From Candidatus Obscuribacterales bacterium (GTDB lineage: Bacteria; Cyanobacteriota; Vampirovibrionia; Obscuribacterales; Obscuribacteraceae), in the NCBI GenBank assembly GCA_019744775.1, contig JAIETZ010000001.1, forward strand, positions 620,001 to 684,000: 64,000 bases of DNA, read 5' to 3'. Shown one piece after another: positions 1-64,000 of this stretch. Both the position numbers and the translations under genes were made by a program. The notes under the pieces were generated by a model that worked only from the letters and a program-made list of their open reading frames with translations, was not told where the DNA came from and did not search any database. Within the stretch, counting starts at the first letter, position 1, and every line of letters begins with the position of its first letter.

Positions 1-984
1 TCTGTAACCTGGGAAGAATGGGGTGTGACGTCCACCTTCTTCTTTGCTCAATACGTACACGCGAGCTTTGAACTTGGTGTGCGGCTTGATGGAACCAGGC
101 TTGGCGATAACTTGACCGCGCATGATCTGGCTCTTGTCGATACCACGAACCAAGATACCGACGTTGTCACCGGCAATACCGGAATCCAAAGTCTTCTGAT
201 ACATTTCAACGCCTGTGACTGTCGTCTTCAATGTGTCAGCCAAACCGATGATTTCAACTTCGTCGCCGACTTTGATTTGACCACGCTCGATTCTGCCTGT
301 AGCAACGGTGCCACGACCGGTGATGGAGAACACGTCTTCAACAGCGAGCAAGAACGGTTTGTCGATTTCACGCTCTGGAGTTGGGATGTATTCATCAACA
401 GCCTTCATCAACTCAGTGATTTTGGCTTCCATAGCTGCATCGCCTTCGAGAGCTTTCAAGGCTGAACCACGGATGAATGGAATTGTGTCGCCTGGGAATT
501 CGTACTTACTGAGCAATTCACGAGCTTCCATTTCAACGAGGTCGAGCAATTCCGGATCGTCAACCATGTCGCACTTGTTGAGGAACACAACGATGTAAGG
601 AACACCTACCTGGCGAGCGAGCAGGATGTGCTCACGGGTCTGAGGCATTGGACCATCGGAAGCTGAGATAACGAGGATTGCTCCGTCCATCTGAGCAGCA
701 CCGGTGATCATGTTTTTGATGTAGTCGGCGTGTCCAGGGCAGTCAACGTGACTGTAGTGACGAGCTTCTGTTTCGTACTCAACGTGAGCTGTGTTAATCG
801 TGATACCACGAGCCTTCTCTTCTGGAGCGGCATCGATTTCGTCGTACTTTTTGAACTTAGCTTTACCCTGCTTTGACAAAACTAAGGTAATGGCGGCGGT
901 CAAACTTGTCTTACCGTGGTCAACGTGACCAATAGTTCCAACGTTTACGTTGGGCTTGTTTCTTTCGTACTTCTGGCGGGCCAT
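1..984 (-). CDS. tuf: Elongation factor Tu, 3' end beyond the window
   Basis: EF-Tu is the GTPase that carries aminoacyl-tRNA to the ribosomal A site. Translating the minus strand from 984 gives 328 residues of the usual roughly 400. The start [20 protein letters not shown] is followed by the P-loop GHVDHGKT, the G3 motif DCPGHADY and the G4 motif NKCD, then most of domain 2. Domain 3 is cut off by the left edge of the window. The start is secure: AAGGAG lies 7 bases ahead of the ATG, and the N-terminus matches the family. It is the last gene of a tRNA-Thr, tRNA-Tyr, tRNA-Thr, tuf transcription unit, a linkage known from many bacteria. Confidence 0.98.
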
Positions 985-1100
985 CGAATTAGTTCTCCTT
1001 AGTCATATGTTTTTTGAAACACGTAATTGAATAGGTTACTACCTTGATATATATGTAGGCTCTATTTGAACCTGAAATATTAACAATGAGACAAGAAATA

Positions 1101-1175
1101 TGGAGCCCAAGACGAGAATTGAACTCGTGACCTCCCCCTTACCAAGGGGGTGCACTACCTCTGTGCTACTTGGGC
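1101..1175 (-). tRNA. tRNA-Thr (anticodon GGT)
   Basis: The minus strand folds as a full cloverleaf with acceptor arm GCCCAAG/CTTGGGC. A 5-bp C-rich anticodon stem closes the loop TTGGTAA, giving anticodon GGT. The T-arm is ACGAG TTCAATT CTCGT. The 3' CCA is encoded (plus-strand tgg at 1101-1103), unlike in the two tRNAs upstream. It lies 116 bases before tuf. Confidence 0.96.
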
Positions 1176-1178
1176 AGG

Positions 1179-1194
1179 GGTTGCGGGAGCAACC
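1179..1194 (-). other. Inter-tRNA hairpin
   Basis: A perfect 6-bp stem with a four-base loop (GGTTGC, loop TCCC in the minus-strand sense, GCAACC) sits 3 bases upstream of the tRNA-Thr(GGT) 5' end, in the 94-base spacer after tRNA-Tyr. It could guide processing of the polycistronic precursor. Its function is inferred; only the inverted repeat is seen. Confidence 0.45.
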
Positions 1195-1269
1195 TTGCTA
1201 AGCATTGTCTTTCAACTTTGCCTCGCGCCTTGTCTCAATTGTATCCACCACTACCACAGAAAAAAAATT

Positions 1270-1352
1270 TGGGCGGCGCTGGGTTCGAACCAGCGTAGGC
1301 TTACGCCAACGAGTTTACAGCCCGTCTCCTTTAGCCACTCGGACAGCCGCCC
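1270..1352 (-). tRNA. tRNA-Tyr (anticodon GTA)
   Basis: This is a class II tRNA with acceptor GGGCGGC/GCCGCCC. The anticodon stem ACGGG/CTCGT (one G-T pair) closes loop CTGTAAA, giving anticodon GTA. A long variable arm typical of bacterial tRNA-Tyr follows (TTGGCGTAAGCC region), then T-arm GCTGG TTCGAAC CCAGC. The discriminator is A and CCA is not encoded, so the CCA-adding enzyme is needed. Only 3 bases separate it from the next tRNA upstream. Confidence 0.96.
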
Positions 1353-1355
1353 ATA

Positions 1356-1427
1356 AGCCGGTGATGGGAATCGAACCCGCAACCTACGGTTTACAAAACC
1401 GTTGCTCTGCCATTGAGCTACACCGGC
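1356..1427 (-). tRNA. tRNA-Thr (anticodon TGT)
   Basis: Acceptor GCCGGTG/CACCGGC. Anticodon stem ACGGT/ACCGT closes loop TTTGTAA, giving anticodon TGT. T-loop TTCGATT. The T-stem GCGGG/CCCAT contains one C-A mismatch and one G-T pair, slightly unusual but not disabling. CCA is not encoded. It is the first gene of the tRNA-tuf unit, about 12 bases after the predicted transcription start. Confidence 0.94.
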
Positions 1428-1445
1428 GCATTTTGGCGAACGTGA

Positions 1446-1475
1446 ATTTTACGGCAACAAGAAACCTAGTGTCAA
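1446..1475 (-). promoter_or_regulatory. Promoter of the tRNA-tuf operon
   Basis: Minus strand: -35 TTGACA (1470-1475), an 18-base spacer, and -10 TAAAAT (1446-1451). This is a near-consensus housekeeping sigma promoter that would start transcription close to 1439, just before tRNA-Thr(TGT). The -35 box overlaps the rlmB stop codon (1472-1474), so the promoter is embedded in the end of the upstream gene. Confidence 0.75.
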
Positions 1476-2437
1476 ATTTGCGGCTTCTTGAAACGTTTAC
1501 CGGAAACACCACTTGGCATGTTTTGCCGGACGACTTCATAGAAAAGTATGCCCGCTGCAACGGACGCATTCAAAGATTCGACCTTGCCAAGCATTGGTAA
1601 TCTTACCAAAAAGTCACAATGCTCCTTCATCAAACGTGACATTCCCTGTCCTTCCGATCCAATGACTACCGCCAAAGGACGTTTTAAATCCGATTCGCAA
1701 TACATCTCTTCGGCATAAACATCCAAGCCGACAACCCAGAAACCGAACTTCTTCAAAGTCTCCATGGCGAAAACTAAATTCGAGACTCGGACGACAGGCA
1801 ATGAGGCAATAGCTCCCGCACTTATTTTGGCCACAGTAGAAGTCAATCCGGTAGCGCGTCTCTGGGGAACCAGAAGTGCTTTCACTCCGGCAGCTTCTGC
1901 TGTACGAATAATTGCGCCCAAGTTATGTGGGTCTTCGATGCCATCTGCGACGGCAACCATGTAACCATCAAGATTCTTGCCGGCGAGTTCTGCCTCTTGC
2001 CGATCAAGTTCTAGCTTCACGAGAAACGCTTCAAGCGGCCACATCTCGGCGGCACTAATTAGTGCCAATACGCCTTGATGTCTCTTGTCCGGCCCGACTA
2101 ATTGATCCAGTTTGCGTTTCTCGCAAAATTGAACCGGGACCCTTTGTGATTTTGCCAGATCCTTGATGCTATCAATGCGACCGTCATGAGCCATACCATT
2201 TTGAATGAGGATCTTATTGATTTTGATCCCCGATAAACGCTTGAGCTCCCTCAAGTCCGGCAGCTTGATGGACTCGCCACCGCTTGCCACCTTTAGGCTG
2301 CTCAAAGCACTTAGAACTTGCCCTTCATCCGCAAAAGTCTGAAGCGGACCCTTCTCACCATCACGAGCAGACTCAGCCTGCTCCAAAAAAGATAGAACGG
2401 CATTTTTGCCAAAAATCATTTCGTCCGAGTTGATCAT
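1472..2437 (-). CDS. rlmB: 23S rRNA 2'-O-ribose methyltransferase, TrmH/SpoU family (RlmB-like)
   Basis: This SPOUT methyltransferase of 321 residues probably methylates G2251 of 23S rRNA using S-adenosylmethionine. Family motifs are visible: GIEDPHNLGAIIRTAEAAG (motif 1), VVIGSEGQGMSR (motif 2) and LPMLGKVESLNASVAAGI (motif 3, forming the knotted cofactor site). The N-terminus GKNAVLSFLE plus an L30e-like substrate-binding region fits RlmB rather than TrmH. The first 100 residues are longer than in short members and hold a charged stretch. A second ATG at residue 7 (MIFGKNAV) is a possible alternative start. The gene runs into the promoter of the tRNA-tuf unit. Confidence 0.9.
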   Translation of the reverse strand: MINSDEMIFGKNAVLSFLEQAESARDGEKGPLQTFADEGQVLSALSSLKVASGGESIKLPDLRELKRLSGIKINKILIQNGMAHDGRIDSIKDLAKSQRVPVQFCEKRKLDQLVGPDKRHQGVLALISAAEMWPLEAFLVKLELDRQEAELAGKNLDGYMVAVADGIEDPHNLGAIIRTAEAAGVKALLVPQRRATGLTSTVAKISAGAIASLPVVRVSNLVFAMETLKKFGFWVVGLDVYAEEMYCESDLKRPLAVVIGSEGQGMSRLMKEHCDFLVRLPMLGKVESLNASVAAGILFYEVVRQNMPSGVSGKRFKKPQI

Positions 2438-2505
2438 ATTTATATGGTTGGTCCGGCCCTAAATAGATATCTGATAGCTTACAAGGCTGAAGCAGCATTA
2501 ATCAA

Positions 2506-2790
2506 ATGGGCAAATCCCCATGGACACGGTCCTTACAAGGGTTTTATGCTGCGTATTGCACACTTAACCCGCCCAAAATCATGCTTTTTGACGTATTTTT
2601 CCTAGGTTTGCCCATTATGTTTGGACTCATGTTCGGCTACTACGCCGTAAAAGAGGCATCCATCAAATTTTGGCGCCCGACCTTCTGTATCGTCGCCTAT
2701 TCGGCCTATTACCTGGCCGGCGGGCGCGAAGTCGTTCTTTACTTCACCACGGCCGCGATGATGTCGTTCGGCTGGGTGTCCGTTTTGTAA
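2506..2790 (+). CDS. Small putative membrane protein, unrecognised
   Basis: A 94-codon frame, or 69 codons if translation begins at the internal ATG at 2581 (MLFDVFFLGLPIMFG). The part after 2581 holds a hydrophobic segment (FFLGLPIMFGLMFGYYAV), a charged turn, and a second, more weakly hydrophobic stretch (IVAYSAYYLAGG to the end). No Shine-Dalgarno sequence is obvious for either start. I do not recognise a family. It lies alone between rlmB (divergent) and the SMR operon, and could be a small membrane protein or a chance frame. Confidence 0.4.
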   Translation: MGKSPWTRSLQGFYAAYCTLNPPKIMLFDVFFLGLPIMFGLMFGYYAVKEASIKFWRPTFCIVAYSAYYLAGGREVVLYFTTAAMMSFGWVSVL

Positions 2791-2840
2791 TTAAGTAAAT
2801 CTCGGTTAACCAATCACTAGGCACCTTGTAAAATGACAAG

Positions 2841-3284
2841 ATGCCGAAATTACCACTACAAGTTTGGTTCGGGCTGGTACTTGCTGTCGTGCTGGATACT
2901 GCAGTTCAAATCAGCTGGAAAGCAGCTGAGATGAATATCCCCAGCTCTGCAACTGCATTTGAAACTATTCTTGCCACCCTGATGCAGCCCTTGTTTTACG
3001 GCGCAGCATTGATGTTTGTCGTTCAATATGTAAATTGGATGAATGTACTGAAGCACGTCGATTTGAGTTTTGCTCAACCAATCACTTCACTGAGTAACGT
3101 CACGATTCTGCTTCTATCAGCATCATTGCTGCACGAAGACGTGACACTCACGCGTTGGGCAGGAGTCGCTCTAATTCTTGCAGGCGTCTGGTTCATCAGT
3201 ACTACAAAGCACAAAACAAACCTCGACGATTTAACTCACGAAGTGGAAAAAGAATTGTCCGTGTCACAGTCGAGGAGTAACTAA
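2841..3284 (+). CDS. SMR/EamA-type small transporter subunit 1
   Basis: This 147-residue protein has four hydrophobic helices, the size and pattern of the small multidrug resistance / ArnE-ArnF group of the drug/metabolite transporter superfamily. The last helix carries the signature WAGVALILAGVWFIS, and a TWKA-like first helix (VQISWKAAEM) fits the family. A charged C-terminal tail of about 30 residues follows. It is the first gene of a four-gene operon and its stop overlaps the next ATG (TAATG at 3282-3286). Two consecutive SMR genes usually mean a heterodimer. The substrate cannot be read from sequence; in ArnE/F it is a lipid-linked sugar. Confidence 0.7.
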   Translation: MPKLPLQVWFGLVLAVVLDTAVQISWKAAEMNIPSSATAFETILATLMQPLFYGAALMFVVQYVNWMNVLKHVDLSFAQPITSLSNVTILLLSASLLHEDVTLTRWAGVALILAGVWFISTTKHKTNLDDLTHEVEKELSVSQSRSN

Positions 3285-3604
3285 TGCAGTTAATTGGTTT
3301 ACTCCTGGTACTTTGCACAGTGGCACTCGAGTCCTGCTGCCAGTTTTGCTTCAAAAAAGGCGCCACAGCAGAAAACGGCAAGCCCTGGGTAATGGCGGCA
3401 ATCAGCATTTATGTCGTGCAAGTCATGCTTTGGTCCTGTGTATTGCACATGGTTGATATCAGTATCGCCCATCCGATGTGCAGTCTTAGTCTTGTAGTTG
3501 TAGCCTTGATGTCACTTTTCTTTTTGAAAGAAAAACTCACGACACAAAGATGGATGGGCATCGTTCTTATTATTGGCGGCACCACATTGGTAGGACTTAG
3601 GTAA
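3284..3604 (+). CDS. SMR/EamA-type small transporter subunit 2
   Basis: A 106-residue protein with four hydrophobic helices, including an early CCQFCFKKGA segment and a terminal QRWMGIVLIIGGTTLVG helix, the hallmark C-terminal motif of the family. The length matches classical SMR proteins. The start overlaps the preceding stop by one base, and its own stop overlaps the next start (TAATG), which implies translational coupling and a shared job with subunit 1, probably as a heterodimer. Compared with efflux pumps such as EmrE, a conserved membrane glutamate in helix 1 is present here (VALESCCQF). Export of a drug, a guanidine-like cation or a lipid carrier are all possible. Confidence 0.7.
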   Translation: MQLIGLLLVLCTVALESCCQFCFKKGATAENGKPWVMAAISIYVVQVMLWSCVLHMVDISIAHPMCSLSLVVVALMSLFFLKEKLTTQRWMGIVLIIGGTTLVGLR

Positions 3605-4797
3605 TGCAAAATATAATCACTATCAACTGGTATGACCGAGCCGATGAGATTGACGAAAATCTCTGGCGCGAATGTTTTCCTGCTCCGCTGGAAGGCTCCT
3701 GGTGGTACAAAACACTGGACGACAGCAAATTAAATGACCAGTTTGAATTTTCCTATGGCGTTATTTCCATAGATGATTTTGCAGTAGGCATTGCACCTAT
3801 CTTTTCCATGAAGGTGCCGATTGATTTAGTAATGCCACAAGGAATTTCATTCGTGCTCAAAGCATTGAGCGTCTTCAAAGAAAGTCTTGCCTATCAGCAC
3901 ACTGTCTTTATAGGTTCGCCATGCGCTGAAGAAGGAACTGTAGGTCTTGTACCTGGTGTTCACTTATCGCAAGTCGCCAAAGCGCTTTTCATTGCGGTTC
4001 AAGATAAAGCTGCCTTGCTCAAAGCTCCTATGATTGTCTGGAAAGACATGAATGAACAAGATGCAGAAACCCTTGATCAACTGACTGAAGAATTAGGCAT
4101 GTTCCGCATGGTCAGCTTCCCCGGCACGCTCATTAATCTCTCAAGCGATCGCATGGAGGATTACTACAAAAACCTCAAAGGTTCTAGACGTCACAATCTC
4201 AAGAAAAAGCTTAAGCGCAGCCAACAGTTAATTGCACTCGATACAGAAGTTATTCAAAATCCAAATCCGGAAGTGCTCGAGGAAATTCTCGGACTCTTCT
4301 ACCAGACTTACAATCGCGCAACGACAAAGTTTGAAAAACTCACACCGGAATTCTTTAAATCAATTGCCAGTTGGGATACATCGCATTTTGTACTTTTGCG
4401 TTCTAGCGAAACCAAGCAACTGGTGTCATTCATGTTACTTTTCCGTTTTGAAGATCGCATAATCAACAAATTCCTAGGGATTGATTACAACCAACCGGAT
4501 ACATACCACCTCTACTTCCGTCTCTGGGACGCAGCACTTGCGTGGGTTTTAAAATCCGGTGCCAAAGAATTCCAGAGTGGACAAACAGGCTATAGAGCCA
4601 AACTTGATGTTGGTCACAAGCTGGTTCCCCTAACCAATTACTGCAGGCACAGCAACCCGCTTATAAATAAAGTATTTGCGACAATCGCCAAAGACATTTC
4701 TTGGAGTTCCCTGGACAACGATCTTGATACTTACCTGAAGTCGCAAGCAGTAAAAGCCACTCTCGAGAAACAACCCGAGTTAGTCACCAACAAGTAA
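3604..4797 (+). CDS. FemAB-like / GNAT-fold acyltransferase
   Basis: This 397-residue protein resembles the FemAB-like branch of the GNAT superfamily (Acetyltransf_6 type). A basic segment GSRRHNLKKKLKR at about 195-207 precedes the second GNAT-like half, which contains the FMLLFRFEDRIINKFLGIDY sheet region and a terminal helical stretch around ELQ-like KEFQSGQTGYRAK. Family members transfer acyl or aminoacyl groups to peptidoglycan precursors, lipids or small amines. It is coupled by one-base overlaps to the SMR gene before and the GNAT gene after, so the product of this enzyme may be what the SMR pair exports. The exact substrate is unknown. Confidence 0.65.
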   Translation: MQNIITINWYDRADEIDENLWRECFPAPLEGSWWYKTLDDSKLNDQFEFSYGVISIDDFAVGIAPIFSMKVPIDLVMPQGISFVLKALSVFKESLAYQHTVFIGSPCAEEGTVGLVPGVHLSQVAKALFIAVQDKAALLKAPMIVWKDMNEQDAETLDQLTEELGMFRMVSFPGTLINLSSDRMEDYYKNLKGSRRHNLKKKLKRSQQLIALDTEVIQNPNPEVLEEILGLFYQTYNRATTKFEKLTPEFFKSIASWDTSHFVLLRSSETKQLVSFMLLFRFEDRIINKFLGIDYNQPDTYHLYFRLWDAALAWVLKSGAKEFQSGQTGYRAKLDVGHKLVPLTNYCRHSNPLINKVFATIAKDISWSSLDNDLDTYLKSQAVKATLEKQPELVTNK

Positions 4798-5258
4798 TGC
4801 ACAAGATAGAACTCGTCGAGAATGGCAAAGAAAAGTTCGCCGAGAACATTCTTCGCCAGTTACCTGATTGGTTCGGCATCGAAGAATCAATTCTGAATTA
4901 CCTTTCAGATATCGGTAAAATGCCAACTTACTTCGCCAGCAACGAAGCCGGTGACAAAACTGGTTTTGCCACAATTCACTTCCACAATGCCTCCACAGCT
5001 GAAATCCATGTAATGGGCATCCTGCCTCAGTTCCACGGACAGGGCATAGGCAGACAACTTGTTGAAAAATTGGCACAGTCAGCAAGAGACAAAGGCTGCA
5101 CGTACCTGATGGTCAAAACTCTTGGCGCATCGCATCCTGACAAAAACTACTCTCGCACTCGACAGTTCTACTTAAGCGCAGGCTTTCTGCCTCTTGAAGA
5201 GTCCACAAAGATTTGGAACAGCATGCCGTGCTTGATCATGGTAAAGAGCCTGGTCTAG
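4797..5258 (+). CDS. GNAT family N-acetyltransferase
   Basis: A 153-residue single-domain GNAT enzyme. The acetyl-CoA pyrophosphate-binding motif appears as VMGILPQFHGQGIGRQLVEKL (Q-x-x-G-x-G/A), preceded by the strand AEIHVMGILP and followed by the C-terminal YLSAGFLPLEE segment typical of the fold. It acetylates an amine with acetyl-CoA. The substrate is not predictable. Its start shares TAATG with the end of the FemAB-like gene, making it the last gene of the operon. A palindromic repeat lies 4 bases after its stop. Confidence 0.85.
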   Translation: MHKIELVENGKEKFAENILRQLPDWFGIEESILNYLSDIGKMPTYFASNEAGDKTGFATIHFHNASTAEIHVMGILPQFHGQGIGRQLVEKLAQSARDKGCTYLMVKTLGASHPDKNYSRTRQFYLSAGFLPLEESTKIWNSMPCLIMVKSLV

Positions 5259-5262
5259 AAAA

Positions 5263-5285
5263 GGGCGCATGCAATGCGCCCCTAC
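5263..5285 (-). repeat. Dispersed palindromic repeat, copy A
   Basis: In minus orientation this is GTAG followed by GGGCGCAT-TGC-ATGCGCCC, an inverted repeat with 8-bp arms. The same 23-base unit recurs at 23156-23178 (identical) and 33328-33349 (diverged). All copies lie just after a stop codon, here 4 bases after the GNAT gene. It resembles REP-type intergenic palindromes and could act as a terminator or mRNA 3' stabiliser. Confidence 0.7.
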
Positions 5286-5429
5286 GAAAAACCGCTACAA
5301 AGTCTCTACGAAATCTATACAAACGCAACCTAAACAAACGCTAATAACGAATTTGGTATGTTGTTATTAGGAGGGTACTTATCGCTTTGGGAGCCAGTTT
5401 CCAGAAACCTTTGCAGAGAAGGCGAAGCA

Positions 5430-8318
5430 GTGCCAAACAGTTCACAACTAAAACAATTCCTCAAAATCTGTTCGCTATCCCTGAGCGTTACTGCTACAGT
5501 CATAGCGACAATGGTTTTGTTGGCTTATTCCGGACTGATACTACCCATTCCGACAGCTCTAATTACCAACATCGCCGGTAGCGAAGAAGCGATATCCGTC
5601 ATTCTCTTAAGCGTGGCGACTATCTTACTTACCAAAGCCAAAAGCGTGAAGCTTTTGCGCTGCCTTGGCATATCACTTTCCATATGCTTGCTTGCTGCAG
5701 GCATAATGGGTCTTGTTGGTTGCAACCTAAACCTTGCCTGCACGACGGATCAAACAGGCAAAGTTGCCGTTCAACTGACAGCAGGACAAATTCACCAACC
5801 CAGCCTCAACCTGTATTATTTGGAGCTGGTACTGTCAGGCATTTCGCTCTTGCTACTGCGGGCGACGAAGCACAACCTAGATCAAGTCTGGCACTTCACT
5901 AGCCAGCTTCTACTTCTGCCACCATTTATATCAATTGCCAGCCAGGTCATCGATTTCAGTCCAATACAAAATTTCGTTCATTTCAGTTTCATGTCCACCA
6001 GTACTGCATTTCTTTATTTATTAGCTATTACTGCAATAACTCTTTCTCGCTTTGATGTCGGTCTCGGTCATCTACTGAGCAATCGCAAGATAACCGGCAT
6101 GGTTACTAGAAGAGTTTATCCAACAATGCTTGTACTGTTAGTCTGGCTAGCGCTTGTCGAACCGGGCGGCTTAACCTCAGGCTTCTTTCTAACTTCACTC
6201 AGCTTGGCAATATTTGCAATCTGCCTCATTTGCTCATACTTGCTTGCCATAGTTGCGTGGAGTAATGAAGCAATGAATAGCCTGAAGAAAAAGCACGCCC
6301 TTGCTCAGGAGCAAATGCTTATTGAACTTGCTCAAGCTCGAGATCAAGCGCTAGCTGCGTCCCGGCTCAAGTCGGAATTTCTCGCCAATATGTCTCATGA
6401 AATTCGCACGCCTTTGAATGCTGTTATAGGCATGAGTGATTTGCTTTCCCGCACAAAGCTCAGCTATGAGCAATTGCAATATGTCAACATCGTCAATCAC
6501 GCAGGCGAAGCTTTGTTGGAGTTGATAAACGATATTCTGGATTTCTCCAAAATAGAAGCCGGCAAACTTGGATTGGAAATAGTGGACTTCGATGTTATGT
6601 CGGTTGTCGAAGGCACAGCCGAAATGCTCGCCAATAAATCACGAGAAAAGAATATCTCATTGATGACATTTATTTCGCCGGATATTCCTCCTGTCGTTTC
6701 AGGTGATCCATCCCGCATAAGACAAGTTCTGATGAACCTTGTAAGCAACAGTGTGAAGTTTACGGAGCAAGGCGAAGTAACTGTACGCGCAACAGTTAGC
6801 GGGTTTCAAGATGATGACGTACTTGTACGCTTCAGCGTCAGTGATACAGGAATAGGCATCGAAGAAAATGAACTGGACAACTTATTTGAACCATTCACCC
6901 AAGCCAATCAGTCCATTGCCAGACAATATGGAGGCACCGGACTAGGGCTATCTATTTCGAAACGATTGGTTGAATTGATGGGCGGTCAGATGGAGTTGAC
7001 CAGTCAGGCACACAAAGGTTCGACGTTCTGGTTTACTGTGCCACTAAAAATAGTCCAGCCGGTGAACCAAGAGGACACCGAAAAATTTCGGTTGGAAAAC
7101 ACACGCCTTCTGGTAATCGAAGGACTTAGTGGTGCTAATGAGATAGTGGAATCGTACGCCAAATCCTGGAGAATGCGCGCGTATTCAGTGAAGAACGGCA
7201 GCGACGCACTTACAACGCTCATAAGCACACCAAAATCCGATCCTTTTCACATAGCTATTGTCGATGGCTCAATGGGACAAGACTTGGCTCTACAGTTGTC
7301 TAAATCGCTGAAGGAAATCGAGGAGCTGGGAGGTTTGAAACTAGTCTTGATGAGCGCATCAGAAGATCAATCCCTTGGTCAAAGAGCACTTGAAGCTGGA
7401 TATTCCGCCTATTTGCAAAAACCAATTAAACAATCACAACTGTTTGATTGCATTGCCAATGTTTTGGTAGGACTACCTAAGAAAGGCACGATTGCAACTG
7501 AAAGCACCGACAATGCGAAGATTCAAAAAGGATCAGGAAAATCAATTCTTGTCGTGGAAGACAACCCAATAAATCAAAAGGTTGTGCTAATGATGCTGAA
7601 AGAGCTAGGCTATGCTGCTCATGCAGTAGGCAACGGCAAAGAAGCACTGCAGGCTGTAACTAGAACACATTACGGTCTTGTTCTCATGGATTGCCAAATG
7701 CCTGAGATGAACGGCTTTGAAGCAACAGCCGCCATTCGCAAACTCGATGCGCTAACAGGTAGACACACCCCAATCGTTGCCTTAACAGCCCATGCTATGT
7801 CTCAGGATCGCGAAGAGTGTTTATCATCCGGCATGGATGACTACATCAGCAAACCGGTCACGGCAAAAAGACTAGGAGAAGTTCTCACTCGCTGGTTGGA
7901 TCAAACCGGACCAGAGAAGTTCATGAAGAAATTGTCTGAGGTAACTCCAGTCGCCGAAGGCGCAAAGCTGGTTCCGGTGCCAATAGATCTCGAAGTATTT
8001 GAGGAAACCTATGGACACAAGGCAGGCGGTGAATTACTGAAAGAATTCGTTGAGTCTACAACAACCATGCTAGGCCAAATTGCTTTGAGTCTGGACCACA
8101 AAGATTTGAACTCATTGCGATTTTTCGTGCACAAGCTGAAGGGTTCATGTGCGGCAGTCTATGCCACAGAAATGGTCCTCATAAGCCGCGACATTGAAGA
8201 AGCGATAAAAGGAGAAGACTGGACTGAGCTTGAAAAACAAAACCGATCACTGAACTCTTCATTTGGCCATCTTTGCTCTTATCTACAGCAAAGAATTTTG
8301 ACCAGCAAAGAATCTTGA
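5430..8318 (+). CDS. Hybrid sensor histidine kinase with two receivers and Hpt
   Basis: A membrane-bound phosphorelay kinase of 962 residues from the GTG at 5430. Order: about eight membrane helices (residues 10-265), a coiled linker, HisKA with [10 protein letters not shown] (His323), HATPase_c with N- and G-box features ([10 protein letters not shown]), a first receiver with Asp612 in an unusual VDGSMG context, a second canonical receiver with [11 protein letters not shown] (Asp754), and a C-terminal Hpt with VHKLKGSC (His901). The GTG start has AGAGAAGG 7 bases upstream. An in-frame ATG at 5358 would add 24 residues but has no ribosome site. No periplasmic sensor domain is visible, so the signal is probably sensed in the membrane helices. 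No output regulator is adjacent. Its stop lies 2 bases from the stop of the convergent HTH gene. Confidence 0.93.
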
Positions 8319-8320
8319 CA

Positions 8321-8542
8321 TCAACTATTGCCGTGTCTTAGCTGTTGAGCTTCAGCCAGAGAACGCATGGATATCTTGTGCTTTTTGAGCCAGCGGGAAA
8401 TTGTATTGGGATCGCACCAACGATTTTCTGTCTCGCGATAGATGCGGGCAATTTCAACCGTGCTCAGCTTTTCCTTAACATACTTCTGGTAAAGCCAGTC
8501 GCGGTCTTGATATAGTGTCGTGCTGCGTAAGCTTTTGCCCAT
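8321..8542 (-). CDS. Small helix-turn-helix DNA-binding protein
   Basis: A 73-residue basic protein. The core WLYQKYVKEKLSTVEIARIYRE, followed by NTISRWLKKHKISMRS, is a textbook helix-turn-helix of the homeodomain-like or resolvase type: helix 2 STVEIARIY, a turn, and a recognition helix with TISRWLKK. Similar stand-alone HTH modules occur in phage and homing-endonuclease contexts. It is convergent with the hybrid kinase, 2 bases between stops. It may be a small regulator or a leftover of a larger mobile protein. The function is not known. Confidence 0.65.
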   Translation of the reverse strand: MGKSLRSTTLYQDRDWLYQKYVKEKLSTVEIARIYRETENRWCDPNTISRWLKKHKISMRSLAEAQQLRHGNS

Positions 8543-8646
8543 CCTCTACCCCAGCTCTAACCTGCTAGTGAATATAGTCATAATTTCATTGTGTTACGTT
8601 TAAGAGCTTCTGACAAGAGATAATCGATGAATTATCATGTATTTCC

Positions 8647-10107
8647 ATGAAGAAACCTGAACCCAAACAACATATACCCCAGGTCGATAAGGTCCTACGC
8701 CATCCGGCTATCACTGAGACTTGCGAATATGTGCGCCGCGAGATTCTCACACGTCTGGTCAGGATAGAGCTTCAGGACCTGCGCGATGGCAAAAGCGACA
8801 TCTATGAAGTTGGAGAAATCGCCGATAAAGTGCGCCGGAAGGCACTTTCCCTACTTGAGCCGCGCCTCAAACGTGTACTTAACGGCACCGGCGTTGTATT
8901 AAATACAAATCTCGGCCGAGCGCCTCTACCAAAGCAAGCCCTGGAAAATCTTCTTGAGACCGGACAACATTATTGCAATCTTGAATTTGACCTGGAGGCA
9001 GGACAAAGAGGGGAGCGTGCTAGTTACATTGAAGAGTTACTCAGACTTTTAACCGGATGTGAATCTGCAATTGTCGTCAACAATAATGCTGCTGCTGTTT
9101 TGCTCGCCGTAAATTCACTGGCACAAAAACGTGAAGTGATTGTTTCGCGCGGCGAATTAATAGAAATTGGCGGCAGTTTTCGTTTGCCGGAAGTAATTGA
9201 ATCTGCCGGCGGCAAACTAAAGGAAGTGGGCACGACAAACAAGACTCGCGTTAAAGATTATCAGCATGCTCTCTCAAATAAGACGGGAATTCTGTTGCGT
9301 TGCCATCGATCCAATTTTGCAATTTCCGGTTTTTGTGAAGAAGCCAGTCGCGAGGAGTTAGTTGAACTTTCTCTCAAGAGCAAAATCCCACTTTTTGAAG
9401 ATCTTGGATCTGGAGCACTAACAAGCTTCTACGAGAATATCGGCTCGCGCGAACCAATGGTCGCTGAAGTAATTCAAAAAGGCGTCAACTTAGTATCGAT
9501 TTCGGCCGACAAACTTTTAGGCGGTCCTCAGGCAGGCATCGTGCTCGGTGATCGCAAATTGATTAAGCTATTGAGAAAGAATCCTCTCTATCGCTGCCTG
9601 CGTCCGGACAAACTGGTCGTTTCAATGCTTGAGTCTCTACTTGCCGATTATCTGACACCGAACTATGAAGATACAATTCCTGTTTTAGCGATGACGAAAG
9701 CAACCGCTCAAGACATTAAAGGAAGAGTAGAAGCCTTTATTCAGAACAACTCTGAGTTGGAAAATCTGAAATTGACTATCAAGCAAACCTCCTCAAAAGC
9801 AGGCGGTGGCAGTCTTCCCGAGACTGATATAGTCAGTTTTGCATTAGTCATTGATGCACCGGTTTCAGCGTCCAAATTAGCCAAGTTACTGCGCAACTCT
9901 TCAACTCCAATCATTCCTTTAATTGTGGATGAGCAGGTAATAATAGATTTCAGAACCATTACAAAGGGCGATGAAAGAGTTTTATTAGACTGTCTCAGGT
10001 GTATAGATCAGGTAGCTTTTCTACCACAAGATATAAGACCAGAAAATGGAGCTATAATCTCAAGGTCAGGGAAACACTCGAAATCCATCATAAGAGAGGA
10101 AATATGA
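8647..10107 (+). CDS. selA: L-seryl-tRNA(Sec) selenium transferase
   Basis: SelA converts Ser-tRNA(Sec) to Sec-tRNA(Sec) using selenophosphate and pyridoxal phosphate. The 486-residue length fits the family (about 460-480). Visible features: the N-terminal tRNA-binding helical domain, GTGVVLNTNLGRAPL, VVNNNAAAVLLA, the SRGELIEIGGSFRLP block, GTTNKTR, and the PLP-lysine motif SADKLLGGPQAG (Lys289). The whole catalytic core is intact. No selB, selC or selD is visible in the window. The gene ends in an ATGA overlap with a small membrane protein gene. It implies that the organism makes selenocysteine, provided the other genes exist elsewhere. Confidence 0.95.
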   Translation: MKKPEPKQHIPQVDKVLRHPAITETCEYVRREILTRLVRIELQDLRDGKSDIYEVGEIADKVRRKALSLLEPRLKRVLNGTGVVLNTNLGRAPLPKQALENLLETGQHYCNLEFDLEAGQRGERASYIEELLRLLTGCESAIVVNNNAAAVLLAVNSLAQKREVIVSRGELIEIGGSFRLPEVIESAGGKLKEVGTTNKTRVKDYQHALSNKTGILLRCHRSNFAISGFCEEASREELVELSLKSKIPLFEDLGSGALTSFYENIGSREPMVAEVIQKGVNLVSISADKLLGGPQAGIVLGDRKLIKLLRKNPLYRCLRPDKLVVSMLESLLADYLTPNYEDTIPVLAMTKATAQDIKGRVEAFIQNNSELENLKLTIKQTSSKAGGGSLPETDIVSFALVIDAPVSASKLAKLLRNSSTPIIPLIVDEQVIIDFRTITKGDERVLLDCLRCIDQVAFLPQDIRPENGAIISRSGKHSKSIIREEI

Positions 10108-10349
10108 GTCAAGAAGGTAATGTGTCTGAGCAACTCAGCGCTTTGTCCAAGAAGATTGAAGATCAATCACGCTTTACCAGAGTATTGGTTCTCATGTGCA
10201 CAAGCGCAATAGCAGCGATCATGTTCTACCTCACAACAGAAGTTGTCTCGAGTTTGCCGATGTTGCAACTGTCTGTTGACCAGCTTCAAGCCATTTACGC
10301 GAAGAAAACCGGCACAGCTGTTGGTGTACCGGCTCCTCCGTCCAAATAG
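10104..10349 (+). CDS. Small single-pass membrane protein
   Basis: An 81-residue protein starting at the ATG inside the selA stop (ATGA, 10104-10107), with GAGAGGAA just upstream. Longer upstream frames would read into selA and are unlikely. Residues 1-20 are polar and helical (SEQLSALSKKIEDQ), then one hydrophobic helix (VLVLMCTSAIAAIMFYL), then a polar extracytoplasmic tail ending in PAPPSK. Translational coupling to selA suggests co-expression, but I see no functional link. No family recognised. Confidence 0.6.
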   Translation: MSQEGNVSEQLSALSKKIEDQSRFTRVLVLMCTSAIAAIMFYLTTEVVSSLPMLQLSVDQLQAIYAKKTGTAVGVPAPPSK

Positions 10350-10380
10350 AATCGCGCCAATCTCGCAAAAGATTTTTTAA

Positions 10381-10405
10381 AGTGCCGCCGTTTAACGGTG
10401 GCACT
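10381..10405. terminator. Hairpin between convergent genes, probable bidirectional terminator
   Basis: The arms AGTGCCGCCGT and ACGGTGGCACT form an 11-bp stem (one G-T pair) with a TTA loop, placed between the small membrane protein (+) and the coiled-coil gene (-). An A/T-rich run flanks the left side (TTTTTTAA at 10373-10380) and CTTT the right side, so it could stop transcription from either direction. Confidence 0.65.
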
Positions 10406-10443
10406 CTTTGGCGTTCCTTTTCTAGATAGTTTCTATTCCTGAC

Positions 10444-12168
10444 TCATTTATTCAACAAAGCCTGGCGGCGCTTAACTTCCGCTTCCACTTCTTCAGGACT
10501 AATGTTGTTCACCTGCATTGGTCCCGCGCAAATTTCGCGCCAATGAGCCCCAGCCAATGCTTGTCTTACTATTACTTCGAAAACTTGAGCACGCACGCCT
10601 GAACCATAGCTTCCTGGACCGGATGTAAGTCCTGTTGTTGGTGCGCCTGGCACAGAAGCTGGTGCGGCAGGTGCCTGTTGTACAGGAGCCGGAGCCGGTT
10701 GCGGCGCCGGTTGTGCTGGAGCTTGAGCCTGTGGTTGAGCGGGTGCCGGAGCTGGTGCTTGAGCCTGTGGTTGAGCTGGTGCCGGAGTAGGAGCGGCTTG
10801 CTGCGCTGCCTGTTTAGTAGCAATTTCGCGTTCGGAAACCGACACAGCAGGCTCGAATGTAGAATTCGGCTTAGGTGGCGCCGGTGCCGTATCAAAGAAG
10901 CTGGAAGATTGCCCCTTGGGAGCCGGCTCTGCGGAAGGCTTGCTGTCCTGTTTTACCTTTTTTATCTCCATCAACTGAGTTTGCATATCCTTGACCATAA
11001 GCTCAGTTTCAGCTCTCAACTCTTCAATTTGATGACGAAGCATTGCCGCTTCCGATTCTTTTTCCGTGAGCGCCATTTCTTTATTAGTCAAAAGCGATTG
11101 ATATTCACCCTCGCGCTGTTCAGCTTCTTTTGCTACTTCCTCATAACGCTCGGCAAATTCTTCATAGCGCGTTTTCAATTCATCTTTTTCTTGTTGATTT
11201 GCTTGCAAGAGCTGTTCAAATTCTTGCTCGCGCTCTTCCATTGCTCGTTGCAATTCTTCGTTTGCCGCGTGCAAAGCTTCCAACTGAGCGGCAATTTCCT
11301 CATTCTCAACAGCAATTAGCTCTTCTAAAACATTATCACTGGCGCGACTGCCGCCGGCAGCCAGAGGAGCGCGCTTAGGAGGATTAGGAGCTTGCACTGC
11401 CTCGTAAGCAGCTCTGAATAAGTCTTCTGTAAGTCGCTGTGTTCCTAGAAGTTCGACAAGTCTGCGCAATAAATCCGCAGGGTGGTCTTCCGGGAAAATC
11501 GCCATGTAGGCGCATTTAAATGTCCATGAATCAATTGTTCCATTGGCTAATTGATCAGCCAAATTCATAACCAATTGATCTGATGTAATTTCGCCGGCCA
11601 TGCGCTGTTCGCGATCTTGCATGGTGGCAACCATTTGATCAAGAACATCAATCAAATCAGCCAAAGCCTTTGTCGGCTCCATTGCTTGCTGGATCGTATC
11701 CGATAAACCGTTGAGCTTAATGCCTACTTCGTAGAATGTTTGATTTGCTAAAGTGTCTTTCAACTCTTTCAATGTCTCAAGCTGTTCTTGAGCCAGCCCC
11801 TGCACTGCGGCAACGTTGGTCGCACATACATTCAATAACTCATCGAGACTAGCTGGATCAATCGTCTCAACTTTGCCTGCCATTTGTCCCAGAGATTTCT
11901 CCACATTACGAAGTACATCTATGAGTCCTGAAGGATCAAAGTCTGAAGGAAGTGTCGCTTGTTGTCCAGGCACCATTGCCGGTATCACACCTGACTGTGA
12001 GCCTGTTGGTTGTAAATCTTGTTCGGCCATAGCCTTTATATTTTCACTTGTGCTTGCCTGCCCCAAAGAGCCACGCAATCTGGCTCTGCGGGAAGCGGAT
12101 CCCTCAGCCGGCTGATTAGCCGCGCCTTCCGGAATGTCCGGATAACTACTCTTTTCCTCACTAGCCAT
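10444..12168 (-). CDS. Coiled-coil protein with Pro/Ala/Gln linker, unrecognised
   Basis: 574 residues, no signal peptide or membrane helix, so probably cytoplasmic. Order: a charged disordered start (about 1-75), a helical region containing NVEKSLGQMAGKVETI and LIDVLDQMVATMQD, an alpha-helical stretch near 200-260, a long heptad-rich coiled coil (about 280-410, many E, Q, L), a low-complexity linker of PAPAQPQAQAPAPA type (about 430-515), and a compact C-terminal segment of about 55 residues (VRAQVFEVIVRQALAGAHW to EVKRRQALLNK). It is divergent from the two-ATPase operon starting at 12449, sharing a 280-base intergenic region. I infer a possible scaffold or adaptor role from this arrangement only. 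Confidence 0.75.
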   Translation of the reverse strand: MASEEKSSYPDIPEGAANQPAEGSASRRARLRGSLGQASTSENIKAMAEQDLQPTGSQSGVIPAMVPGQQATLPSDFDPSGLIDVLRNVEKSLGQMAGKVETIDPASLDELLNVCATNVAAVQGLAQEQLETLKELKDTLANQTFYEVGIKLNGLSDTIQQAMEPTKALADLIDVLDQMVATMQDREQRMAGEITSDQLVMNLADQLANGTIDSWTFKCAYMAIFPEDHPADLLRRLVELLGTQRLTEDLFRAAYEAVQAPNPPKRAPLAAGGSRASDNVLEELIAVENEEIAAQLEALHAANEELQRAMEEREQEFEQLLQANQQEKDELKTRYEEFAERYEEVAKEAEQREGEYQSLLTNKEMALTEKESEAAMLRHQIEELRAETELMVKDMQTQLMEIKKVKQDSKPSAEPAPKGQSSSFFDTAPAPPKPNSTFEPAVSVSEREIATKQAAQQAAPTPAPAQPQAQAPAPAPAQPQAQAPAQPAPQPAPAPVQQAPAAPASVPGAPTTGLTSGPGSYGSGVRAQVFEVIVRQALAGAHWREICAGPMQVNNISPEEVEAEVKRRQALLNK

Positions 12169-12361
12169 TCGCTACAGCCTTCCTAATTGGGCAGCAATTT
12201 AACAAATCATGGTCGACCATCATATTGATCAATTAAAGCTTTCCCCAAAGCCACGGCTATTTAACGCCAGTCGCTGATTATCAGCTCGATCCGGCATTCT
12301 TAGCTGTCCCCAGTATAGATCCGATAATGGTTAAAAGCTCCATGCAGACTGCATTTCAGGC

Positions 12362-12389
12362 TTGACAAGCGGTTTTTCTGCACTAAATT
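12362..12389 (+). promoter_or_regulatory. Probable promoter of the ATPase operon
   Basis: TTGACA (12362-12367), a 16-base spacer and TAAATT (12384-12389), located 60 bases before the TTG start at 12449, with AGGGAG (12433-12438) as a likely ribosome site. The -35 is consensus and the -10 matches 4 of 6 positions. It lies in the 280-base divergent region shared with the coiled-coil gene, in which I found nothing else. Confidence 0.45.
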
Positions 12390-12448
12390 AGTAATTAACG
12401 CTATTATCGAAGTACAGGCGTCTTACTATTCTAGGGAGTTTCCCTTTA

Positions 12449-15400
12449 TTGGACATTCTTGTCTGTCAAAGCTGCGGTTCCTTTATCCGGGGCAGAGCAA
12501 AATTCTGCACCGGCTGTGGCTCCTATGTCACCAAATTTTCGCCGACAAGTCTTCCTATAGTCGCGCAGTCTTCGCTGCCCCTTGTAGTTGCTCTAAGCCC
12601 TGATCCGTTAGTCTTGGAGAAGGCGCTTATAGAGCAAAAATTCGGTCAATACAATGGCGACAACGGCGGAAATGGAGATCACGGAGGCAACGGCGATTAT
12701 CAGCCGTCGCCGGTCATGGAAGATCCATCTGCTGGAATAAGCATTCCTGATATTCCAGATTCACCTACGCCGGACGAATTTATGACGCCGACTCCGGAAC
12801 CCAATTTCGCAGCTGAAGCAGAGGCATCTTTCAATGCTTCGCACTTAAGCAACATTATCGCTTCGGCAGGCACAAGAACGCCGACATCGAAGACGGCAGA
12901 TGCTCAAAAGATATTCGACCTATTGGGACCGGAACCGGAGCCGGAGCCGGAACCAGAACCGGAGCCGGAACCAGAGCCACAAGAATTTACACCCACGCAG
13001 TCTCCTCAAGTATCTGTGCAACCGTTTCACCCGGGCGCTCAACCCGACCAAAATTTCGCACAGGAATTTATGGCTGAGCCACCTCCGCCTCCAGCTTCCG
13101 CTGCAGGTATGCCCCCCCAAGATTTTTCGCAAGCCCCGCAGATACCACAACCTCCGGCGCCGCCTATGCCACCTGCGCCTACCGCCGCACCATCATTTAG
13201 TCCAATGGCACCAGCTAGCGGCTTTTCAGCAGTCCCGACAGCAGATACATTTAGTCCGGCTGCGCGCGAAACTACATACGAAGAAACGCCTAAACCGCAA
13301 GCTGCTGAGCCGGCAACTAATCCATTTGCAAAAGAATCTTTCGAACCATCGCCTGGAGTGCCACTGCCTCCGCCATGGGGCAATGATCCAAGCAAAGCTG
13401 CTCCGGCAGAACCATCTTATGCCGAAAATAAAACAGTCGAATCGGACAATTCTTCGTCGTCCAAAGAATCAGCGTCACAAGCTCAACAAGTGCGTGGGCT
13501 ATTAGCCAGACGTGCAAGTAATCGCGCCAAAGAGGACGACTTAGATGACAAGGAAATGAAGGAAGGCAAACCAACGCCTTGGAAAATGCTCACTGAACCA
13601 GTAGAAATTGCTGGTCGTTCTATTCCCAAAGGAGCCTTGATAGTTGCAGGAATTATTGCTCTGTTCCTTGGGCTGAGACTACTTGGACCAATAACAGGAT
13701 TTGTTGGTGGCGCATTCGGTGATTTGATTGCCGGCGCCAAGATAAATGATGCTCCGCAATTAAGCGGCGATTGGCGCAATCGATACCAATACGACAAGAA
13801 AACGTATACGGGCAAGATGCACGTTGAACAAAACGGCACAAAACTCCAGGGTGAAGGCTATGATCCCGATCACTTTGTTATAGGGGGCGTCTATCATCCA
13901 CCAAACGTTTCATTTCAAAAGACGTATTTAAAATCGGACGGCACCGCGCAAAGCGGTAAGCCGATACTGTGCACCGGAACTGTCCAATTAACAGATGACG
14001 GTAAAACCGGAATGGTCGGCACCTATAAGAAACAGATCGGCATTGGTCAGTTTATACACCGCCGAATAGTCAATGTTGAAGGTCCGTGGGAAGCTGTTTT
14101 AGTACATTCAACAGCTCCGGAGAAATCAGACGGACTGGAATTACCGCAAATGCCTGGTGAAGGTCCAAGTCTTAGCGACGATCCAACGCAAGGTCCGCGT
14201 GACTTCTTCACAAAAATAGCCTTGGGCATAGTTGTATTCTGCGTCCTTCTCGCCATGTTATCACTCAAAGTATTCGGTCCATCCGGCTTACTAAACATTT
14301 GGGGCAAGAAGGAATATATTCCGTCCCAATTCCGCTCACAACACAATAAAATGCTCAAGGAAATGGGCAAACCATTGAAGAAGGGCGGTCTGCCTCTGGG
14401 CAAACGTCTTGATTGGAATATTCTGCAGTTCGACAAGCCGCAAAATTTGGTTTTGCCGCCAAACATGCGTGATTCAAACCCACATATTCTAGTGATAGGT
14501 GCCGGTCAAAAAGGCAAAACCAGATTGATGGCGAATATGATCTGCAACGACATTGTCAGCGCAGACAGAGCTGTTGTTGTTATCGATTCTGATGGAAGCC
14601 TGGTCGACTTAGTCGTTAATTGGATAGCCGCTCATCCCAAGGGTGAAAAGCTTGCCGAGCGCGTCATAATTATGGACCCGACTCACAAAGGTGGCTGTCC
14701 TGCATACAACCCACTGGAGATGCCGGAAAACGGCGATCTACAGGGAGCCGCCTCGGCTGTGGTTTATGGATTCAAAGCCATTTACACGGAGCCGCCAGGT
14801 TCACAATCTCAATGGAATCAACAGACTGCAAATATTGTCCGTAACTCTGCTCTCTTGCTGATGGCTAACGGCAAGACGTTGACCGACATGGAAAAACTCT
14901 TGAGCAGTGACAACGATTTCCGTGATGTGCTCTTGGAAAAAATCGAACGCCAGAAAAACGAGCGAGTTGAGTACAACACCTTGCTTCAACAGTGGGACAA
15001 CTACAAGCGACTAGCTCGTTCTGATCAGTGGATTACCTGGACGGAACCAATTCGCAACCGCATTGCCGCAACACTTTCAGACCCGCGTATTCAGCCGATT
15101 TTGACGAAAGCAAAAGGTGATTTAAACCTCGTTGATGTCGTCAATCAGAAGAAGGTGCTGCTTGTAAAAGTGCCACAAAGTTCGTTCGATGATAATGCCA
15201 ATTTGCTTGGAAGCTTGATTGTCACCGGCTTGAAGCAAGCAACACTTTCAGGAATACCAGGCAAATCCGCTAAGCGTCCGTCTACACTTTATTTGGATGA
15301 ATTCGATAACTTCATCGAAAAAGACACCATCGATACTATTACATCGGAAACAAAGACATTCCAGATTGGCTTGGTTGGCGCATGCAAGACGTTGCAGCAC

Positions 15401-15763
15401 TTACCGGAAGATGCTCGCAACCAGATGGCCATTCACATGGGCACTATCTGCGCATTCTCCTTAGCCAAGAAAGATGCTGATATGTTGGGACCGCAGATGT
15501 TCCGCGTGGACGGCAGAAAAATTAAGCACCAGACGATTCAGAACGTCTTTAATAAAGTAAACACAACTCCCCAGTTCGAATTAATATCTGACGAAGAGAA
15601 GCTCAACATCGACCGCGTGGTGGGTCAAGAAGAGCGCACATTCTTCTGTTATCGCGTAGGCACCGTAGCCGGCGTCTTCCATTTGAAGGCTCCGGATTTC
15701 AAAGACGTTCCGGAAAAGGATATCAATTGGGCTCTCGTGGAACAAATGTATGGGAAGGCCTAA
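12449..15763 (+). CDS. Membrane-anchored VirD4/TraG-like ATPase with zinc ribbon
   Basis: 1104 residues from a TTG start. Order: an N-terminal zinc ribbon (Cys6, Cys9, Cys20, Cys23: CQSCG and CTGCG); a long Pro/Glu/Ala-rich disordered region with EP repeats (about 60-390); membrane helix 1 (VAGIIALFLGLRLLGPITGF, about 395-415); a beta-rich extracytoplasmic domain of about 150 residues (GDWRNRYQYDKKTYTGKM onward); membrane helix 2 (FTKIALGIVVFCVLLAML, about 585-605); then a P-loop ATPase with Walker A GAGQKGKT (684-691) and Walker B STLYLDEFDNF (Asp950, Glu951). The ATPase half resembles TraG/VirD4 coupling proteins that feed DNA or protein into secretion channels. The zinc ribbon and the large insert are unusual. 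Six bases separate it from the HerA-like gene. Confidence 0.8.
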   Translation: MDILVCQSCGSFIRGRAKFCTGCGSYVTKFSPTSLPIVAQSSLPLVVALSPDPLVLEKALIEQKFGQYNGDNGGNGDHGGNGDYQPSPVMEDPSAGISIPDIPDSPTPDEFMTPTPEPNFAAEAEASFNASHLSNIIASAGTRTPTSKTADAQKIFDLLGPEPEPEPEPEPEPEPEPQEFTPTQSPQVSVQPFHPGAQPDQNFAQEFMAEPPPPPASAAGMPPQDFSQAPQIPQPPAPPMPPAPTAAPSFSPMAPASGFSAVPTADTFSPAARETTYEETPKPQAAEPATNPFAKESFEPSPGVPLPPPWGNDPSKAAPAEPSYAENKTVESDNSSSSKESASQAQQVRGLLARRASNRAKEDDLDDKEMKEGKPTPWKMLTEPVEIAGRSIPKGALIVAGIIALFLGLRLLGPITGFVGGAFGDLIAGAKINDAPQLSGDWRNRYQYDKKTYTGKMHVEQNGTKLQGEGYDPDHFVIGGVYHPPNVSFQKTYLKSDGTAQSGKPILCTGTVQLTDDGKTGMVGTYKKQIGIGQFIHRRIVNVEGPWEAVLVHSTAPEKSDGLELPQMPGEGPSLSDDPTQGPRDFFTKIALGIVVFCVLLAMLSLKVFGPSGLLNIWGKKEYIPSQFRSQHNKMLKEMGKPLKKGGLPLGKRLDWNILQFDKPQNLVLPPNMRDSNPHILVIGAGQKGKTRLMANMICNDIVSADRAVVVIDSDGSLVDLVVNWIAAHPKGEKLAERVIIMDPTHKGGCPAYNPLEMPENGDLQGAASAVVYGFKAIYTEPPGSQSQWNQQTANIVRNSALLLMANGKTLTDMEKLLSSDNDFRDVLLEKIERQKNERVEYNTLLQQWDNYKRLARSDQWITWTEPIRNRIAATLSDPRIQPILTKAKGDLNLVDVVNQKKVLLVKVPQSSFDDNANLLGSLIVTGLKQATLSGIPGKSAKRPSTLYLDEFDNFIEKDTIDTITSETKTFQIGLVGACKTLQHLPEDARNQMAIHMGTICAFSLAKKDADMLGPQMFRVDGRKIKHQTIQNVFNKVNTTPQFELISDEEKLNIDRVVGQEERTFFCYRVGTVAGVFHLKAPDFKDVPEKDINWALVEQMYGKA

Positions 15764-15769
15764 TTACTG

Positions 15770-18700
15770 ATGGAATCAACAGGCGGAAACCGGAATATTT
15801 GGGAAGAGCGTATCGCTGAACTTAGGCGATACGATCTCGACATCTTGGAAACTGAACCCCCAAATCCTATGGAGGTTCAGAGTTGGCCTATTCCGGGTCT
15901 GACTTTTGTGCGCATCGACGGCATTTTGAGATCTTGGGATATCGAGCGCGAAAAGCAGCAGCAGAATCAGAACAACCAACCCAAGAACGACCCGAATCAA
16001 CTTCCTCAACGCATGTACCTTATGGAAGATGCGCTGGCGGGTCTGCACAGTCAAAAGTCCAACTTGGGATTTTTGATTCTGGGCAGCAAAACAGGCGTCA
16101 ATTACTACATGGGCATGTCTGTGCCGACATCAGGCGAAACCAGCAATGGTGAAGACGCCGCGCAAATATCCTATACGACTGTTAAGTCCATTCTGCACAG
16201 CGTTTACAACGGCGTTGATATCTATAAAGAGCCGTTCTCCAGCGATCAAATAAAGCAGATGATCACGCCGTTGACCGCCCATGTTGGTATCACAACAGGA
16301 ATTCCAGCGCTCAAAAGCACGACCGGCGACACAATGGAATCCGAGCAGATAGAGCGTATTGCCAACGGTCTGCAGGGTCATGAGTTCGGCATACTTGTTC
16401 TTGCATTCCCAATACCTTCGCAGTACATAAGCAAGGAAGAATTCACTGTCGTTGATCAAATTCAACGCGCGCAAGAGAGTGAAGATCCGGAGAAGAAGAA
16501 AAAGATCAAGTACTACCTTGAACTACAAGATGCTTATCTCAAGCACTTGCAATTAGGTACCGCTATCGGCAGTTGGCAAACAGGCGTCTACTTCTTTGCT
16601 CCTGACAGATCTGTGTTTGTGCGCTTGCAGTCACTAATTCGTGCAACTTACGTCGATGAGACAAGCCGTCCGACTCCTCTGCGCACACATGAATTTTCCG
16701 GTTTGAAACCACATTCAGAGCAATTCGGACTATTGTCTAATACACGCTCTGGAGAAAATGTCTCACAGTTGCTTGGCTATCGCTTTGTCACGCCTTTAAA
16801 TTCGCGCATGCTTTCGGCTTACATTCACTTACCCAAGCGCGAGATGCCTGGATTTCGAGTGCGACGTTCAGCCGAATTTAGTTTGGCCGAAGTGCCACCT
16901 AAGAATCCGGAGCGTGTGATAGCTGTCGGCAATATTCTGGATAGGGGCGTAGATACCGGCAACTTGTACAACGTCGATGTGGACGCACTTCAAAAACACA
17001 CAATTGTCTGCGGAGTAACAGGGGGCGGTAAAACAAACACTTGTTTCTATTTGCTCAACCAGTTGTGGCGATACAAAGTCCCCTTCATGGTTATCGAGCC
17101 TGCCAAATCTGAGTACCGGCACATGATGCTCATGTCGGAAACATTCAAGGGTGTTGGTCAAGCGTTCTCCCTGGGTGACGAAACTGTATCTCCTTTCAGA
17201 CTGAACCCGTTTGAAATCATGAAAGGCGTCAAAGTACAGACACACTTAGACGCCTTGAAGTCGGTATTCAACGCCAGTTTTGAAATGTACGCACCTATGC
17301 CTCAGGTTTTAGAAAAAGCCTTGAACGCAATTTACAACGTGCGCGGCTGGGACCTGGTGCAGAACTGCAACAGGCGCCTACCCCCGGGTGTAAATCCTGG
17401 TGATCCTGATTGCCCGCCGGAAATTTATCCGACGATGAAGGATCTTTTTGAAATCATCGATCCTATTACTGAAAGCTTCGGCTATTCGGAAAGAATTGGT
17501 CCTGACGTACAGGCCGCCTTGAAAGCTCGTATTGGTTCTCTACTCATCGGCGGTAAAGGACAGATGCTCAATACCAGGCGTTCAATTCCGCCAGAAATTC
17601 TCTTCGGTCGCCCCACTGTCGTTGAATTGAAGATGGTTTCAGAAGATAGCGAAAAATCATTCCTCATGGGTATGCTACTCGTCTTTTTATACGAATATCG
17701 CGAATCATTAGGACCACACGACAATCTGCAACACGTAATGCTTGTAGAAGAGGCTCACCGCCTGTTGAAAAACATTCCAACAGGTCAAAGCTCGGAGTCC
17801 GCCAACCCAGCCGGTAAAGCCGTTGAATTCTTCACCAACATGTTGGCTGAAATTCGTTCGTATGGACAAGGCTTTATCATTGCCGACCAAATTCCAAATA
17901 AACTCGCTCCGGAAGCGTTGAAAAACACAAACTTGAAAATCATGCACCGCATCGTGGCAACAGACGACCGCGACTCCATGGGCGGCGCCATGAATTTGGA
18001 CGATATTCAAAAGCGTCACGTCACAGCTTTAGGAACAGGACGAGCAATTGTCTATGCCGAGCGCATGGAGCAGCCTTATCACTTAGCGATCATGTACGAC
18101 AAAACAGCTTCTGTGCCGCCTCCGGAAACGCCTGAAGAATCAGATACCGTTGTGCGCGAAGCGATGAAAGAAATGAAGATCGTCGAGAATTTCGACAAAC
18201 ACTTGGGCTGCCGCTTCTGCCTGCATCGCTGCGATTCACAAATTTTCGATACTGCTGTGCCGGTAGCTGACGATCCACAATTCCGTCAAGTCTTCAACAG
18301 ATATGTACTTTCTACAATCAAAGATCTCACACAACTTGTTCAATTCCGGCCAAAGATAATTAGCGAAATCCAGCGTGTAATTGGTGGTCGTGCCAGATCC
18401 GGTAATTTGCCCGGCATAACCTGGTGCGTACTTACACAAGCCTCGGAGCGATACTTCGAACGCAAGGGCGAGGAAAATTATTGGTACTACGATCAAGTAC
18501 GTGAACAACACATGCGCTGGTTGAATTTATTAAGACCGGCATTCCAGCCAACAGAAGTTAACCGCCGCATTGACATGAGTGTGCTTCGCCAGTGGCGAGA
18601 AGATTTCCTTGAACTGCACAAACGCGATCAAGGTCCGCTGCCCACTTGCGGCCCCTGTACATCGAAATGTCTCTATCGTTTTGAAGTTAACGAAGTTGTC

Positions 18701-18973
18701 CGAGATCCCAAAATCAAATACGACTTCAACACTTCAATTAACCGCAAAGACACCTCAGCATCGGACGCAGCGGCGTGGTTCTGCCGCCTGCTTTCCGAGC
18801 GTCTTGTCGGTCAATTAGATGTAGATCTGGCATTCTGCCTGGCAGTGCATTTAATCAAAGAACAACAACTCTCCACAGATGCGCAAATAGTTCTCTTGCA
18901 TAAAGTCCGCCAGGCTCTTGAGGGTTTCCTCAACGAAGGCGAAGAAGAAATGCAAGAACCGCAACAAGAATAA
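15770..18973 (+). CDS. HerA-like (DUF87-type) P-loop ATPase with paired Cys clusters
   Basis: 1067 residues, no membrane segment. The N-terminal 400 residues hold a poorly characterised region with alpha/beta elements (GFLILGSKTGVNYYMG, FGILVLAFPIPSQYI). The ATPase core has Walker A GVTGGGKT (415-422) and Walker B HVMLVEEAHRLL (Glu660, Glu661), with the sensor-like FIIADQIPNKLAPEALKNTN stretch typical of HerA/VirB4-like motor ATPases. Two identical-spacing clusters follow: CRFCLHRC (814, 817, 821) and CGPCTSKC (960, 963, 967), probably binding zinc or an iron-sulfur cluster. HerA relatives form hexamers that pump DNA or protein. Its 6-base spacing from the VirD4-like gene suggests one machine. 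The substrate is unknown. Confidence 0.8.
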   Translation: MESTGGNRNIWEERIAELRRYDLDILETEPPNPMEVQSWPIPGLTFVRIDGILRSWDIEREKQQQNQNNQPKNDPNQLPQRMYLMEDALAGLHSQKSNLGFLILGSKTGVNYYMGMSVPTSGETSNGEDAAQISYTTVKSILHSVYNGVDIYKEPFSSDQIKQMITPLTAHVGITTGIPALKSTTGDTMESEQIERIANGLQGHEFGILVLAFPIPSQYISKEEFTVVDQIQRAQESEDPEKKKKIKYYLELQDAYLKHLQLGTAIGSWQTGVYFFAPDRSVFVRLQSLIRATYVDETSRPTPLRTHEFSGLKPHSEQFGLLSNTRSGENVSQLLGYRFVTPLNSRMLSAYIHLPKREMPGFRVRRSAEFSLAEVPPKNPERVIAVGNILDRGVDTGNLYNVDVDALQKHTIVCGVTGGGKTNTCFYLLNQLWRYKVPFMVIEPAKSEYRHMMLMSETFKGVGQAFSLGDETVSPFRLNPFEIMKGVKVQTHLDALKSVFNASFEMYAPMPQVLEKALNAIYNVRGWDLVQNCNRRLPPGVNPGDPDCPPEIYPTMKDLFEIIDPITESFGYSERIGPDVQAALKARIGSLLIGGKGQMLNTRRSIPPEILFGRPTVVELKMVSEDSEKSFLMGMLLVFLYEYRESLGPHDNLQHVMLVEEAHRLLKNIPTGQSSESANPAGKAVEFFTNMLAEIRSYGQGFIIADQIPNKLAPEALKNTNLKIMHRIVATDDRDSMGGAMNLDDIQKRHVTALGTGRAIVYAERMEQPYHLAIMYDKTASVPPPETPEESDTVVREAMKEMKIVENFDKHLGCRFCLHRCDSQIFDTAVPVADDPQFRQVFNRYVLSTIKDLTQLVQFRPKIISEIQRVIGGRARSGNLPGITWCVLTQASERYFERKGEENYWYYDQVREQHMRWLNLLRPAFQPTEVNRRIDMSVLRQWREDFLELHKRDQGPLPTCGPCTSKCLYRFEVNEVVRDPKIKYDFNTSINRKDTSASDAAAWFCRLLSERLVGQLDVDLAFCLAVHLIKEQQLSTDAQIVLLHKVRQALEGFLNEGEEEMQEPQQE

Positions 18974-18993
18974 AATCGAAGAAAGGACAATCA

Positions 18994-19659
18994 ATGAAAG
19001 CAGCAAGTCTTGCGGCAATTGCTCTAGTGCTTGGTTCGAGCTTGGCATGTTATGCCGAGACGCCACAACAAGTTTGGGATCGGCTGAAAGAAGGCAACAA
19101 ACGCTATCTTGGCGGCAAAAGTATTCATCCGCGTTTTGATGCTGCTAAACGACAACAAACAGCTCTTAATGGTCAAAAACCAATTGCTACCATTTTAGGA
19201 TGCGCCGATGCACGCGTGCCTCCAGAAGTAGTTTTCGACCAAGGTTTTGGAGACCTGTTTGTCGTCAGAGTTGCCGGCAATGTCTGTGCAATAGCTGAAT
19301 TAGCCTCGATTGAATATGGCGTCAAATACGTAAAAACGCCTCTAGTTGTTGTTTTAGGACATACGCAATGTGGTGCTGTAGATGGTGCAGTAAGGGGAGC
19401 AGAATTGAAGGGAAGCTTACCGAAACTGATGGCTCTGATAACACCGACAACCGACAAAACCAAAAAGAATCATCCGGAACTAAAAGGCAAAGACCTTCTC
19501 AACGCCGCAATCGAAGACAATGTGCGTAACTCCATTTCCGAGATCAAGAAAAACAGCCCAGGATTGACAGACTTGGTCAAGCAAAAGAAACTGCTAATCG
19601 TCGGCGGCATCCGCAACATTGAAAATGGCACAATACGCTGGTTGGATGCAAAGCAGTAG
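18994..19659 (+). CDS. Periplasmic beta-class carbonic anhydrase
   Basis: Converts CO2 to bicarbonate. 221 residues with a signal peptide (MKAASLAAIALVLGSSLACYA, cleavage near residue 21). The zinc site is complete: GCADARVPPE gives Cys70, Asp72 and Arg74, and LGHTQCGAV gives His123 and Cys126. The canonical CADSR is changed to CADAR, a tolerated variant. The C-terminal VGGIRNIENGTIRWL is the usual last strand of the family. It follows the HerA-like gene by 20 bases with AAAGGAC as ribosome site, so it may be co-transcribed. Export of a beta-class enzyme points to periplasmic CO2/bicarbonate exchange. Its stop abuts the stop of the convergent LCP gene. Confidence 0.92.
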   Translation: MKAASLAAIALVLGSSLACYAETPQQVWDRLKEGNKRYLGGKSIHPRFDAAKRQQTALNGQKPIATILGCADARVPPEVVFDQGFGDLFVVRVAGNVCAIAELASIEYGVKYVKTPLVVVLGHTQCGAVDGAVRGAELKGSLPKLMALITPTTDKTKKNHPELKGKDLLNAAIEDNVRNSISEIKKNSPGLTDLVKQKKLLIVGGIRNIENGTIRWLDAKQ

Positions 19660-21045
19660 TTACTGCAAAACTGATACTGGTCGCACGCGAGACATCATAG
19701 GAGTTCCAGCATAAGCGCTATCAGCCGGCGGCGGGAACATGTCCGCCATTGCATTCATTACATTCGGCGAAATCACGAGAGTAAAGTCTGTATAAGAGCG
19801 CGATTCCGGATTGACGACGGTCGGCCATTTCTCCATTTGCGGAAGAACTTTTCTCAGTTCGTTGGTATTTTCCTGGCTGGCACGCGAGCTGTGCGCAATT
19901 ATCTCTTCGTGACGGCACTCTATTTCATCGACACGCCATTTATACCGGACCTTGTATCCGGCTTCAGTCAACTTTGTCTCAAAATAGTCAGCCACCTTCT
20001 CGCAGCCACGCGGATAACGAATAGAAACACGAATTGGTTTATTGGTGACAACTTCTGCCGGACTTGTCTCTGTTGCAAGAGCTTGCTCGTTGGTACCTAC
20101 TAATCTATCTATAGCAATGCGACTGGCTTTCATATCCGGCAACCAATAGCTAATACCGCCAATCATGGCGCCTTCACCGGGCAATGTAGCAGTGACAATT
20201 TGATGCGGTTCAATTTCTCTGCCGAAAGAAAGCAGGCGAGCCATTTGATCGAGTGAAAGATCCGTAGATACAAATTCATTGGCTAATCCCATTAGCTCAG
20301 GCAGGCGCAATAGTACTTGCGGCTCTTTAAGTTTGTGTGCCACTTGTCTCAAAAACCACTGCTGGCGCTCCATGCGTCCGATATCACCACGAGGATCATG
20401 ACGAAAACGCACATACTCTTCCATTTCTACCGGGCTGAGGGTATGCAATCCGGGCTTCAAATCCACATTGAGTTTGGCTGTGTGATCGACATAGTGCATT
20501 TCCTTTTCAACCAGCACTTCGCATGGTCCCAAGAATTCGCAGACCTTTTTCAAGCCAACAGTATCGATGACCACATAGTGATCAATATTGACGTCGAAGT
20601 TTTGGCTGACTGCTTCCATGGCAAGCGTCGGTCCACCCAAGGCATGCGCCGAGTTTATTTTGCTGAAGCCATGTCCTCTTGGAATAATCACACGACTATC
20701 TCTAGGGATACTGATAAGTCCGACTTGTTTAGTAGCGGGGTCAATGCTTGCCAGCATCATCGTGTCTGAACGAGTGCCGACATATCTTTGGGAATTAGGA
20801 CCATTTGAATCAACACCCATAAGCAGAATGACCATCCGCTTGTCAAGACTGGGCAAAATTGGAATGGAGGGAGGCGCGGGCTTAGCCGCAAGCGCTTCTT
20901 TGATTGGTATGGGAAGATGAGGAAGAGCTGCGCGAGCATGACTGGACAGATTGAAGAGCAAAGCGCCCGTCAAGATGCCCATCAGCACTGCCATTAGTGC
21001 TTGCCAGAGGAAAAATGGAGGCGAAGTAGGATCGCTGACTCTCAA
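19660..21045 (-). CDS. LytR-CpsA-Psr (LCP) family protein with LytR_C domain
   Basis: LCP enzymes attach glycopolymers from lipid carriers to the cell wall. 461 residues: an N-terminal membrane anchor (FLWQALMAVLMGILTGALLF), the LCP catalytic domain from about 70 to 300 (LLMGVDSNGP, TRSDTMMLASID, SIPRDSRV, KINSAHALGG, YVRFRHDPRGDIGRMERQQ, all family blocks with the conserved Arg/Asp residues), and a LytR_C-type domain at about 340-430. The start is TTG at 21045, with AGGTG about 6 bases before it. A later ATG (residue 18) would cut into the anchor. LCP proteins are mostly studied in Gram-positives but also occur in cyanobacteria. Confidence 0.92.
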   Translation of the reverse strand: MRVSDPTSPPFFLWQALMAVLMGILTGALLFNLSSHARAALPHLPIPIKEALAAKPAPPSIPILPSLDKRMVILLMGVDSNGPNSQRYVGTRSDTMMLASIDPATKQVGLISIPRDSRVIIPRGHGFSKINSAHALGGPTLAMEAVSQNFDVNIDHYVVIDTVGLKKVCEFLGPCEVLVEKEMHYVDHTAKLNVDLKPGLHTLSPVEMEEYVRFRHDPRGDIGRMERQQWFLRQVAHKLKEPQVLLRLPELMGLANEFVSTDLSLDQMARLLSFGREIEPHQIVTATLPGEGAMIGGISYWLPDMKASRIAIDRLVGTNEQALATETSPAEVVTNKPIRVSIRYPRGCEKVADYFETKLTEAGYKVRYKWRVDEIECRHEEIIAHSSRASQENTNELRKVLPQMEKWPTVVNPESRSYTDFTLVISPNVMNAMADMFPPPADSAYAGTPMMSRVRPVSVLQ

Positions 21046-21175
21046 ATTACACCTGCGTCATAAAATTAGTCTCCATGTCAATCTTATCCCCCGGACATGA
21101 CTGAACTACCCCTTCCGGGTTAAGATTTAAACGACAATTTACCTGGTTAATACGTTGTAAAAGAGGTGCATTACC

Positions 21176-21835
21176 GTGCTGTTATTTCTAGACACTGCCA
21201 ACATCAACGAAATCAAAGAAATCAACCAATGGGGTTGCTTGAACGGCATTACCACCAACCCATCGCTCGTCGTCAAAGAGGGCGGAGACTTCAAGAGTCT
21301 TGTAAAAGAAATCTGCTCGATAGTCAAAGGTCCAGTATCTGCCGAAGTTGTTTCAACAGACACTGAGGGCATGGTCAAAGAAGGACGTGATATTGCCACC
21401 TGGGCCGAAAATGTCATGGTCAAATGCCCTTTAACTCCTGCTGGTTTGGCTGCCACAAGCATCCTCAACAACGAAGGCATAAAGGTAAACGTCACACTTT
21501 GCTTTTCAGTCAACCAAGCAATTTTGGCAGCCCGCGCCGGTGCCACATTTGTCAGCCCATTCTTGGGCAGACTGGATGACATCAACGAAGACGGCATCAG
21601 ACTAATTGAGGACATCGTGGAAGTCTTCCGCATTCACGACCTGAAGACAAAAGTTTTGGCAGCCAGTATTCGCCACCCTGTGCACATCACTAAAGTAGCC
21701 CTGGCTGGTGCTGATATTGCCACAATGCCTTACAAGGTCTTCAAGCAACTAGTTCATCACCCGCTAACAGACACCGGCTTGCAGCTATTCCTCAACGACT
21801 GGAACAAGGCTAAAGTAGCCGTTTCGTCAAAGTAG
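21176..21835 (+). CDS. Transaldolase / fructose-6-phosphate aldolase family
   Basis: 219 residues, the short TalC/FSA type of class I aldolase. It moves a dihydroxyacetone unit between sugar phosphates in the pentose-phosphate pathway. Visible motifs: [21 protein letters not shown], the Schiff-base lysine in [11 protein letters not shown] (Lys83), [19 protein letters not shown], and SPFLGRLDD. The C-terminal [18 protein letters not shown] is standard. The GTG start at 21176 has AAGAGGTG upstream and gives the correct N-terminus. A metallopeptidase gene begins 9 bases after the stop. Sequence alone does not decide between transaldolase and FSA activity. Confidence 0.92.
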
Positions 21836-21844
21836 TAATGCAAC

Positions 21845-23092
21845 GTGTCTAGAGAGCGTGCTGCTCAAGTAGTTAAAACAAACGGCCCGAGTGGGTTTAT
21901 CGAACTACCTGGGCAAATGCTTGTTGTCGACTACGGCAAAATCTACCACAACGGTCAGCCTGTGGGGTTTCTGCATGAAAATGGTCTGGTCTGGTCCGAG
22001 TCGCCTATAGTCGGCTCATTTGAAGGACTTCAACCAATTGAAACCATTCCTGGTGCAAAGTTCCGTGGCATAGACCAGAATGGTTTTGAACTTGAATTGC
22101 CTGGAGAGAACAAGGGACCGACAGGCACTCTCGTATACAACAACATACATCTGGCGGCAATCAACGGGCGGCTAGCAACTTCAGACCACCAGTTAATCGG
22201 CGAAATAGATGACGCCGGCTGCATTTACTTGCGCGACAAAGAAAAAAAAGAAGTACGGCGTAAACTGGACGAAAACAGCCAACTATCAACAATTGGTCAA
22301 GGTATCGATAGCAAAGGACAAAAGTGGCAAGTTGAAATAACTCGTCCGCTTTATCGCAAAGACAAACCCTATTTTGAAAACGAAATCATTCGCTATTTCG
22401 AAGACTTCGACAAACTGACGGCCCCGCAGAAAAAATATGTCAAAGACACAATGAAGTTCTGGGCGGTGTCAGGACTATTGCAAATCGTCCGCAAATCAGA
22501 AGGCACTGCAGCATTAGGCAATGTCAAACACGGAACTGCAGGTGTTACAGGAGTTCGCACAGGATTCGTCACTTTGGATAGAGAAGAGTTTGAAAAAGAA
22601 GTCAAACTCTACAAGCAATATGGATGTTTCTGGGTAGTAGCGCGACCACAGCTAGAAGTTAGACTCAACCAAGTAGTTGCACACGAATTTGGCCACCAAT
22701 TAGAATTTGTTTTGTCTCAAGCCGCACAAGAAAGAATTCAAAACCTTTACGAAAAGCGCCTTAAAGCTTGTGTTAAGTTGCACCCGTCACCAAAAGGCGT
22801 AGATGCTGAAACGGAATTTGTAGTGCCGGAGCGCATCGACAAGCGTTGTTTTATTTCAGGTTACGCCAAATCCAGTGCCCATGAGTATTTTGCTGAAGCC
22901 GTTGCTGCCTTTGCCGTGATTGCCGGACGGCAGGAACTTTTGAAAATTGATCCGGATATGCACGCCATACTCTGCGAACTTGTCACAACACCAGAGACAC
23001 TTGTGCGTCCAGTCTTTGTTGAAACGGCTCTAGCATTACAAGCCAGCCTGCGCATCGGCGGCGAATTAGAGTCAAATATTTTGTCCACGTAA
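21845..23092 (+). CDS. Putative zinc metallopeptidase (gluzincin, ATLF-like arrangement)
   Basis: 415 residues from a GTG start, no signal peptide. The N-terminal half (about 1-180) is made of short beta-type segments with repeated hairpin patterns (GKIYHNGQPVGFLHENG, RGIDQNGFELELPG). The C-terminal half has the zincin motif VVAHEFGHQLE (His280, Glu281, His284) and, 60 residues later, SSAHEYFAEAVAAF, where Glu347 or Glu351 would be the third ligand. The SGYAKSSAHEYFAEA layout is reminiscent of anthrax-lethal-factor-like and Pro-Pro endopeptidase domains (M34), but I cannot confirm it. It lies 9 bases after the transaldolase gene and probably shares its mRNA. The substrate is unknown. Confidence 0.7.
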   Translation: MSRERAAQVVKTNGPSGFIELPGQMLVVDYGKIYHNGQPVGFLHENGLVWSESPIVGSFEGLQPIETIPGAKFRGIDQNGFELELPGENKGPTGTLVYNNIHLAAINGRLATSDHQLIGEIDDAGCIYLRDKEKKEVRRKLDENSQLSTIGQGIDSKGQKWQVEITRPLYRKDKPYFENEIIRYFEDFDKLTAPQKKYVKDTMKFWAVSGLLQIVRKSEGTAALGNVKHGTAGVTGVRTGFVTLDREEFEKEVKLYKQYGCFWVVARPQLEVRLNQVVAHEFGHQLEFVLSQAAQERIQNLYEKRLKACVKLHPSPKGVDAETEFVVPERIDKRCFISGYAKSSAHEYFAEAVAAFAVIAGRQELLKIDPDMHAILCELVTTPETLVRPVFVETALALQASLRIGGELESNILST

Positions 23093-23155
23093 ACGAAGGC
23101 ATTTGCTCGTTGGATTCAAATATTTGTCCGCGTAAACGGGGGCATTTTGTTCGTT
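23072..23155 (+). repeat. Imperfect tandem duplication of about 41 bases
   Basis: 23072-23112 and 23116-23155 are two similar copies: both begin TCAAATATT, contain a TGTCC.CGTAAACG block and end in TCGTTG. The first copy includes the last codons and stop of the metallopeptidase gene, so the duplication arose from the gene end. The palindromic repeat follows immediately. Confidence 0.7.
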
Positions 23156-23178
23156 GTAGGGGCGCATTGCATGCGCCC
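23156..23178 (+). repeat. Dispersed palindromic repeat, copy B
   Basis: Same unit as at 5263-5285, in opposite orientation: GTAG followed by GGGCGCAT-TGC-ATGCGCCC. It follows the metallopeptidase gene and the tandem duplication, and precedes the YPQF-repeat gene by 55 bases. Confidence 0.7.
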
Positions 23179-23233
23179 GCATCGCGGTTAAATTGGTCAC
23201 CAAACTGGGTAACTAGTAGGTGGGGTTAGAACC

Positions 23234-24376
23234 ATGGCCAGTTGGACTTTCCGGAATTTAGCTCTAAGCTTGGCAGCCTTTGTCCTGGCGAGTTCAACAG
23301 CGCTTGCCGCAAATCCGTCGGCGACTACGACAAAGCCGAAACCCATACCACAGTTAAAAGCCATAAGTCCGAGTCAGGCTAAAACAGACACAGTTAGGCG
23401 CACATTACCGGTCGGTGTCGATCCCGGTGCAATGGACAATGCCGGCGGTCCTTCACAATCAGTAATGGACGATCTCAGCGATGCACCGCCTCCTAATCTG
23501 CCTGCAGCCCAACCCTGGACTGATACACCGAAGCAGCAACCGCAATGGCAAACAAATGTGCCAACCCAAAACGCGGCGCCAACAAAGCCATCAACAGCAT
23601 TTCCCTCTGAAGATATGATCCCAGACTTCAATAAGCCCTTTCCATCTGCTGCCAATCAAGCAATGCAAGCGCAACCAGCACATCCGCCACAGCCTGTTTA
23701 TCCGCAGTTTCAACAACTGCCACCGGAACAACCAGCTTATCCTCAATATCAACAAGTGCCGCAGCAGTCGGTCTATCCTCAATTCACTCAGCCACAGCAA
23801 CCCATGCAATTTATGCAAGCCGGGCAACAACCAATGTATCCGCAGTTTCAACAACAAATGCCGATGCAACCACCTGCATATCCCCAATATCAACAGCCCT
23901 ATCCACAGTATGCGCAGCAAATGCCTATGCAACAAATTCCAGCACAGCAAGGATATCCACAGTTTCAACAGCAGATGCCGATGCAAACTTCCTATCCACA
24001 GTTTCAACAACAAGCTCCGGCACAGCCCGTCTATCCACAATTCCAACAACAGGTACCGGCACAACCAATCTATCCCCAGTTTCAGCAACAACAAGTGCCG
24101 CAAGGATATCCCCAATTTCCGTCACAATTTGCCAAACCAGCAGCACAAAGTGCAGTGCCGGCAAAGAAACCAACAACTGCCGCTGTCAAAAAAACAGTCA
24201 GCGATGCGGAGCGAGTGTCTCGCATGGAAAAAATTGCCTTCGGTAAAGTGTATTCACAAGAAGAAGTAGCCGATCGCGTGGACAGACTAGAGACAAAGGT
24301 TTTCGGAAAGCCTAAAGATGGTGCGGTACATCAGCGCATTTCAGGTTTGGAAAAAGCCTTAAAAGTGGGATACTAA
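23234..24376 (+). CDS. Secreted Pro/Gln-rich protein with YPQF repeats and C-terminal R-LE-VFG domain
   Basis: 380 residues. Signal peptide (FRNLALSLAAFVLASSTALA, cleavage near residue 26). A Pro/Thr-rich region to about 140, then roughly 15 repeats of YPQF/YPQY followed by QQ(M/Q)P (about 150-300), a probably extended elastic or adhesive segment. The last 60 residues are ordered: SDAERVSRMEKIAFGKVY, then DRVDRLETKVFGKP, then QRISGLEKAL, a repeated R-x2-x-LE-x2-x-FG pattern that I associate with proteins of the Melainabacteria/cyanobacterial lineage. Ribosome site AGGTGGGG. A GTG-started hydrolase gene follows 4 bases after the stop. The function is not known; a surface or cell-wall role is inferred. 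Confidence 0.75.
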   Translation: MASWTFRNLALSLAAFVLASSTALAANPSATTTKPKPIPQLKAISPSQAKTDTVRRTLPVGVDPGAMDNAGGPSQSVMDDLSDAPPPNLPAAQPWTDTPKQQPQWQTNVPTQNAAPTKPSTAFPSEDMIPDFNKPFPSAANQAMQAQPAHPPQPVYPQFQQLPPEQPAYPQYQQVPQQSVYPQFTQPQQPMQFMQAGQQPMYPQFQQQMPMQPPAYPQYQQPYPQYAQQMPMQQIPAQQGYPQFQQQMPMQTSYPQFQQQAPAQPVYPQFQQQVPAQPIYPQFQQQQVPQGYPQFPSQFAKPAAQSAVPAKKPTTAAVKKTVSDAERVSRMEKIAFGKVYSQEEVADRVDRLETKVFGKPKDGAVHQRISGLEKALKVGY

Positions 24377-24380
24377 GCCT

Positions 24381-25202
24381 GTGGAAACAGCCTTACTTCT
24401 AGCTTTGCTCTATTTGGTTTTATCGCCAAAAATTGCGCAGTCTTTTTACAACTGCATGCTCTTCTACCCTGACAAAGAGCAAGAAGATCTCTACAGCGTC
24501 ACACAGGTTGCCGGTATCACTATTGAAAATCAAACATTCAATTCCCAAAGCGGTATGGAACTGCATGGCTGGCTATTGAAAAATCCGAATTCAGAAAGGC
24601 TTATTCTCGTCAGTCACGGAAATGCCGGCAACATCAGTCATCGTGCATGGCTTGCGAAGTTGCTTATTGAATCTGGCAGTTCGGTTTTCCTGTATGACTA
24701 TCAAGGTTATGGTCGAAGTAAAGGCAGTCCATCAATTGTTGGTATCACTCAAGATGGACTGGCTGCCTTTGATTTCGTTGCCGACAAATTAGGTTACAAG
24801 CCGGAAAACATCGTTATATTCGGCGAATCGTTAGGTTCAGGAGTTGCCTGCCATATCGCATCGGCAAGACCTAGCAGAGGACTCATACTGCAGTCACCCT
24901 TCAGCTCTCTCCGGCATATTGCCTGTGAAAAGTTGCCTTGGCTGAGACTTTATCCAAACCCTTTAATGGTTACTCCCGATCTGGATAACTTGACTGTACT
25001 CAAAAGCTATAAACAACCTGTTTTGATAATTCACGGCAAACTAGACAAAACAGTCCCTCACGACCATGGTGAGCGCCTCTTTCAAATTGCCGGGGAAAGC
25101 AAAAAATTCATTAGTCTGCCGTCAGCCAGTCACAATGATGTTTACGACGTAGATCCACCAACCTACACTGAAACAATCAAAACTTTTCTAAGCGGACTCT
25201 AG
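24381..25202 (+). CDS. Alpha/beta hydrolase, membrane-anchored
   Basis: 273 residues, similar to the BEM46/ABHD13-like serine hydrolase group. An N-terminal hydrophobic segment (ALLLALLYLVLSPKIAQSF) probably anchors it. The fold is visible: oxyanion segment LVSHGNAGN, DYQGYGRSKG, nucleophile elbow GESLGSG (Ser150), acid in HGKLDKTVP (Asp222), and base SHNDV (His251). The catalytic triad is therefore complete. GTG start 4 bases after the YPQF-repeat gene, so co-transcribed. The stop codon TAG overlaps the stop of the opposite-strand gene within one CTAG palindrome (25199-25202). The natural ester, thioester or lipid substrate is unknown. Confidence 0.88.
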   Translation: METALLLALLYLVLSPKIAQSFYNCMLFYPDKEQEDLYSVTQVAGITIENQTFNSQSGMELHGWLLKNPNSERLILVSHGNAGNISHRAWLAKLLIESGSSVFLYDYQGYGRSKGSPSIVGITQDGLAAFDFVADKLGYKPENIVIFGESLGSGVACHIASARPSRGLILQSPFSSLRHIACEKLPWLRLYPNPLMVTPDLDNLTVLKSYKQPVLIIHGKLDKTVPHDHGERLFQIAGESKKFISLPSASHNDVYDVDPPTYTETIKTFLSGL

Positions 25203-25930
25203 AATGGCATAAATGATTTGGCTAATTCGACGTCCCTAGGAATGCCTGCCAGTCCGTAATGAGTGGGCAAATACCAGCGCAACATGGAAAGCACCGCGCC
25301 GTATTCATTCTCGTTGGCAAATTGATCCGGGAATATGGAAAACACCATGGCTTGCGGTGGTTCCGCAGCTGGATCCATCAGCAAAAATGCCCGCAGACTA
25401 GTCATATTGAGTCTTTGCGTGGCGAAGTTGCGAATGGCGGTGCGCACATAGCCGGGAAGATATTCTTCCGAAGGTTGTCCGACCATTACCTGACGGCTTT
25501 CCTCGACAACTTCTCTCGATAATTTGCCGGCAGCTGTTTCATTAATAAGTTCGCCTCTAATTCTTTCTTCAATGGGAATTTCCAATTTGCCGAATTCTTT
25601 GAAGCACCAGAGCATGCCGAATGGAAAAACCCATTCCGGTTTGCTCATGTCACCACGGGCAATAACCAGACCCAGTCCATTTTCCAGGCAGTGGCTCAAG
25701 ACGGTAGTTAGACTATAGCTGTGATATTGCTGCCCAGGCTCCGGAATATTGAGTAAGAGATAGGGAAAACCGTCAGGCCCGACAAAAACATTTTCGTCCG
25801 GCAAGGACAAACTTGCCGTATCAACGACTTTGTAGAATTTCTCTTTCCACTCTTCGTTGCGCTCAGCAAGCGGTACGGACAATAATCTGTCTATTTCTTC
25901 TGTTTTGCTTACGTCAGCTTCTTGGGTCAT
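25199..25930 (-). CDS. Conserved-looking hypothetical protein, soluble
   Basis: 243 residues, no signal peptide or membrane helix. It has a mixed alpha/beta look with aromatic- and proline-rich segments (VFVGPDGFPYLLLNIPEPG, KPEWVFPFGMLWCFKEFG, LRAFLLMDPAAEPPQ, MLRWYLPTHYGLAG). I do not recognise a family. The gene starts within the stop of the CNNM-type gene (ATGA at 25927-25930), so the two are translationally coupled and probably work in the same process. It could be an accessory protein of that membrane protein, but this is inference from coupling only. Confidence 0.7.
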   Translation of the reverse strand: MTQEADVSKTEEIDRLLSVPLAERNEEWKEKFYKVVDTASLSLPDENVFVGPDGFPYLLLNIPEPGQQYHSYSLTTVLSHCLENGLGLVIARGDMSKPEWVFPFGMLWCFKEFGKLEIPIEERIRGELINETAAGKLSREVVEESRQVMVGQPSEEYLPGYVRTAIRNFATQRLNMTSLRAFLLMDPAAEPPQAMVFSIFPDQFANENEYGAVLSMLRWYLPTHYGLAGIPRDVELAKSFMPF

Positions 25931-27231
25931 GACAGTTCCGTTGACTTACAGACCATAACTTTATCAATTCTATAGCCATCCATGTCAACGACTTCCAAAC
26001 AAAGCCCATTCCAAGTGACCTTTTCAGCAACTTGAGGAATGTGATCAAGCTGATGGACTATAAGTCCAGCCAATGTTTCAAAATCTGCTTTTTCCGAGGC
26101 CATTTCGGCAACTTTGAAAAAGCGCATAAATTCGTCTGTCGGAGTCAACCCATCGACAAGACAGGTGCCATCCTTGCGATCAACAATTTGCCAACGCGGC
26201 TTTTCATCACCAACATGCGTCTCGCCCATGATTGCTCTGACGACATCGGTAATCGTAACCATTCCTTCAAGAGCGCCATATTCATCCATGACTAAAGCCA
26301 CATCAGTGCCGGCTTTTTTGAAAGACTTAAGGACATCCATAACCGATTGAGAGCTTGGAAGAATTAAAGGCTGCGTCATCAAAGCCTTCAAGTCAAACGT
26401 CTTATCGATAGTCCAACGAACTAATAATTCCTTTGAACTAACTATGCCGATTACATTTTCCAACGAACTTTCACCTACAGGAAATCGAGAATGCGGATTG
26501 GCAATCACTGATTCCATCAAGACCTTCGGACTATCAGTTGCTTTCAGCCAAACAATTTTTGTCATTGGAGTCATGACGGCGCTGACCTTCTTCTCGTTGA
26601 GATCGAAAATTCCGGACAGCATTTTGTATTCCATCGTCTGTAATATGCCGACTTGTTTGCCCTCATCAATCATTACTTCCAGTTCTTGTTCGGTGACAGC
26701 CGGCTCTTTTTGTATTTTGATCGGTAATAGTGCAAAGACAAAATCTGTGGAAACGGTCAATAACCTAACGACAGGTCCTGCTAAATGAGCAAGTCTCTTC
26801 ATTGCCGGGGCAAGCGCACTGCCGATTCGCTCCGGGTCAGCCAGGGCAAGTCTTTTCGGTACAAGCTCACCCAGGATGAGCGTAAAATAGGTGATTAAGA
26901 CAACAACCACAGTCATGCCGATGGCATCAGCATATGGTTTTATCGGTGGAATTAAGGCAAGAATATCGGATAGATTCTGGGCAATTGTTGCTCCCCCGAA
27001 GGCACCGGATAATATCCCAACTCCTGTCACACCAGCCTGAATGGTAGATAAAAACTGATTGGGTGAATTCGACAACTCTAAAGCTACCTTGGCGCCCATG
27101 TTGCCTTTCTTAATCAAACCCTGCAGGCGGGCTTTACGCGAAGAAACAATGGACATCTCAGCCAAGGAAAGTAAGCCGTTAGCCAAGACTAACAGCACGA
27201 TAAACAAAATCCATGCGCTTGTGGAAACCAT
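25927..27231 (-). CDS. CNNM/CorC-type membrane protein (DUF21-CBS-CorC_HlyC)
   Basis: 434 residues. DUF21/CNNM transmembrane domain at about 1-190 (first helix WILFIVLLVLANGLLSLAEM, the conserved SLAEMSIVSSRKARL motif, then GGATIAQNLSD and LGELVPKRLALADPERI), two CBS repeats at about 205-330 (VMTPMTKIVWL, VMDEYGALEGMVTITDVVRAI), and a C-terminal CorC_HlyC domain at about 345-430. The family is linked to magnesium or cobalt transport; the old name hemolysin (TlyC) is historical. The CBS pair would bind adenosine nucleotides. Its stop overlaps the start of the downstream hypothetical gene. Confidence 0.92.
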   Translation of the reverse strand: MVSTSAWILFIVLLVLANGLLSLAEMSIVSSRKARLQGLIKKGNMGAKVALELSNSPNQFLSTIQAGVTGVGILSGAFGGATIAQNLSDILALIPPIKPYADAIGMTVVVVLITYFTLILGELVPKRLALADPERIGSALAPAMKRLAHLAGPVVRLLTVSTDFVFALLPIKIQKEPAVTEQELEVMIDEGKQVGILQTMEYKMLSGIFDLNEKKVSAVMTPMTKIVWLKATDSPKVLMESVIANPHSRFPVGESSLENVIGIVSSKELLVRWTIDKTFDLKALMTQPLILPSSQSVMDVLKSFKKAGTDVALVMDEYGALEGMVTITDVVRAIMGETHVGDEKPRWQIVDRKDGTCLVDGLTPTDEFMRFFKVAEMASEKADFETLAGLIVHQLDHIPQVAEKVTWNGLCLEVVDMDGYRIDKVMVCKSTELS

Positions 27232-27308
27232 CGACCTCTAGAGGACGCAACAACCTATGCTGGTATATTCCCGGCCAAGCCAACCAATGAACGGTTTTGC
27301 CCTAATAC

Positions 27309-28160
27309 TTAATCATTCTCTGTATCTGAATCTCGGCATTTAAGTCCGAGCTTATAGATATCGGATCGCCTTCTATTCAATTCCTGAGCCAGTTCTTGGG
27401 AAACTTCCTTCAACCCTCGCCCTGACTTTAGACGTTCGGCAATTTCGGACAACAACTCTTCTTCTGTAAGTTCAATTTCGGGCGGAGCCTCGGCACCGGC
27501 AATTACCAGCACATACTCGCCTTTGACGCCACGCTCATTTACCTGGCTAATAATCTCAGACATTGTGCCGCGAATGAATTCTTCGTGGAGCTTGGTCAGC
27601 TCTCTAGCAAGACATGCTTGTCTATCTCCCATAATCGAATGAACCAGCTCAAGAGCGTTAACAAGATCATGCGGCGCTACGTAAAAAATTAGCGTGCGCC
27701 TTTCATCCTTCATGCTCTCCAGCTTCTTGCGTCTAGTCTTTTGTCTATCCGGCAAAAAGCCCTCAAATACAAATCGGTCGCAAGGCAACGCACTGCCAAT
27801 TAGCGCCAACAAAAAGGCGCTTGGACCTGGAATGGGAACAACCTGCATTCCACATTCAATTGCCGCCTGCACTATTTGATAGCCGGGGTCAGAGACAAGT
27901 GGCGTACCGGCATCCGAAACTACAGCGACACTGGCGTCTCTGGATGCCATTTCGGCCATTAGTTTTGCCCGGCTGGCTTCGTTGTATTCGTGGCAGCTGG
28001 TCAGCTTCTTCTTTAAGCCAAGGTGGTTAATGAGCTTGATGGTGACGCGTGTGTCTTCAACCAGGATTAGATCTGCTGATGCAAGAGCCTGTTTGGCCCG
28101 CTCGGTAAGGTCACCGAGATTACCAACAGGTGTAGCGATAATGAACAATCTTCCTGACAA
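27309..28160 (-). CDS. rsmI: 16S rRNA (cytidine1402-2'-O)-methyltransferase
   Basis: RsmI methylates the ribose of C1402 in the ribosomal decoding centre with S-adenosylmethionine. 283 residues, the usual length, with the tetrapyrrole-methylase fold: LFIIATPVGNLGDLTERA, LILVEDTRV, SCHEYNEASRAK, VSDAGTPLVSDPGYQIV, VPIPGPSAFLLALIGSALP, FEGFLPDR, and REL(T)KLHEEFIRG. All family blocks are present. The start codon is TTG at 28160, giving (M)SGRLFIIATP. The C-terminal 50 residues form the small RsmI-specific helical domain. Confidence 0.95.
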   Translation of the reverse strand: MSGRLFIIATPVGNLGDLTERAKQALASADLILVEDTRVTIKLINHLGLKKKLTSCHEYNEASRAKLMAEMASRDASVAVVSDAGTPLVSDPGYQIVQAAIECGMQVVPIPGPSAFLLALIGSALPCDRFVFEGFLPDRQKTRRKKLESMKDERRTLIFYVAPHDLVNALELVHSIMGDRQACLARELTKLHEEFIRGTMSEIISQVNERGVKGEYVLVIAGAEAPPEIELTEEELLSEIAERLKSGRGLKEVSQELAQELNRRRSDIYKLGLKCRDSDTEND

Positions 28161-28890
28161 CAGACACGTCCTTGTATATGTTTTCTAATCCTCGAAAGTA
28201 TCTACCACACATGCATACAAAAATTCCTCTAATCAAACAAAAGGTCTTCACGACTCTTGAGATCTCAAGTTATCTACAGGTTTCCTACACCTGTAAGTTA
28301 TTTAATCGATGGATTAAACGGATCGATCTTGTCTTAGATCGGAAAATTCTGCTCAACACACTGGCCCTTATATTTGACGATCCGAGATCTTCAGCGACTA
28401 TTTAGAAATGGCTTCACAGGCTGATTTCGAAAAGCAAATAGTGCAAAAGCCACATCTATTCTGCTTCAAGCAATTTCAATGACAATTTGTCGTGCTGGTT
28501 TATTCGCAATTGCACAATACTTCGTTACAATCGCAATAAGCCTCACCTACTAAGCGATATACAGGTTGTCATCGATCGCATCAGCATATAGGTTGGGTGT
28601 GTTTTCGCAGTAATAATCATCCAAAACCACCCAAATACATATCGATCAATCACCACTTCCATAAGGTATTGGATCCTTCCTGCATTGCTTTATCAGAGAC
28701 AGCCAATGCCCCACCATATTCAGTCGCTATACAAGTCGATCCGAGTTACTTAAAAACGCTCATCTTCGAGCTTAAATCCAATGAAAATTTTCGGCCACGC
28801 TTAAATTGCATAAAAACATATTGGACATAAGCTATTAATTGTCGTAACTTTTATCGGAACTGGAGTTATATCTCCTTTGCCGGAGCAAAA
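28161..28890. other. GATC-rich intergenic region with no clear gene
   Basis: 730 bases between the divergent rsmI and caspase-like genes, A/T-rich compared with the flanks. I count about ten GATC tetramers between 28260 and 28745, where about two would be expected by chance. A hairpin TACAGGT/ACCTGTA (28274-28294) and one DnaA-box-like TTATCTACA (28270-28278) are also present. The open frames here (28172-28405, 28597-28830) lack ribosome sites; only the first has any protein-like signature. I see no tRNA, terminator or riboswitch. Confidence 0.5.
28211..28405 (+). pseudogene. Possible remnant of an excisionase/MerR-type HTH gene
   Basis: The frame from ATG 28211 reads KVFTTLEISSYLQVSYTCKL, followed by FNRWIKRIDL, which resembles the winged HTH of excisionase-type DNA-binding proteins (FTTxEIAxYLxVSxxTVxxWIxxGxL). 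There is an apparent extra residue or two between the recognition helix and the W, and the sequence after it does not continue as a known domain. No ribosome site. It is likely a decayed gene fragment, or coincidence. Confidence 0.3.
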
Positions 28891-30276
28891 ATGTTCGCGC
28901 TCTTATCAGCCAACTATTTTCGTTTTGCCGTCAGTCTTACCCTGGCTATAACCTGTGCTGCCTCCTTTGAGCAGCCATCGTGCGCACTTTTGCCGGGCAG
29001 AGCAAAGGACAAGACTACTCCGCCGGCAAAACCACAACCCAAGCCGACAGCCAAAAGCGCATTTGATGTGCCTGGACCAATACGGGACAAATGGGCAATT
29101 GTTATAGGAATAGGGTCATTTCATGATCAAACAATTGAACCTCTGCGCTGCGCCGTCAAAAACGCCACCGATCTTGCAGGTATTTTGAAAGATCCAAGTT
29201 GTGGTCACTTTGCTCCAGATCACGTGAGTGTTCTTAAGGAACTGAAGACAACAAAATACGGTATTGAAAACGTGCTGAGTTCAACATGGCTTGGCACAAA
29301 AGCATTGCCCAACGACATGGTCGTACTTTACGTCTGCACGCGAACTGTCCCTTCCAAAGAAGGCGACGACATAATTTTGTTGTGCGCGGACAGCGAAGCA
29401 AGCGATGCGGCCGAAACAGGCATTCCATTGAAAGCAATGCTTACAGATTTACGGCGTCGCCTGCAGTCACGCAATATTCTCTGTGTACTGGATACATCGC
29501 CCGCATCCGAAAGCGCATACAACCCGGAAATTCCGATGCAGCCAAGCATTGAGGAAATCTGCAAGGAGACTGGTGTCTCAATTCTTTCGGCCAATTTACC
29601 TGAATTACCGAGTTACGAAAGCACACTCACTCCCAATAGTTTTTTCTGTAGCTTTTTCAGTCTTGGTCTGCAAGTAGCAAATGGATTGACTCCAGTCATC
29701 ACGCTTGGCGAGTATGTCAAACAAGGCGTTTCAGAGCTTGTCGACGTACAGATAGGCAAGAAAGAAACCCCTATTTTGGCCCTTGCCGAATACACCACCC
29801 TTGGTGGCACTCCCATTGGAACGGTTGTTAAAAGCTCCACACCAAAGAGCATTAAGTTTGGTCATCCAATTGACCAATTAGCAATGAAACGACCTGATTT
29901 AGCCAGTCGCCAACGGCACCCTGAAGATGCTCAAGACTCAGATGATGACGAAGATGAAGATGCAAAGCCAAAGGCACCATTAGATTTTGGCACTTACATG
30001 TCCAAAATGAAGCAACAGATTCAAGCAAAATGGCAGCCGCCCAAGGGCATGGAAAATAGAAAAATTGCTGTCATATTCACCATCAAACGAGATGGCTCAA
30101 TTATCGAACCACAAATCGTTGAATCTAGCGGTGAGCCGAAAGCCGATGCTGCGGCTATGGAAGCATTAACCGCGGCATCGCCTCTTGAGCCACTTCCTTT
30201 AGGCGCCCCTAAATCAGTGCAAATCCGCTACCAGTTTACCTGGCGCATCTCACGGTCAGACGATTCTGCCAAGTAG
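28891..30276 (+). CDS. Caspase-like (C14) domain lacking catalytic dyad, fused to TonB C-terminal domain
   Basis: 461 residues. N-terminal signal or anchor (FRFAVSLTLAITCAASFEQPS), a Pro/Lys-rich linker, a caspase/metacaspase-type fold at about 65-310 (KWAIVIGIGSFHD, then the NDMVVLYV strand, then NILCVLDTSP), and a TonB/TolA C-terminal domain at about 370-455 (QIQAKWQPPKGMENRKIAVI, then SGEPKADAAAMEAL). The usual catalytic GHG is TRT (Arg151 in the His position) and the usual DxCHSG is DTSPAS (Ser203 in the Cys position), so protease activity is probably lost. An acidic stretch (about 347-360) separates the domains. Ribosome site GGAG. It is followed by a membrane protein gene. Predicted to act in the periplasm. 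Confidence 0.75.
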   Translation: MFALLSANYFRFAVSLTLAITCAASFEQPSCALLPGRAKDKTTPPAKPQPKPTAKSAFDVPGPIRDKWAIVIGIGSFHDQTIEPLRCAVKNATDLAGILKDPSCGHFAPDHVSVLKELKTTKYGIENVLSSTWLGTKALPNDMVVLYVCTRTVPSKEGDDIILLCADSEASDAAETGIPLKAMLTDLRRRLQSRNILCVLDTSPASESAYNPEIPMQPSIEEICKETGVSILSANLPELPSYESTLTPNSFFCSFFSLGLQVANGLTPVITLGEYVKQGVSELVDVQIGKKETPILALAEYTTLGGTPIGTVVKSSTPKSIKFGHPIDQLAMKRPDLASRQRHPEDAQDSDDDEDEDAKPKAPLDFGTYMSKMKQQIQAKWQPPKGMENRKIAVIFTIKRDGSIIEPQIVESSGEPKADAAAMEALTAASPLEPLPLGAPKSVQIRYQFTWRISRSDDSAK

Positions 30277-30306
30277 GGCGTGGAGCATAGGGTAAACTAG
30301 GTAAAT

Positions 30307-30882
30307 ATGCCTAGTCATCCAGCCAAGAAGCCCAATTTAGAGCAAGAAGCGCAACAAGAATTGCGCTTTTGGACAACTAGTCTCAAGACGCAGATGATGC
30401 AGCCGAATAAGTATTATGCGCAGCGGCAGCCAAAGCTAGACAACAGACGTACTTGGATAAGAACTGTTATCTGGTCTTTGATCCCCATTCTAATTTTCTC
30501 GGTATTGTTCTCCGTCATAGAAAAGCGCTACATGCTGATTCCGGCTTATGTCGTCTTGGCTTATGCAGGAATGGCATTATGGGCTTACGTGCAGAGTTTT
30601 CTCTTGAGAAAATTATTCGATCGGGAATTCAATTTCCGTCAATGTTTTGATCTCGCACTAACAGCAGCACCAGCTCTGGCAATTGCCTGGATACCAACAG
30701 CCGGTGTCGTAGCATCCAGCATCCTAGCTTGCTTTTGGAATTATGCCGGGTTAGTAAATCAATTCAAAATCGACAAAGGAGCAGGACTTGCCGCTGCTAC
30801 GTTGCCTGTCGTAATTGCCGGAGCAGCAATTATTTTGCTTGGGTATTTTGCAATCGTATTTCTCTACGTCGGCAACAAATAA
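30307..30882 (+). CDS. Multi-pass membrane protein, Yip1-like
   Basis: 191 residues: a polar N-terminus of about 55 residues rich in Q, K and R, then about five membrane helices (TVIWSLIPILIFSVLFSVI, MLIPAYVVLAYAGMALWAYV, LALTAAPALAIAWIPTA, VVASSILACFWNYAGLV, ATLPVVIAGAAIILLGYFAIVFL). The helix pattern resembles Yip1-type small membrane proteins, whose bacterial role is undefined. It follows the caspase-like gene by 30 bases in the same direction and may share its mRNA. It is convergent with the next gene, 5 bases apart. Confidence 0.6.
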   Translation: MPSHPAKKPNLEQEAQQELRFWTTSLKTQMMQPNKYYAQRQPKLDNRRTWIRTVIWSLIPILIFSVLFSVIEKRYMLIPAYVVLAYAGMALWAYVQSFLLRKLFDREFNFRQCFDLALTAAPALAIAWIPTAGVVASSILACFWNYAGLVNQFKIDKGAGLAAATLPVVIAGAAIILLGYFAIVFLYVGNK

Positions 30883-30887
30883 TTCCG

Positions 30888-31508
30888 TTATTGTAGTCTT
30901 CCGCCCAATTGTGCAGCAACGTCAGCACCAGACGCGTTTGTAGTCTGCGCCGGACCCGTCGGACCTTGGTAATTAGATTGTCCAAGTCTCGGGTCTACAT
31001 AGGTAGTTGTCGAACCACCATCTGTGTAGGTACCGGCACGCCCTGGTCCCATATAAGCATGATTGCCATCATATCCACGCATATGACCAGAAGTTGAATC
31101 AGTCTGTCCCAAAGAATTTTTAAACGTGTTCCACTCGTTATTTTTGCCTTTTTGATCAGGATTGGCAGTTTGAATCGGAGGGCATAGCCCCTGATTTATC
31201 ATGTCCTGCATTTGCTTCTGTCGCTGCTTTTCTGCGTCGGTTTGTTCTTTTGCTTTCTGAAGCGGTCTTTTATTCCAATTCAATGGCGAATTATTTACCG
31301 GAGGAGGAGGTGGTGGTGGATTATTCTCCCAAGGCCACTTGAATCCTTGATCCCAAGGCATCTTAGTTTGCGCCTGCACCTGCGGACAGTAGATGCTGCA
31401 AGTCAATAGAATAAGACAGCTCCATGTCGTCAAAAGAGTCTTTCTTGTTGTCGGGGACTCAATCCTTGAAAGCACAATGCGACTCCAATCTGACGCTCCA
31501 GATAGCAA
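30888..31508 (-). CDS. Secreted proline-rich hypothetical protein
   Basis: 206 residues with an N-terminal signal sequence after a basic start (TTWSCLILLTCSIYCPQVQA, cleavage near residue 46; a later start would give a shorter leader). The mature part has a PPPPPPP run, a Q/K-rich helix (EKQRQKQMQDMINQGL) and a Gly/Thr/Ser-rich tail without hydrophobic core, so largely disordered. No family recognised. It is convergent with the Yip1-like gene and divergent from the subtilase, which is also secreted. Confidence 0.6.
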   Translation of the reverse strand: MLSGASDWSRIVLSRIESPTTRKTLLTTWSCLILLTCSIYCPQVQAQTKMPWDQGFKWPWENNPPPPPPPVNNSPLNWNKRPLQKAKEQTDAEKQRQKQMQDMINQGLCPPIQTANPDQKGKNNEWNTFKNSLGQTDSTSGHMRGYDGNHAYMGPGRAGTYTDGGSTTTYVDPRLGQSNYQGPTGPAQTTNASGADVAAQLGGRLQ

Positions 31509-31630
31509 TGTACCCAGAAAATTACCTTAATCACATTAATGTCCCAGAACGTCCAAGCTGCCCATTTTTAGATAAGAACTGAATAAGTGGGTATAAAACG
31601 TACGTTAGCTTTCTTGATCTTGGAGATCTT

Positions 31631-33310
31631 ATGAGCCGCATAAGTCTGTTACTGGTCCAATTTCTTACGTCCTGTCTTCTCATTTTTTCAATCACGGCCC
31701 TGCCGGCGTTCTCATCTCATTATGAGCCCGACATACTTCTAGCCGCAGTGGATACTGATGAGAATATGAAGACACTGCTGGAGACTATCAGTGCAGCCGG
31801 CGCTAAACTTGAGCGAGTATATGGTCTGACGTATTGCCATCTACTTCGCATCCGAACGCAGCCTGGAAAGCTACATCAAACAGCGCTAGCCCTGTCTAAA
31901 ACCAAAATGTTTGCCGGCATGCAACCAAACTTTCACCACATGTGGTGCGACGAAAACAGCAAAGATGAACAACCAAAAGCACAAGCTCCTGTGTCAAATG
32001 ATCCGTTGCTACCCAACCAATGGAACCTTATGTACACACATACGCCCGAAGCTTGGAAGGCTACAAAACTGACAGGTCACTGGGTAGCTGTGCTAGATTC
32101 CGGTGTCAATCCGGTAGGTGACTTAGCAAAAAAAGTTGGAGAAGGTGAATCATACGTTGGTAGCTTCAATGACTCATCAGACGCTATTGGTCACGGCACT
32201 AAAGTTGCATCCGTGATAGCGGCAGCTACAAATAATGGCGATGAAATTGCCGGCGTAGATCCAACAGCATTTATTTACCCCATAAAAATCGGCGACAGCA
32301 ATGGCACTGACGATGAGCGTGTCATTTTGGGATTAGCAGCATGCATGGAGAGGGGCATTAGAATAGCCGTTGTTGGTGCAGCACCAGTGGATGCTGAAGC
32401 GTCTCTTTTGGATAGCCCACTGGTATTTGGCACATTAGTGTTATATCGAAATAAGGGTGGAATTGTAATTGCACCAGCCGGCAATTCAGGCACAAAACTT
32501 GGTGGACGCGTAGAACGAACCTTGATTGTAACCGCCGCATCAGATCGTAATGGTGATCTCTGCGACTTTTCAAGCTATGGTGGTCCTGTATGGTTTGCAG
32601 CCCCCGGCAAAGATGTTCCCACTCTTAATGCTGCAGGAGTACCTATGGTTTCAAATGGTACGTCCTTTTCAGCTGCGCTTGTAGCTGGAGTTATAAGCAT
32701 GATTGCCAATACAAATCCAAGTTATACAGTGGACCAGATATTGACAGATTTGATTAATACCACTTTTGAAGACAGCAAAAATAAAGGTGGAATAGGCTAT
32801 GGAATTGTGAATGCCGAACTCGCTGTAAAAAATGCAGCCATGTCTGCCATGGCGGCACCAGCAGCGCCTGGCGGAGGAGGCGGTAACGCTGGCTCAGCAT
32901 ATGGCGGTAGTGGAGGAGGCGTTAGCGGAGGCGGCGGCACTAGCGGCTTCGCCGGTGGCGGTGGTGGTGGCAGTGGTGGTGGTAGCAGCGGCGGTGGTAG
33001 CGGCGGCGGTGGCGGCGGTGGCGGTGGCGGTGGTGGCGGCGGTGGCGGCGGCGGTGGCAGCGGCAGCTCCGGAGGTGGCGGCTTCGGCGGCGGCAGTGGC
33101 GGCTTCGGAGGAGGCGGCGGCAGTTCTTCTAGTGCAGGTTCGAGTTCGCTGGGCGGCAATAAAGGCATTTGGAGTCCGGGCGGCGAACGCAAAGTCAGAC
33201 CAGCCAACAACAGACGCCCAGCAGGCGGCTCAAGTGTTCAGAGCCAGGGCTCAGGGTCAGTTGACCATTCAACGACCAACAGTAAGGGTATCTGGCGCCC
33301 AGGACAGTAA
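31631..33310 (+). CDS. Secreted subtilisin-family serine protease with polyglycine tail
   Basis: 559 residues. Signal peptide (LLLVQFLTSCLLIFSITALPAFS), a prodomain-like region to about 125, and an S8 peptidase domain at about 130-405 with a complete triad: Asp156 (VAVLDSGV), His188 (IGHGTKVAS), Ser345 (NGTSFSAALVAG), plus the oxyanion Asn285 (PAGNSG). From about 413 to 515 the chain is over half glycine with Ser, Ala and Phe breaks. The tail ends with two short motifs, NKGIWSPGG and SKGIWRPG, which may be an anchoring or processing signal. Ribosome site GGAG 6 bases before ATG. Palindromic repeat copy C follows the gene. Confidence 0.92.
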   Translation: MSRISLLLVQFLTSCLLIFSITALPAFSSHYEPDILLAAVDTDENMKTLLETISAAGAKLERVYGLTYCHLLRIRTQPGKLHQTALALSKTKMFAGMQPNFHHMWCDENSKDEQPKAQAPVSNDPLLPNQWNLMYTHTPEAWKATKLTGHWVAVLDSGVNPVGDLAKKVGEGESYVGSFNDSSDAIGHGTKVASVIAAATNNGDEIAGVDPTAFIYPIKIGDSNGTDDERVILGLAACMERGIRIAVVGAAPVDAEASLLDSPLVFGTLVLYRNKGGIVIAPAGNSGTKLGGRVERTLIVTAASDRNGDLCDFSSYGGPVWFAAPGKDVPTLNAAGVPMVSNGTSFSAALVAGVISMIANTNPSYTVDQILTDLINTTFEDSKNKGGIGYGIVNAELAVKNAAMSAMAAPAAPGGGGGNAGSAYGGSGGGVSGGGGTSGFAGGGGGGSGGGSSGGGSGGGGGGGGGGGGGGGGGGGSGSSGGGGFGGGSGGFGGGGGSSSSAGSSSLGGNKGIWSPGGERKVRPANNRRPAGGSSVQSQGSGSVDHSTTNSKGIWRPGQ

Positions 33311-33327
33311 TTAATCTTTCAGATAGC

Positions 33328-33349
33328 GTAGGAGCGCATTACATGCGCC
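33328..33349 (+). repeat. Dispersed palindromic repeat, copy C (diverged)
   Basis: GTAGGAGCGCATTACATGCGCC, read here from 33328, is the same unit as copies A and B with three changes and shorter arms (GCGCAT/ATGCGC). It begins 17 bases after the subtilase stop, again in a 3'-flank position. Confidence 0.55.
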
Positions 33350-33360
33350 TTTTACTTGGG

Positions 33361-33483
33361 CTCCTTAAGGTGGACTACGTAGAATCCACATTGACGACGC
33401 TTGCCCGCAAAGGTAACCTGGTCTTGAAAAGGGGAGACCGGAAAGCGACCCGACTAAGTTATTTGAAGGAATCACTTAAGGAG
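33361..33483 (+). promoter_or_regulatory. Structured leader with anti-Shine-Dalgarno, possible riboswitch
   Basis: CTCCTTAAG (33361-33369) is the exact reverse complement of CTTAAGGAG (33475-33483), which contains the likely ribosome site AAGGAG of the next gene. Between them lies a compact structure: CGCAAAGG and TAACC (33407-33418), a stem CCTGGTC/GACCGG (33417-33441), then GAAAGCGACC and GACTAAG. The CGCAAAGG-TAACC ... AAAGC ... CTAAG order recalls the c-di-GMP-I (GEMM) riboswitch, but the conserved GACGC before AAAGC is missing. I am fairly sure of a regulatory fold, not of the ligand. Confidence 0.4.
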
Positions 33484-33498
33484 TAACCAACGAAGGCA

Positions 33499-33909
33499 AT
33501 GGGAATGGACAGAGTATCTGAACAACAAGAAAATTTTGATTCGAAAGCCTCCCAGCTGTTGAGCCAAGAGGCCAACAAGCAAGGCGATGCAGTCATGAAG
33601 TCCACCGACAAAGTGACTCCGGTTGTTGAGTTGGTAGCCGGTACGGCCGACACAGCCAAAGCATTTGGCGCCAGCAGCATAAATATGCGTGATACCCTCA
33701 ATGCGCAAGCCGCAGGGTCTCAAGAAGCTGTACTTGGTCAATTCCAAGAAACTATGATTACTGCTGAAGACGTAGCCTTTTTAGAACAGAAGTTTGGCAG
33801 ACCATTAGAGACCTTACGTGTAATGAGCACGTTCTCTGAAGTTGCAGAAAACCCAATTAAGGCAATGAGCGAGCTCAATCGCATGATCCTGGACGCTCAG
33901 AAGTCGTAG
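33499..33909 (+). CDS. Small alpha-helical hypothetical protein
   Basis: 136 residues, no signal peptide or membrane segment, mostly helical and acidic (SKASQLLSQEANKQGD, VAFLEQKFGRPLETLRVM). No family recognised. The ATG at 33499 gives MGMDRVSE; a second ATG at 33505 is in frame and better spaced from GAAGG (33493-33497), while AAGGAG at 33478 is 15 bases from the first ATG, so the exact start is uncertain. It sits alone behind the structured leader at 33361-33483. Confidence 0.65.
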   Translation: MGMDRVSEQQENFDSKASQLLSQEANKQGDAVMKSTDKVTPVVELVAGTADTAKAFGASSINMRDTLNAQAAGSQEAVLGQFQETMITAEDVAFLEQKFGRPLETLRVMSTFSEVAENPIKAMSELNRMILDAQKS

Positions 33910-33981
33910 ATTAGCTAAAGCTCACGGGCAAAAGCTTAAACCTAGATGTCGAAAGAGCCATGCAGGCACGCTGTCATGTGC

Positions 33982-34056
33982 TAGAATTTGAGATTCGTTT
34001 TCCCGTGCACGTCTCAATGACGCACGAGGATTCTCAAGACTAGGGAAGGGTTTGTC
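33982..34056 (+). promoter_or_regulatory. Extended -10 and leader hairpin before rpsT
   Basis: TGTGCTAGAAT includes an extended -10 (TGn-TAGAAT, 33982-33987) without a good -35. Downstream, CGTGC-AC-GTC pairs with GAC-GCACG (34004-34026) around a TCAAT loop, a possible leader structure. Ribosomal protein S20 is autoregulated in E. coli, but whether this hairpin serves that purpose is unknown. The ribosome site AGGGAAGGG precedes the GTG start. Confidence 0.35.
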
Positions 34057-34308
34057 GTGCCAAGAATTAAGTCAGCTAAAAAGCGTGTAGAAGTTGCCGA
34101 GCGCAACCGCGAGCGTAATCGCTCCTGGAAAGCAGCCGTTAGAACCGCTGCCACTCAAGTAGAAAAGTCAGCCGATGACAAGAAAGCTGGTCAGACAGCT
34201 CTCACAAGCGCTTACAGCGTTATTGACCGCGCAGTTAGCAAGGGCATCTTGCATAAGAACACAGCAGCCAGAAAGAAGTCTCAACTGGCTAAAAAAATCG
34301 CCCCGTAA
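34057..34308 (+). CDS. rpsT: 30S ribosomal protein S20 (bS20)
   Basis: 83 residues from a GTG start, a small basic all-helical protein that binds 16S rRNA early in 30S assembly. The sequence MPRIKSAKKRVEVAERNRER, followed by NRSWKAAVRTAA, and the terminal HKNTAARKKSQLAKKI are diagnostic of bS20. The length is normal (about 85). GTG is supported by AGGGAAGGG upstream and by the family N-terminus. It stands alone, 125 bases before murC. Confidence 0.96.
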   Translation: MPRIKSAKKRVEVAERNRERNRSWKAAVRTAATQVEKSADDKKAGQTALTSAYSVIDRAVSKGILHKNTAARKKSQLAKKIAP

Positions 34309-34433
34309 GCTAATTCCAGCAGTAAATTCGTTACGATTCAGTTATATTAATGTGCAGTAAGGAAAGCTGCGCATTTTCAAGCAGCCTGAATCTTGGATAA
34401 CGGTTTACTACGGATTTACTACGAGGGTCCCCC

Positions 34434-35891
34434 GTGAACGTCAAATCGACTACGCACTTGGTTGAAGCTCAAACCCTGAATTTGGAAACAATCACCGGCT
34501 GTGTCCACCTGGTTGGCATAGGCGGCATAGGCATGTCGGCAATAGCGCGCCTGCTCCTGGCTAAAGGAATAAAAGTATCCGGCTCGGACAAAGAAAAAAG
34601 TGCGATTACCGACGAACTGGAAAAGCTCGGTGCCCGTATTTGCCTTGGGCACAAGGCAGAAAATATCGACGGCGTTGATCTTGTTGTTGTCTCAACTGCC
34701 ATCAACACAGAAAATCCGGAATTGTCCCTTGCCCTCAAAAAGAATCTTCCTGTTTGGCACCGCTCGAAGCTGCTTGCTTATCTAGGCAAAGACAGCCGCG
34801 TCATCGCCATCTCCGGCACTCACGGTAAAACAAGCACTACAGGCATGGTCGCTCAAGTGCTTCTCCATGGAAAGCTTGATCCTACTGTTGTCGTCGGCGG
34901 CATTTTTTCCAAGATTGGTTCAAACGCTTGCTTAGGCAAGGGTGATTATCTGGTTGAAGAATGCGACGAATCAGATGGCACGCACGCAAAGACAGATTCA
35001 TATCTTTCCCTCATCACAAACATCGAAGCCGATCATTTGGAAAACTATCCTGGCGGAATAGAACAAATCCGTGAGGAAATGGTGACCTTCGCCAACAAAA
35101 GTAGTTTCGCCACAATACTCTGCCAGGATGATGCCGGGTGTCGCCTTATTCGCGACCGCATCAACGGCAAAGTAATTACTTACGGTAGCGCTAAATTCTC
35201 TCGTGATGCAGACTACCGCTATGAGAGCCTGCCTGGATTTGGTCTCAAGGTTTGGCACAAATCAAAAGAACTTGGCGAAATAAATCTGCAAGTGCCTGGC
35301 GAACACAACAAACTAAACGCACTTTCTGCAGTGGTTGTCGGTAATGAATTAGGCATTCCTTTTGCATTGATTGCAGAAGCGCTGGGAAGCTTTACCGGTG
35401 TCGGCAGAAGATTTCAGATAATCGGCTCGACAAACGAAGTAATCGTCATAGACGACTACGCCCATCACCCAACAGAAGTTGTGGCAACTCTACAAGCAGC
35501 TCGCTCGTACAAATTATTGGCACACCAAAATGCTGCACCAAAAGGACGTATCGTCGCTGTCTTCCAGCCGCACCAGCCAGGACGTCTTCGCGATTTCTGG
35601 AATGAGTTTTGTCAGGCATTTGAATTTGCCGACCTGGTCTTGATATCTGATGTTTACATTGCACGTGGCGGAGCCATTGAAGGTATCAACTCTGAAAAGC
35701 TTGCAGCATCAATAACACATCCTCATGTCTTCTACCTGCCAGGGGCAACAAATAGCCTTGCTCAACAAATTGTTCCTCATCTTATGCCTGGAGATTTGGT
35801 AATAACCATGGGCGCCGGTGATATAACTAAGGTGGGTTCCGAGATCCTGGCACTGGCCAGGCAGGGTCTTGTTCATGGAAGAAGTAACTAA
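34434..35891 (+). CDS. murC: UDP-N-acetylmuramate--L-alanine ligase
   Basis: Adds L-alanine to UDP-MurNAc using ATP in the cytoplasmic steps of peptidoglycan synthesis. 485 residues. Visible: the N-terminal Rossmann HLVGIGGIGMSAIARLL, the Mur-ligase P-loop AISGTHGKTSTTG, LVEECDESDGT, ITNIEADHLENY, GEHNKLNALSAV, and the DDYAHHPTEV motif specific to MurC. GTG start at 34434; the alternative frame start would lose the Rossmann strand. It overlaps murB by 17 bases. With murB and ddl it forms a murC-murB-ddl operon as in cyanobacteria and many other bacteria. Confidence 0.97.
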   Translation: MNVKSTTHLVEAQTLNLETITGCVHLVGIGGIGMSAIARLLLAKGIKVSGSDKEKSAITDELEKLGARICLGHKAENIDGVDLVVVSTAINTENPELSLALKKNLPVWHRSKLLAYLGKDSRVIAISGTHGKTSTTGMVAQVLLHGKLDPTVVVGGIFSKIGSNACLGKGDYLVEECDESDGTHAKTDSYLSLITNIEADHLENYPGGIEQIREEMVTFANKSSFATILCQDDAGCRLIRDRINGKVITYGSAKFSRDADYRYESLPGFGLKVWHKSKELGEINLQVPGEHNKLNALSAVVVGNELGIPFALIAEALGSFTGVGRRFQIIGSTNEVIVIDDYAHHPTEVVATLQAARSYKLLAHQNAAPKGRIVAVFQPHQPGRLRDFWNEFCQAFEFADLVLISDVYIARGGAIEGINSEKLAASITHPHVFYLPGATNSLAQQIVPHLMPGDLVITMGAGDITKVGSEILALARQGLVHGRSN

Positions 35892-36783
35892 CGCACCGCT
35901 ATACCGCTTTACGACACTAAAAATTGGTGGCGAAGCTGGGCGCCTGTGCAATCCCTCAAGCATTGAAGAAACAATTGAATTGCTTGATCGCTTGCGCAAA
36001 ACAGGCGAACCCTGGCACGTAATTGGCGGCGGCTCCAACTTACTAGTCTCATCCGAGGGTGTTGAAGGTACTGTCATTCGCACAGCACTTATCACCGAAA
36101 TAAAACAGCTTGACGATACTCTTATTGAAGCCGGGGCGGGCGCAAGACTACCGCACTTAGCAAAGCATGCAGCAAAGCTTGGACTGTCAGGTCTGGAATT
36201 TGCCGTAGGCATCCCCGGCACCGTCGGCGGCGCTGTCGTCATGAATGCTGGAGCTCATGGAAGTTGCACAGCGAATATACTTGAGTCAGTGACTGTTTTC
36301 GATACTAAGAAATGGCAGCTGGTCACATTGAGCAATGCCGACTTGAATTTTGCCTATCGCAAATCTGAGATTGATCCTGAGTCGCAAATTGTATTGTCCG
36401 CACGTTTTCGCCTACCAAAAGGTGAAGCAGCGGCCATTATTGAACAGACTCAACACAACGAAGATTACCGATGGAAAACGCAACCTCTTTCGTGGCCAAA
36501 CGGTGGAAGCACATTCACTAATCCGCTTCCAGACAAAACTGCCGGCTACCTATTGGAACAAGTAGGCGCAAAGGAATTCCGCGAAGGTGCAGCTGCTGTC
36601 TCGGAAATCCATGCCAACTTCATCATCAACCTAGGCGGAGCAACATCAAAAGAAGTAACTAATTTACTCATGCGCATGCAAGACTCCGTATACAATAAAT
36701 TCGACATTCGCCTGCATCCTGAATGGAAGCGCTTGGGCAAATTCACTAAACAAGAACTTGGCATTTGGAACGGTACACACTAA
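35875..36783 (+). CDS. murB: UDP-N-acetylenolpyruvoylglucosamine reductase
   Basis: FAD enzyme that reduces UDP-GlcNAc-enolpyruvate to UDP-MurNAc with NADPH. 302 residues from the ATG at 35875, with GCAGGG 8 bases upstream (a TTG at 35869 would add two residues). Visible: the FAD-binding TTLKIGGEAG and VIGGGSNLLVSSEGVEG, GLEFAVGIPGTVGGAVVMNAGAHG (type I insertion and active-site region), FAYRKSEI, and the WPNGGSTFTNP segment with the catalytic Ser. The terminal HPEWKRLG holds a conserved Glu region. It overlaps murC by 17 bases and ends 13 bases before ddl. Confidence 0.97.
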   Translation: MEEVTNAPLYRFTTLKIGGEAGRLCNPSSIEETIELLDRLRKTGEPWHVIGGGSNLLVSSEGVEGTVIRTALITEIKQLDDTLIEAGAGARLPHLAKHAAKLGLSGLEFAVGIPGTVGGAVVMNAGAHGSCTANILESVTVFDTKKWQLVTLSNADLNFAYRKSEIDPESQIVLSARFRLPKGEAAAIIEQTQHNEDYRWKTQPLSWPNGGSTFTNPLPDKTAGYLLEQVGAKEFREGAAAVSEIHANFIINLGGATSKEVTNLLMRMQDSVYNKFDIRLHPEWKRLGKFTKQELGIWNGTH

Positions 36784-36796
36784 TAAAGGAAATGAT

Positions 36797-37891
36797 ATGA
36801 GCAAGTTGCGAGTGGCGGTATTATTCGGTGGCAGATCTGCAGAGCACGAAGTATCTTTGCAGTCAGCAAAGAGCATCATTGAAGCACTCGACAAAAACAA
36901 ATACGAAGTTGTCCTCATTGGCATTAACAAAGAAGGACAATGGTTTCTCAATGAAAGCTCGCATTTTCTCTTGAATGCCGACAATCCAAAACTGATCAAA
37001 CTAAATGGCGCCAACAAAGCTGTCACTCTTGTTCCTTATCAAAAAGATCAGCCGTTAATTGGCATAGGCGACGAAACAGCCAAAGCAGTTGATGTTGTCT
37101 TCCCAGTTTTGCACGGACCCTATGGCGAAGACGGCACTATTCAAGGACTACTCAAACTAGCGAATATTCCTTATGTCGGTCCGGATGTCTTAGGCTCAGC
37201 AATAGGCATGGACAAAGACGTCACCAAGCGCTTGTTGCGTGACGCTGGAATTCCAATCGGCAAATTCCTGACTTTCACGAAATCACAAGCTGATTCCCTA
37301 CATTTCCAAGACATCGTCAAAGATCTTGGTCTGCCGCTATTCATCAAACCGGCAAATCTCGGCTCCTCCGTCGGAGTGCACAAAGTAAAGACAGAAGACC
37401 AATTCAAGCTCGCAGTAAAAGATGCGTGGAGCTACGATAACAAAATAATCATCGAAGAATTCATCAAGGGTCGTGAAATAGAGTGCTCCGTACTGGGCAA
37501 CAGCGACCCAATCGCTTCATTGCCTGGAGAAGTAATTCCACAAACGGACTTCTATTCTTACGAAGCTAAATACATTGACGAAAAAGGTGCCATTCTAAAA
37601 ATTCCAGCCGAGCTCCCACCAGAGATAGTCAAGAAAGTTCAGAAGCTGACTGTTGAGACCTTCAAGGCATTGTGCTGCGAAGGAATGTCGCGTGTAGACT
37701 TCTTCCTCACAGAAGACAATCGCTTGCTGGTCAATGAAATCAACACAATCCCAGGCTTCACCAAAGTAAGTCAGTATCCCAAGCTCTGGGAAGCAACAGG
37801 AATTCCATACAGCGAACTTCTGGACATGCTTATTCAACTTGCCCTTGAACGCGCCAAAAGAGACAACAAGCAAATTGCTGTCAAAGCCTGA
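36797..37891 (+). CDS. ddl: D-alanine--D-alanine ligase
   Basis: ATP-grasp enzyme that makes the D-Ala-D-Ala dipeptide for peptidoglycan. 364 residues from the ATG at 36797, with AAAGGAAAT directly upstream; an earlier in-frame ATG inside murB is not used. Visible: VAVLFGGRSAEHEVSLQSA, VFPVLHGPYGEDGTIQGLL, PYVGPDVLGSAIGMDKDVTK, LPLFIKPANLGSSVGVHKV, IIEEFIKGREIECSVLGN, and NEINTIPGFTKVSQYPKLWE (metal site). This is the longer class of Ddl. Its TGA is followed without a gap by the stop of the opposite-strand giant gene (37892). Confidence 0.97.
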   Translation: MSKLRVAVLFGGRSAEHEVSLQSAKSIIEALDKNKYEVVLIGINKEGQWFLNESSHFLLNADNPKLIKLNGANKAVTLVPYQKDQPLIGIGDETAKAVDVVFPVLHGPYGEDGTIQGLLKLANIPYVGPDVLGSAIGMDKDVTKRLLRDAGIPIGKFLTFTKSQADSLHFQDIVKDLGLPLFIKPANLGSSVGVHKVKTEDQFKLAVKDAWSYDNKIIIEEFIKGREIECSVLGNSDPIASLPGEVIPQTDFYSYEAKYIDEKGAILKIPAELPPEIVKKVQKLTVETFKALCCEGMSRVDFFLTEDNRLLVNEINTIPGFTKVSQYPKLWEATGIPYSELLDMLIQLALERAKRDNKQIAVKA

Positions 37892-40800
37892 TTAGTTATT
37901 CGCCGATGTTTTGAACGGGCCGGACTTAGACGGCAACATAGTCAAAATAACAGCTTGCTTGATCATACGCTGCACCAGCCTTCTATCATCCGGGTTGTCA
38001 GAGGAAAGCATGCGCTTCACAGGCTGAACGCTCATCATTACAGAAGGCAGCGAAAAGTCAGCTGAATAGGCGCGAATGTCGCTTGCCACCATATGTGCGC
38101 GTGCATTTTTGTAACCTATTAACTTTGATGGATTCACACGATCAAAATCCGCATCAAGCTGCCTGGTCAACACTACTTGCCTGCCTGGCGACAAGGTAAT
38201 TACTTTATTGCCTGACTTTACACGCACACGGGCATGCGGCCCATCATTGATATCAAAGACCGCAACATCATGTCCGGTTTCCATTACAAGCACCGACGCA
38301 CCGTTAGGCACTTGGACTTCGCCCTCTTGAACTTGTACATTGATGTCGTTTTGAGGCTGGAAGAAAAAATTACCCTTTTGTAAAACGCATAAATTGGCCG
38401 TGCTTTGTGAGCCGAGAATAGCTCCATGTGAGTGCATTTCATTTACGACGTCAGAATTAAAATCACTGGCATTGCAATAAGCAAAGCTCTGCCCAAGCGC
38501 TTCACTGTCTAAGGGAGGGGTCGACTGCGGGTTTAAACTATTAGCAGTAAGATCTTCTATATCGATATTATTCAAAGAATTGCGTGACGCCCATTTAACA
38601 TCTTGGTTGATCTGCGAACCTGCCTGAAAGAAATTTATGTTCGAATTTTGTACCTGCTGAATGGCACTACTGTCCTGTCCATTAAGCACGTTCAAGTCCG
38701 AATTTGCAAACGAAACTAACGCGAAAGGATTCGTCGTCATAGCAGGAACCCCAGGAATCGAAGGCGCAGGAGGAGTCGGCGGCGGACCATTGACGATGAA
38801 ATTCGGATTGGTAGCACTAAGGCTCGGCGTATAGAGATAAATCGGACTATTGCTTGCCCCTATCGTTCCTCCCGGAGCAGAAAGTATAATATTGCTAGCG
38901 ATAAGCGAAGACATACCGGAATGTGCCGGCAAATTTACAATATTTTGCGCCGACAAGTTAATACTTTGCCCAGGCGTTCCAATAGTCGAGCTTGAGTTGG
39001 AAACAAGGCCATTCAGGAAAAGAGTTCCCGATCCATTAACTGAAATATTCAGCTGAGTAGAATCACCAATAACCGAAGAATCAAGTATTAGATCACCTTG
39101 CTGCAATAAGTATACATTTCCATTGGTGGCAAAATGAAGATGAGATGCTTCAATGCTTAAGGCAATGCCACCGGACACCGGATCAGAGCCAATATTGCCT
39201 GCAGTTGTTATAAGTGTTATTGATGGGCTTAGCAGTGTTACCAATGAGGACGTTGCTCTAATGTCCCCCCCTGCGCTCAATGTAACTGCGCCGCCTAAAC
39301 CTGCGTCGTAAGCCTTAACATTGCCACCAAGCGTAATCACTCCATAAGCCGAAATGAATACATTGCCTGCCGCGCCACCGTTGGCAGAGGTGTCAATCGC
39401 GCCAACCGTAACAGAGCTGTTGCTAGACAGTAGAAAGACTGTACCGCCTGCGCCTGTGCCGGTGTTAGAAGTGTCGATTGTTTGTGTACTCAAAGATTCA
39501 TAAGCCGCAATAGTTACATTACCTGCTGCGGCGGCTCCGCCCGCGACAGAGGTATCAATCCCGCCAGTGGTGACAGAGCCATTGGTTGATATTAGAGTAA
39601 CCGTGCCGCCTGATCCTGTGCCTGAGTTAGAAGCGTTAATAGTTCCGCCGGCAGTGATATCTCCATAAAACGAAATGCTGACATTGCCGGCCGCCCCTGC
39701 ACCACTGCTGTATGTGTCAACACGTTGCATGGATATTGGGCCATCCTCAGAGACCAAATTAACATTGCCACCACTGATACTGCCATGAGTATCAACGCCG
39801 ATAGTATGGGTGAGCGTCAAACTTGCGAATGTCACAAGTGCCACACCATCAGCATTAGTGCCACTAGATGACTTTATAGCCCCTATTGTAATTGGAAGAA
39901 AAGCAGTCACAAAAAGCGGTGCTATCATTGATGAATTGCCGCCACTATCAATGGTCAGGACAGTGTCGCTGCCGGTTATCGATCCGTATCCCTTCGGATT
40001 ATAATTTGATGTTGGCCCTGAAATTCCAGTTACCGACACATTTATTGTTGTCGATGAACTTATCGACATTGGACCACTTGTATAGTTCGGATTTACCGAT
40101 GCTTGATTTCCCAAGCCCACATAGTTTGTTGAATATGTCCCCTGAGGGATATTAGATCCTTGAGCGGTTATTGTTCCATTGGTTGTAATTGTTCCTGGTG
40201 ATATCAGTATTACTTGCCCGGTCGCTGACCCATTACTACTGTTGTAAGCATTAATACTACCTGCAGTAATCGAGCTAGCTGTTTTCTTACCGGATGATAA
40301 AAATACTGACCCGGATTGTGCACCACTGCTTGCAACTGCAGCTGTGTTGGTCGTGTTTATGTTACCTACAACCAACGTCCCTAGAGAGGCTATCCCTACC
40401 GAGCCGCCTACTCCACTTTTCCCTGACGCGGTCGTTGTGATGGCTCCAATACTTGTAAGCGCGTTTGCAAAATCATCTGACACTACTAATACAGACCCAC
40501 CAGCAGTTGACCCAGAAGTGTTCAAGTTTCCCATTTCAATGGAATAGTGTCCATTATCAAAGGAAGAGGCAGCAACAATATTACCGCCAATAAAACCAGC
40601 ACTTGAGGTGTCGACATCGTCGGTCTTCATTGCTACTGCCCTCAATAAGGTAACGTTGCCGCCTGAGCCTGCGCCATGGTGATAAGCTTTAATCTTTCCC
40701 GTAAAAATATATTTATAGGCCGAGATTGCCACATTGCCTGCCGGCGCCGAACCGCTTGTGGCATAGGTGTCGATCTCGCCGATTGTAATATCAGCAGCAT

Positions 40801-43800
40801 TTGCTGTTAAGGTAACTGAGCCGCCTAAGCCTGCGCCGGCGTTAGAAGCATTAATTGCTTGCCCGTTCGTACTGATACCTGAGGCGGCCAATATATTTAC
40901 ATTGCCCGCTGCTGCAAATGAGTTCGCGCTGCCAACGTCGGTGCGGATCCCGCCAGTTTTGATAGATCCAGTACCTGATGATGTTAGGGTAACTGTGCCG
41001 CCTGCACCTATGCCGCCGTTATAAGCATTTACCATATGCTGATTCGTACTGATAGCTCCATAAGCCGAAATAGTTACATTACCTGCGGCCGCCAAACCGC
41101 GTGTGACATGGGTGTCGATCTCACCAGTTGTAACAGAACCAGTGAGTGACAAAAGTGTGGCATTGCCGGCCTTCGTGCTATTGGAATTAAAAGTATTAAT
41201 TGTGCCAGTGCCAATAGATTGAATGGATGTGACATTCAGGTTTGCACCATTTGTATTAATATCACTCAAGCTCACTTGATTAGCAATCATGGTTATACTT
41301 CCAGTTTTGCTGGTGTAAGTGGTGGCACTGTTCACTGATACTGTCTTTGTGATCAAGAAAAAATTGGCTCGACCCGTGCTGTCATTAATTGTCCCCAGGG
41401 AGCTGACGGCACCGTGCACTACAACAGGTACAAGATCACTGAAGGCAATGACATTTCCACTGGTGCCTGCGTCATTGGCAAGTGTTACTGTGCCGCTATT
41501 TTTAAACGACGCAAATCCGCCGCCTGGAATCATTGCCGGTGTAATTGTGGCTGTTGCACTGTTGGTAAAGGACTGCGGCAATATATTAACGGCACTTGTG
41601 TAGGTTCCAGTTGCATAAATGTGCCCGTTATCCACTGAAAGCGTGCCACCATCTGTAAATGATTGGACCGTAATAATTCCACTGGTTGCCGCTGTTGCTA
41701 ACAAAGCACCACCGCCTAGGTTTATCGCACCTGTTGCTATTGCCCCGGTACCGGTATTGCCTGAGCTCAAAAATACTGACCCGCTGAGAGTGCCAGAGGT
41801 TGTGGCAGAAGTTATGATAGTACCCAAACCAATAGTGTTACCACTAATCAAAGCAACAGAGCCACCGGCACCAGTACCTGTGTTATCAGTGGCAATGGCA
41901 CCAGTTACAGTAATAGCTCCGGAAGCCAAGACAATTACATTACCGGCAGGTGCCGAGCCGCCACTGACACTGGTGTCGATCCCGCCAATTGATGCAGAGC
42001 CATTAATTGTTGTTAGAGTGACCGCGCCACCTGCTCCGGTGCCACCGTTAGAGGAATTAATCGCTGCGCCGACAGTAATAGATCCATTAGCCTGGATAGT
42101 CACAGTGCCGGATACCGCCGACCCGCCGCTAACATAGGTGTCGATCCCGCCAGTAGCAACAGAACCATTGCTAGAAATTAGAAAAACTGTGCCGCCTATG
42201 CCTGTGCCACCGTTATGAGCATTAATTGCATTGTTATTCGTGTTAATGGCTCCGTTAGTTGAGATAATCACATTACCGGCTGCCCCCGAACCACTTGTGA
42301 CATATGTATCAATTTCATGGGTTGTAACTGACCCAGTGTTTGCTGTTAGAGTAACTGTGCCGCCCACGCCTGTACCGCTGTTAGAAGCGTTAATCGTTCC
42401 GCCGGCGGCAATAGTTCCATAAGCCGAGATAGATACAGCACCTACTGCTGTCGAACCGCCACTTACATGGGTGTTGACCTCACCGGTTGTAACTGACCCA
42501 GTGCTGGATGCTAAAGTAACCGTGCCGCCGTTAGTAGCCTCAATCTTGCCCGCATTAACGGCTCCGTAAGCGTAGAGATTTACATTCCCCGATATCGTCG
42601 AACCAACACTGACATTGGCGTCGATCTCGCCAGTCGTAATTAAGGCACCTGATAACAGCGTGACCATGCTCCCTGCGCCTGCGCCGGCGTTAGAAGCCTT
42701 AATGTCTCCGGTAGTAATAGATCCATAGGTCGAGATAGTTACATAGCCGGCTGTCAGCAAATTGCTGGTGAAATCGGTGTTGATCTCACCGGTTATAACT
42801 GAGCCATTACTGGATGTTAGAGTGGCTATGCCGCCTGTGCCATGGCCTGCGTTAGAAGCATTGATCTTTCCTAAGACAGCAATAGTTCCTGAAGCCGTAA
42901 TAACGACATTACCGGCTGCCGCTAATGATGACGCATTCTGGACGTTCGTATCTATTTCTCCGGTTATAACAGAACTATTGCTTGACGTTAGAGTAACCGT
43001 ACCGCCTAAACCTGTGCCACTGTTGCTAGCTACAATGGGACCCGCGCTCGTGTTAACAGCTCCAAAAGCCGAGATAGTTACACTGCCTGCTGCTGCCGAA
43101 CCGCCACTGACGGAGGTGTTGATGGTGGGGACCAAGCTGAGAAATCCGCCAGTTGTAACGGAGCTACTGTTTGAAATTAGAGTGACTGTGCCGCCTGAAC
43201 CCGTCCCTGAGTTAGAAGCGTTAATCGTTCCACCGACAGTAATAGCTCCATTACTCGCCATACTAACAGAACCTGCCGCCCCTGCACCACTGCTTTCTGT
43301 CTCAATACCGACAAGAGATATCTGTCCGGCAACAGCGAGCAAATTAATATTGCCACCACTGGTAGTGCCAACCGTGTTGACACCAACAGCTCCACTCAGC
43401 GCTATATCTCCAAACGCTACCAATGCCACCCCATCAGCCTGGGTGCCACTATTTGAATTTATAGACGCAATTGAAACATCTCCCAGACAAAGAAGCGGTG
43501 CTAACAATGATGAATTGCCGCCACTATTAATGGTCAATTGAGTGCTGCCGCCACTCATTGATGAATAGCCTTGCGGGTTATAATTTGAGAATAACCCTGA
43601 TATTCCGGTTACCGATACATTTATGGTTGTAGATGAACTTATCGATGTCGTAAAACTTATATGAATCGGATTTACAGAGCTGTTGCCCGCAGAAGTCGTT
43701 ATTGTGCCTGGAATAATACCTCCTGATGCGATAAGTATTACTTGTCCTGACGCTGATCCATTTAAATTGTACGCTTTAATATCGCCTGCTAAAATCGCAT

Positions 43801-46800
43801 CGATAGCAGTGCTGCCGGATGACAAAAATACCGACCCTGATTGTGCGCCACTGCTTGCAATTGCAGCTGTGTTGGTCGTGTCAATGTTGCCTACCTCCAA
43901 CGCCCCTAGTGTAGCTATCCCTACTGATCCGCCTACTCCACTTTGTCCTGAAGCTTGCGTTGTGATGGTACCAATAGCTGTCCCCATAGAATTTTTGGAT
44001 ACTACTAATACAGATCCGCCAGCAGCTGACCCCGAAGTATTCAGGTTTTCCATTGCTATGGAATATAAGCCATTATCACCACCAGCAGCAACAGCAATAG
44101 TGCCGCCAACAAAACCAGCACTTGAGGTGTCGACGTCGCCTATGAGAGTCACTGCTCCTGCACGACTCAATAAGGCAACATTCCCGCCTGAGCCTGTGCC
44201 TTTGCTGGAAGCATCAATCGCTTTGGTTTCCAAAAGTAGTCCAGCGATACTAATAGATCCATAGGCTGAAATATCTACATCGCCTGCTGCCACCGAACCT
44301 AAACCGACATGGGTGTCGATCCCACCGGTTGAAATACTACCTCCAGCCGATGTTAAGGACACTGTGCCAGCGCTGCCTGTGCCCTGGTTAAAAGCTTGAA
44401 TTGGCCACAGGTTCGTAGTAATATCTCCAGCAGCTGAAATAATTACATCACCTGCCTCCACAGTGTTGCCGACACCCGTGAAAAGCCATGCAGCTGACAC
44501 AGCGCCATGGCTTGATATAAGAGTAATTGTGCCACCTGTGCCTGGCCCGGCATTGTATGTCCAAATTGGCTGGTCGTTCATATTAATATCGCCGTAAGCT
44601 GAGATAGTTACATTACTGGTTGCTATCAAACCACCGTAGGCAGTAGCGATGATACCATTAGTAGAGACAGAGCCATTGCTTGATGTTAATGCAACCGCAC
44701 CGCTTGTACCTGTGCCGCCGTTGGAAGTATCAATGGCTTTGCTTATATTAATAGCTCCATAAGCCGAAATAGTTACATCGCCGCCGTTTCCTGCACCACC
44801 CACGACATGTGTATCGATTGTGCCGGTTGAGATAGAGATAGAGCTAGTGCTTGACGTTACAGTAACCGCGCCGCCTGTGCCTGAGCCTTGACCGGTGTTA
44901 TAAGCCTTAATGCCTCCGGCAGTGATAGATCTATAGGCCGAGATAGTTACATTACCTGCTCCTGGAGCGCTTTCGACATAGGTGTCGATCTCGCCAGTCG
45001 TAATAGAGCTGTTGCTAGACGTTAAAAGGACCGTGCCGCCTGCACCAACGCCTGTGCCTAAGTTAGAAGCATTAATGGCATTAATGCTCATAGCTCCGAA
45101 AGTTGCGATAGTTACACTACCTGCTGCAGCTGTTGCACCAGCGACAGTGGTGTTGATCCCGCCAGTTGCAATAGAATTATCAGTTGAAGCGAGGAAGACT
45201 GTGCCGCCTGCACCTGTGCCTGAGTTAGAAGCGTTAATTGTTCCTGTGACAGGAATAGCTGCCCAAGCGGAGATATTGATAGAGCCTGCCGCCCCAGAGC
45301 CACTGCTATTTGTGGCAATACTTGTAATGGATATTTGTCCAGCCGAAGACTGCATAGTGACATTGCCACCACTGGTGCTGCCGGCTGCGTTGATGCCTAC
45401 CGTGTCGCTGAGCGTCAAATTTCCAAATACCAACAGTGCTATGCCATCAGCCGCAGTATGACTTTTTGAATTTATAGACTTTATTGTCATTGGAACAAAA
45501 GCAGTAAAGACAAGCGGTGCTAACAACGATGAATTGCCGCCACTATCAATGGTCAACACAGTGTCGTTACCGCTTAGAGCTGCATATCCACTCGGATTAT
45601 AATTTGACGACGGCCCTGATATTCCAGTTACCGACACATTTATGGTTGTAGATGAAGTTATTGATAATAAATTGTTCGTATAATTCGGGTTCACCGATGC
45701 AACACTCCCGCTCACGACATTTGATGAAAATGTCTGCGCAGAGATTGTGCCAGCTGAAGTAGTTATGGCGCCATAAGTTGTAATAGTTCCTGATGCGATG
45801 AGTATTACTTGTCCGGTCGCTGATCCATTTGCTGAGTTGTATGCGTTGATGACGTCTGCAGCAATCGCGTTATTGTTTTTGCTACCGGATGATAAAAATA
45901 CCGACCCTGATTGTGCTCCACTGCTTGTAACTGCAGCCGTGTTGGTCGTGTCTATGGCCCCGACTGCCACGGTCCCTAGTCCGGATATTCCTACTGCTCC
46001 ACCAACTCCATTTGGTCCTGTCGCTTGCGCTGTGATGGTACCAACAAGCAGAGGCTTCGCCCCAAAATCATCACCAACTAACATGATGGAGCCGGCAGTC
46101 GTGAACCCAGAAGTTTTCAAATCTCCCATTACAAGGGTATAGACACCATTATCACCGACAGCTCCGGCAATAATAGAGCCGCCGGCAGAGCCCGTACTTG
46201 AGGTGTCGATATTTGCCGTACCCATTGCTGCCGCTCTTACCAAGGTAACACTGCCACCTGTGCCTGAGCCTGCATGAGAGGCGTTAATGTTGCCCGTATT
46301 GATTAATTGCAAAGCCGAAATAAACACATTGCCGGCCGGTGCCGAGCCACTTGCTACATGCGTGTCGATATCATTAGTTATAATCGAAAAGGTCTCTGAA
46401 GTTAGCATCAAGGTGCCGCCTCCGCCTGTGCCTGAGTTAGAAGCGCTAATTACTTGCCCGTTAGTTCTTATAGCTGAGGCAGACAAGATAGTTATATTGC
46501 CTGCGAATGCATTCGACGACGTGTTGTTGATGCTGGTTGAGATCTGTCCGGTTTCAACAGAGCCATTGCCGGAAATTGTTATATTAACCGTGCCGCCTAT
46601 TCCTGTGCCTGAGTTAGACGCGTTAATGGCTTGATAATTCACACTTTGATTATTCGTACTAATAGTTCCGTAAGCCGAGATAATTACATTGCCTGAGCCT
46701 CTCGAGCCACTTGTGACATTGGTATTCACCGCGTCAGTTGTAACAGAGCCAATGACTGACAAAAGCGAGGCGCTGCCGGCAACCGTGCCACCAGAATTAA

Positions 46801-49800
46801 CCGTGTTAATTGTGGTGGTAGTAATACCTTGAAGGGACGTCAGGTTTAAGTTTGCACCATTTGTATTGATGGCAGCCAAGCTCATTTGACTAGCAAGCAT
46901 GTTTAGACTTCCTGATGCACTCGTGTAAGTGGTAGCACTGCTTACTGATACTGTTGGTGCCATCACGAAAAAATTAGCCTGACCAGTGCTGTCGTTAATT
47001 GTCCCCAGGGAGGTGACAGCACCTTGCACATAAACAGGCAAAAAGTCGCGGAAGGTAATGACATTACCGCTAGCGCCTACGTCATCAGCAAGTGTGACTG
47101 TGCCGGTATTGCTAAATGATGTAAACCCGCCACCGGGAATCATTGCCGGTGTAATTGTAACGGTTGCACTATTGGTGAAGGCAAGCGGCAGTATATTAAT
47201 GTTGCTTGTGTACGTGCCGGTTGCAAAAATCTGTCCGGCATTCACTGAAAGCGTGTTGCCATTTGCAAAAGATTGGACCGCGATGCTACCAGCGGTTGCC
47301 GCTGTTGCCAACAACGCGCCACCAGCTAAGGTAATTGCACCTGTCACTATTGCCCCCGTGCCGGCATGGCCGCTGCTCAAAAATACCGACCCGCTTGGCG
47401 CCCCAGAGGTTGTGGCAGAAGTTATGATAGTACTCAAACCGATAGTGCCTTGAGTAATCAGAGCAACAGAGCCACCGGCGCCTGCACCAGTATTATTGGT
47501 GGCAATGGAACCAGTTGCAGAAATTGCTCCGGGAGCAGCAATAATTACATTACCTGCTGCCGCAGAGCCGCCGCCAACGTTAGTTTGGATTCCAGTAATT
47601 GAGACTGACCCATTGCCTGATGTTAGTGCAACCTCGCCGCCTGAGCCTGTGCCGGCATTAGAAGTGTTAATTGCTCCACTGGCGGAAATATTTCCATTAG
47701 CCAATATAGTCACATCGCCGGCCGGCGCCGAGCCGCCGCTAACGTTGGTGCTGATGCCGCCTGTCGAAACAGAACCAGTGCTTGACATAAGCGTAACTGT
47801 ACCGGCAGAGCCTGCACCACCTGCGCCTATGCCTCCATTAGAAGTATTGATTGTTCCGCCACCGCCATTAATAAGTCCATAAGCCAAAATGCTGACACCG
47901 CCTGCCAGTGCCGAACTGCTCTGGACATGCGTATCGATGTCGCTGACTGTGACAGAATTACCGCTTGACGTTAGAGTGACTGCGCCACCGCCACCGGTGC
48001 CGTTATTGGAAGCATCAATCTTGGCGCCAACAGTAATAAATTGGGGTGCTGAGATAGACACATCGCCTGCTAGTGCTGCCGAACCAGCATCGACACTGAT
48101 GTTGATGCCGCCGGTTGTAACTGAGCTGGTGTGTGATAGCAGAGTAACTCCGCCGTCGATTGGGCGCGTGCCGCCGTTTTTAGCCTGAATAGTGCCTGCG
48201 CTCGTATTAATAGCTCCGGTAGCCTCGATATTTACATTCCCCGCTACAATCGAAGCGGTACTAACATTCACATTGATGCCACCTGTGGTAACTGAGCCAT
48301 TGCCTGAAAGTAGATTGATTGTGCTGCCTGAGCCACTACCTGTATTGGAAGCATTAAGCACTCCATTGAGATTAATAGCCCCATAAGACGAGAAAGTTAC
48401 ATCGGCTGCTTTCGCCGAGCCACTGGTAACATGGCTATCAATCGCGCCGGTCGCAATAGTGCTATTGCTCGAAATTAGAATGACGTTGCCGCTTGCACCG
48501 GGGCCTGCGTTGTAAGCAGCAATTGCTTTGTTATTCGTATCAATTTCTCCGTAAGCTGCGATAAAGACATTGCCGGCTGCTGCCGAACTGCTAACTACAT
48601 ACGTATCGATCTCGTCAGTCAAGACAGAGCCATTGCTCGACACTAGATAGACCGTGCCACCTGAACCTGTGTCGGGTGTAAATGCGTGACTGTTATAAGC
48701 TTTAATTGCACTGCTATTTGTATTAATGTCTCCGTAAGCTGAGATAATGACAGAGCCGGCCGCTGCCGTCCAGCCGTGTACATAGGTGTCAATCTCGTGA
48801 ACTGAAACAGAGCTGGTGCTCGATACTAGAGTGACCGTGCCGCCCGCGCCTAAGCTTGAGTTAAACGCGCTAATATTTCCGCCGATATTGATAGATCCAG
48901 AAGCGAACACACTAACATTACCAGCAGCCTCTCCACCATTGCTTATTGTGGTAATATTGTCAACGGATATTTGCCCGGCAATAGAGAGCAAATTAACATT
49001 GCCACCACCAGTAGTGCCAACCGTATTGACGCCACCCGCTCCGCTGACAGTGATATTTCCAGATGCTACCAATGCTACCCCAGCACCATTAGTTGACTTT
49101 GCAGACCCTATTGAAACATCACCCAGACAAAGAAGCGGCACTAACATTGATAATTTTTGTGCACTATCAATAGTCAATTTAGTGCTTGCACCACCACTTA
49201 TTGACGAATAACCTTGTGGATTATAATTTGAGAAGGATGTTATTCCATATACAGATACATCTATGGTGGTAGATGAGCTTATCGATGTCGTAGGACTCGT
49301 ATAATTTGGATTGACCGAGCTGCTGTACGCAGCAATCGTTATTGTGCCGGCAGTTATGCCTCCTGATGCTATCAGTATTAACTTTCCTGTCGCTGATCCA
49401 TTTGTTGAGTTGTACGCATTGATGGAGCTTGCAGTAATCGCGTTGCTAGCAGTGCTACCGGATGATAAAAATACCGACCCTGATTGTGCCCAACTGCTTG
49501 TGCCTGTATAAGTACTGGTCGTATCTATGGCCCCTACCGCCAGCACACCTAGCGTAGCTATCCCTATTGCTCCGCCTACTCCACTTTGTCCTGACGCTTG
49601 CGCTGTGATAGTACCAATAGTATTGGGCTTCTGCAAAAGATCAGTGGATACTATTTCTACAGAGCCGGCAGCAAGTGACCCCGAAGTTTTTAGGTTTCCC
49701 ATTACAATGGAATGACTTCCATTATCACCGCCAGCGGCAGCAGTAATTGATCCGCCAAGCGAGCCACTGGTTGAGGTATCGATGTCGCCGACAGTCAATG

Positions 49801-52213
49801 AACCTAGTGTCAATAAGGTAACTGAGCCGCCTGTGCTTGGACCGGCGTTGGAAGCATCAATCTTGCCGCCTATAGTAATATCTCCATATGCTGAGAGTGT
49901 TACGTTCCCTGCCGGCACTAAACCTAATTGGGTATTGACGGCGATCTCGCCGGTTGAAATGGCACCATTGCTTGATTTAAAATTCACTGTGCCGCCTCCA
50001 CCCGTGCCGACGTTAAAAGCATAAATTTTGTCCGTAGTAATATTTCCATAAGCCGAGATAACTACATTGCCTGCCGCCACTGTATCGCCGACACCAGTCA
50101 GCAGAACGCCGGTTGATACAGAGCCAGTGGTTGATGTGAGCGTTATTGTGCCACCTGCGCCTGATCCCCCCTGGAATGCATAGATGAAGTGCCCATTGGT
50201 AGTAATATTTCCATAAGCCGAGATAGTTACATTGGCTGCTGCTATCCAACCACTGTAGACAAATGAGTCGATCTCGCCAGTTGAGACAGAGCCATTGCTT
50301 GAAGTTATTATGACCTCGCCGGCCGCGCCAACGCCGTTGTTTATCGTTGCAATGGTGCCCGCACTCGTATCGATATCACCGTAAGCCTTGATGGTGACAT
50401 CGCCTCCTTTTTGCGAGCCGCCAGCGACATCAGTGTTGATGGCACCCGTTGAAATGCCGGCTTGTGCCAGGGTTGCTCCGGGTTGAATAGTGTTACCACT
50501 GGTTATGACAGCATGCGCATCAAGAACCAGTGGCTGCAAATCAGATGTAACAGCCTGAGTTGTCTGCAATATGACGGACCCTGAGTTGAGTGTTCCATTA
50601 CTCGTAGTGGCAATCTGGTTGATGTTGATTGATGTAACCGGCGACAAGGAACTAGCACCGGCATAAATTGTCACACTACCCCCACCACCAGCACCACCTC
50701 CTACTGTATTAATCTCTCCGATGCAATTACCGAGGAGGCAGAAAGTATTCAATTTAACTGTTCCCTTTGAGCCAAATGCATCTGCCAGGGCAACCATTTT
50801 GACATTGCCGCCTGCGCTATTCTTTGATGATGTGTCAATTACTTTTTGCTCCAAACTACCGCTTAAATCAATATTGCCGCCTGAGCCACCAGTTAGGCTA
50901 ACGGTAACGCCCCCCTCGGCAAGTCCTAATGTGGGTGTCAGTCCGCCTGATGTGGGACCAACCAGTCCCGGTCCTGGCTGCGTGCAACCGGCACAGGTGC
51001 TTGTTATGTTTGCTCCGGCAATCATCAAAAGGTTATGCCCATTGGTGACAATTTGACCGTTGATATCTGCTGTGATATCACCTCCGGCTACGATAGCTAA
51101 ATCCTCATCGGATGACACTGTTCCCACAATCTCAATACCACCCGTGTTGTAATAAGTAGGGTCGCCTGAGATGTTGTTGCCTAATTTCAAAAGTGTTGTA
51201 TCAGCAGTTATATGTTCCGCACCGGCATACGTATTAACAACTCCTGCGATTTGCCCGACACTAACCGTTGCCGTGCCTGTTCCTGCATAGAGATTGAGTT
51301 GCCGGGAAAGGTAATCCCCGCCCAAGAGACTTATATTGGCAGAACCGCTATATGATGAGTCGCGAAAGTTTATATTGCCATTGAGCGCTTGCATCATGCC
51401 GCCGATGTTGTTGACGGCCAGATTCTGTGCCATCTGCGAGGCAATGTTGAGGTTGCCTGTGAGGGCTGCAATGGTTCCACTGTTAACGATGTTGTTTGCC
51501 ACCATGCTGATATTGTTAGCCTGCATCATAGCCATCATTGCCGCAGAGGAGGCATTGACGATGGAATTTCCGGCAGTCAAATTCAAGTTGCCGGAACTCG
51601 AGATCGTCCCAGCATTGACTATGTTATTAATGGCATTGAGGTTGAGATTGGCCAGCGTGGAGGAAATTAATCCACTTGCGTTGTTGTATATATTAGTAGC
51701 ATTGACAGAAGCTGCGTTTACAGCTGGATTGGTGGAGTAAACGCTAAATGTGCCGGCATTGGTAAAATTGCCGGTCAGATTCAAATTTTGCATCAGCGCG
51801 GCATTTTGTGATGCATGTACCCCGGCAGGAATAACTAGATTACTGAGACCATCGGCAACATGGTAGTTGAGCCTGAGTCCTCCACCGACAGCAACACCAA
51901 GCTCGTTTAACTGCAGATACTGGTGTCCGGCATTTAGCACTTGCCTGACAGCCACCATCTCTGCAGCAGTAAGCATATCGGTCGGGCTGACGGTTCTGCT
52001 TACACCAGCCAAATTTATGGTTGCTGCGCCGGCATTTGACATAACAGAAGCAGCAGAAACTGATCTTTCCGTTGAGGACAGATCAAGATTTGCAGAAGGG
52101 GACACAGTCGAACTTGCTGCATCTGCAACTGATCCTGCCTCCTGAGCGTACGCCGACCAAGGCAATATTAGCTGGATAGCGAGCACAATAATAATTTTTC
52201 GTACAAACGCCAT
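37892..52213 (-). CDS. Giant secreted haemagglutinin-like repeat protein with FecR-like C-terminus
   Basis: 4,773 residues from the ATG at 52213, which gives a clean signal peptide (FVRKIIIVLAIQLILPWSAYA). In-frame starts at 52246 (GTG) and 52231 (ATG) would add 11 or 5 residues. Residues about 30-500 are a helix-type passenger start rich in Asn, Ala and Met (NLNLTGNFTNAGTFSV, GNLNLTAGNSIVNA). From about 640 to 4330 there are scores of roughly 25-35-residue repeats such as AAGNVTISAYG, then TGAGGTVTLTSSNGSV and TGEIDTYV, suggesting a long beta-helix. The whole block is two tandem 5.6-kb copies. The C-terminal 350 residues are unique and include a FecR-like segment near 4625-4685 (VQVQEGEVQVPNGASVLVM, RVRVKSGNKVITLSPGRQV). 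No TpsB partner, ESPR or autotransporter barrel is visible. Probably surface or extracellular. Confidence 0.88.
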   Translation of the reverse strand: MAFVRKIIIVLAIQLILPWSAYAQEAGSVADAASSTVSPSANLDLSSTERSVSAASVMSNAGAATINLAGVSRTVSPTDMLTAAEMVAVRQVLNAGHQYLQLNELGVAVGGGLRLNYHVADGLSNLVIPAGVHASQNAALMQNLNLTGNFTNAGTFSVYSTNPAVNAASVNATNIYNNASGLISSTLANLNLNAINNIVNAGTISSSGNLNLTAGNSIVNASSAAMMAMMQANNISMVANNIVNSGTIAALTGNLNIASQMAQNLAVNNIGGMMQALNGNINFRDSSYSGSANISLLGGDYLSRQLNLYAGTGTATVSVGQIAGVVNTYAGAEHITADTTLLKLGNNISGDPTYYNTGGIEIVGTVSSDEDLAIVAGGDITADINGQIVTNGHNLLMIAGANITSTCAGCTQPGPGLVGPTSGGLTPTLGLAEGGVTVSLTGGSGGNIDLSGSLEQKVIDTSSKNSAGGNVKMVALADAFGSKGTVKLNTFCLLGNCIGEINTVGGGAGGGGSVTIYAGASSLSPVTSININQIATTSNGTLNSGSVILQTTQAVTSDLQPLVLDAHAVITSGNTIQPGATLAQAGISTGAINTDVAGGSQKGGDVTIKAYGDIDTSAGTIATINNGVGAAGEVIITSSNGSVSTGEIDSFVYSGWIAAANVTISAYGNITTNGHFIYAFQGGSGAGGTITLTSTTGSVSTGVLLTGVGDTVAAGNVVISAYGNITTDKIYAFNVGTGGGGTVNFKSSNGAISTGEIAVNTQLGLVPAGNVTLSAYGDITIGGKIDASNAGPSTGGSVTLLTLGSLTVGDIDTSTSGSLGGSITAAAGGDNGSHSIVMGNLKTSGSLAAGSVEIVSTDLLQKPNTIGTITAQASGQSGVGGAIGIATLGVLAVGAIDTTSTYTGTSSWAQSGSVFLSSGSTASNAITASSINAYNSTNGSATGKLILIASGGITAGTITIAAYSSSVNPNYTSPTTSISSSTTIDVSVYGITSFSNYNPQGYSSISGGASTKLTIDSAQKLSMLVPLLCLGDVSIGSAKSTNGAGVALVASGNITVSGAGGVNTVGTTGGGNVNLLSIAGQISVDNITTISNGGEAAGNVSVFASGSINIGGNISAFNSSLGAGGTVTLVSSTSSVSVHEIDTYVHGWTAAAGSVIISAYGDINTNSSAIKAYNSHAFTPDTGSGGTVYLVSSNGSVLTDEIDTYVVSSSAAAGNVFIAAYGEIDTNNKAIAAYNAGPGASGNVILISSNSTIATGAIDSHVTSGSAKAADVTFSSYGAINLNGVLNASNTGSGSGSTINLLSGNGSVTTGGINVNVSTASIVAGNVNIEATGAINTSAGTIQAKNGGTRPIDGGVTLLSHTSSVTTGGINISVDAGSAALAGDVSISAPQFITVGAKIDASNNGTGGGGAVTLTSSGNSVTVSDIDTHVQSSSALAGGVSILAYGLINGGGGTINTSNGGIGAGGAGSAGTVTLMSSTGSVSTGGISTNVSGGSAPAGDVTILANGNISASGAINTSNAGTGSGGEVALTSGNGSVSITGIQTNVGGGSAAAGNVIIAAPGAISATGSIATNNTGAGAGGSVALITQGTIGLSTIITSATTSGAPSGSVFLSSGHAGTGAIVTGAITLAGGALLATAATAGSIAVQSFANGNTLSVNAGQIFATGTYTSNINILPLAFTNSATVTITPAMIPGGGFTSFSNTGTVTLADDVGASGNVITFRDFLPVYVQGAVTSLGTINDSTGQANFFVMAPTVSVSSATTYTSASGSLNMLASQMSLAAINTNGANLNLTSLQGITTTTINTVNSGGTVAGSASLLSVIGSVTTDAVNTNVTSGSRGSGNVIISAYGTISTNNQSVNYQAINASNSGTGIGGTVNITISGNGSVETGQISTSINNTSSNAFAGNITILSASAIRTNGQVISASNSGTGGGGTLMLTSETFSIITNDIDTHVASGSAPAGNVFISALQLINTGNINASHAGSGTGGSVTLVRAAAMGTANIDTSSTGSAGGSIIAGAVGDNGVYTLVMGDLKTSGFTTAGSIMLVGDDFGAKPLLVGTITAQATGPNGVGGAVGISGLGTVAVGAIDTTNTAAVTSSGAQSGSVFLSSGSKNNNAIAADVINAYNSANGSATGQVILIASGTITTYGAITTSAGTISAQTFSSNVVSGSVASVNPNYTNNLLSITSSTTINVSVTGISGPSSNYNPSGYAALSGNDTVLTIDSGGNSSLLAPLVFTAFVPMTIKSINSKSHTAADGIALLVFGNLTLSDTVGINAAGSTSGGNVTMQSSAGQISITSIATNSSGSGAAGSINISAWAAIPVTGTINASNSGTGAGGTVFLASTDNSIATGGINTTVAGATAAAGSVTIATFGAMSINAINASNLGTGVGAGGTVLLTSSNSSITTGEIDTYVESAPGAGNVTISAYRSITAGGIKAYNTGQGSGTGGAVTVTSSTSSISISTGTIDTHVVGGAGNGGDVTISAYGAINISKAIDTSNGGTGTSGAVALTSSNGSVSTNGIIATAYGGLIATSNVTISAYGDINMNDQPIWTYNAGPGTGGTITLISSHGAVSAAWLFTGVGNTVEAGDVIISAAGDITTNLWPIQAFNQGTGSAGTVSLTSAGGSISTGGIDTHVGLGSVAAGDVDISAYGSISIAGLLLETKAIDASSKGTGSGGNVALLSRAGAVTLIGDVDTSSAGFVGGTIAVAAGGDNGLYSIAMENLNTSGSAAGGSVLVVSKNSMGTAIGTITTQASGQSGVGGSVGIATLGALEVGNIDTTNTAAIASSGAQSGSVFLSSGSTAIDAILAGDIKAYNLNGSASGQVILIASGGIIPGTITTSAGNSSVNPIHISFTTSISSSTTINVSVTGISGLFSNYNPQGYSSMSGGSTQLTINSGGNSSLLAPLLCLGDVSIASINSNSGTQADGVALVAFGDIALSGAVGVNTVGTTSGGNINLLAVAGQISLVGIETESSGAGAAGSVSMASNGAITVGGTINASNSGTGSGGTVTLISNSSSVTTGGFLSLVPTINTSVSGGSAAAGSVTISAFGAVNTSAGPIVASNSGTGLGGTVTLTSSNSSVITGEIDTNVQNASSLAAAGNVVITASGTIAVLGKINASNAGHGTGGIATLTSSNGSVITGEINTDFTSNLLTAGYVTISTYGSITTGDIKASNAGAGAGSMVTLLSGALITTGEIDANVSVGSTISGNVNLYAYGAVNAGKIEATNGGTVTLASSTGSVTTGEVNTHVSGGSTAVGAVSISAYGTIAAGGTINASNSGTGVGGTVTLTANTGSVTTHEIDTYVTSGSGAAGNVIISTNGAINTNNNAINAHNGGTGIGGTVFLISSNGSVATGGIDTYVSGGSAVSGTVTIQANGSITVGAAINSSNGGTGAGGAVTLTTINGSASIGGIDTSVSGGSAPAGNVIVLASGAITVTGAIATDNTGTGAGGSVALISGNTIGLGTIITSATTSGTLSGSVFLSSGNTGTGAIATGAINLGGGALLATAATSGIITVQSFTDGGTLSVDNGHIYATGTYTSAVNILPQSFTNSATATITPAMIPGGGFASFKNSGTVTLANDAGTSGNVIAFSDLVPVVVHGAVSSLGTINDSTGRANFFLITKTVSVNSATTYTSKTGSITMIANQVSLSDINTNGANLNVTSIQSIGTGTINTFNSNSTKAGNATLLSLTGSVTTGEIDTHVTRGLAAAGNVTISAYGAISTNQHMVNAYNGGIGAGGTVTLTSSGTGSIKTGGIRTDVGSANSFAAAGNVNILAASGISTNGQAINASNAGAGLGGSVTLTANAADITIGEIDTYATSGSAPAGNVAISAYKYIFTGKIKAYHHGAGSGGNVTLLRAVAMKTDDVDTSSAGFIGGNIVAASSFDNGHYSIEMGNLNTSGSTAGGSVLVVSDDFANALTSIGAITTTASGKSGVGGSVGIASLGTLVVGNINTTNTAAVASSGAQSGSVFLSSGKKTASSITAGSINAYNSSNGSATGQVILISPGTITTNGTITAQGSNIPQGTYSTNYVGLGNQASVNPNYTSGPMSISSSTTINVSVTGISGPTSNYNPKGYGSITGSDTVLTIDSGGNSSMIAPLFVTAFLPITIGAIKSSSGTNADGVALVTFASLTLTHTIGVDTHGSISGGNVNLVSEDGPISMQRVDTYSSGAGAAGNVSISFYGDITAGGTINASNSGTGSGGTVTLISTNGSVTTGGIDTSVAGGAAAAGNVTIAAYESLSTQTIDTSNTGTGAGGTVFLLSSNSSVTVGAIDTSANGGAAGNVFISAYGVITLGGNVKAYDAGLGGAVTLSAGGDIRATSSLVTLLSPSITLITTAGNIGSDPVSGGIALSIEASHLHFATNGNVYLLQQGDLILDSSVIGDSTQLNISVNGSGTLFLNGLVSNSSSTIGTPGQSINLSAQNIVNLPAHSGMSSLIASNIILSAPGGTIGASNSPIYLYTPSLSATNPNFIVNGPPPTPPAPSIPGVPAMTTNPFALVSFANSDLNVLNGQDSSAIQQVQNSNINFFQAGSQINQDVKWASRNSLNNIDIEDLTANSLNPQSTPPLDSEALGQSFAYCNASDFNSDVVNEMHSHGAILGSQSTANLCVLQKGNFFFQPQNDINVQVQEGEVQVPNGASVLVMETGHDVAVFDINDGPHARVRVKSGNKVITLSPGRQVVLTRQLDADFDRVNPSKLIGYKNARAHMVASDIRAYSADFSLPSVMMSVQPVKRMLSSDNPDDRRLVQRMIKQAVILTMLPSKSGPFKTSANN
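39290..50290 (-). repeat. Two tandem copies of a 5.6-kb coding module
   Basis: Matched landmarks recur with one period: the GSVFLSSG anchors at 49461 and 43818 (5,643 apart), at 45888 and 40293 (5,595 apart), a second anchor type at 47371 and 41761 (5,610), and a TGVGDTV/TGVGNTV site at 50087 and 44468 (5,619). Each copy carries the same order, A-B-A. Boundaries are approximate and the copies have diverged clearly. Confidence 0.75.
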
Positions 52214-52397
52214 TGTTAAAGCACCACCCATTCTTGGTGCCCGCACACTAGTTATGTGTCCGCTAGCTTTCTAGACATGGTCAAATTGACCATAGCTATA
52301 GTTAGCTAACGGCTCGCCCCCTACATTTCATACCCAGCCGATTGGCTCACAAAACCTTTCCGGGACTGAATTCACGAACCATTAACCTTCGCAGCAG

Positions 52398-53426
52398 CTA
52401 AATTCCTAGCCAACCACGAATTTTTTTCCAGATTTTTGGCTTGGCAGAAGGATCTTGGAAATCGGTAAAGGATGTATTGGCTGCATCACTTGCAGTGTGC
52501 GTCTTCGCTTGCGTATCCGGAGCGGCATTTATTTCTATAGGCGGAATGACATATTCCGGATGCATTTCCTTATAAATCTGATGAAGCTCGTACTTAACAA
52601 TGGTAGCTGACTCCGGACGCATGTTTGGCTCGTAAGTCGTCAACTGCCTAACCAAAGCATCAAGACGGCGATTGACCTTCTGATTTAAATGCAACGGTGC
52701 ATAGCTTGATAGTGGCTTGGGTCTCATGCCAGTTAGCAAATGCCCCATAGTTTGTCCCAGCGAATACAAATCCGAACGTACTTCTGGTTTGCCTAAGTAC
52801 TGCTCCGGCGGTGAGTATCCCGCAGTCACCACTCGCGTAGCAGCTTCTTTGGGCATAAATGTTCTTGCAATACCAAAGTCTACAAAAACAACTTTTCCCT
52901 CTGGCGTAAGCATAAGATTACTCGGCTTCAAATCACGATAAATAATCGGTGGTTCTTGCCTGTGCAAATACTCAAGAATCTCCGCACATTGAATAGCAAT
53001 CCATGTGACGTGATTGGAATCAAAAGGACCACCTGTCTTAAGCATCACTTCCAGGTTATTGCCCGGAACCAAATCCATTACTAGGAAGTAACGCCCATCG
53101 TCAGTAGCATGGTCGTCAAACACCCTTACAATGCCGGGGTGATTTAAGTTGCGCAGGATAGCCACTTCCCTTTTAAACAGCCTTATAGCCTCCTGGTGGA
53201 CCGCAGGGTCGGCGTATTTGTTAGTCAGCTGCTTGATGACACATTGCCTATTGCCTTCGGTCTTATCCTCGGCAAGATATACAGTACCCATACCGCCTTG
53301 CCCCAAAGGCTGGCGAAACTTGTATCGTTCAAACCAGTTTATAGTCGCTCCGGCTTCGCTCACGCTTCGCCTCCGCTTGCCGTCCGGCATACCGCGTTCG
53401 CTCTGCGGCGGAGGATCCGAAGGCAC
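52398..53426 (-). CDS. Serine/threonine protein kinase (Hanks type)
   Basis: 342 residues, cytoplasmic, no membrane helix or PASTA repeats. Kinase domain at about 31-290: glycine loop LGQGGMGTVYLAED (41-54), catalytic Lys65, a YRDLKPSN catalytic loop (Asp165; the usual His is Tyr), DFG (Asp183), and SPPEQYLGKPEVRSDLYSLG. The C-terminus (about 290-342) is polar and ends in a basic-aromatic IWKKIRGWLGI that may touch the membrane. The first 28 residues (PSDPPPQSERGMPDGKRRR onward) come from a palindromic insert. The GTG start has GGAGAAGG upstream, but a hairpin overlaps it. Substrates are unknown; the 5' neighbour is ssb, divergent. Confidence 0.9.
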   Translation of the reverse strand: MPSDPPPQSERGMPDGKRRRSVSEAGATINWFERYKFRQPLGQGGMGTVYLAEDKTEGNRQCVIKQLTNKYADPAVHQEAIRLFKREVAILRNLNHPGIVRVFDDHATDDGRYFLVMDLVPGNNLEVMLKTGGPFDSNHVTWIAIQCAEILEYLHRQEPPIIYRDLKPSNLMLTPEGKVVFVDFGIARTFMPKEAATRVVTAGYSPPEQYLGKPEVRSDLYSLGQTMGHLLTGMRPKPLSSYAPLHLNQKVNRRLDALVRQLTTYEPNMRPESATIVKYELHQIYKEMHPEYVIPPIEINAAPDTQAKTHTASDAANTSFTDFQDPSAKPKIWKKIRGWLGI

Positions 53427-53470
53427 TCCTGTGCCTTCTCCTCTCCTCGCAATCCTTGCTTCGCTTCGGG
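53350..53470. repeat. GC-rich palindromic element overlapping the kinase start
   Basis: About 120 bases of unusual composition, built from purine-rich direct motifs (GCGAAGC/GCTTCGC types) and nested inverted repeats: CCTCCGC (53370-53376) with GCGGAGG (53408-53414), TGCCG-TC-CGGCA (53378-53389), and AAGGCAC-TCCT-GTGCCTT (53420-53437). It encodes the first ~28 kinase residues and its 5' leader. It resembles intragenic palindromic elements known from cyanobacteria and Rickettsia. Confidence 0.5.
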
Positions 53471-53677
53471 GGATTCATTGCGTGAATTCACTTGTATCGA
53501 AACCTATAGTTGGGTTTTTACCAATTGTCGGCGCAGATGAGCCCTAGCACATTAAATCTTGTACCCGGAAACCCAGTGTCGGCCACACGAGTGCCACCAG
53601 TGCCCAAATTCCGATCATTGACTGACGTATGTATGGTATGCTACTTTACTAGCATCTCCCCACTATTCAATTCTTGT

Positions 53678-53696
53678 AGGCGCCGAAAGGGCGTCT
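53678..53696 (+). promoter_or_regulatory. GNRA hairpin before ssb
   Basis: AGGCGCC-GAAA-GGGCGTCT forms a 7-bp stem with a single bulged G and a GAAA tetraloop, ending 5 bases before the GGAGG ribosome site of ssb. A TTGACT at 53618 could be a -35, but the -10 is poor. Function inferred. Confidence 0.35.
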
Positions 53697-53711
53697 GCCT
53701 TGGAGGTGCGT

Positions 53712-54275
53712 ATGAGCTTAGCCAGTGTTTCAATCGTGGGGAATTTGGTCCGTGCGCCGGAGCAAATGTGCTTTCCATCCGGTCGCGTTAAAACAACAAT
53801 GGTGGTTGCCATCAACAATCGCCAAAAGGCCAAAAATAACAGCAAGCCAACTGAAACCACAGACTTTTACAAAGTAGAGACCTGGGGCAAGTTAGCGGAA
53901 CTGTCATCCAAATTCCTCGCCAAAGGCTATCAGGTGACCGTCACCGGTCGTTTGGTAATGGACCATTGGACAGACAGACACGGTAAATCCCGCGTCACTC
54001 CAGTCGTCGAGGCAACCCAAGTTGCTTTTCCACCAAAACTTCGCGTCTTAGACACACCGGCGGGAACTTCTGCCGATACAACACAGACTGTAAATCCAAT
54101 AGGAGGTGAATTAGTCATGTCAGATGAAGATGATGAAATCGAATACGAAGATGACGAAGATGAGGACGACGACGATGATGACTACTCAGGTGGTTATCCC
54201 AATTCGAAGTCAAGCTATAAAGCTGCTCCTCAGCGTGGAGGACCAAAATCAAAAATCCACGCAAAGTTGGCATGA
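53712..54275 (+). CDS. ssb: Single-stranded DNA-binding protein, acidic-tail variant
   Basis: 187 residues from the ATG at 53712 with GGAGG 6 bases before it; upstream TTG/GTG codons would add four residues. OB-fold at about 1-105: SLASVSIVGNLVRAPEQM, VVAINNRQKAKNN, TTDFYKVETWGKLAE, FLAKGYQVTVTGRLVMD. The linker holds a run of more than 20 Asp/Glu residues (about 137-160), followed by a basic end (PKSKIHAKLA). The usual DDxIPF-type tip that recruits partner proteins is absent. It probably acts in replication or repair as a second SSB. A strong terminator follows at 54350. Confidence 0.9.
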   Translation: MSLASVSIVGNLVRAPEQMCFPSGRVKTTMVVAINNRQKAKNNSKPTETTDFYKVETWGKLAELSSKFLAKGYQVTVTGRLVMDHWTDRHGKSRVTPVVEATQVAFPPKLRVLDTPAGTSADTTQTVNPIGGELVMSDEDDEIEYEDDEDEDDDDDDYSGGYPNSKSSYKAAPQRGGPKSKIHAKLA

Positions 54276-54349
54276 CGTCGCCGACTAAATAAAGGATGTT
54301 CTCCTCCTTACCCACGCCAACACCACACACCTTGCGTGCCAAGAGAACC

Positions 54350-54384
54350 ACAAAGGACGGGATTCCAGCCCGTCCTTTGTTTTT
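54350..54384 (+). terminator. Rho-independent terminator of ssb
   Basis: Perfect 12-bp stem ACAAAGGACGGG / CCCGTCCTTTGT with a 7-base loop (ATTCCAG), followed by TTTT. Located 75 bases after the ssb stop and directly before the toxin-antitoxin promoter. Confidence 0.9.
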
Positions 54385-54392
54385 GGGTTAGA

Positions 54393-54448
54393 TTGACCGA
54401 TGTATTTGTTTGTATTACAATCAAATACATCAAGGATATTCCTTGATG
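54393..54448 (+). promoter_or_regulatory. Toxin-antitoxin promoter with two overlapping operators
   Basis: TTGACC (54393-54398), an exact 17-base spacer, and TACAAT (54416-54421) form a near-consensus promoter, with a start expected near 54428. A dyad centred on 54415 (54399-54431) has 15 of 16 pairs matched: arms GATGTATTTG/CAAATACATC plus TTGTA/TACAA, and it covers the spacer and -10. A second perfect dyad (54428-54448) has 9-bp arms CATCAAGGA/TCCTTGATG with a TAT centre and includes both the ribosome site AAGGA and the toxin ATG. Confidence 0.8.
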
Positions 54449-54715
54449 ATTTCGTACAAGAAAGACAATTTACAACGTCACAACGTGACCGTGACTGAAG
54501 TAGATGAAGTGCTGAATGGCACTGAGTCAATTTGGTTGGACCTTGGAGTAAGTATCAGCGGAAACGATCGATTGATGTTCGTCGGTTTCACTAAGTCTGG
54601 ACGAATCCTTGAAGTTGGAGTCGAGTTGGTTGGCGATGACGAAATCGTATTTCATGCAATGAATGCCGGAAAGAAGTATCTGGAGGAGTTTACCGATGCC
54701 CAAAAGAGAAACTAA
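54446..54715 (+). CDS. BrnT-like toxin of a type II toxin-antitoxin pair
   Basis: 89 residues from the ATG at 54446 (AAGGA 9 bases before it); an upstream ATG at 54410 would lie before the expected transcription start. The pattern SYKKDNLQRHNVTVTEVDEV, followed by RLMFVGFTKSGRILEVGVEL and VFHAMNAGKKYLEEF, matches the BrnT/RelE-like ribonuclease fold: a basic N-terminal NxxxH segment and a central sheet with GRxLEV. BrnT toxins cleave RNA and arrest growth. The toxin gene comes first and overlaps the antitoxin by 20 bases, the normal order for brnTA. The promoter is palindromic, as expected of autoregulation. Confidence 0.75.
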   Translation: MISYKKDNLQRHNVTVTEVDEVLNGTESIWLDLGVSISGNDRLMFVGFTKSGRILEVGVELVGDDEIVFHAMNAGKKYLEEFTDAQKRN

Positions 54716-54926
54716 CCAAGAACGTTATGACAGGCTTTCCAAACGTGCAGAAAAAATTCGTCGCGAAGCAGGCGAACGACTTCCGAAGGATGCCGTCATA
54801 CAATGCCGAGTAGAATCGTCTCAAATGGGAGAGCTCCAGTCCATCGCACAAGCCAAAGGTCTATCCGTAAGCGCTCTCACGAGAATGTGGCTATTAGAAC
54901 GCTTACTTGCAGAAAAATCCGCGTAA
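54696..54926 (+). CDS. CopG/BrnA-like ribbon-helix-helix antitoxin
   Basis: 76 residues from the ATG at 54696, with GGAGGAG 7 bases upstream inside the toxin gene; a longer frame from 54663 is not supported. Basic N-terminus (PKRETNQERYDRLSKRAEK), then a ribbon strand DAVIQCRVESSQMGELQSIA and helices AKGLSVSALTRMWLLERLLA, the RHH layout in which the beta strand contacts DNA. Likely binds the toxin and represses the shared promoter through the two palindromes. It is convergent with the next gene, 12 bases between stops. Confidence 0.75.
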   Translation: MPKRETNQERYDRLSKRAEKIRREAGERLPKDAVIQCRVESSQMGELQSIAQAKGLSVSALTRMWLLERLLAEKSA

Positions 54927-54938
54927 CGAAAGTGCCCT

Positions 54939-55694
54939 CTAGAACTTCCATCTGACAGAATTAAGTGACTCTTGGAAAAGAGGGAGCGCAGCTTGATACT
55001 CCTCGTCTTCGTCAGCTTCCATGTAGATGTGCTGTGCATCGGCCTTTTTGTCATTAGGCGTAGCGTCAATTGAAAGCACCCAACTGCGTGTGCCGTGTGA
55101 GCGGTTGTCTCTATCTTGATACCAGCCTTTGTAAGACAACACAGACTGACCGCCTATTGTTATCACTTCGACAGTCTGCAAATGAAAGTTATGAATCGTA
55201 TAGCCCTTCTGTACTTCTAACGCATGTTTAGACACCTGATTATTTGCAGCGTTACCCAAAACCTCATCCAGACTTTGCATGGTTTTTTCGTCAGCCTCAG
55301 TTACTGGATTTGCGTCGGTGTAAATAAGGTGAGGACCTTGCTTGAGAATTTCACGAAAAGCATTGCTGGACGCATCCGTAATCATCGGCAATTCCAAACT
55401 CATGACACCAATTTTGGTGTCATCATCATCCGGACTATGGTACTTAATCGAATAACCAGGCAATGCCCCATATCCTGGTCCTGTCGGCTCGGGAGTCTTT
55501 TCCCAACCTGCAGGCATTTGAATTGCAGCCAGACGCTGGAAGTTTTCTATCATTGCCCCAGATCCGGAAGGCTTACCTTGCATTGCTTGCAGCCCTTGCG
55601 CGAATAATGGAGCTGTAGTTACCTGCGATGCTGCTAGTATCACAGCAAACGAAACAGCGTCCACAAAGCGCTTCGAAATGAATTTTTCTGTCAT
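54939..55694 (-). CDS. Secreted hypothetical protein
   Basis: 251 residues with a signal peptide (FVDAVSFAVILAASQVTTAPLFA, cleavage near residue 32). The mature part is alpha/beta with strands such as KIGVMSLELPMITDASS, QTVEVITIGGQSVLSYKGWY and HGTRSWVLSIDATP, and ends LPLFQESLNSVRWKF. The look is that of small periplasmic domains related to PsbP-like or DUF1795 folds, but I cannot assign it. It is convergent with the antitoxin, and the next gene upstream on the same strand is another secreted protein. Confidence 0.65.
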   Translation of the reverse strand: MTEKFISKRFVDAVSFAVILAASQVTTAPLFAQGLQAMQGKPSGSGAMIENFQRLAAIQMPAGWEKTPEPTGPGYGALPGYSIKYHSPDDDDTKIGVMSLELPMITDASSNAFREILKQGPHLIYTDANPVTEADEKTMQSLDEVLGNAANNQVSKHALEVQKGYTIHNFHLQTVEVITIGGQSVLSYKGWYQDRDNRSHGTRSWVLSIDATPNDKKADAQHIYMEADEDEEYQAALPLFQESLNSVRWKF

Positions 55695-55802
55695 ACGCCC
55701 CTACCTTTGCATATGTCTTTTCTTCGATTATATCGACGGGTTTTGCTATGGGACGTCACTGCGTCCTATAATCGGCAAGCTGTAACATTACAAATACTTG
55801 TA

Positions 55803-56474
55803 CTACTTCTTATCTGCGCTGCCGGCTAATTCAGCGCTTCTGGTGTGGTCATACGCTTTTACAATTCCAGCGATTTGATCAAGACGCTTATCCAACTGTT
55901 CGCAGCGTTTGTTTATAACGTGCAATTCCTTTGCCAGAGCAGTTCTAGAAGATTTGTCATTCTTCCAAGCTTCTATGAGTCTGTTGCAGCTGTTCACCAT
56001 GTCATCGATGGCTACTGTGGTCTGTCGCCATGGCTCGGCAACTTCTTTGTCCAGTCCAACAGGCCAATTATTTAGAATAAGTACTTTCCTACGCAAATCT
56101 ACAACTTGCTCTCTTAAATCGGTTAAAAGCTTGTGAAAGATTGGTTTTGAAATTGGCTTCAAATCACCCATTCTCATCGAGCCATCAGGCATCGGTGCAG
56201 GCGGCAAAATAATCTGCGTGGTAGCTGAGCCAATCACGTTAGGGCTTACTGCATTCTGTATATTCTGACGCACCAACTGATATGCAAGTGCCTGACTGTC
56301 CTTGTTAATCTTCGCCTCTAATGCTTCCATCTGAACCAGAGTATCCTCAACCTGAAGCATGTTTATCTTCACATTGCCTTGCAGTGGTATCGGCGACTGG
56401 TCCTGCGCAAAGCTACCGCCCGCTGCAAAAAAGAGCATCATCGTCAAAACCGTTAGTTTGCTTTTCTCGCCCAT
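55803..56474 (-). CDS. Secreted helical hypothetical protein
   Basis: 223 residues from the ATG at 56474 (a start at 56498 would add eight residues before the signal). Signal peptide (SKLTVLTMMLFFAAGGSFA, cleavage near residue 23). The mature protein is mostly long helices (LQVEDTLVQMEALEAKINKD, LLTDLREQVVDLRRKVLIL, LHVINKRCEQLDKRLDQIAG), compatible with a periplasmic coiled coil. No family recognised. It lies 108 bases upstream of the other secreted gene on the same strand, and divergent from the repeat protein at 56708. Confidence 0.6.
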   Translation of the reverse strand: MGEKSKLTVLTMMLFFAAGGSFAQDQSPIPLQGNVKINMLQVEDTLVQMEALEAKINKDSQALAYQLVRQNIQNAVSPNVIGSATTQIILPPAPMPDGSMRMGDLKPISKPIFHKLLTDLREQVVDLRRKVLILNNWPVGLDKEVAEPWRQTTVAIDDMVNSCNRLIEAWKNDKSSRTALAKELHVINKRCEQLDKRLDQIAGIVKAYDHTRSAELAGSADKK

Positions 56475-56707
56475 AATTGACTCGCCTACAGGTCTCACTA
56501 AATCAAATGGTAGCTGGTATCTGTTTTCATACTAGCACCGACATAGAGGTCAGCGGCTTCCGGTCCTAAAATTCTGGATTGATCACTAGAATGGCGTCGA
56601 ATTTTAAGGTAAAGGTTAAACACTTGTGCGTAGAACCCCCAGTGGCATGTAACGGCGGTTGTCCTATGCTGGGGTTCAACTTCAGCCATCTAAGGGGATT
56701 AAGAGGC

Positions 56708-57709
56708 ATGGATTCGTATAAATTGTCGGACAAACAGGCACGGGAACTAGCAAGGGAAGAAGCAAATCTTTTCAGTGACTATGTGTCAGTTAGGGCTAAT
56801 ACAAGTGCTAGCACTGTCCAAGGCGCTCAAATACTCACAGACAAGGTCAAAATTGATAACAAGCTATTCGGTGCAAACAGCAACCACGTAAGAACCGATT
56901 ACAAGGCGATGGACCGCGACTTCACGGAGTCCGGAGTGTCCAACCGGCAGTCTGCATCGCGTGACAAATACACTGAGTCCATGAAGAAGCAAGCAGCAAT
57001 CGCGCACGAAAGAGCCAAAGAAACAACGACACTGGCTCAAGACAAAGTATTGTCTATTAAACCAGAACATCTAAAAACATACGTCAGTCTTTTCGATGAG
57101 TATGCCCAAGCTCGAGCCAATAAGGATTCGGGCAAGTGTGCAAAGATTCTCACTGACAAACTTGAACTTGATGAAAGAGTCTTCGGCAAGGAATCAATAA
57201 ATGCTCTTAAGGACTTCGAAGCCATCGGGCGCGACAATGAAGAAGCAGGCAATCACAAACAAGCCGGAACGGCTTACTTTATGGCGAGACTGGGTTATCG
57301 AAGAAAGAACGATGACATTTTTGCGACTTTGGCTGGACTGCACGCAGCTAGAAATTATGCCAAAGCCAACGTGAACGAGCTTGCCATACCGCTCTTCGCA
57401 TCAGGATTATCCTTCTACGACAAACTTGAGCAGAAATTAGACAAGCCTGGTTCAGTCAAGCAGAGTTCACCATACATTCGCGCAGAATTGGGGCATTGCT
57501 ACCTAAAGGAAGGCGACTTGGATCTCGCAGAAAAAGAATTGACCAAATCACTCGACGACAGCCGAATTGGATTTGATGAAATTATTCCTCAGGGATCTAT
57601 TAAAACGCTAAGAGATTTGGTGACTGTTAAGACCTTAAAGAACAAGCTGGACGAAGCTGCTAAGTATGCAAAGCTGCTTCAAGAGACTGAAAAGCGCTAC
57701 CAGCACTAA
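56708..57709 (+). CDS. Two-repeat helical protein with TPR-like tail, unrecognised
   Basis: 333 residues from the ATG at 56708 (MDSYKLSDKQ, AAGGGGA about 10 bases before it); the frame runs further upstream without a better start. Two copies of a roughly 60-residue unit occur at about 20-78 and 125-183, 105 residues apart: both carry ARAN or VRAN, ILTDK(V/L)..D..(L/V)FG..S and (D/E)(A/Y)K..RD. The second half (about 185-333) has TPR-like helices (AGTAYFMARLGYRRKND, AELGHCYLKEGDLDLAEKEL, KLDEAAKYAKLLQETEKRY). No signal peptide. Probably a protein-interaction scaffold. Confidence 0.65.
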   Translation: MDSYKLSDKQARELAREEANLFSDYVSVRANTSASTVQGAQILTDKVKIDNKLFGANSNHVRTDYKAMDRDFTESGVSNRQSASRDKYTESMKKQAAIAHERAKETTTLAQDKVLSIKPEHLKTYVSLFDEYAQARANKDSGKCAKILTDKLELDERVFGKESINALKDFEAIGRDNEEAGNHKQAGTAYFMARLGYRRKNDDIFATLAGLHAARNYAKANVNELAIPLFASGLSFYDKLEQKLDKPGSVKQSSPYIRAELGHCYLKEGDLDLAEKELTKSLDDSRIGFDEIIPQGSIKTLRDLVTVKTLKNKLDEAAKYAKLLQETEKRYQH

Positions 57710-57753
57710 GAAATTGTGGGAAACAAAACAGCATAAACTGCATCGTTAATTCG

Positions 57754-58791
57754 ATGACAAAAAATGCATTGATAGTTTATAAACCCAAAGGCAAGTCCAC
57801 GCCGGAAACCGACCTTTGGATTGGCAAGGTTGCTCATGAATTGGCCGAAAAGGGTGATTACCTCACAACAATTCTTACTCTTCCTGACCAAAAAGATGAA
57901 ATTATCTCGCATCTGAAACCTCCGCTAGACCTGGTTATTGCCGCTGGCGGTGATGGCACAGTTAGGAGAGTCTTATCTGCTCTGTCACAAGCAAAATCAG
58001 ACATTCCCGCAGCAATTCTTCCTTTGGGAACCTTTAACGTTATGGCACGCAATCTCGGGATTGTAGAAGAACGATTTTTTGCCCTGCCACCCGAACATGC
58101 CGTGGACACAATACTTGAAGGAAAGCCGATCCTAATCGATTTAGGACAAGCTAATGACAATCACTTCTGTGTAGCAGCTGGAGTAGGTCCCATGTCAGAT
58201 GCCTTTTTCATTCCTAAACGTAAAGCAAAACGCAAATTCAAGCTAGCCGCCTATGCCGGATCTTTGCTTGCTTCCATAGCCGCCCCACCAATAAAATTCC
58301 GCATTACCACAGAAAAGACTAGTTTCGAGGTGATTTCAGCAGGGATTTTAATAACGAATATTCATGATTTGGGCTTAGGTAAACCTAGCGACATTGGCGC
58401 TCTTGCTGATGGTCTTTTGAGAGTAAATGTACTCTGCCCTAAAACTCTAAGAGACTATGTTGCCATAGTTCTACATTATGCCAGTGGACTCAATCCCTCT
58501 AATATGCCCAGTTACACATTCGAGGCAAAAAAAGTCCTTATAGAAGTAGTTGCCACACACTGTCGATTATCTCCATGGCAATGGTTTTTCTACAAAGCAG
58601 CCATGACACTAAAAGGAAATCCGCTAGCTCAGCCAAAACTATTACGAGAAGTACCAATAATGATCGACGGCAAAGAAGGAAGGACCACTCCTTTAAATGT
58701 CAAAGTGGTACCAGAGTCGGTCCGAGTAATCGCTGCTCCAGATAGAGTATCGCAAATGAAGGCTAAAGCGGAAATTTCTAAACTTCGCTAG
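57754..58791 (+). CDS. Diacylglycerol kinase-family lipid kinase (YegS/BmrU-like)
   Basis: 345 residues. DAGK catalytic domain: ALIVYKPKGKS (strand 1), GGDGT (65-69) in LVIAAGGDGTVRRVLSAL, and LPLGTFNVMARNLGI, where G-T-x-N-x-x-A-R is the family signature. The C-terminal lid has the FCVAAGVGPMSDAFF and DGLLRVNVL segments. It phosphorylates a membrane lipid (diacylglycerol or a sphingoid or glycolipid) with ATP at the inner membrane face. It starts 45 bases after the TPR-like gene. Confidence 0.9.
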   Translation: MTKNALIVYKPKGKSTPETDLWIGKVAHELAEKGDYLTTILTLPDQKDEIISHLKPPLDLVIAAGGDGTVRRVLSALSQAKSDIPAAILPLGTFNVMARNLGIVEERFFALPPEHAVDTILEGKPILIDLGQANDNHFCVAAGVGPMSDAFFIPKRKAKRKFKLAAYAGSLLASIAAPPIKFRITTEKTSFEVISAGILITNIHDLGLGKPSDIGALADGLLRVNVLCPKTLRDYVAIVLHYASGLNPSNMPSYTFEAKKVLIEVVATHCRLSPWQWFFYKAAMTLKGNPLAQPKLLREVPIMIDGKEGRTTPLNVKVVPESVRVIAAPDRVSQMKAKAEISKLR

Positions 58792-58948
58792 TGAGCTTAC
58801 TCTCTATACTTTTGCTCAGTTTTTCGAATAGGACTCGACTACGAGTATGCAATTTACCAATGTCGGCATTGCCGTCATCCTTCTTCTCTAAGAACCTTTC
58901 GGACCGATGAATTTAATTGCCTATGGTCATTTACAACTTACACACTGC

Positions 58949-60031
58949 TCACTTCTTAGATAAACAATCCTCACGCTGAGGAATGTTCTTGATCAACGGC
59001 AATTCTGCTTTAGCAAAAACACTGCCACCAACCCAGCGAGGATCTTCGGCATAACGCCATTCAGCAGGTCGAATAGCATCGACACCGTTCCAGTGACTTT
59101 CGACTTGCTGATGCTGCAAACAATTGAGAGCAAGTCTTATCGCAGTGCGACAATTAAGTAAATCTTGTCGAACTAATTCTTTTAAACGATTTTCCTTGCA
59201 TACTACAGGGTTTCGTAATCCTTCAGTTAGGGGACGGGCAATACAAGCAGGCACAGGTGTGACAAGATGAATCCAATATGAACTCAACCTCGGCGTAAAG
59301 AAGGGAACAGGTATCACATACCGCTTTTGAAGTCCGGCTTCTTCTGCATAAATGTCCATTAAGCGCTGGTAACTGAAAACATCCGGTCCTCCAATATCAA
59401 AAACTTGTCCAGTGGTGTCATCTTGTTCCAAGCAACCAATTAGATAATTGAGCACGTTGCGGACAGCAATTGGCTGGCAGGGCGTACGCACCCAAGCTGG
59501 CGTTATCATCAATGGCAACCGCTCTACAAGATGACGTAGGATCTCAAAGGAAGCGCTTCCGGAGCCAATTATCATTGCAGCCCTGAGTGCAGTTACAGAG
59601 ATAGGACCACTACGCAGGATTTGCAACACCTCATCGCGAGAGCGCAAGTGTTCGCTCAAATTATCGTTTCTATCACCCAAGCCACCTAAATATATAATCC
59701 GTTTTATATCGGCTGTTTGTGCTGCAGCTACCATATTGTGGGCAGCACGGCGATCTGCCTCCGCAAAATTTCTATGCTGTGAATTCATGGAATGTACAAA
59801 GTAGTAAGCAAGCTCGCAGCCATGCATTGCCTGATTCAATTCTTGCAGGTTCATCACGTCACAGGACACAAGTTCAAGATTTTCATGACCTGCCCAGGTG
59901 CATCGCAACAGCTTGTCCAGAGAGCGCGACGCGGCCCTTACTCTGTAACCGGCATTGAGCAATCGAGGCACCAAACGCGCCCCTATATAACCTGTAGCAC
60001 CAATTACCAAAACGGTCTTGGACTTATCCAT
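58949..60031 (-). CDS. NAD(P)-binding SDR / NmrA-like protein, photolyase partner
   Basis: 360 residues. Rossmann motif VLVIGATGYIGARLVPRLLN (G-x-x-G-x-x-G at 10-16), followed by YRVRAASRS and YFVHSM, as in atypical SDRs of the NmrA/ComplexI_NDUFA9 group that bind NAD(P) but often lack a catalytic Tyr-Lys pair. The C-terminal third is specific (GGPDVFSYQRLMDIYAEEAG). Strong ribosome site AAAGGAGGTG. It follows the photolyase gene by 18 bases in the same direction. SDRs of this type are often found beside photolyases in bacterial genomes. Substrate unknown. Confidence 0.85.
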   Translation of the reverse strand: MDKSKTVLVIGATGYIGARLVPRLLNAGYRVRAASRSLDKLLRCTWAGHENLELVSCDVMNLQELNQAMHGCELAYYFVHSMNSQHRNFAEADRRAAHNMVAAAQTADIKRIIYLGGLGDRNDNLSEHLRSRDEVLQILRSGPISVTALRAAMIIGSGSASFEILRHLVERLPLMITPAWVRTPCQPIAVRNVLNYLIGCLEQDDTTGQVFDIGGPDVFSYQRLMDIYAEEAGLQKRYVIPVPFFTPRLSSYWIHLVTPVPACIARPLTEGLRNPVVCKENRLKELVRQDLLNCRTAIRLALNCLQHQQVESHWNGVDAIRPAEWRYAEDPRWVGGSVFAKAELPLIKNIPQREDCLSKK

Positions 60032-60049
60032 TCGACACCTCCTTTCATA

Positions 60050-61483
60050 CTACCCTTTAACCTCCGCAAAAGCAGCCAGTGCTCGGTTGCGAGCCCAGGC
60101 ATGATCAATTATATTTTTGGGATATGTGCTTCCTAATTTGACACCGGCTCTCTCCAATTCGTGTTTCGGCGCCAACCAGGGCCGATGAATCCATTCATCC
60201 GGTAGCCTGGATAATTCGGGCAGCCATTGACGCACGTAGGCACCTTTGGGATCAAATTTTTCCCCTTGCAAAACAGGATTAAAAATTCTGAAATATGGCG
60301 CGGCATCAGCACCACAGCCCGCTGTCCATTGCCAGCCAAAGGTGTTACTTGCCAAATCGGCATCGACCAGAGTGTCCCAGAACCACTGGGCGCCGTGCTT
60401 CCAGGACACTAGCAGGTCTTTGGTCAAAAAAGAGGCGACAATCATGCGTACGCGATTATGCATCCAGCCAATTTTCCAAAGCTGCCGCATGCCGGCATCA
60501 ACGATTGGAAAGCCAGTCTGTCCGTACTTCCAACGCTCAAAAGCGTGATCATTGTCGCACCAAGGAAAATCTTGAAACTGTCGGCGCAGTGGCAACTCGC
60601 TGGTTTCCGGAAAATTAAAGAGCACATGATGAGCAAATTCCCGCCAACCTAATTCTTTTAAATACGTTGCCACATTTATTTTTGCCTGAAGATGTTTTCC
60701 AGCTACGGTAATTGCGTGCCATATTTGCCGTGGACCAATTTCGCCGAAATGTAAATGCGGCGACATCATTGAGACGCCGTCTTGGTCTGGTCTGTTTCTT
60801 CCTGTGGCGTAATGACTTAATCCTTTGCTCGTGAAATTGACTAACCTCAAAAAAGCCCCTGTTTCACCCGGTTTCCATGTTGAACTCATTCCGGAGGTCC
60901 AATTAATTCGAGGCTCCAGTTCAAGTGCTTCCAGTGGCAGCGACGCAATTTCAATTTCAGGAAATGAAAGTCGCTGCGGGGCGCCAATAGGGAGTGACCG
61001 TTCACTTCCGGCAATCAAATTATTCCAGAATTGAGTAAATACGCGAAAAGGATTTCCGCTCTGAGTGCGCACCATATGTGGTTCATGCAACAAGCTGCTG
61101 TTGAATGACTCAACTGATACACCACGACTGCGCAGAACAGCCTCGACCTTGATGTCACGGGCCCATGCATATGGGGCATAGAGCCTGTTATAGAATACTG
61201 AGTCAGCCCCGGTTATCTTGATGATGGAAAGTAGCGAGGCAATAGAATCACCGTTGCAAATAATCAGTCTCGAACCCAATTTTCTAAGCTCCCGATCCAA
61301 ACTCGACAGGGATTGGTGCAGCCACCAGCAACTGGCGGCTCCGGCGGACCAACTACCATCCTCTTTCGGCGCGTGAATATATACCGGTATCACATGACGT
61401 GAGACCAAAGCAGCTGCAGTCAGCGCCGGATTATCCGAAAGCCTTAGATCAAGCCTAAACCAAACTATACTTACAGAGGACAT
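60050..61483 (-). CDS. phr: Deoxyribodipyrimidine photolyase
   Basis: Light-driven repair of UV-induced cyclobutane pyrimidine dimers using FADH. 477 residues. N-terminal antenna-binding Rossmann-like domain (VWFRLDLRLSDNPALTAAAL), and an FAD domain from about 200 with KGLSHYATGRNRPD, SPHLHFGEIGPRQIWHAI, TYLKELGWREFAHHVLFNFP, YGQTGFPIVDAGMRQLWKIG, MHNRVRMIVASFLTKDLLV, and the key stretch LASNTFGWQWTAGCGADAAP, then YFRIFNPVLQGEKFDPKG. These are the class I CPD photolyase/cryptochrome motifs; the N-terminal basic face and NTFGWQW fit CPD repair. It is followed by an SDR and preceded by a LOV kinase and response regulator. Confidence 0.95.
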   Translation of the reverse strand: MSSVSIVWFRLDLRLSDNPALTAAALVSRHVIPVYIHAPKEDGSWSAGAASCWWLHQSLSSLDRELRKLGSRLIICNGDSIASLLSIIKITGADSVFYNRLYAPYAWARDIKVEAVLRSRGVSVESFNSSLLHEPHMVRTQSGNPFRVFTQFWNNLIAGSERSLPIGAPQRLSFPEIEIASLPLEALELEPRINWTSGMSSTWKPGETGAFLRLVNFTSKGLSHYATGRNRPDQDGVSMMSPHLHFGEIGPRQIWHAITVAGKHLQAKINVATYLKELGWREFAHHVLFNFPETSELPLRRQFQDFPWCDNDHAFERWKYGQTGFPIVDAGMRQLWKIGWMHNRVRMIVASFLTKDLLVSWKHGAQWFWDTLVDADLASNTFGWQWTAGCGADAAPYFRIFNPVLQGEKFDPKGAYVRQWLPELSRLPDEWIHRPWLAPKHELERAGVKLGSTYPKNIIDHAWARNRALAAFAEVKG

Positions 61484-61547
61484 ACATGTCTCCTGCCAAA
61501 TTGCTTTTCTTCATCTTGAACAAGCTGGGTGAACCGAGGGTGAACAA

Positions 61548-62225
61548 TCACTCAGGCGCACTAAGTCGATATCCCCTATGCCTTTCCGATTCAATAAGAG
61601 ATGGCGAGCCTTGTACATCTATGGCTCTTCGTAATAACTTTATATGCGTCTTCACTGTCTCGAGCGAAACTAGAGCCTCGTCGTGCCATACCCGCTTCAA
61701 CAAAGCGTCGGCTGTAAAAAATTGCCCCTGATGTCTGATGAGGAATTCAAACAGCTTAGCCACCATTGGTCGCAAGTGCAACTCCTTTCCCGAACGCGAA
61801 GCCATTCGAGTAGCCGGGTTCCAAGTTATGTCACCAATCGTCATAACAGGGTCTAGACAAACCGGCGGCCGGCGAAGAAGCGCACGAAGTCTAGCGGCAA
61901 GAATTTTGTTCTCAAATGGTTTAGTTAAATAATCATCGGCGCCTACATCCAGACCTGCTTCAATATCTTCATCAGAGGTCCTTGCTGTCAGCATAAGAAT
62001 AGGTGTCGAGTTGCCGTGAGCTCTCAATCGACGGCAAACATCAACCCCACTAAGTCCGGGCATCATCCAATCCAAAATGATTGCGTCGTATTTATTTACT
62101 CTTAGTAGATCAAGCGCTGCTTGTCCGTCTCTTACCGACTGCACAAGAAAGCCGCGATTAGCCAAAGTAAGTTCAAGTATTTCCGATAACTCGCAGTCAT
62201 CTTCAACTAATAGAACTTTAGACAT
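61548..62225 (-). CDS. OmpR/PhoB-family response regulator
   Basis: 225 residues. Receiver domain at about 1-115 with Asp9-Asp10, phospho-acceptor Asp52 (AIILDWMMPGLSG), conserved Thr and Lys (MLTARTS, LTKPFENK). Winged-helix effector at about 128-222 (GKELHLRPMVAKLFEFLIRH, RVWHDEALVSLETVKTHIKL, RGYRLSAPE). It binds DNA direct repeats after phosphorylation by its partner kinase, encoded 58 bases upstream on the same strand. Because photolyase follows 64 bases later, it may control the operon itself. No ribosome-site ambiguity. Confidence 0.95.
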   Translation of the reverse strand: MSKVLLVEDDCELSEILELTLANRGFLVQSVRDGQAALDLLRVNKYDAIILDWMMPGLSGVDVCRRLRAHGNSTPILMLTARTSDEDIEAGLDVGADDYLTKPFENKILAARLRALLRRPPVCLDPVMTIGDITWNPATRMASRSGKELHLRPMVAKLFEFLIRHQGQFFTADALLKRVWHDEALVSLETVKTHIKLLRRAIDVQGSPSLIESERHRGYRLSAPE

Positions 62226-62283
62226 AATAATACTTAGATCTCTCAGACAACACCCGCATATTGAGTATTCTACATCGAGAGCT

Positions 62284-63372
62284 TCATGTCAGTTGTTCCA
62301 ATTCGAACCAAAAAGTACTTCCTTCGCCCAGCCTGCTGAAAACACCGACTTTGCCACCATGAGCTTCCACTATTGCCTTACAAACAGCCAGTCCCAAACC
62401 GGTGCCACCACGGCTCCGGCTATCGGGAGATTCTAGTTGTTGAAACTTGTCGAAAAGTTTATTTATATCTGAATCTGCTATTCCCGGACCAAAATCAGTC
62501 ACTTCCACACGCGCCCATTTATCATGCGAAGTCAACCTGACATCGACCTGAGCACCCGGTTCTGAAAATTTCACGGCATTACTTAGCAAATTCTCCAACA
62601 CTTGAACTATCCGTTGCCCGTCGGCGTTTACTGTCGGATTTACCTGGCACTGACAACAAATGGTAATTGATGCAGTTTCAGCAACCGGCTGAAACTCCGC
62701 TACTGTACTGTCAACCAATTGCGCCAGCGACAAGCGCTGACACAAGAAGCGAAATTTGCCGGATTCCAATTTTTTGAAATCCAAAATATTTTCAATCAAT
62801 CTCCAGAGGCTATCAGCCGCATTTGCTGAAATGCTGATGAACCGTTTTACCGACTCATTTATTGGACCTGCTTCACCGTCGGCGATAACCGACAGCGAAC
62901 TTTTGATTTTAGCAATAGGCGTTCGCAACTCATGTGAAACAACAGAATAAAAATCGGAAATCCTCTCCTCTGCTTCAACGCGTCGCGTAATGTCATGCTG
63001 AATACCGACAAAAGCAACCAACCTATTTTCGCTATCACGCACCGGTGAAATTGTCAGCTCATTGAAAAATCTCTTACCATCCTTTCTGTAATTGCGCAAA
63101 ACCGCAGAGACCGGTCGTGCCTGTTCTAGAGCCAGGCGGATTTCATTTAGCGCAGGTTGATTTCTGTCATCTGCCTGCAAGAAGCGGCAATTGCGTCCTA
63201 ATATTTCCTCAGCTTGGTAACCGGTAATTTCGGTAAAAGCAGGGTTTGTATAAATAATCGGGTTGTCTGCACGATTAGGATCGGTAATAACCACGCCATT
63301 GCGCGCTGCCTCTACAGCCTGAAACATCAAGGTCAGCTGGCGGGAATCATCAAAGTGATCTTTGAGAAACAT
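62284..63372 (-). CDS. LOV-domain blue-light sensor histidine kinase
   Basis: 362 residues, cytosolic, no membrane helix. A PAS domain at about 14-130 has every LOV hallmark: LGRNCRFLQ with the flavin-reactive Cys62, and the flavin-contacting Asn94 (NYRKDG), Asn104 (FFNEL) and Gln125 (VGIQHD). It continues through a helical linker to HisKA (FYSVVSHELRTPIAK, His147), then HATPase_c with N-box NLLSNAVKF, DFGPGI and GGTGLGLAVCK. It should bind FMN, form a cysteinyl adduct in blue light and change kinase activity. First gene of the same-strand run with the response regulator, photolyase and SDR. A 215-base gap lies upstream. Confidence 0.93.
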   Translation of the reverse strand: MFLKDHFDDSRQLTLMFQAVEAARNGVVITDPNRADNPIIYTNPAFTEITGYQAEEILGRNCRFLQADDRNQPALNEIRLALEQARPVSAVLRNYRKDGKRFFNELTISPVRDSENRLVAFVGIQHDITRRVEAEERISDFYSVVSHELRTPIAKIKSSLSVIADGEAGPINESVKRFISISANAADSLWRLIENILDFKKLESGKFRFLCQRLSLAQLVDSTVAEFQPVAETASITICCQCQVNPTVNADGQRIVQVLENLLSNAVKFSEPGAQVDVRLTSHDKWARVEVTDFGPGIADSDINKLFDKFQQLESPDSRSRGGTGLGLAVCKAIVEAHGGKVGVFSRLGEGSTFWFELEQLT

Positions 63373-63434
63373 AAACTCCGTCTATCGATTACTAACTAGA
63401 CAAAATCTACCCAGCCCGGAGCTAATGCAAGCAC

Positions 63435-63446
63435 TTGGTTAACCAA
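63435..63446. promoter_or_regulatory. Palindrome upstream of the LOV kinase, possible operator
   Basis: TTGGTTAACCAA is a perfect 12-bp palindrome, 62 bases before the LOV-kinase ATG on the minus strand, in the promoter-sized gap 63373-63587. No near-consensus promoter was found beside it. It could bind the response regulator or another factor. Confidence 0.3.
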
Positions 63447-63587
63447 TGTTATTTGCCTGCCGAAATCAATTCGAGGGTTTTAGAAGGACAATAATACGAT
63501 TGACTAATCACCATCAAATAGGTGCAAAAGGCACAAGCTTACGTTGCGCTTGGATTAGTTTAGATTCCGTGCGCCCTGGACTAGGTT

Positions 63588-64000
63588 CTATGTCCTCTGT
63601 CGATTGAGTGAGGGTAAACAACTCAAGTAAAGGGCATAAGGCAGAAGCAGCGGTATTGCATGCCGTTCATATGCCCAACCAAAAATATACGGCAAAGAAT
63701 ACGCAGCAACCAGTCCGAAAAAGTTAACGGCTGCTTGCCTGGTTGCAGGCTGTCCCCACAATTGGAAAGTCAATATGAGAGCCGCCAGTTGAATTGATCG
63801 ATTGGCAAGCATGAATGTGACACATGTCCATGCCATCCATCCAGATGGATTCATATCGCCGTTTTTCGTTGGCGTGTTGCGCACCTCGCCAAAGAGAATC
63901 CAGGACCGGCGAATAAGCAACTCCAAAAAGTTCTTGGGGTGAGTAGTTATCCAGCTGAGACCAAGCTTCATGAAGTGTGAATCGCGCTCCCATTCGTTTT
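63588..64000 (-). CDS. C-terminal part of a probable membrane glycosyltransferase
   Basis: The minus-strand frame is open through the right edge; 63971 is only an internal ATG, and the preceding codons NEWERDSHF read in frame. The ERDSHFMKLGLSWITTHPKN segment, followed by FLELLIRRSWILF, resembles the last cytoplasmic loop of ArnT/GT39-like polyprenyl-linked mannosyltransferases. Two or three membrane helices follow (MAWTCVTFMLANRSIQLAAL, NFFGLVAAYSLPYIFGWAY, AIPLLLPYALYLSC). The N-terminus and active site are outside the window. Family assignment is a guess from layout. It is transcribed toward the LOV operon, with a 215-base gap. Confidence 0.55.
   Translation of the reverse strand, partial: NEWERDSHFMKLGLSWITTHPKNFLELLIRRSWILFGEVRNTPTKNGDMNPSGWMAWTCVTFMLANRSIQLAALILTFQLWGQPATRQAAVNFFGLVAAYSLPYIFGWAYERHAIPLLLPYALYLSCLPSLNRQRT

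Follow-up and report, generated by a model that had tools for sequence, protein, structure and literature searches.

A VirD4-type coupling ATPase and a HerA/CedD-clade motor of the Obscuribacterales as candidate ATPases of a T4SS-like translocator

Two motor ATPases encoded side by side

The window analysed here is a 64,000-nucleotide stretch (C1:620001-684000). Its genome, labelled G000, measures 4.10 Mb at 98% completeness and is closely related to MAGs assigned to Candidatus Obscuribacterales, a group of non-photosynthetic Cyanobacteriota. Two large genes follow one another on its + strand, separated in the list of open reading frames by 6 bases: the first (12449..15763, TTG start) encodes a VirD4/T4CP-type coupling ATPase of 1104 aa, called F1 here, and the second (15770..18973) a HerA/CedD-clade motor ATPase of 1067 aa, called F0. 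To the left lie F4, a divergent coiled-coil and disordered protein on the - strand (10444..12168) to whose window copy a Pfam scan assigned no family, and F5, a protein of about 80 aa with a single transmembrane helix read from an inner ATG (10104..10349, + strand), whose membership of a conserved family was assigned by eye. The right neighbour is a carbonic anhydrase (18994-19659; PF00484, 1e-36), and the other genes of the window are of housekeeping type, including SelA, SpoU, histidine kinases, Mur ligase, MurB, D-Ala ligase and photolyase. A preliminary description made from the letters had reported that two large ATPases, of which one is anchored in the membrane and the other soluble, are encoded 6 bases apart, that a coiled-coil protein and a carbonic anhydrase lie beside them, and that the window contains no gene for a channel, a relaxase or NurA. 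Reading frames, hydropathy and the Walker A and B motifs present in both proteins bear out the first part, F4 and the PF00484 match the second, and the third agrees with Pfam scans of the larger window reading frames, in which families of T4SS channels, relaxases and NurA are all missing, and with searches of the whole genome, which placed no match to VirB4, VirB10, relaxase or PF02534 inside the window.

F1 runs from an N-terminal zinc ribbon (CxxC...CxxC, 12464..12529, with weak DZR/zinc-ribbon matches) through a long disordered region, a membrane helix, a predicted beta-barrel and a second membrane helix to the motor. Hydropathy places the two hydrophobic helices near residues 391 and 583, and in an AlphaFold2 model of residues 373-1104 (pLDDT 79) they enclose an 8-stranded, predicted periplasmic beta domain, the three parts together spanning 13619..14275. 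The modelled motor is RecA-like and carries Walker A (GAGQKGKTR, 14498..14524), Walker B (LYLDEFD, 15287..15307) and between them an all-alpha insert (14738..15145) that model helices and fold match liken to that of TrwB. In a fold search TrwB itself ranked first (1e9s, E 7e-12, with a TM of 0.67 on the target); behind it came HerA (4d2i), Cag-beta, DndH and DotL. By sequence the motor matches the VirD4-type models PF10412 and NF045973 weakly, the window protein scoring 19.3 against PF10412, just under the cut-off of 20.5; one orthologue (G011:C11:374455-375363) passes the cut-off of PF02534 (T4SS-DNA_transf) with 23.9 bits, and the F1 profile returned low-complexity noise only from the PDB. 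In a tree of motor domains F1 and the source genome's own VirD4 join at 91/87, a long-branch join. The modelled fold thus identifies F1 as a coupling protein of VirD4/TrwB fold. Of 23 aligned F1 sequences, 9 have N, C or D in place of the Walker-B glutamate, and ATP hydrolysis by F1 appears from these substitutions to be dispensable in many relatives. Some relatives carry tandem F1 copies, and in three loci a motor-less paralogue (F9) with zinc ribbon, membrane helix and beta domain lies between F1 and F0; the F9 of L049 has the TM-beta domain part without a motor.

F0 has no transmembrane helix by hydropathy, and its motor domain (16922..18139, + strand) carries Walker A (GVTGGGKTN), Walker B (LVEEAH), IIADQ and KNTNLKIMHR. 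Across 32 sequences the EEAH of Walker B and the FIIADQIPN motif are invariant, and Walker A and KNTNLK.MHR have one variable position only. F0 scores 26.6 bits, above the cut-off, against DUF87/HerA (PF01935), 58-81 bits against CedD models and up to 51 bits against HerA models; the NCBIfam CedD equivalog, at 58 bits, stays far under its cut-off of 600, as do the HerA equivalogs at 23-46 bits under cut-offs of 800-970. The VirB4 model TIGR00929 matches more weakly than HerA or CedD (E 0.018). HerA-type chains dominate the significant PDB matches of the family profile, among which there are no VirB4 chains, and the motor-domain tree, whose long branches give it moderate weight only, places F0 outside the VirB4 group. 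By these sequence measures the motor is on the HerA/CedD side of the superfamily. A search for the HerA_antiphage family returned no match, the control sequences likewise remaining without one.

The flanking parts of F0 are harder to place. Upstream of the motor lies an alpha/beta region (15872..16804) which the secondary structure of the model and a whole-protein fold search liken tentatively to the VirB4 N-terminal domain. The model itself is weak (mean pLDDT 65); a Foldseek search with it put TrwK/VirB4 first (E 9e-12), with a whole-chain TM of only about 0.2-0.3, and no HAS-barrel-like N-terminus was seen in this low-confidence model. Sequence profiles detect no similarity of the N-terminal domain to VirB4. 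Aligned directly with VirB4 in hhalign, F0, whose alignment is shallow, gives 5% probability, and through plasmid relatives 98%, for the motor part only. We regard a VirB4-like N-terminal half as tentative. Downstream is a helical domain (18182..18934), probably metal-binding, in which cysteines form two clusters (C814/817/821 and C960/963/967); the domain also occurs in other proteins of the relatives.

Conservation, synteny and the wider family of F0

F1 is found in 26 of 27 Obscuribacterales genomes, all except G019, and F0 in 25 of 27, all except G002 and G019, both of which are MAGs 85-88% complete; neither protein occurs in 13 genomes from other Vampirovibrionia orders. F0 sequences are 77-95% identical inside the family, and 58-60% when compared with the sister family, which argues that the pair are no chance reading frames. 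In the family the genes usually run selA, F5, F4, F1, F0, F2 and a convergent giant gene, F3. The sister family retains selA, F5, F4 and F1, so that F4 and F5 accompany F1 in both families, and has its F0, duplicated, on other contigs, in at least two loci. Since F1-F4-F5 is kept together there and F0 lies elsewhere, the former is the older syntenic unit; judged from gene order, the position of F0 beside F1 is peculiar to the one family, unless the sister family has lost it. F1 and F0 are not an obligate pair. Even where they adjoin, the 6-bp spacing is confined to the window's genus and one close relative, most relatives having 47-412 bp and some about 2 kb.

Beyond the order, homologues that align with F0 along 861 profile columns (E 5e-142) are scattered ATPases, including plasmid-borne ones from Rhodococcus, Streptomyces, Embleya, Planktothrix, Acinetobacter, Lactococcus, Treponema, E. 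coli and others. Its family is sporadic in Cyanobacteriota, present in 10 of 386 genomes including the source, or 9/385 (about 2%) of the others sampled. The relatives in E. coli, Lactococcus and Treponema lie inside dynamin-dynamin-ATPase-HNH operons, followed in E. coli and Treponema by an SMI1/KNR4 gene; the nuclease beside the E. coli protein is of the LHH family (PF14411, 1e-25), and the gene next downstream of the Streptomyces clavuligerus relative is annotated as an ADP-ribosyltransferase. In a comparison meant to gauge variability of the downstream toxin, only 1 of 5426 E. coli genomes had the relative. F0 points to a widespread, scattered and sometimes toxin-linked ATPase family, and these contexts link that wider family to conflict systems, which does not in itself make the Obscuribacterales member one. 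F0 may nonetheless be a domesticated conflict-family ATPase, engaged in protein-toxin handling or defence, its closeness to F1 being secondary, a view with which its duplication apart from F1 in the sister family accords. We consider this unlikely, though the foremost of the alternatives, for in the Obscuribacterales F0 is near-fixed, strongly conserved and a full-length single copy in most family genomes, no recognisable toxin or immunity gene stands beside it, and several of its relatives elsewhere have neighbours without any toxin assignment.

The neighbourhood of F0 suggests another role. F2 and the convergent F3 follow it in most family loci, F3 being found in 29; F3 has LysM-like repeats (recognised by eye) and a zinc ribbon, and reaches more than 2400 aa in excised loci. 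Both mapped F0 loci of the sister family adjoin giant repeat proteins unrelated to F3. The pair might thus export or display giant surface proteins, F0 driving very long proteins with repeats or LysM across the envelope by way of a channel that F1 anchors. This seems to us distinctly unlikely: the window's genus has neither F2 nor F3 beside F0, the carbonic anhydrase found there being a neighbour in this genus only, and G000 holds elsewhere only weak partial matches to the C-terminus of F3. Giant repeat proteins of the other type occur in many copies (10 in G000, 16 in G024), so that adjacency, which may be chance, is not decisive, and we rejected the giants as dedicated partners. The C-terminal domain of F3 is conserved rather than variable, and a polymorphic toxin was rejected as well.

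A role in the handling of chromosomal DNA, be it repair of HerA type, segregation or natural import, F1 being the membrane anchor, would suit the HerA/CedD-clade motor of F0 and has an archaeal analogue in CedD, which is required for DNA import (PMC11868833), but F1 is of VirD4-type architecture and the scanned neighbours in the window include no NurA or Mre11/Rad50-type family, and we hold this improbable. That the pair is what remains of an integrated conjugative element after loss of its relaxase and channel, as the VirD4-type F1 and the plasmid-borne relatives of F0 might suggest, is very improbable, being largely refuted by order-wide conservation: inheritance is vertical, F1 is syntenic with selA-F5-F4 in two families, the catalytic motifs of F0 are conserved, and no integrase or other mobile-element family is found among the scanned window reading frames.

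T4SS-like loci elsewhere and a candidate split translocator

The preliminary description spoke of paired ATPases without a secretion apparatus, a statement that holds for the window and fails for the genome. G000 contains two T4SS-like loci, each with a VirB4/TraC-type ATPase (PF19044 at about 1e-19; 139-202 bits against NCBIfam VirB4/TraC models), small PrgI/VirB3-like proteins with one or two predicted membrane helices and polytopic VirB6-like proteins. The PrgI, VirB6 and VirB8 assignments were made by size, helices and position, those of PrgI and VirB6 without a Pfam match. The first locus, T4SS-1 (G000:C2:381-400 kb), has no linked VirD4; the second, T4SS-2 (L127), adds a VirD4 (PF02534, 3.5e-13) whose own zinc ribbon, at the C-terminus, resembles that of F1, together with a VirB8-like protein and a Replic_Relax protein. 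A VirB4 profile built from an alignment of both types matches 27 of 27 Obscuribacterales genomes, almost every one at two sites, and gives no match in 13 other Vampirovibrionia genomes. The genome search that had been proposed for relaxase and channel genes thus brought to light the VirB4, PrgI-like and VirB6-like loci, and no PF03432 relaxase in G000. The preliminary description named two observations that would refute it. One, that the genes are unlinked in relatives, is true of the sister family. The other, that both proteins belong to a known T4SS clade with its remaining parts just outside the window, fits F1, which is VirD4-type, and does not fit F0, which falls outside the VirB4 clade, or the channel genes, which are in the genome but not adjacent.

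A self-contained two-gene machine, as first suggested, is rejected on account of these loci and of the sister family, in which the two genes are unlinked even though they adjoin in the window's own family. What survives of the original picture is one VirD4-like and one HerA-like motor, both of unusual architecture and conserved across the order; these are known kinds of motor in a new combination and setting. In the open-access literature we found no description of the F1/F0 pair and no paper on T4SS in Obscuribacterales.

We propose, at a little under even confidence, that F1 and F0 are ATPases of an order-specific T4SS-like translocator whose genes are split over the chromosome. The main argument is complementarity within the same genomes: F1 is of VirD4 type with no VirB genes linked to it, and T4SS-1 has VirB genes with no VirD4 linked to them, no PF02534 match lying near its VirB4 in 24 family genomes. 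This evidence is circumstantial, because one clade boundary underlies all of it; the distribution pattern that F1, F0 and VirB4 share is a single evolutionary contrast that many genes would match. A further PF02534 protein of G000 (C1:501160-502380, 171 bits) could serve T4SS-1 instead of F1.

In the proposed translocator, F1 would form an inner-membrane ring and coupling platform, its zinc ribbon and disordered N-terminus offering a cytoplasmic dock for substrate or partner and the beta-barrel between its membrane helices touching the envelope part of the apparatus. F0 would be a soluble hexameric pump of HerA/CedD type, with a putatively VirB4-like N-terminal half that docks on the membrane complex, and acting as an ancillary motor for ATP-driven threading. 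The channel would most likely be the VirB6/PrgI proteins of T4SS-1, less likely those of T4SS-2, and any physical or regulatory tie of F1 and F0 to either locus is putative. The analysis establishes the folds or clades of the motor domains, their motif conservation, order-wide co-inheritance, synteny and the existence of the T4SS-like loci; membrane topology, ring, F1-F0 contact, use of the channel, direction and substrate are inferred. For the substrate, protein is slightly favoured over DNA: G000 has no PF03432 relaxase, which leaves DNA conjugation unsupported and, with the toxin- and giant-protein-linked contexts described above, tilts the balance weakly towards protein. A more specific version, which we hold to be rather doubtful, is a fixed chromosomal split machine in which a HerA/CedD-type motor works beside VirB4 and a coupling protein bearing a novel periplasmic beta-barrel, a bacterial counterpart of the archaeal Ced apparatus that would serve a core function of the cell instead of conjugation.

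If the proposal is right, the HerA-VirB4 hybrid pumps of archaeal DNA import would extend to a bacterial order, and a T4SS-like apparatus would be a near-universal chromosomal trait across an order of uncultured cyanobacteria. F1, F0, F4, F5, T4SS-1 and T4SS-2 would then be a defined gene set for probing non-conjugative roles of chromosomal T4SS.

Comparison with known systems

F1 resembles VirD4/TrwB, its best structural match, in its pair of membrane helices ahead of a P-loop motor into which an all-alpha domain is inserted. It differs in the zinc ribbon and the disordered stretch of several hundred residues that precede the first membrane helix, in the 8-stranded beta domain between the helices, in the loss of the Walker-B glutamate in many orthologues and in having no linked relaxase or VirB genes, of which the window contains none.

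A parallel to F0 may be found in the archaea. CedB and CedD of the crenarchaeal Ced DNA import system have been reported as HerA-clade motors with VirB4-like N-terminal domains (PMC11868833), and F0 combines a HerA-clade motor with a tentatively VirB4-like N-terminal domain, CedD being among its best NCBIfam matches. In contrast to these proteins, F0 is bacterial, lies far under the CedD cut-off, has an extra C-terminal cysteine domain and no membrane helix, and is without an adjacent CedA-like gene; polytopic VirB6-like proteins, the class to which CedA belongs, are encoded at other loci of G000, away from F0. VirB4/TrwK proteins are the top fold matches of the low-confidence F0 model, although the motor sequence of F0 goes with HerA, outside the VirB4 group, and the genome has separate VirB4s.

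F0 shares the DUF87/HerA motor signatures with HerA but is larger than the motors of the HerA-NurA, SIR2-HerA and DUF4297-HerA systems and has no NurA, SIR2 or DUF4297 partner. HerA/FtsK motors have been recruited to conflict loci in the HerA/FtsK capture systems (Rakesh et al. 2024, PMC10853773), whereas DndFG, Orc/Cdc6 and D5 helicase are absent here and a membrane-anchored VirD4-like protein is the partner instead. Within the same class, a T4SS of Vampirovibrio has been proposed to serve predation, two of its three operons being plasmid-borne (PMC4451040); it comprises conjugative systems of VirB4_T type, distinct from the chromosomal loci described here.

Giant repeat protein and neighbouring kinase

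The window encodes a putative, repeat-rich surface protein of 4784 aa (37892-52246, - strand), whose C-terminal 300-aa module is present in 21 of 30 genomes of the order; G000, the genome under study, has 10 copies, and one relative has as many as 25. Its gene is adjoined by that of a Ser/Thr protein kinase (window 52398-53426, - strand; PF00069, 4e-37); in the sister family, copies of F0, the HerA/CedD-clade motor ATPase, are likewise flanked by kinase-like proteins.

T4SS-like loci and a motor-less F1 paralogue

Two T4SS-like loci lie on the chromosome of G000, L126 (G000:C2:381000-400000) and L127 (G000:C4:481000-500000); their VirB4s are found order-wide, and L127 also encodes a Replic_Relax protein together with a TadG-like one. 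The same genome holds an additional VirD4-family protein (C1:501160-502380; PF02534, 171 bits). One relative carries two bona fide T4SS loci (G004:C1), with VirB4 scores of 576 and 558 bits, that contain TrbI, PF02534 and relaxase besides VirB4.

A paralogue of F1, the VirD4-type coupling ATPase, that has a zinc ribbon, TM and beta domain but no motor (F9; L049:5840-7825) is placed between F1 and F0 in L049, and likewise in L050 and L080.

Plasmid operon of F0 relatives

Across plasmids of E. coli, Lactococcus and Treponema, scattered F0 relatives keep the gene order dynamin-dynamin-HerA-like ATPase-HNH (L090:2683-11082, L093:1978-10761 and L112:1972-10839), accompanied in E. coli and in Treponema by an SMI1/KNR4 gene. 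We regard this operon as a candidate conflict system.
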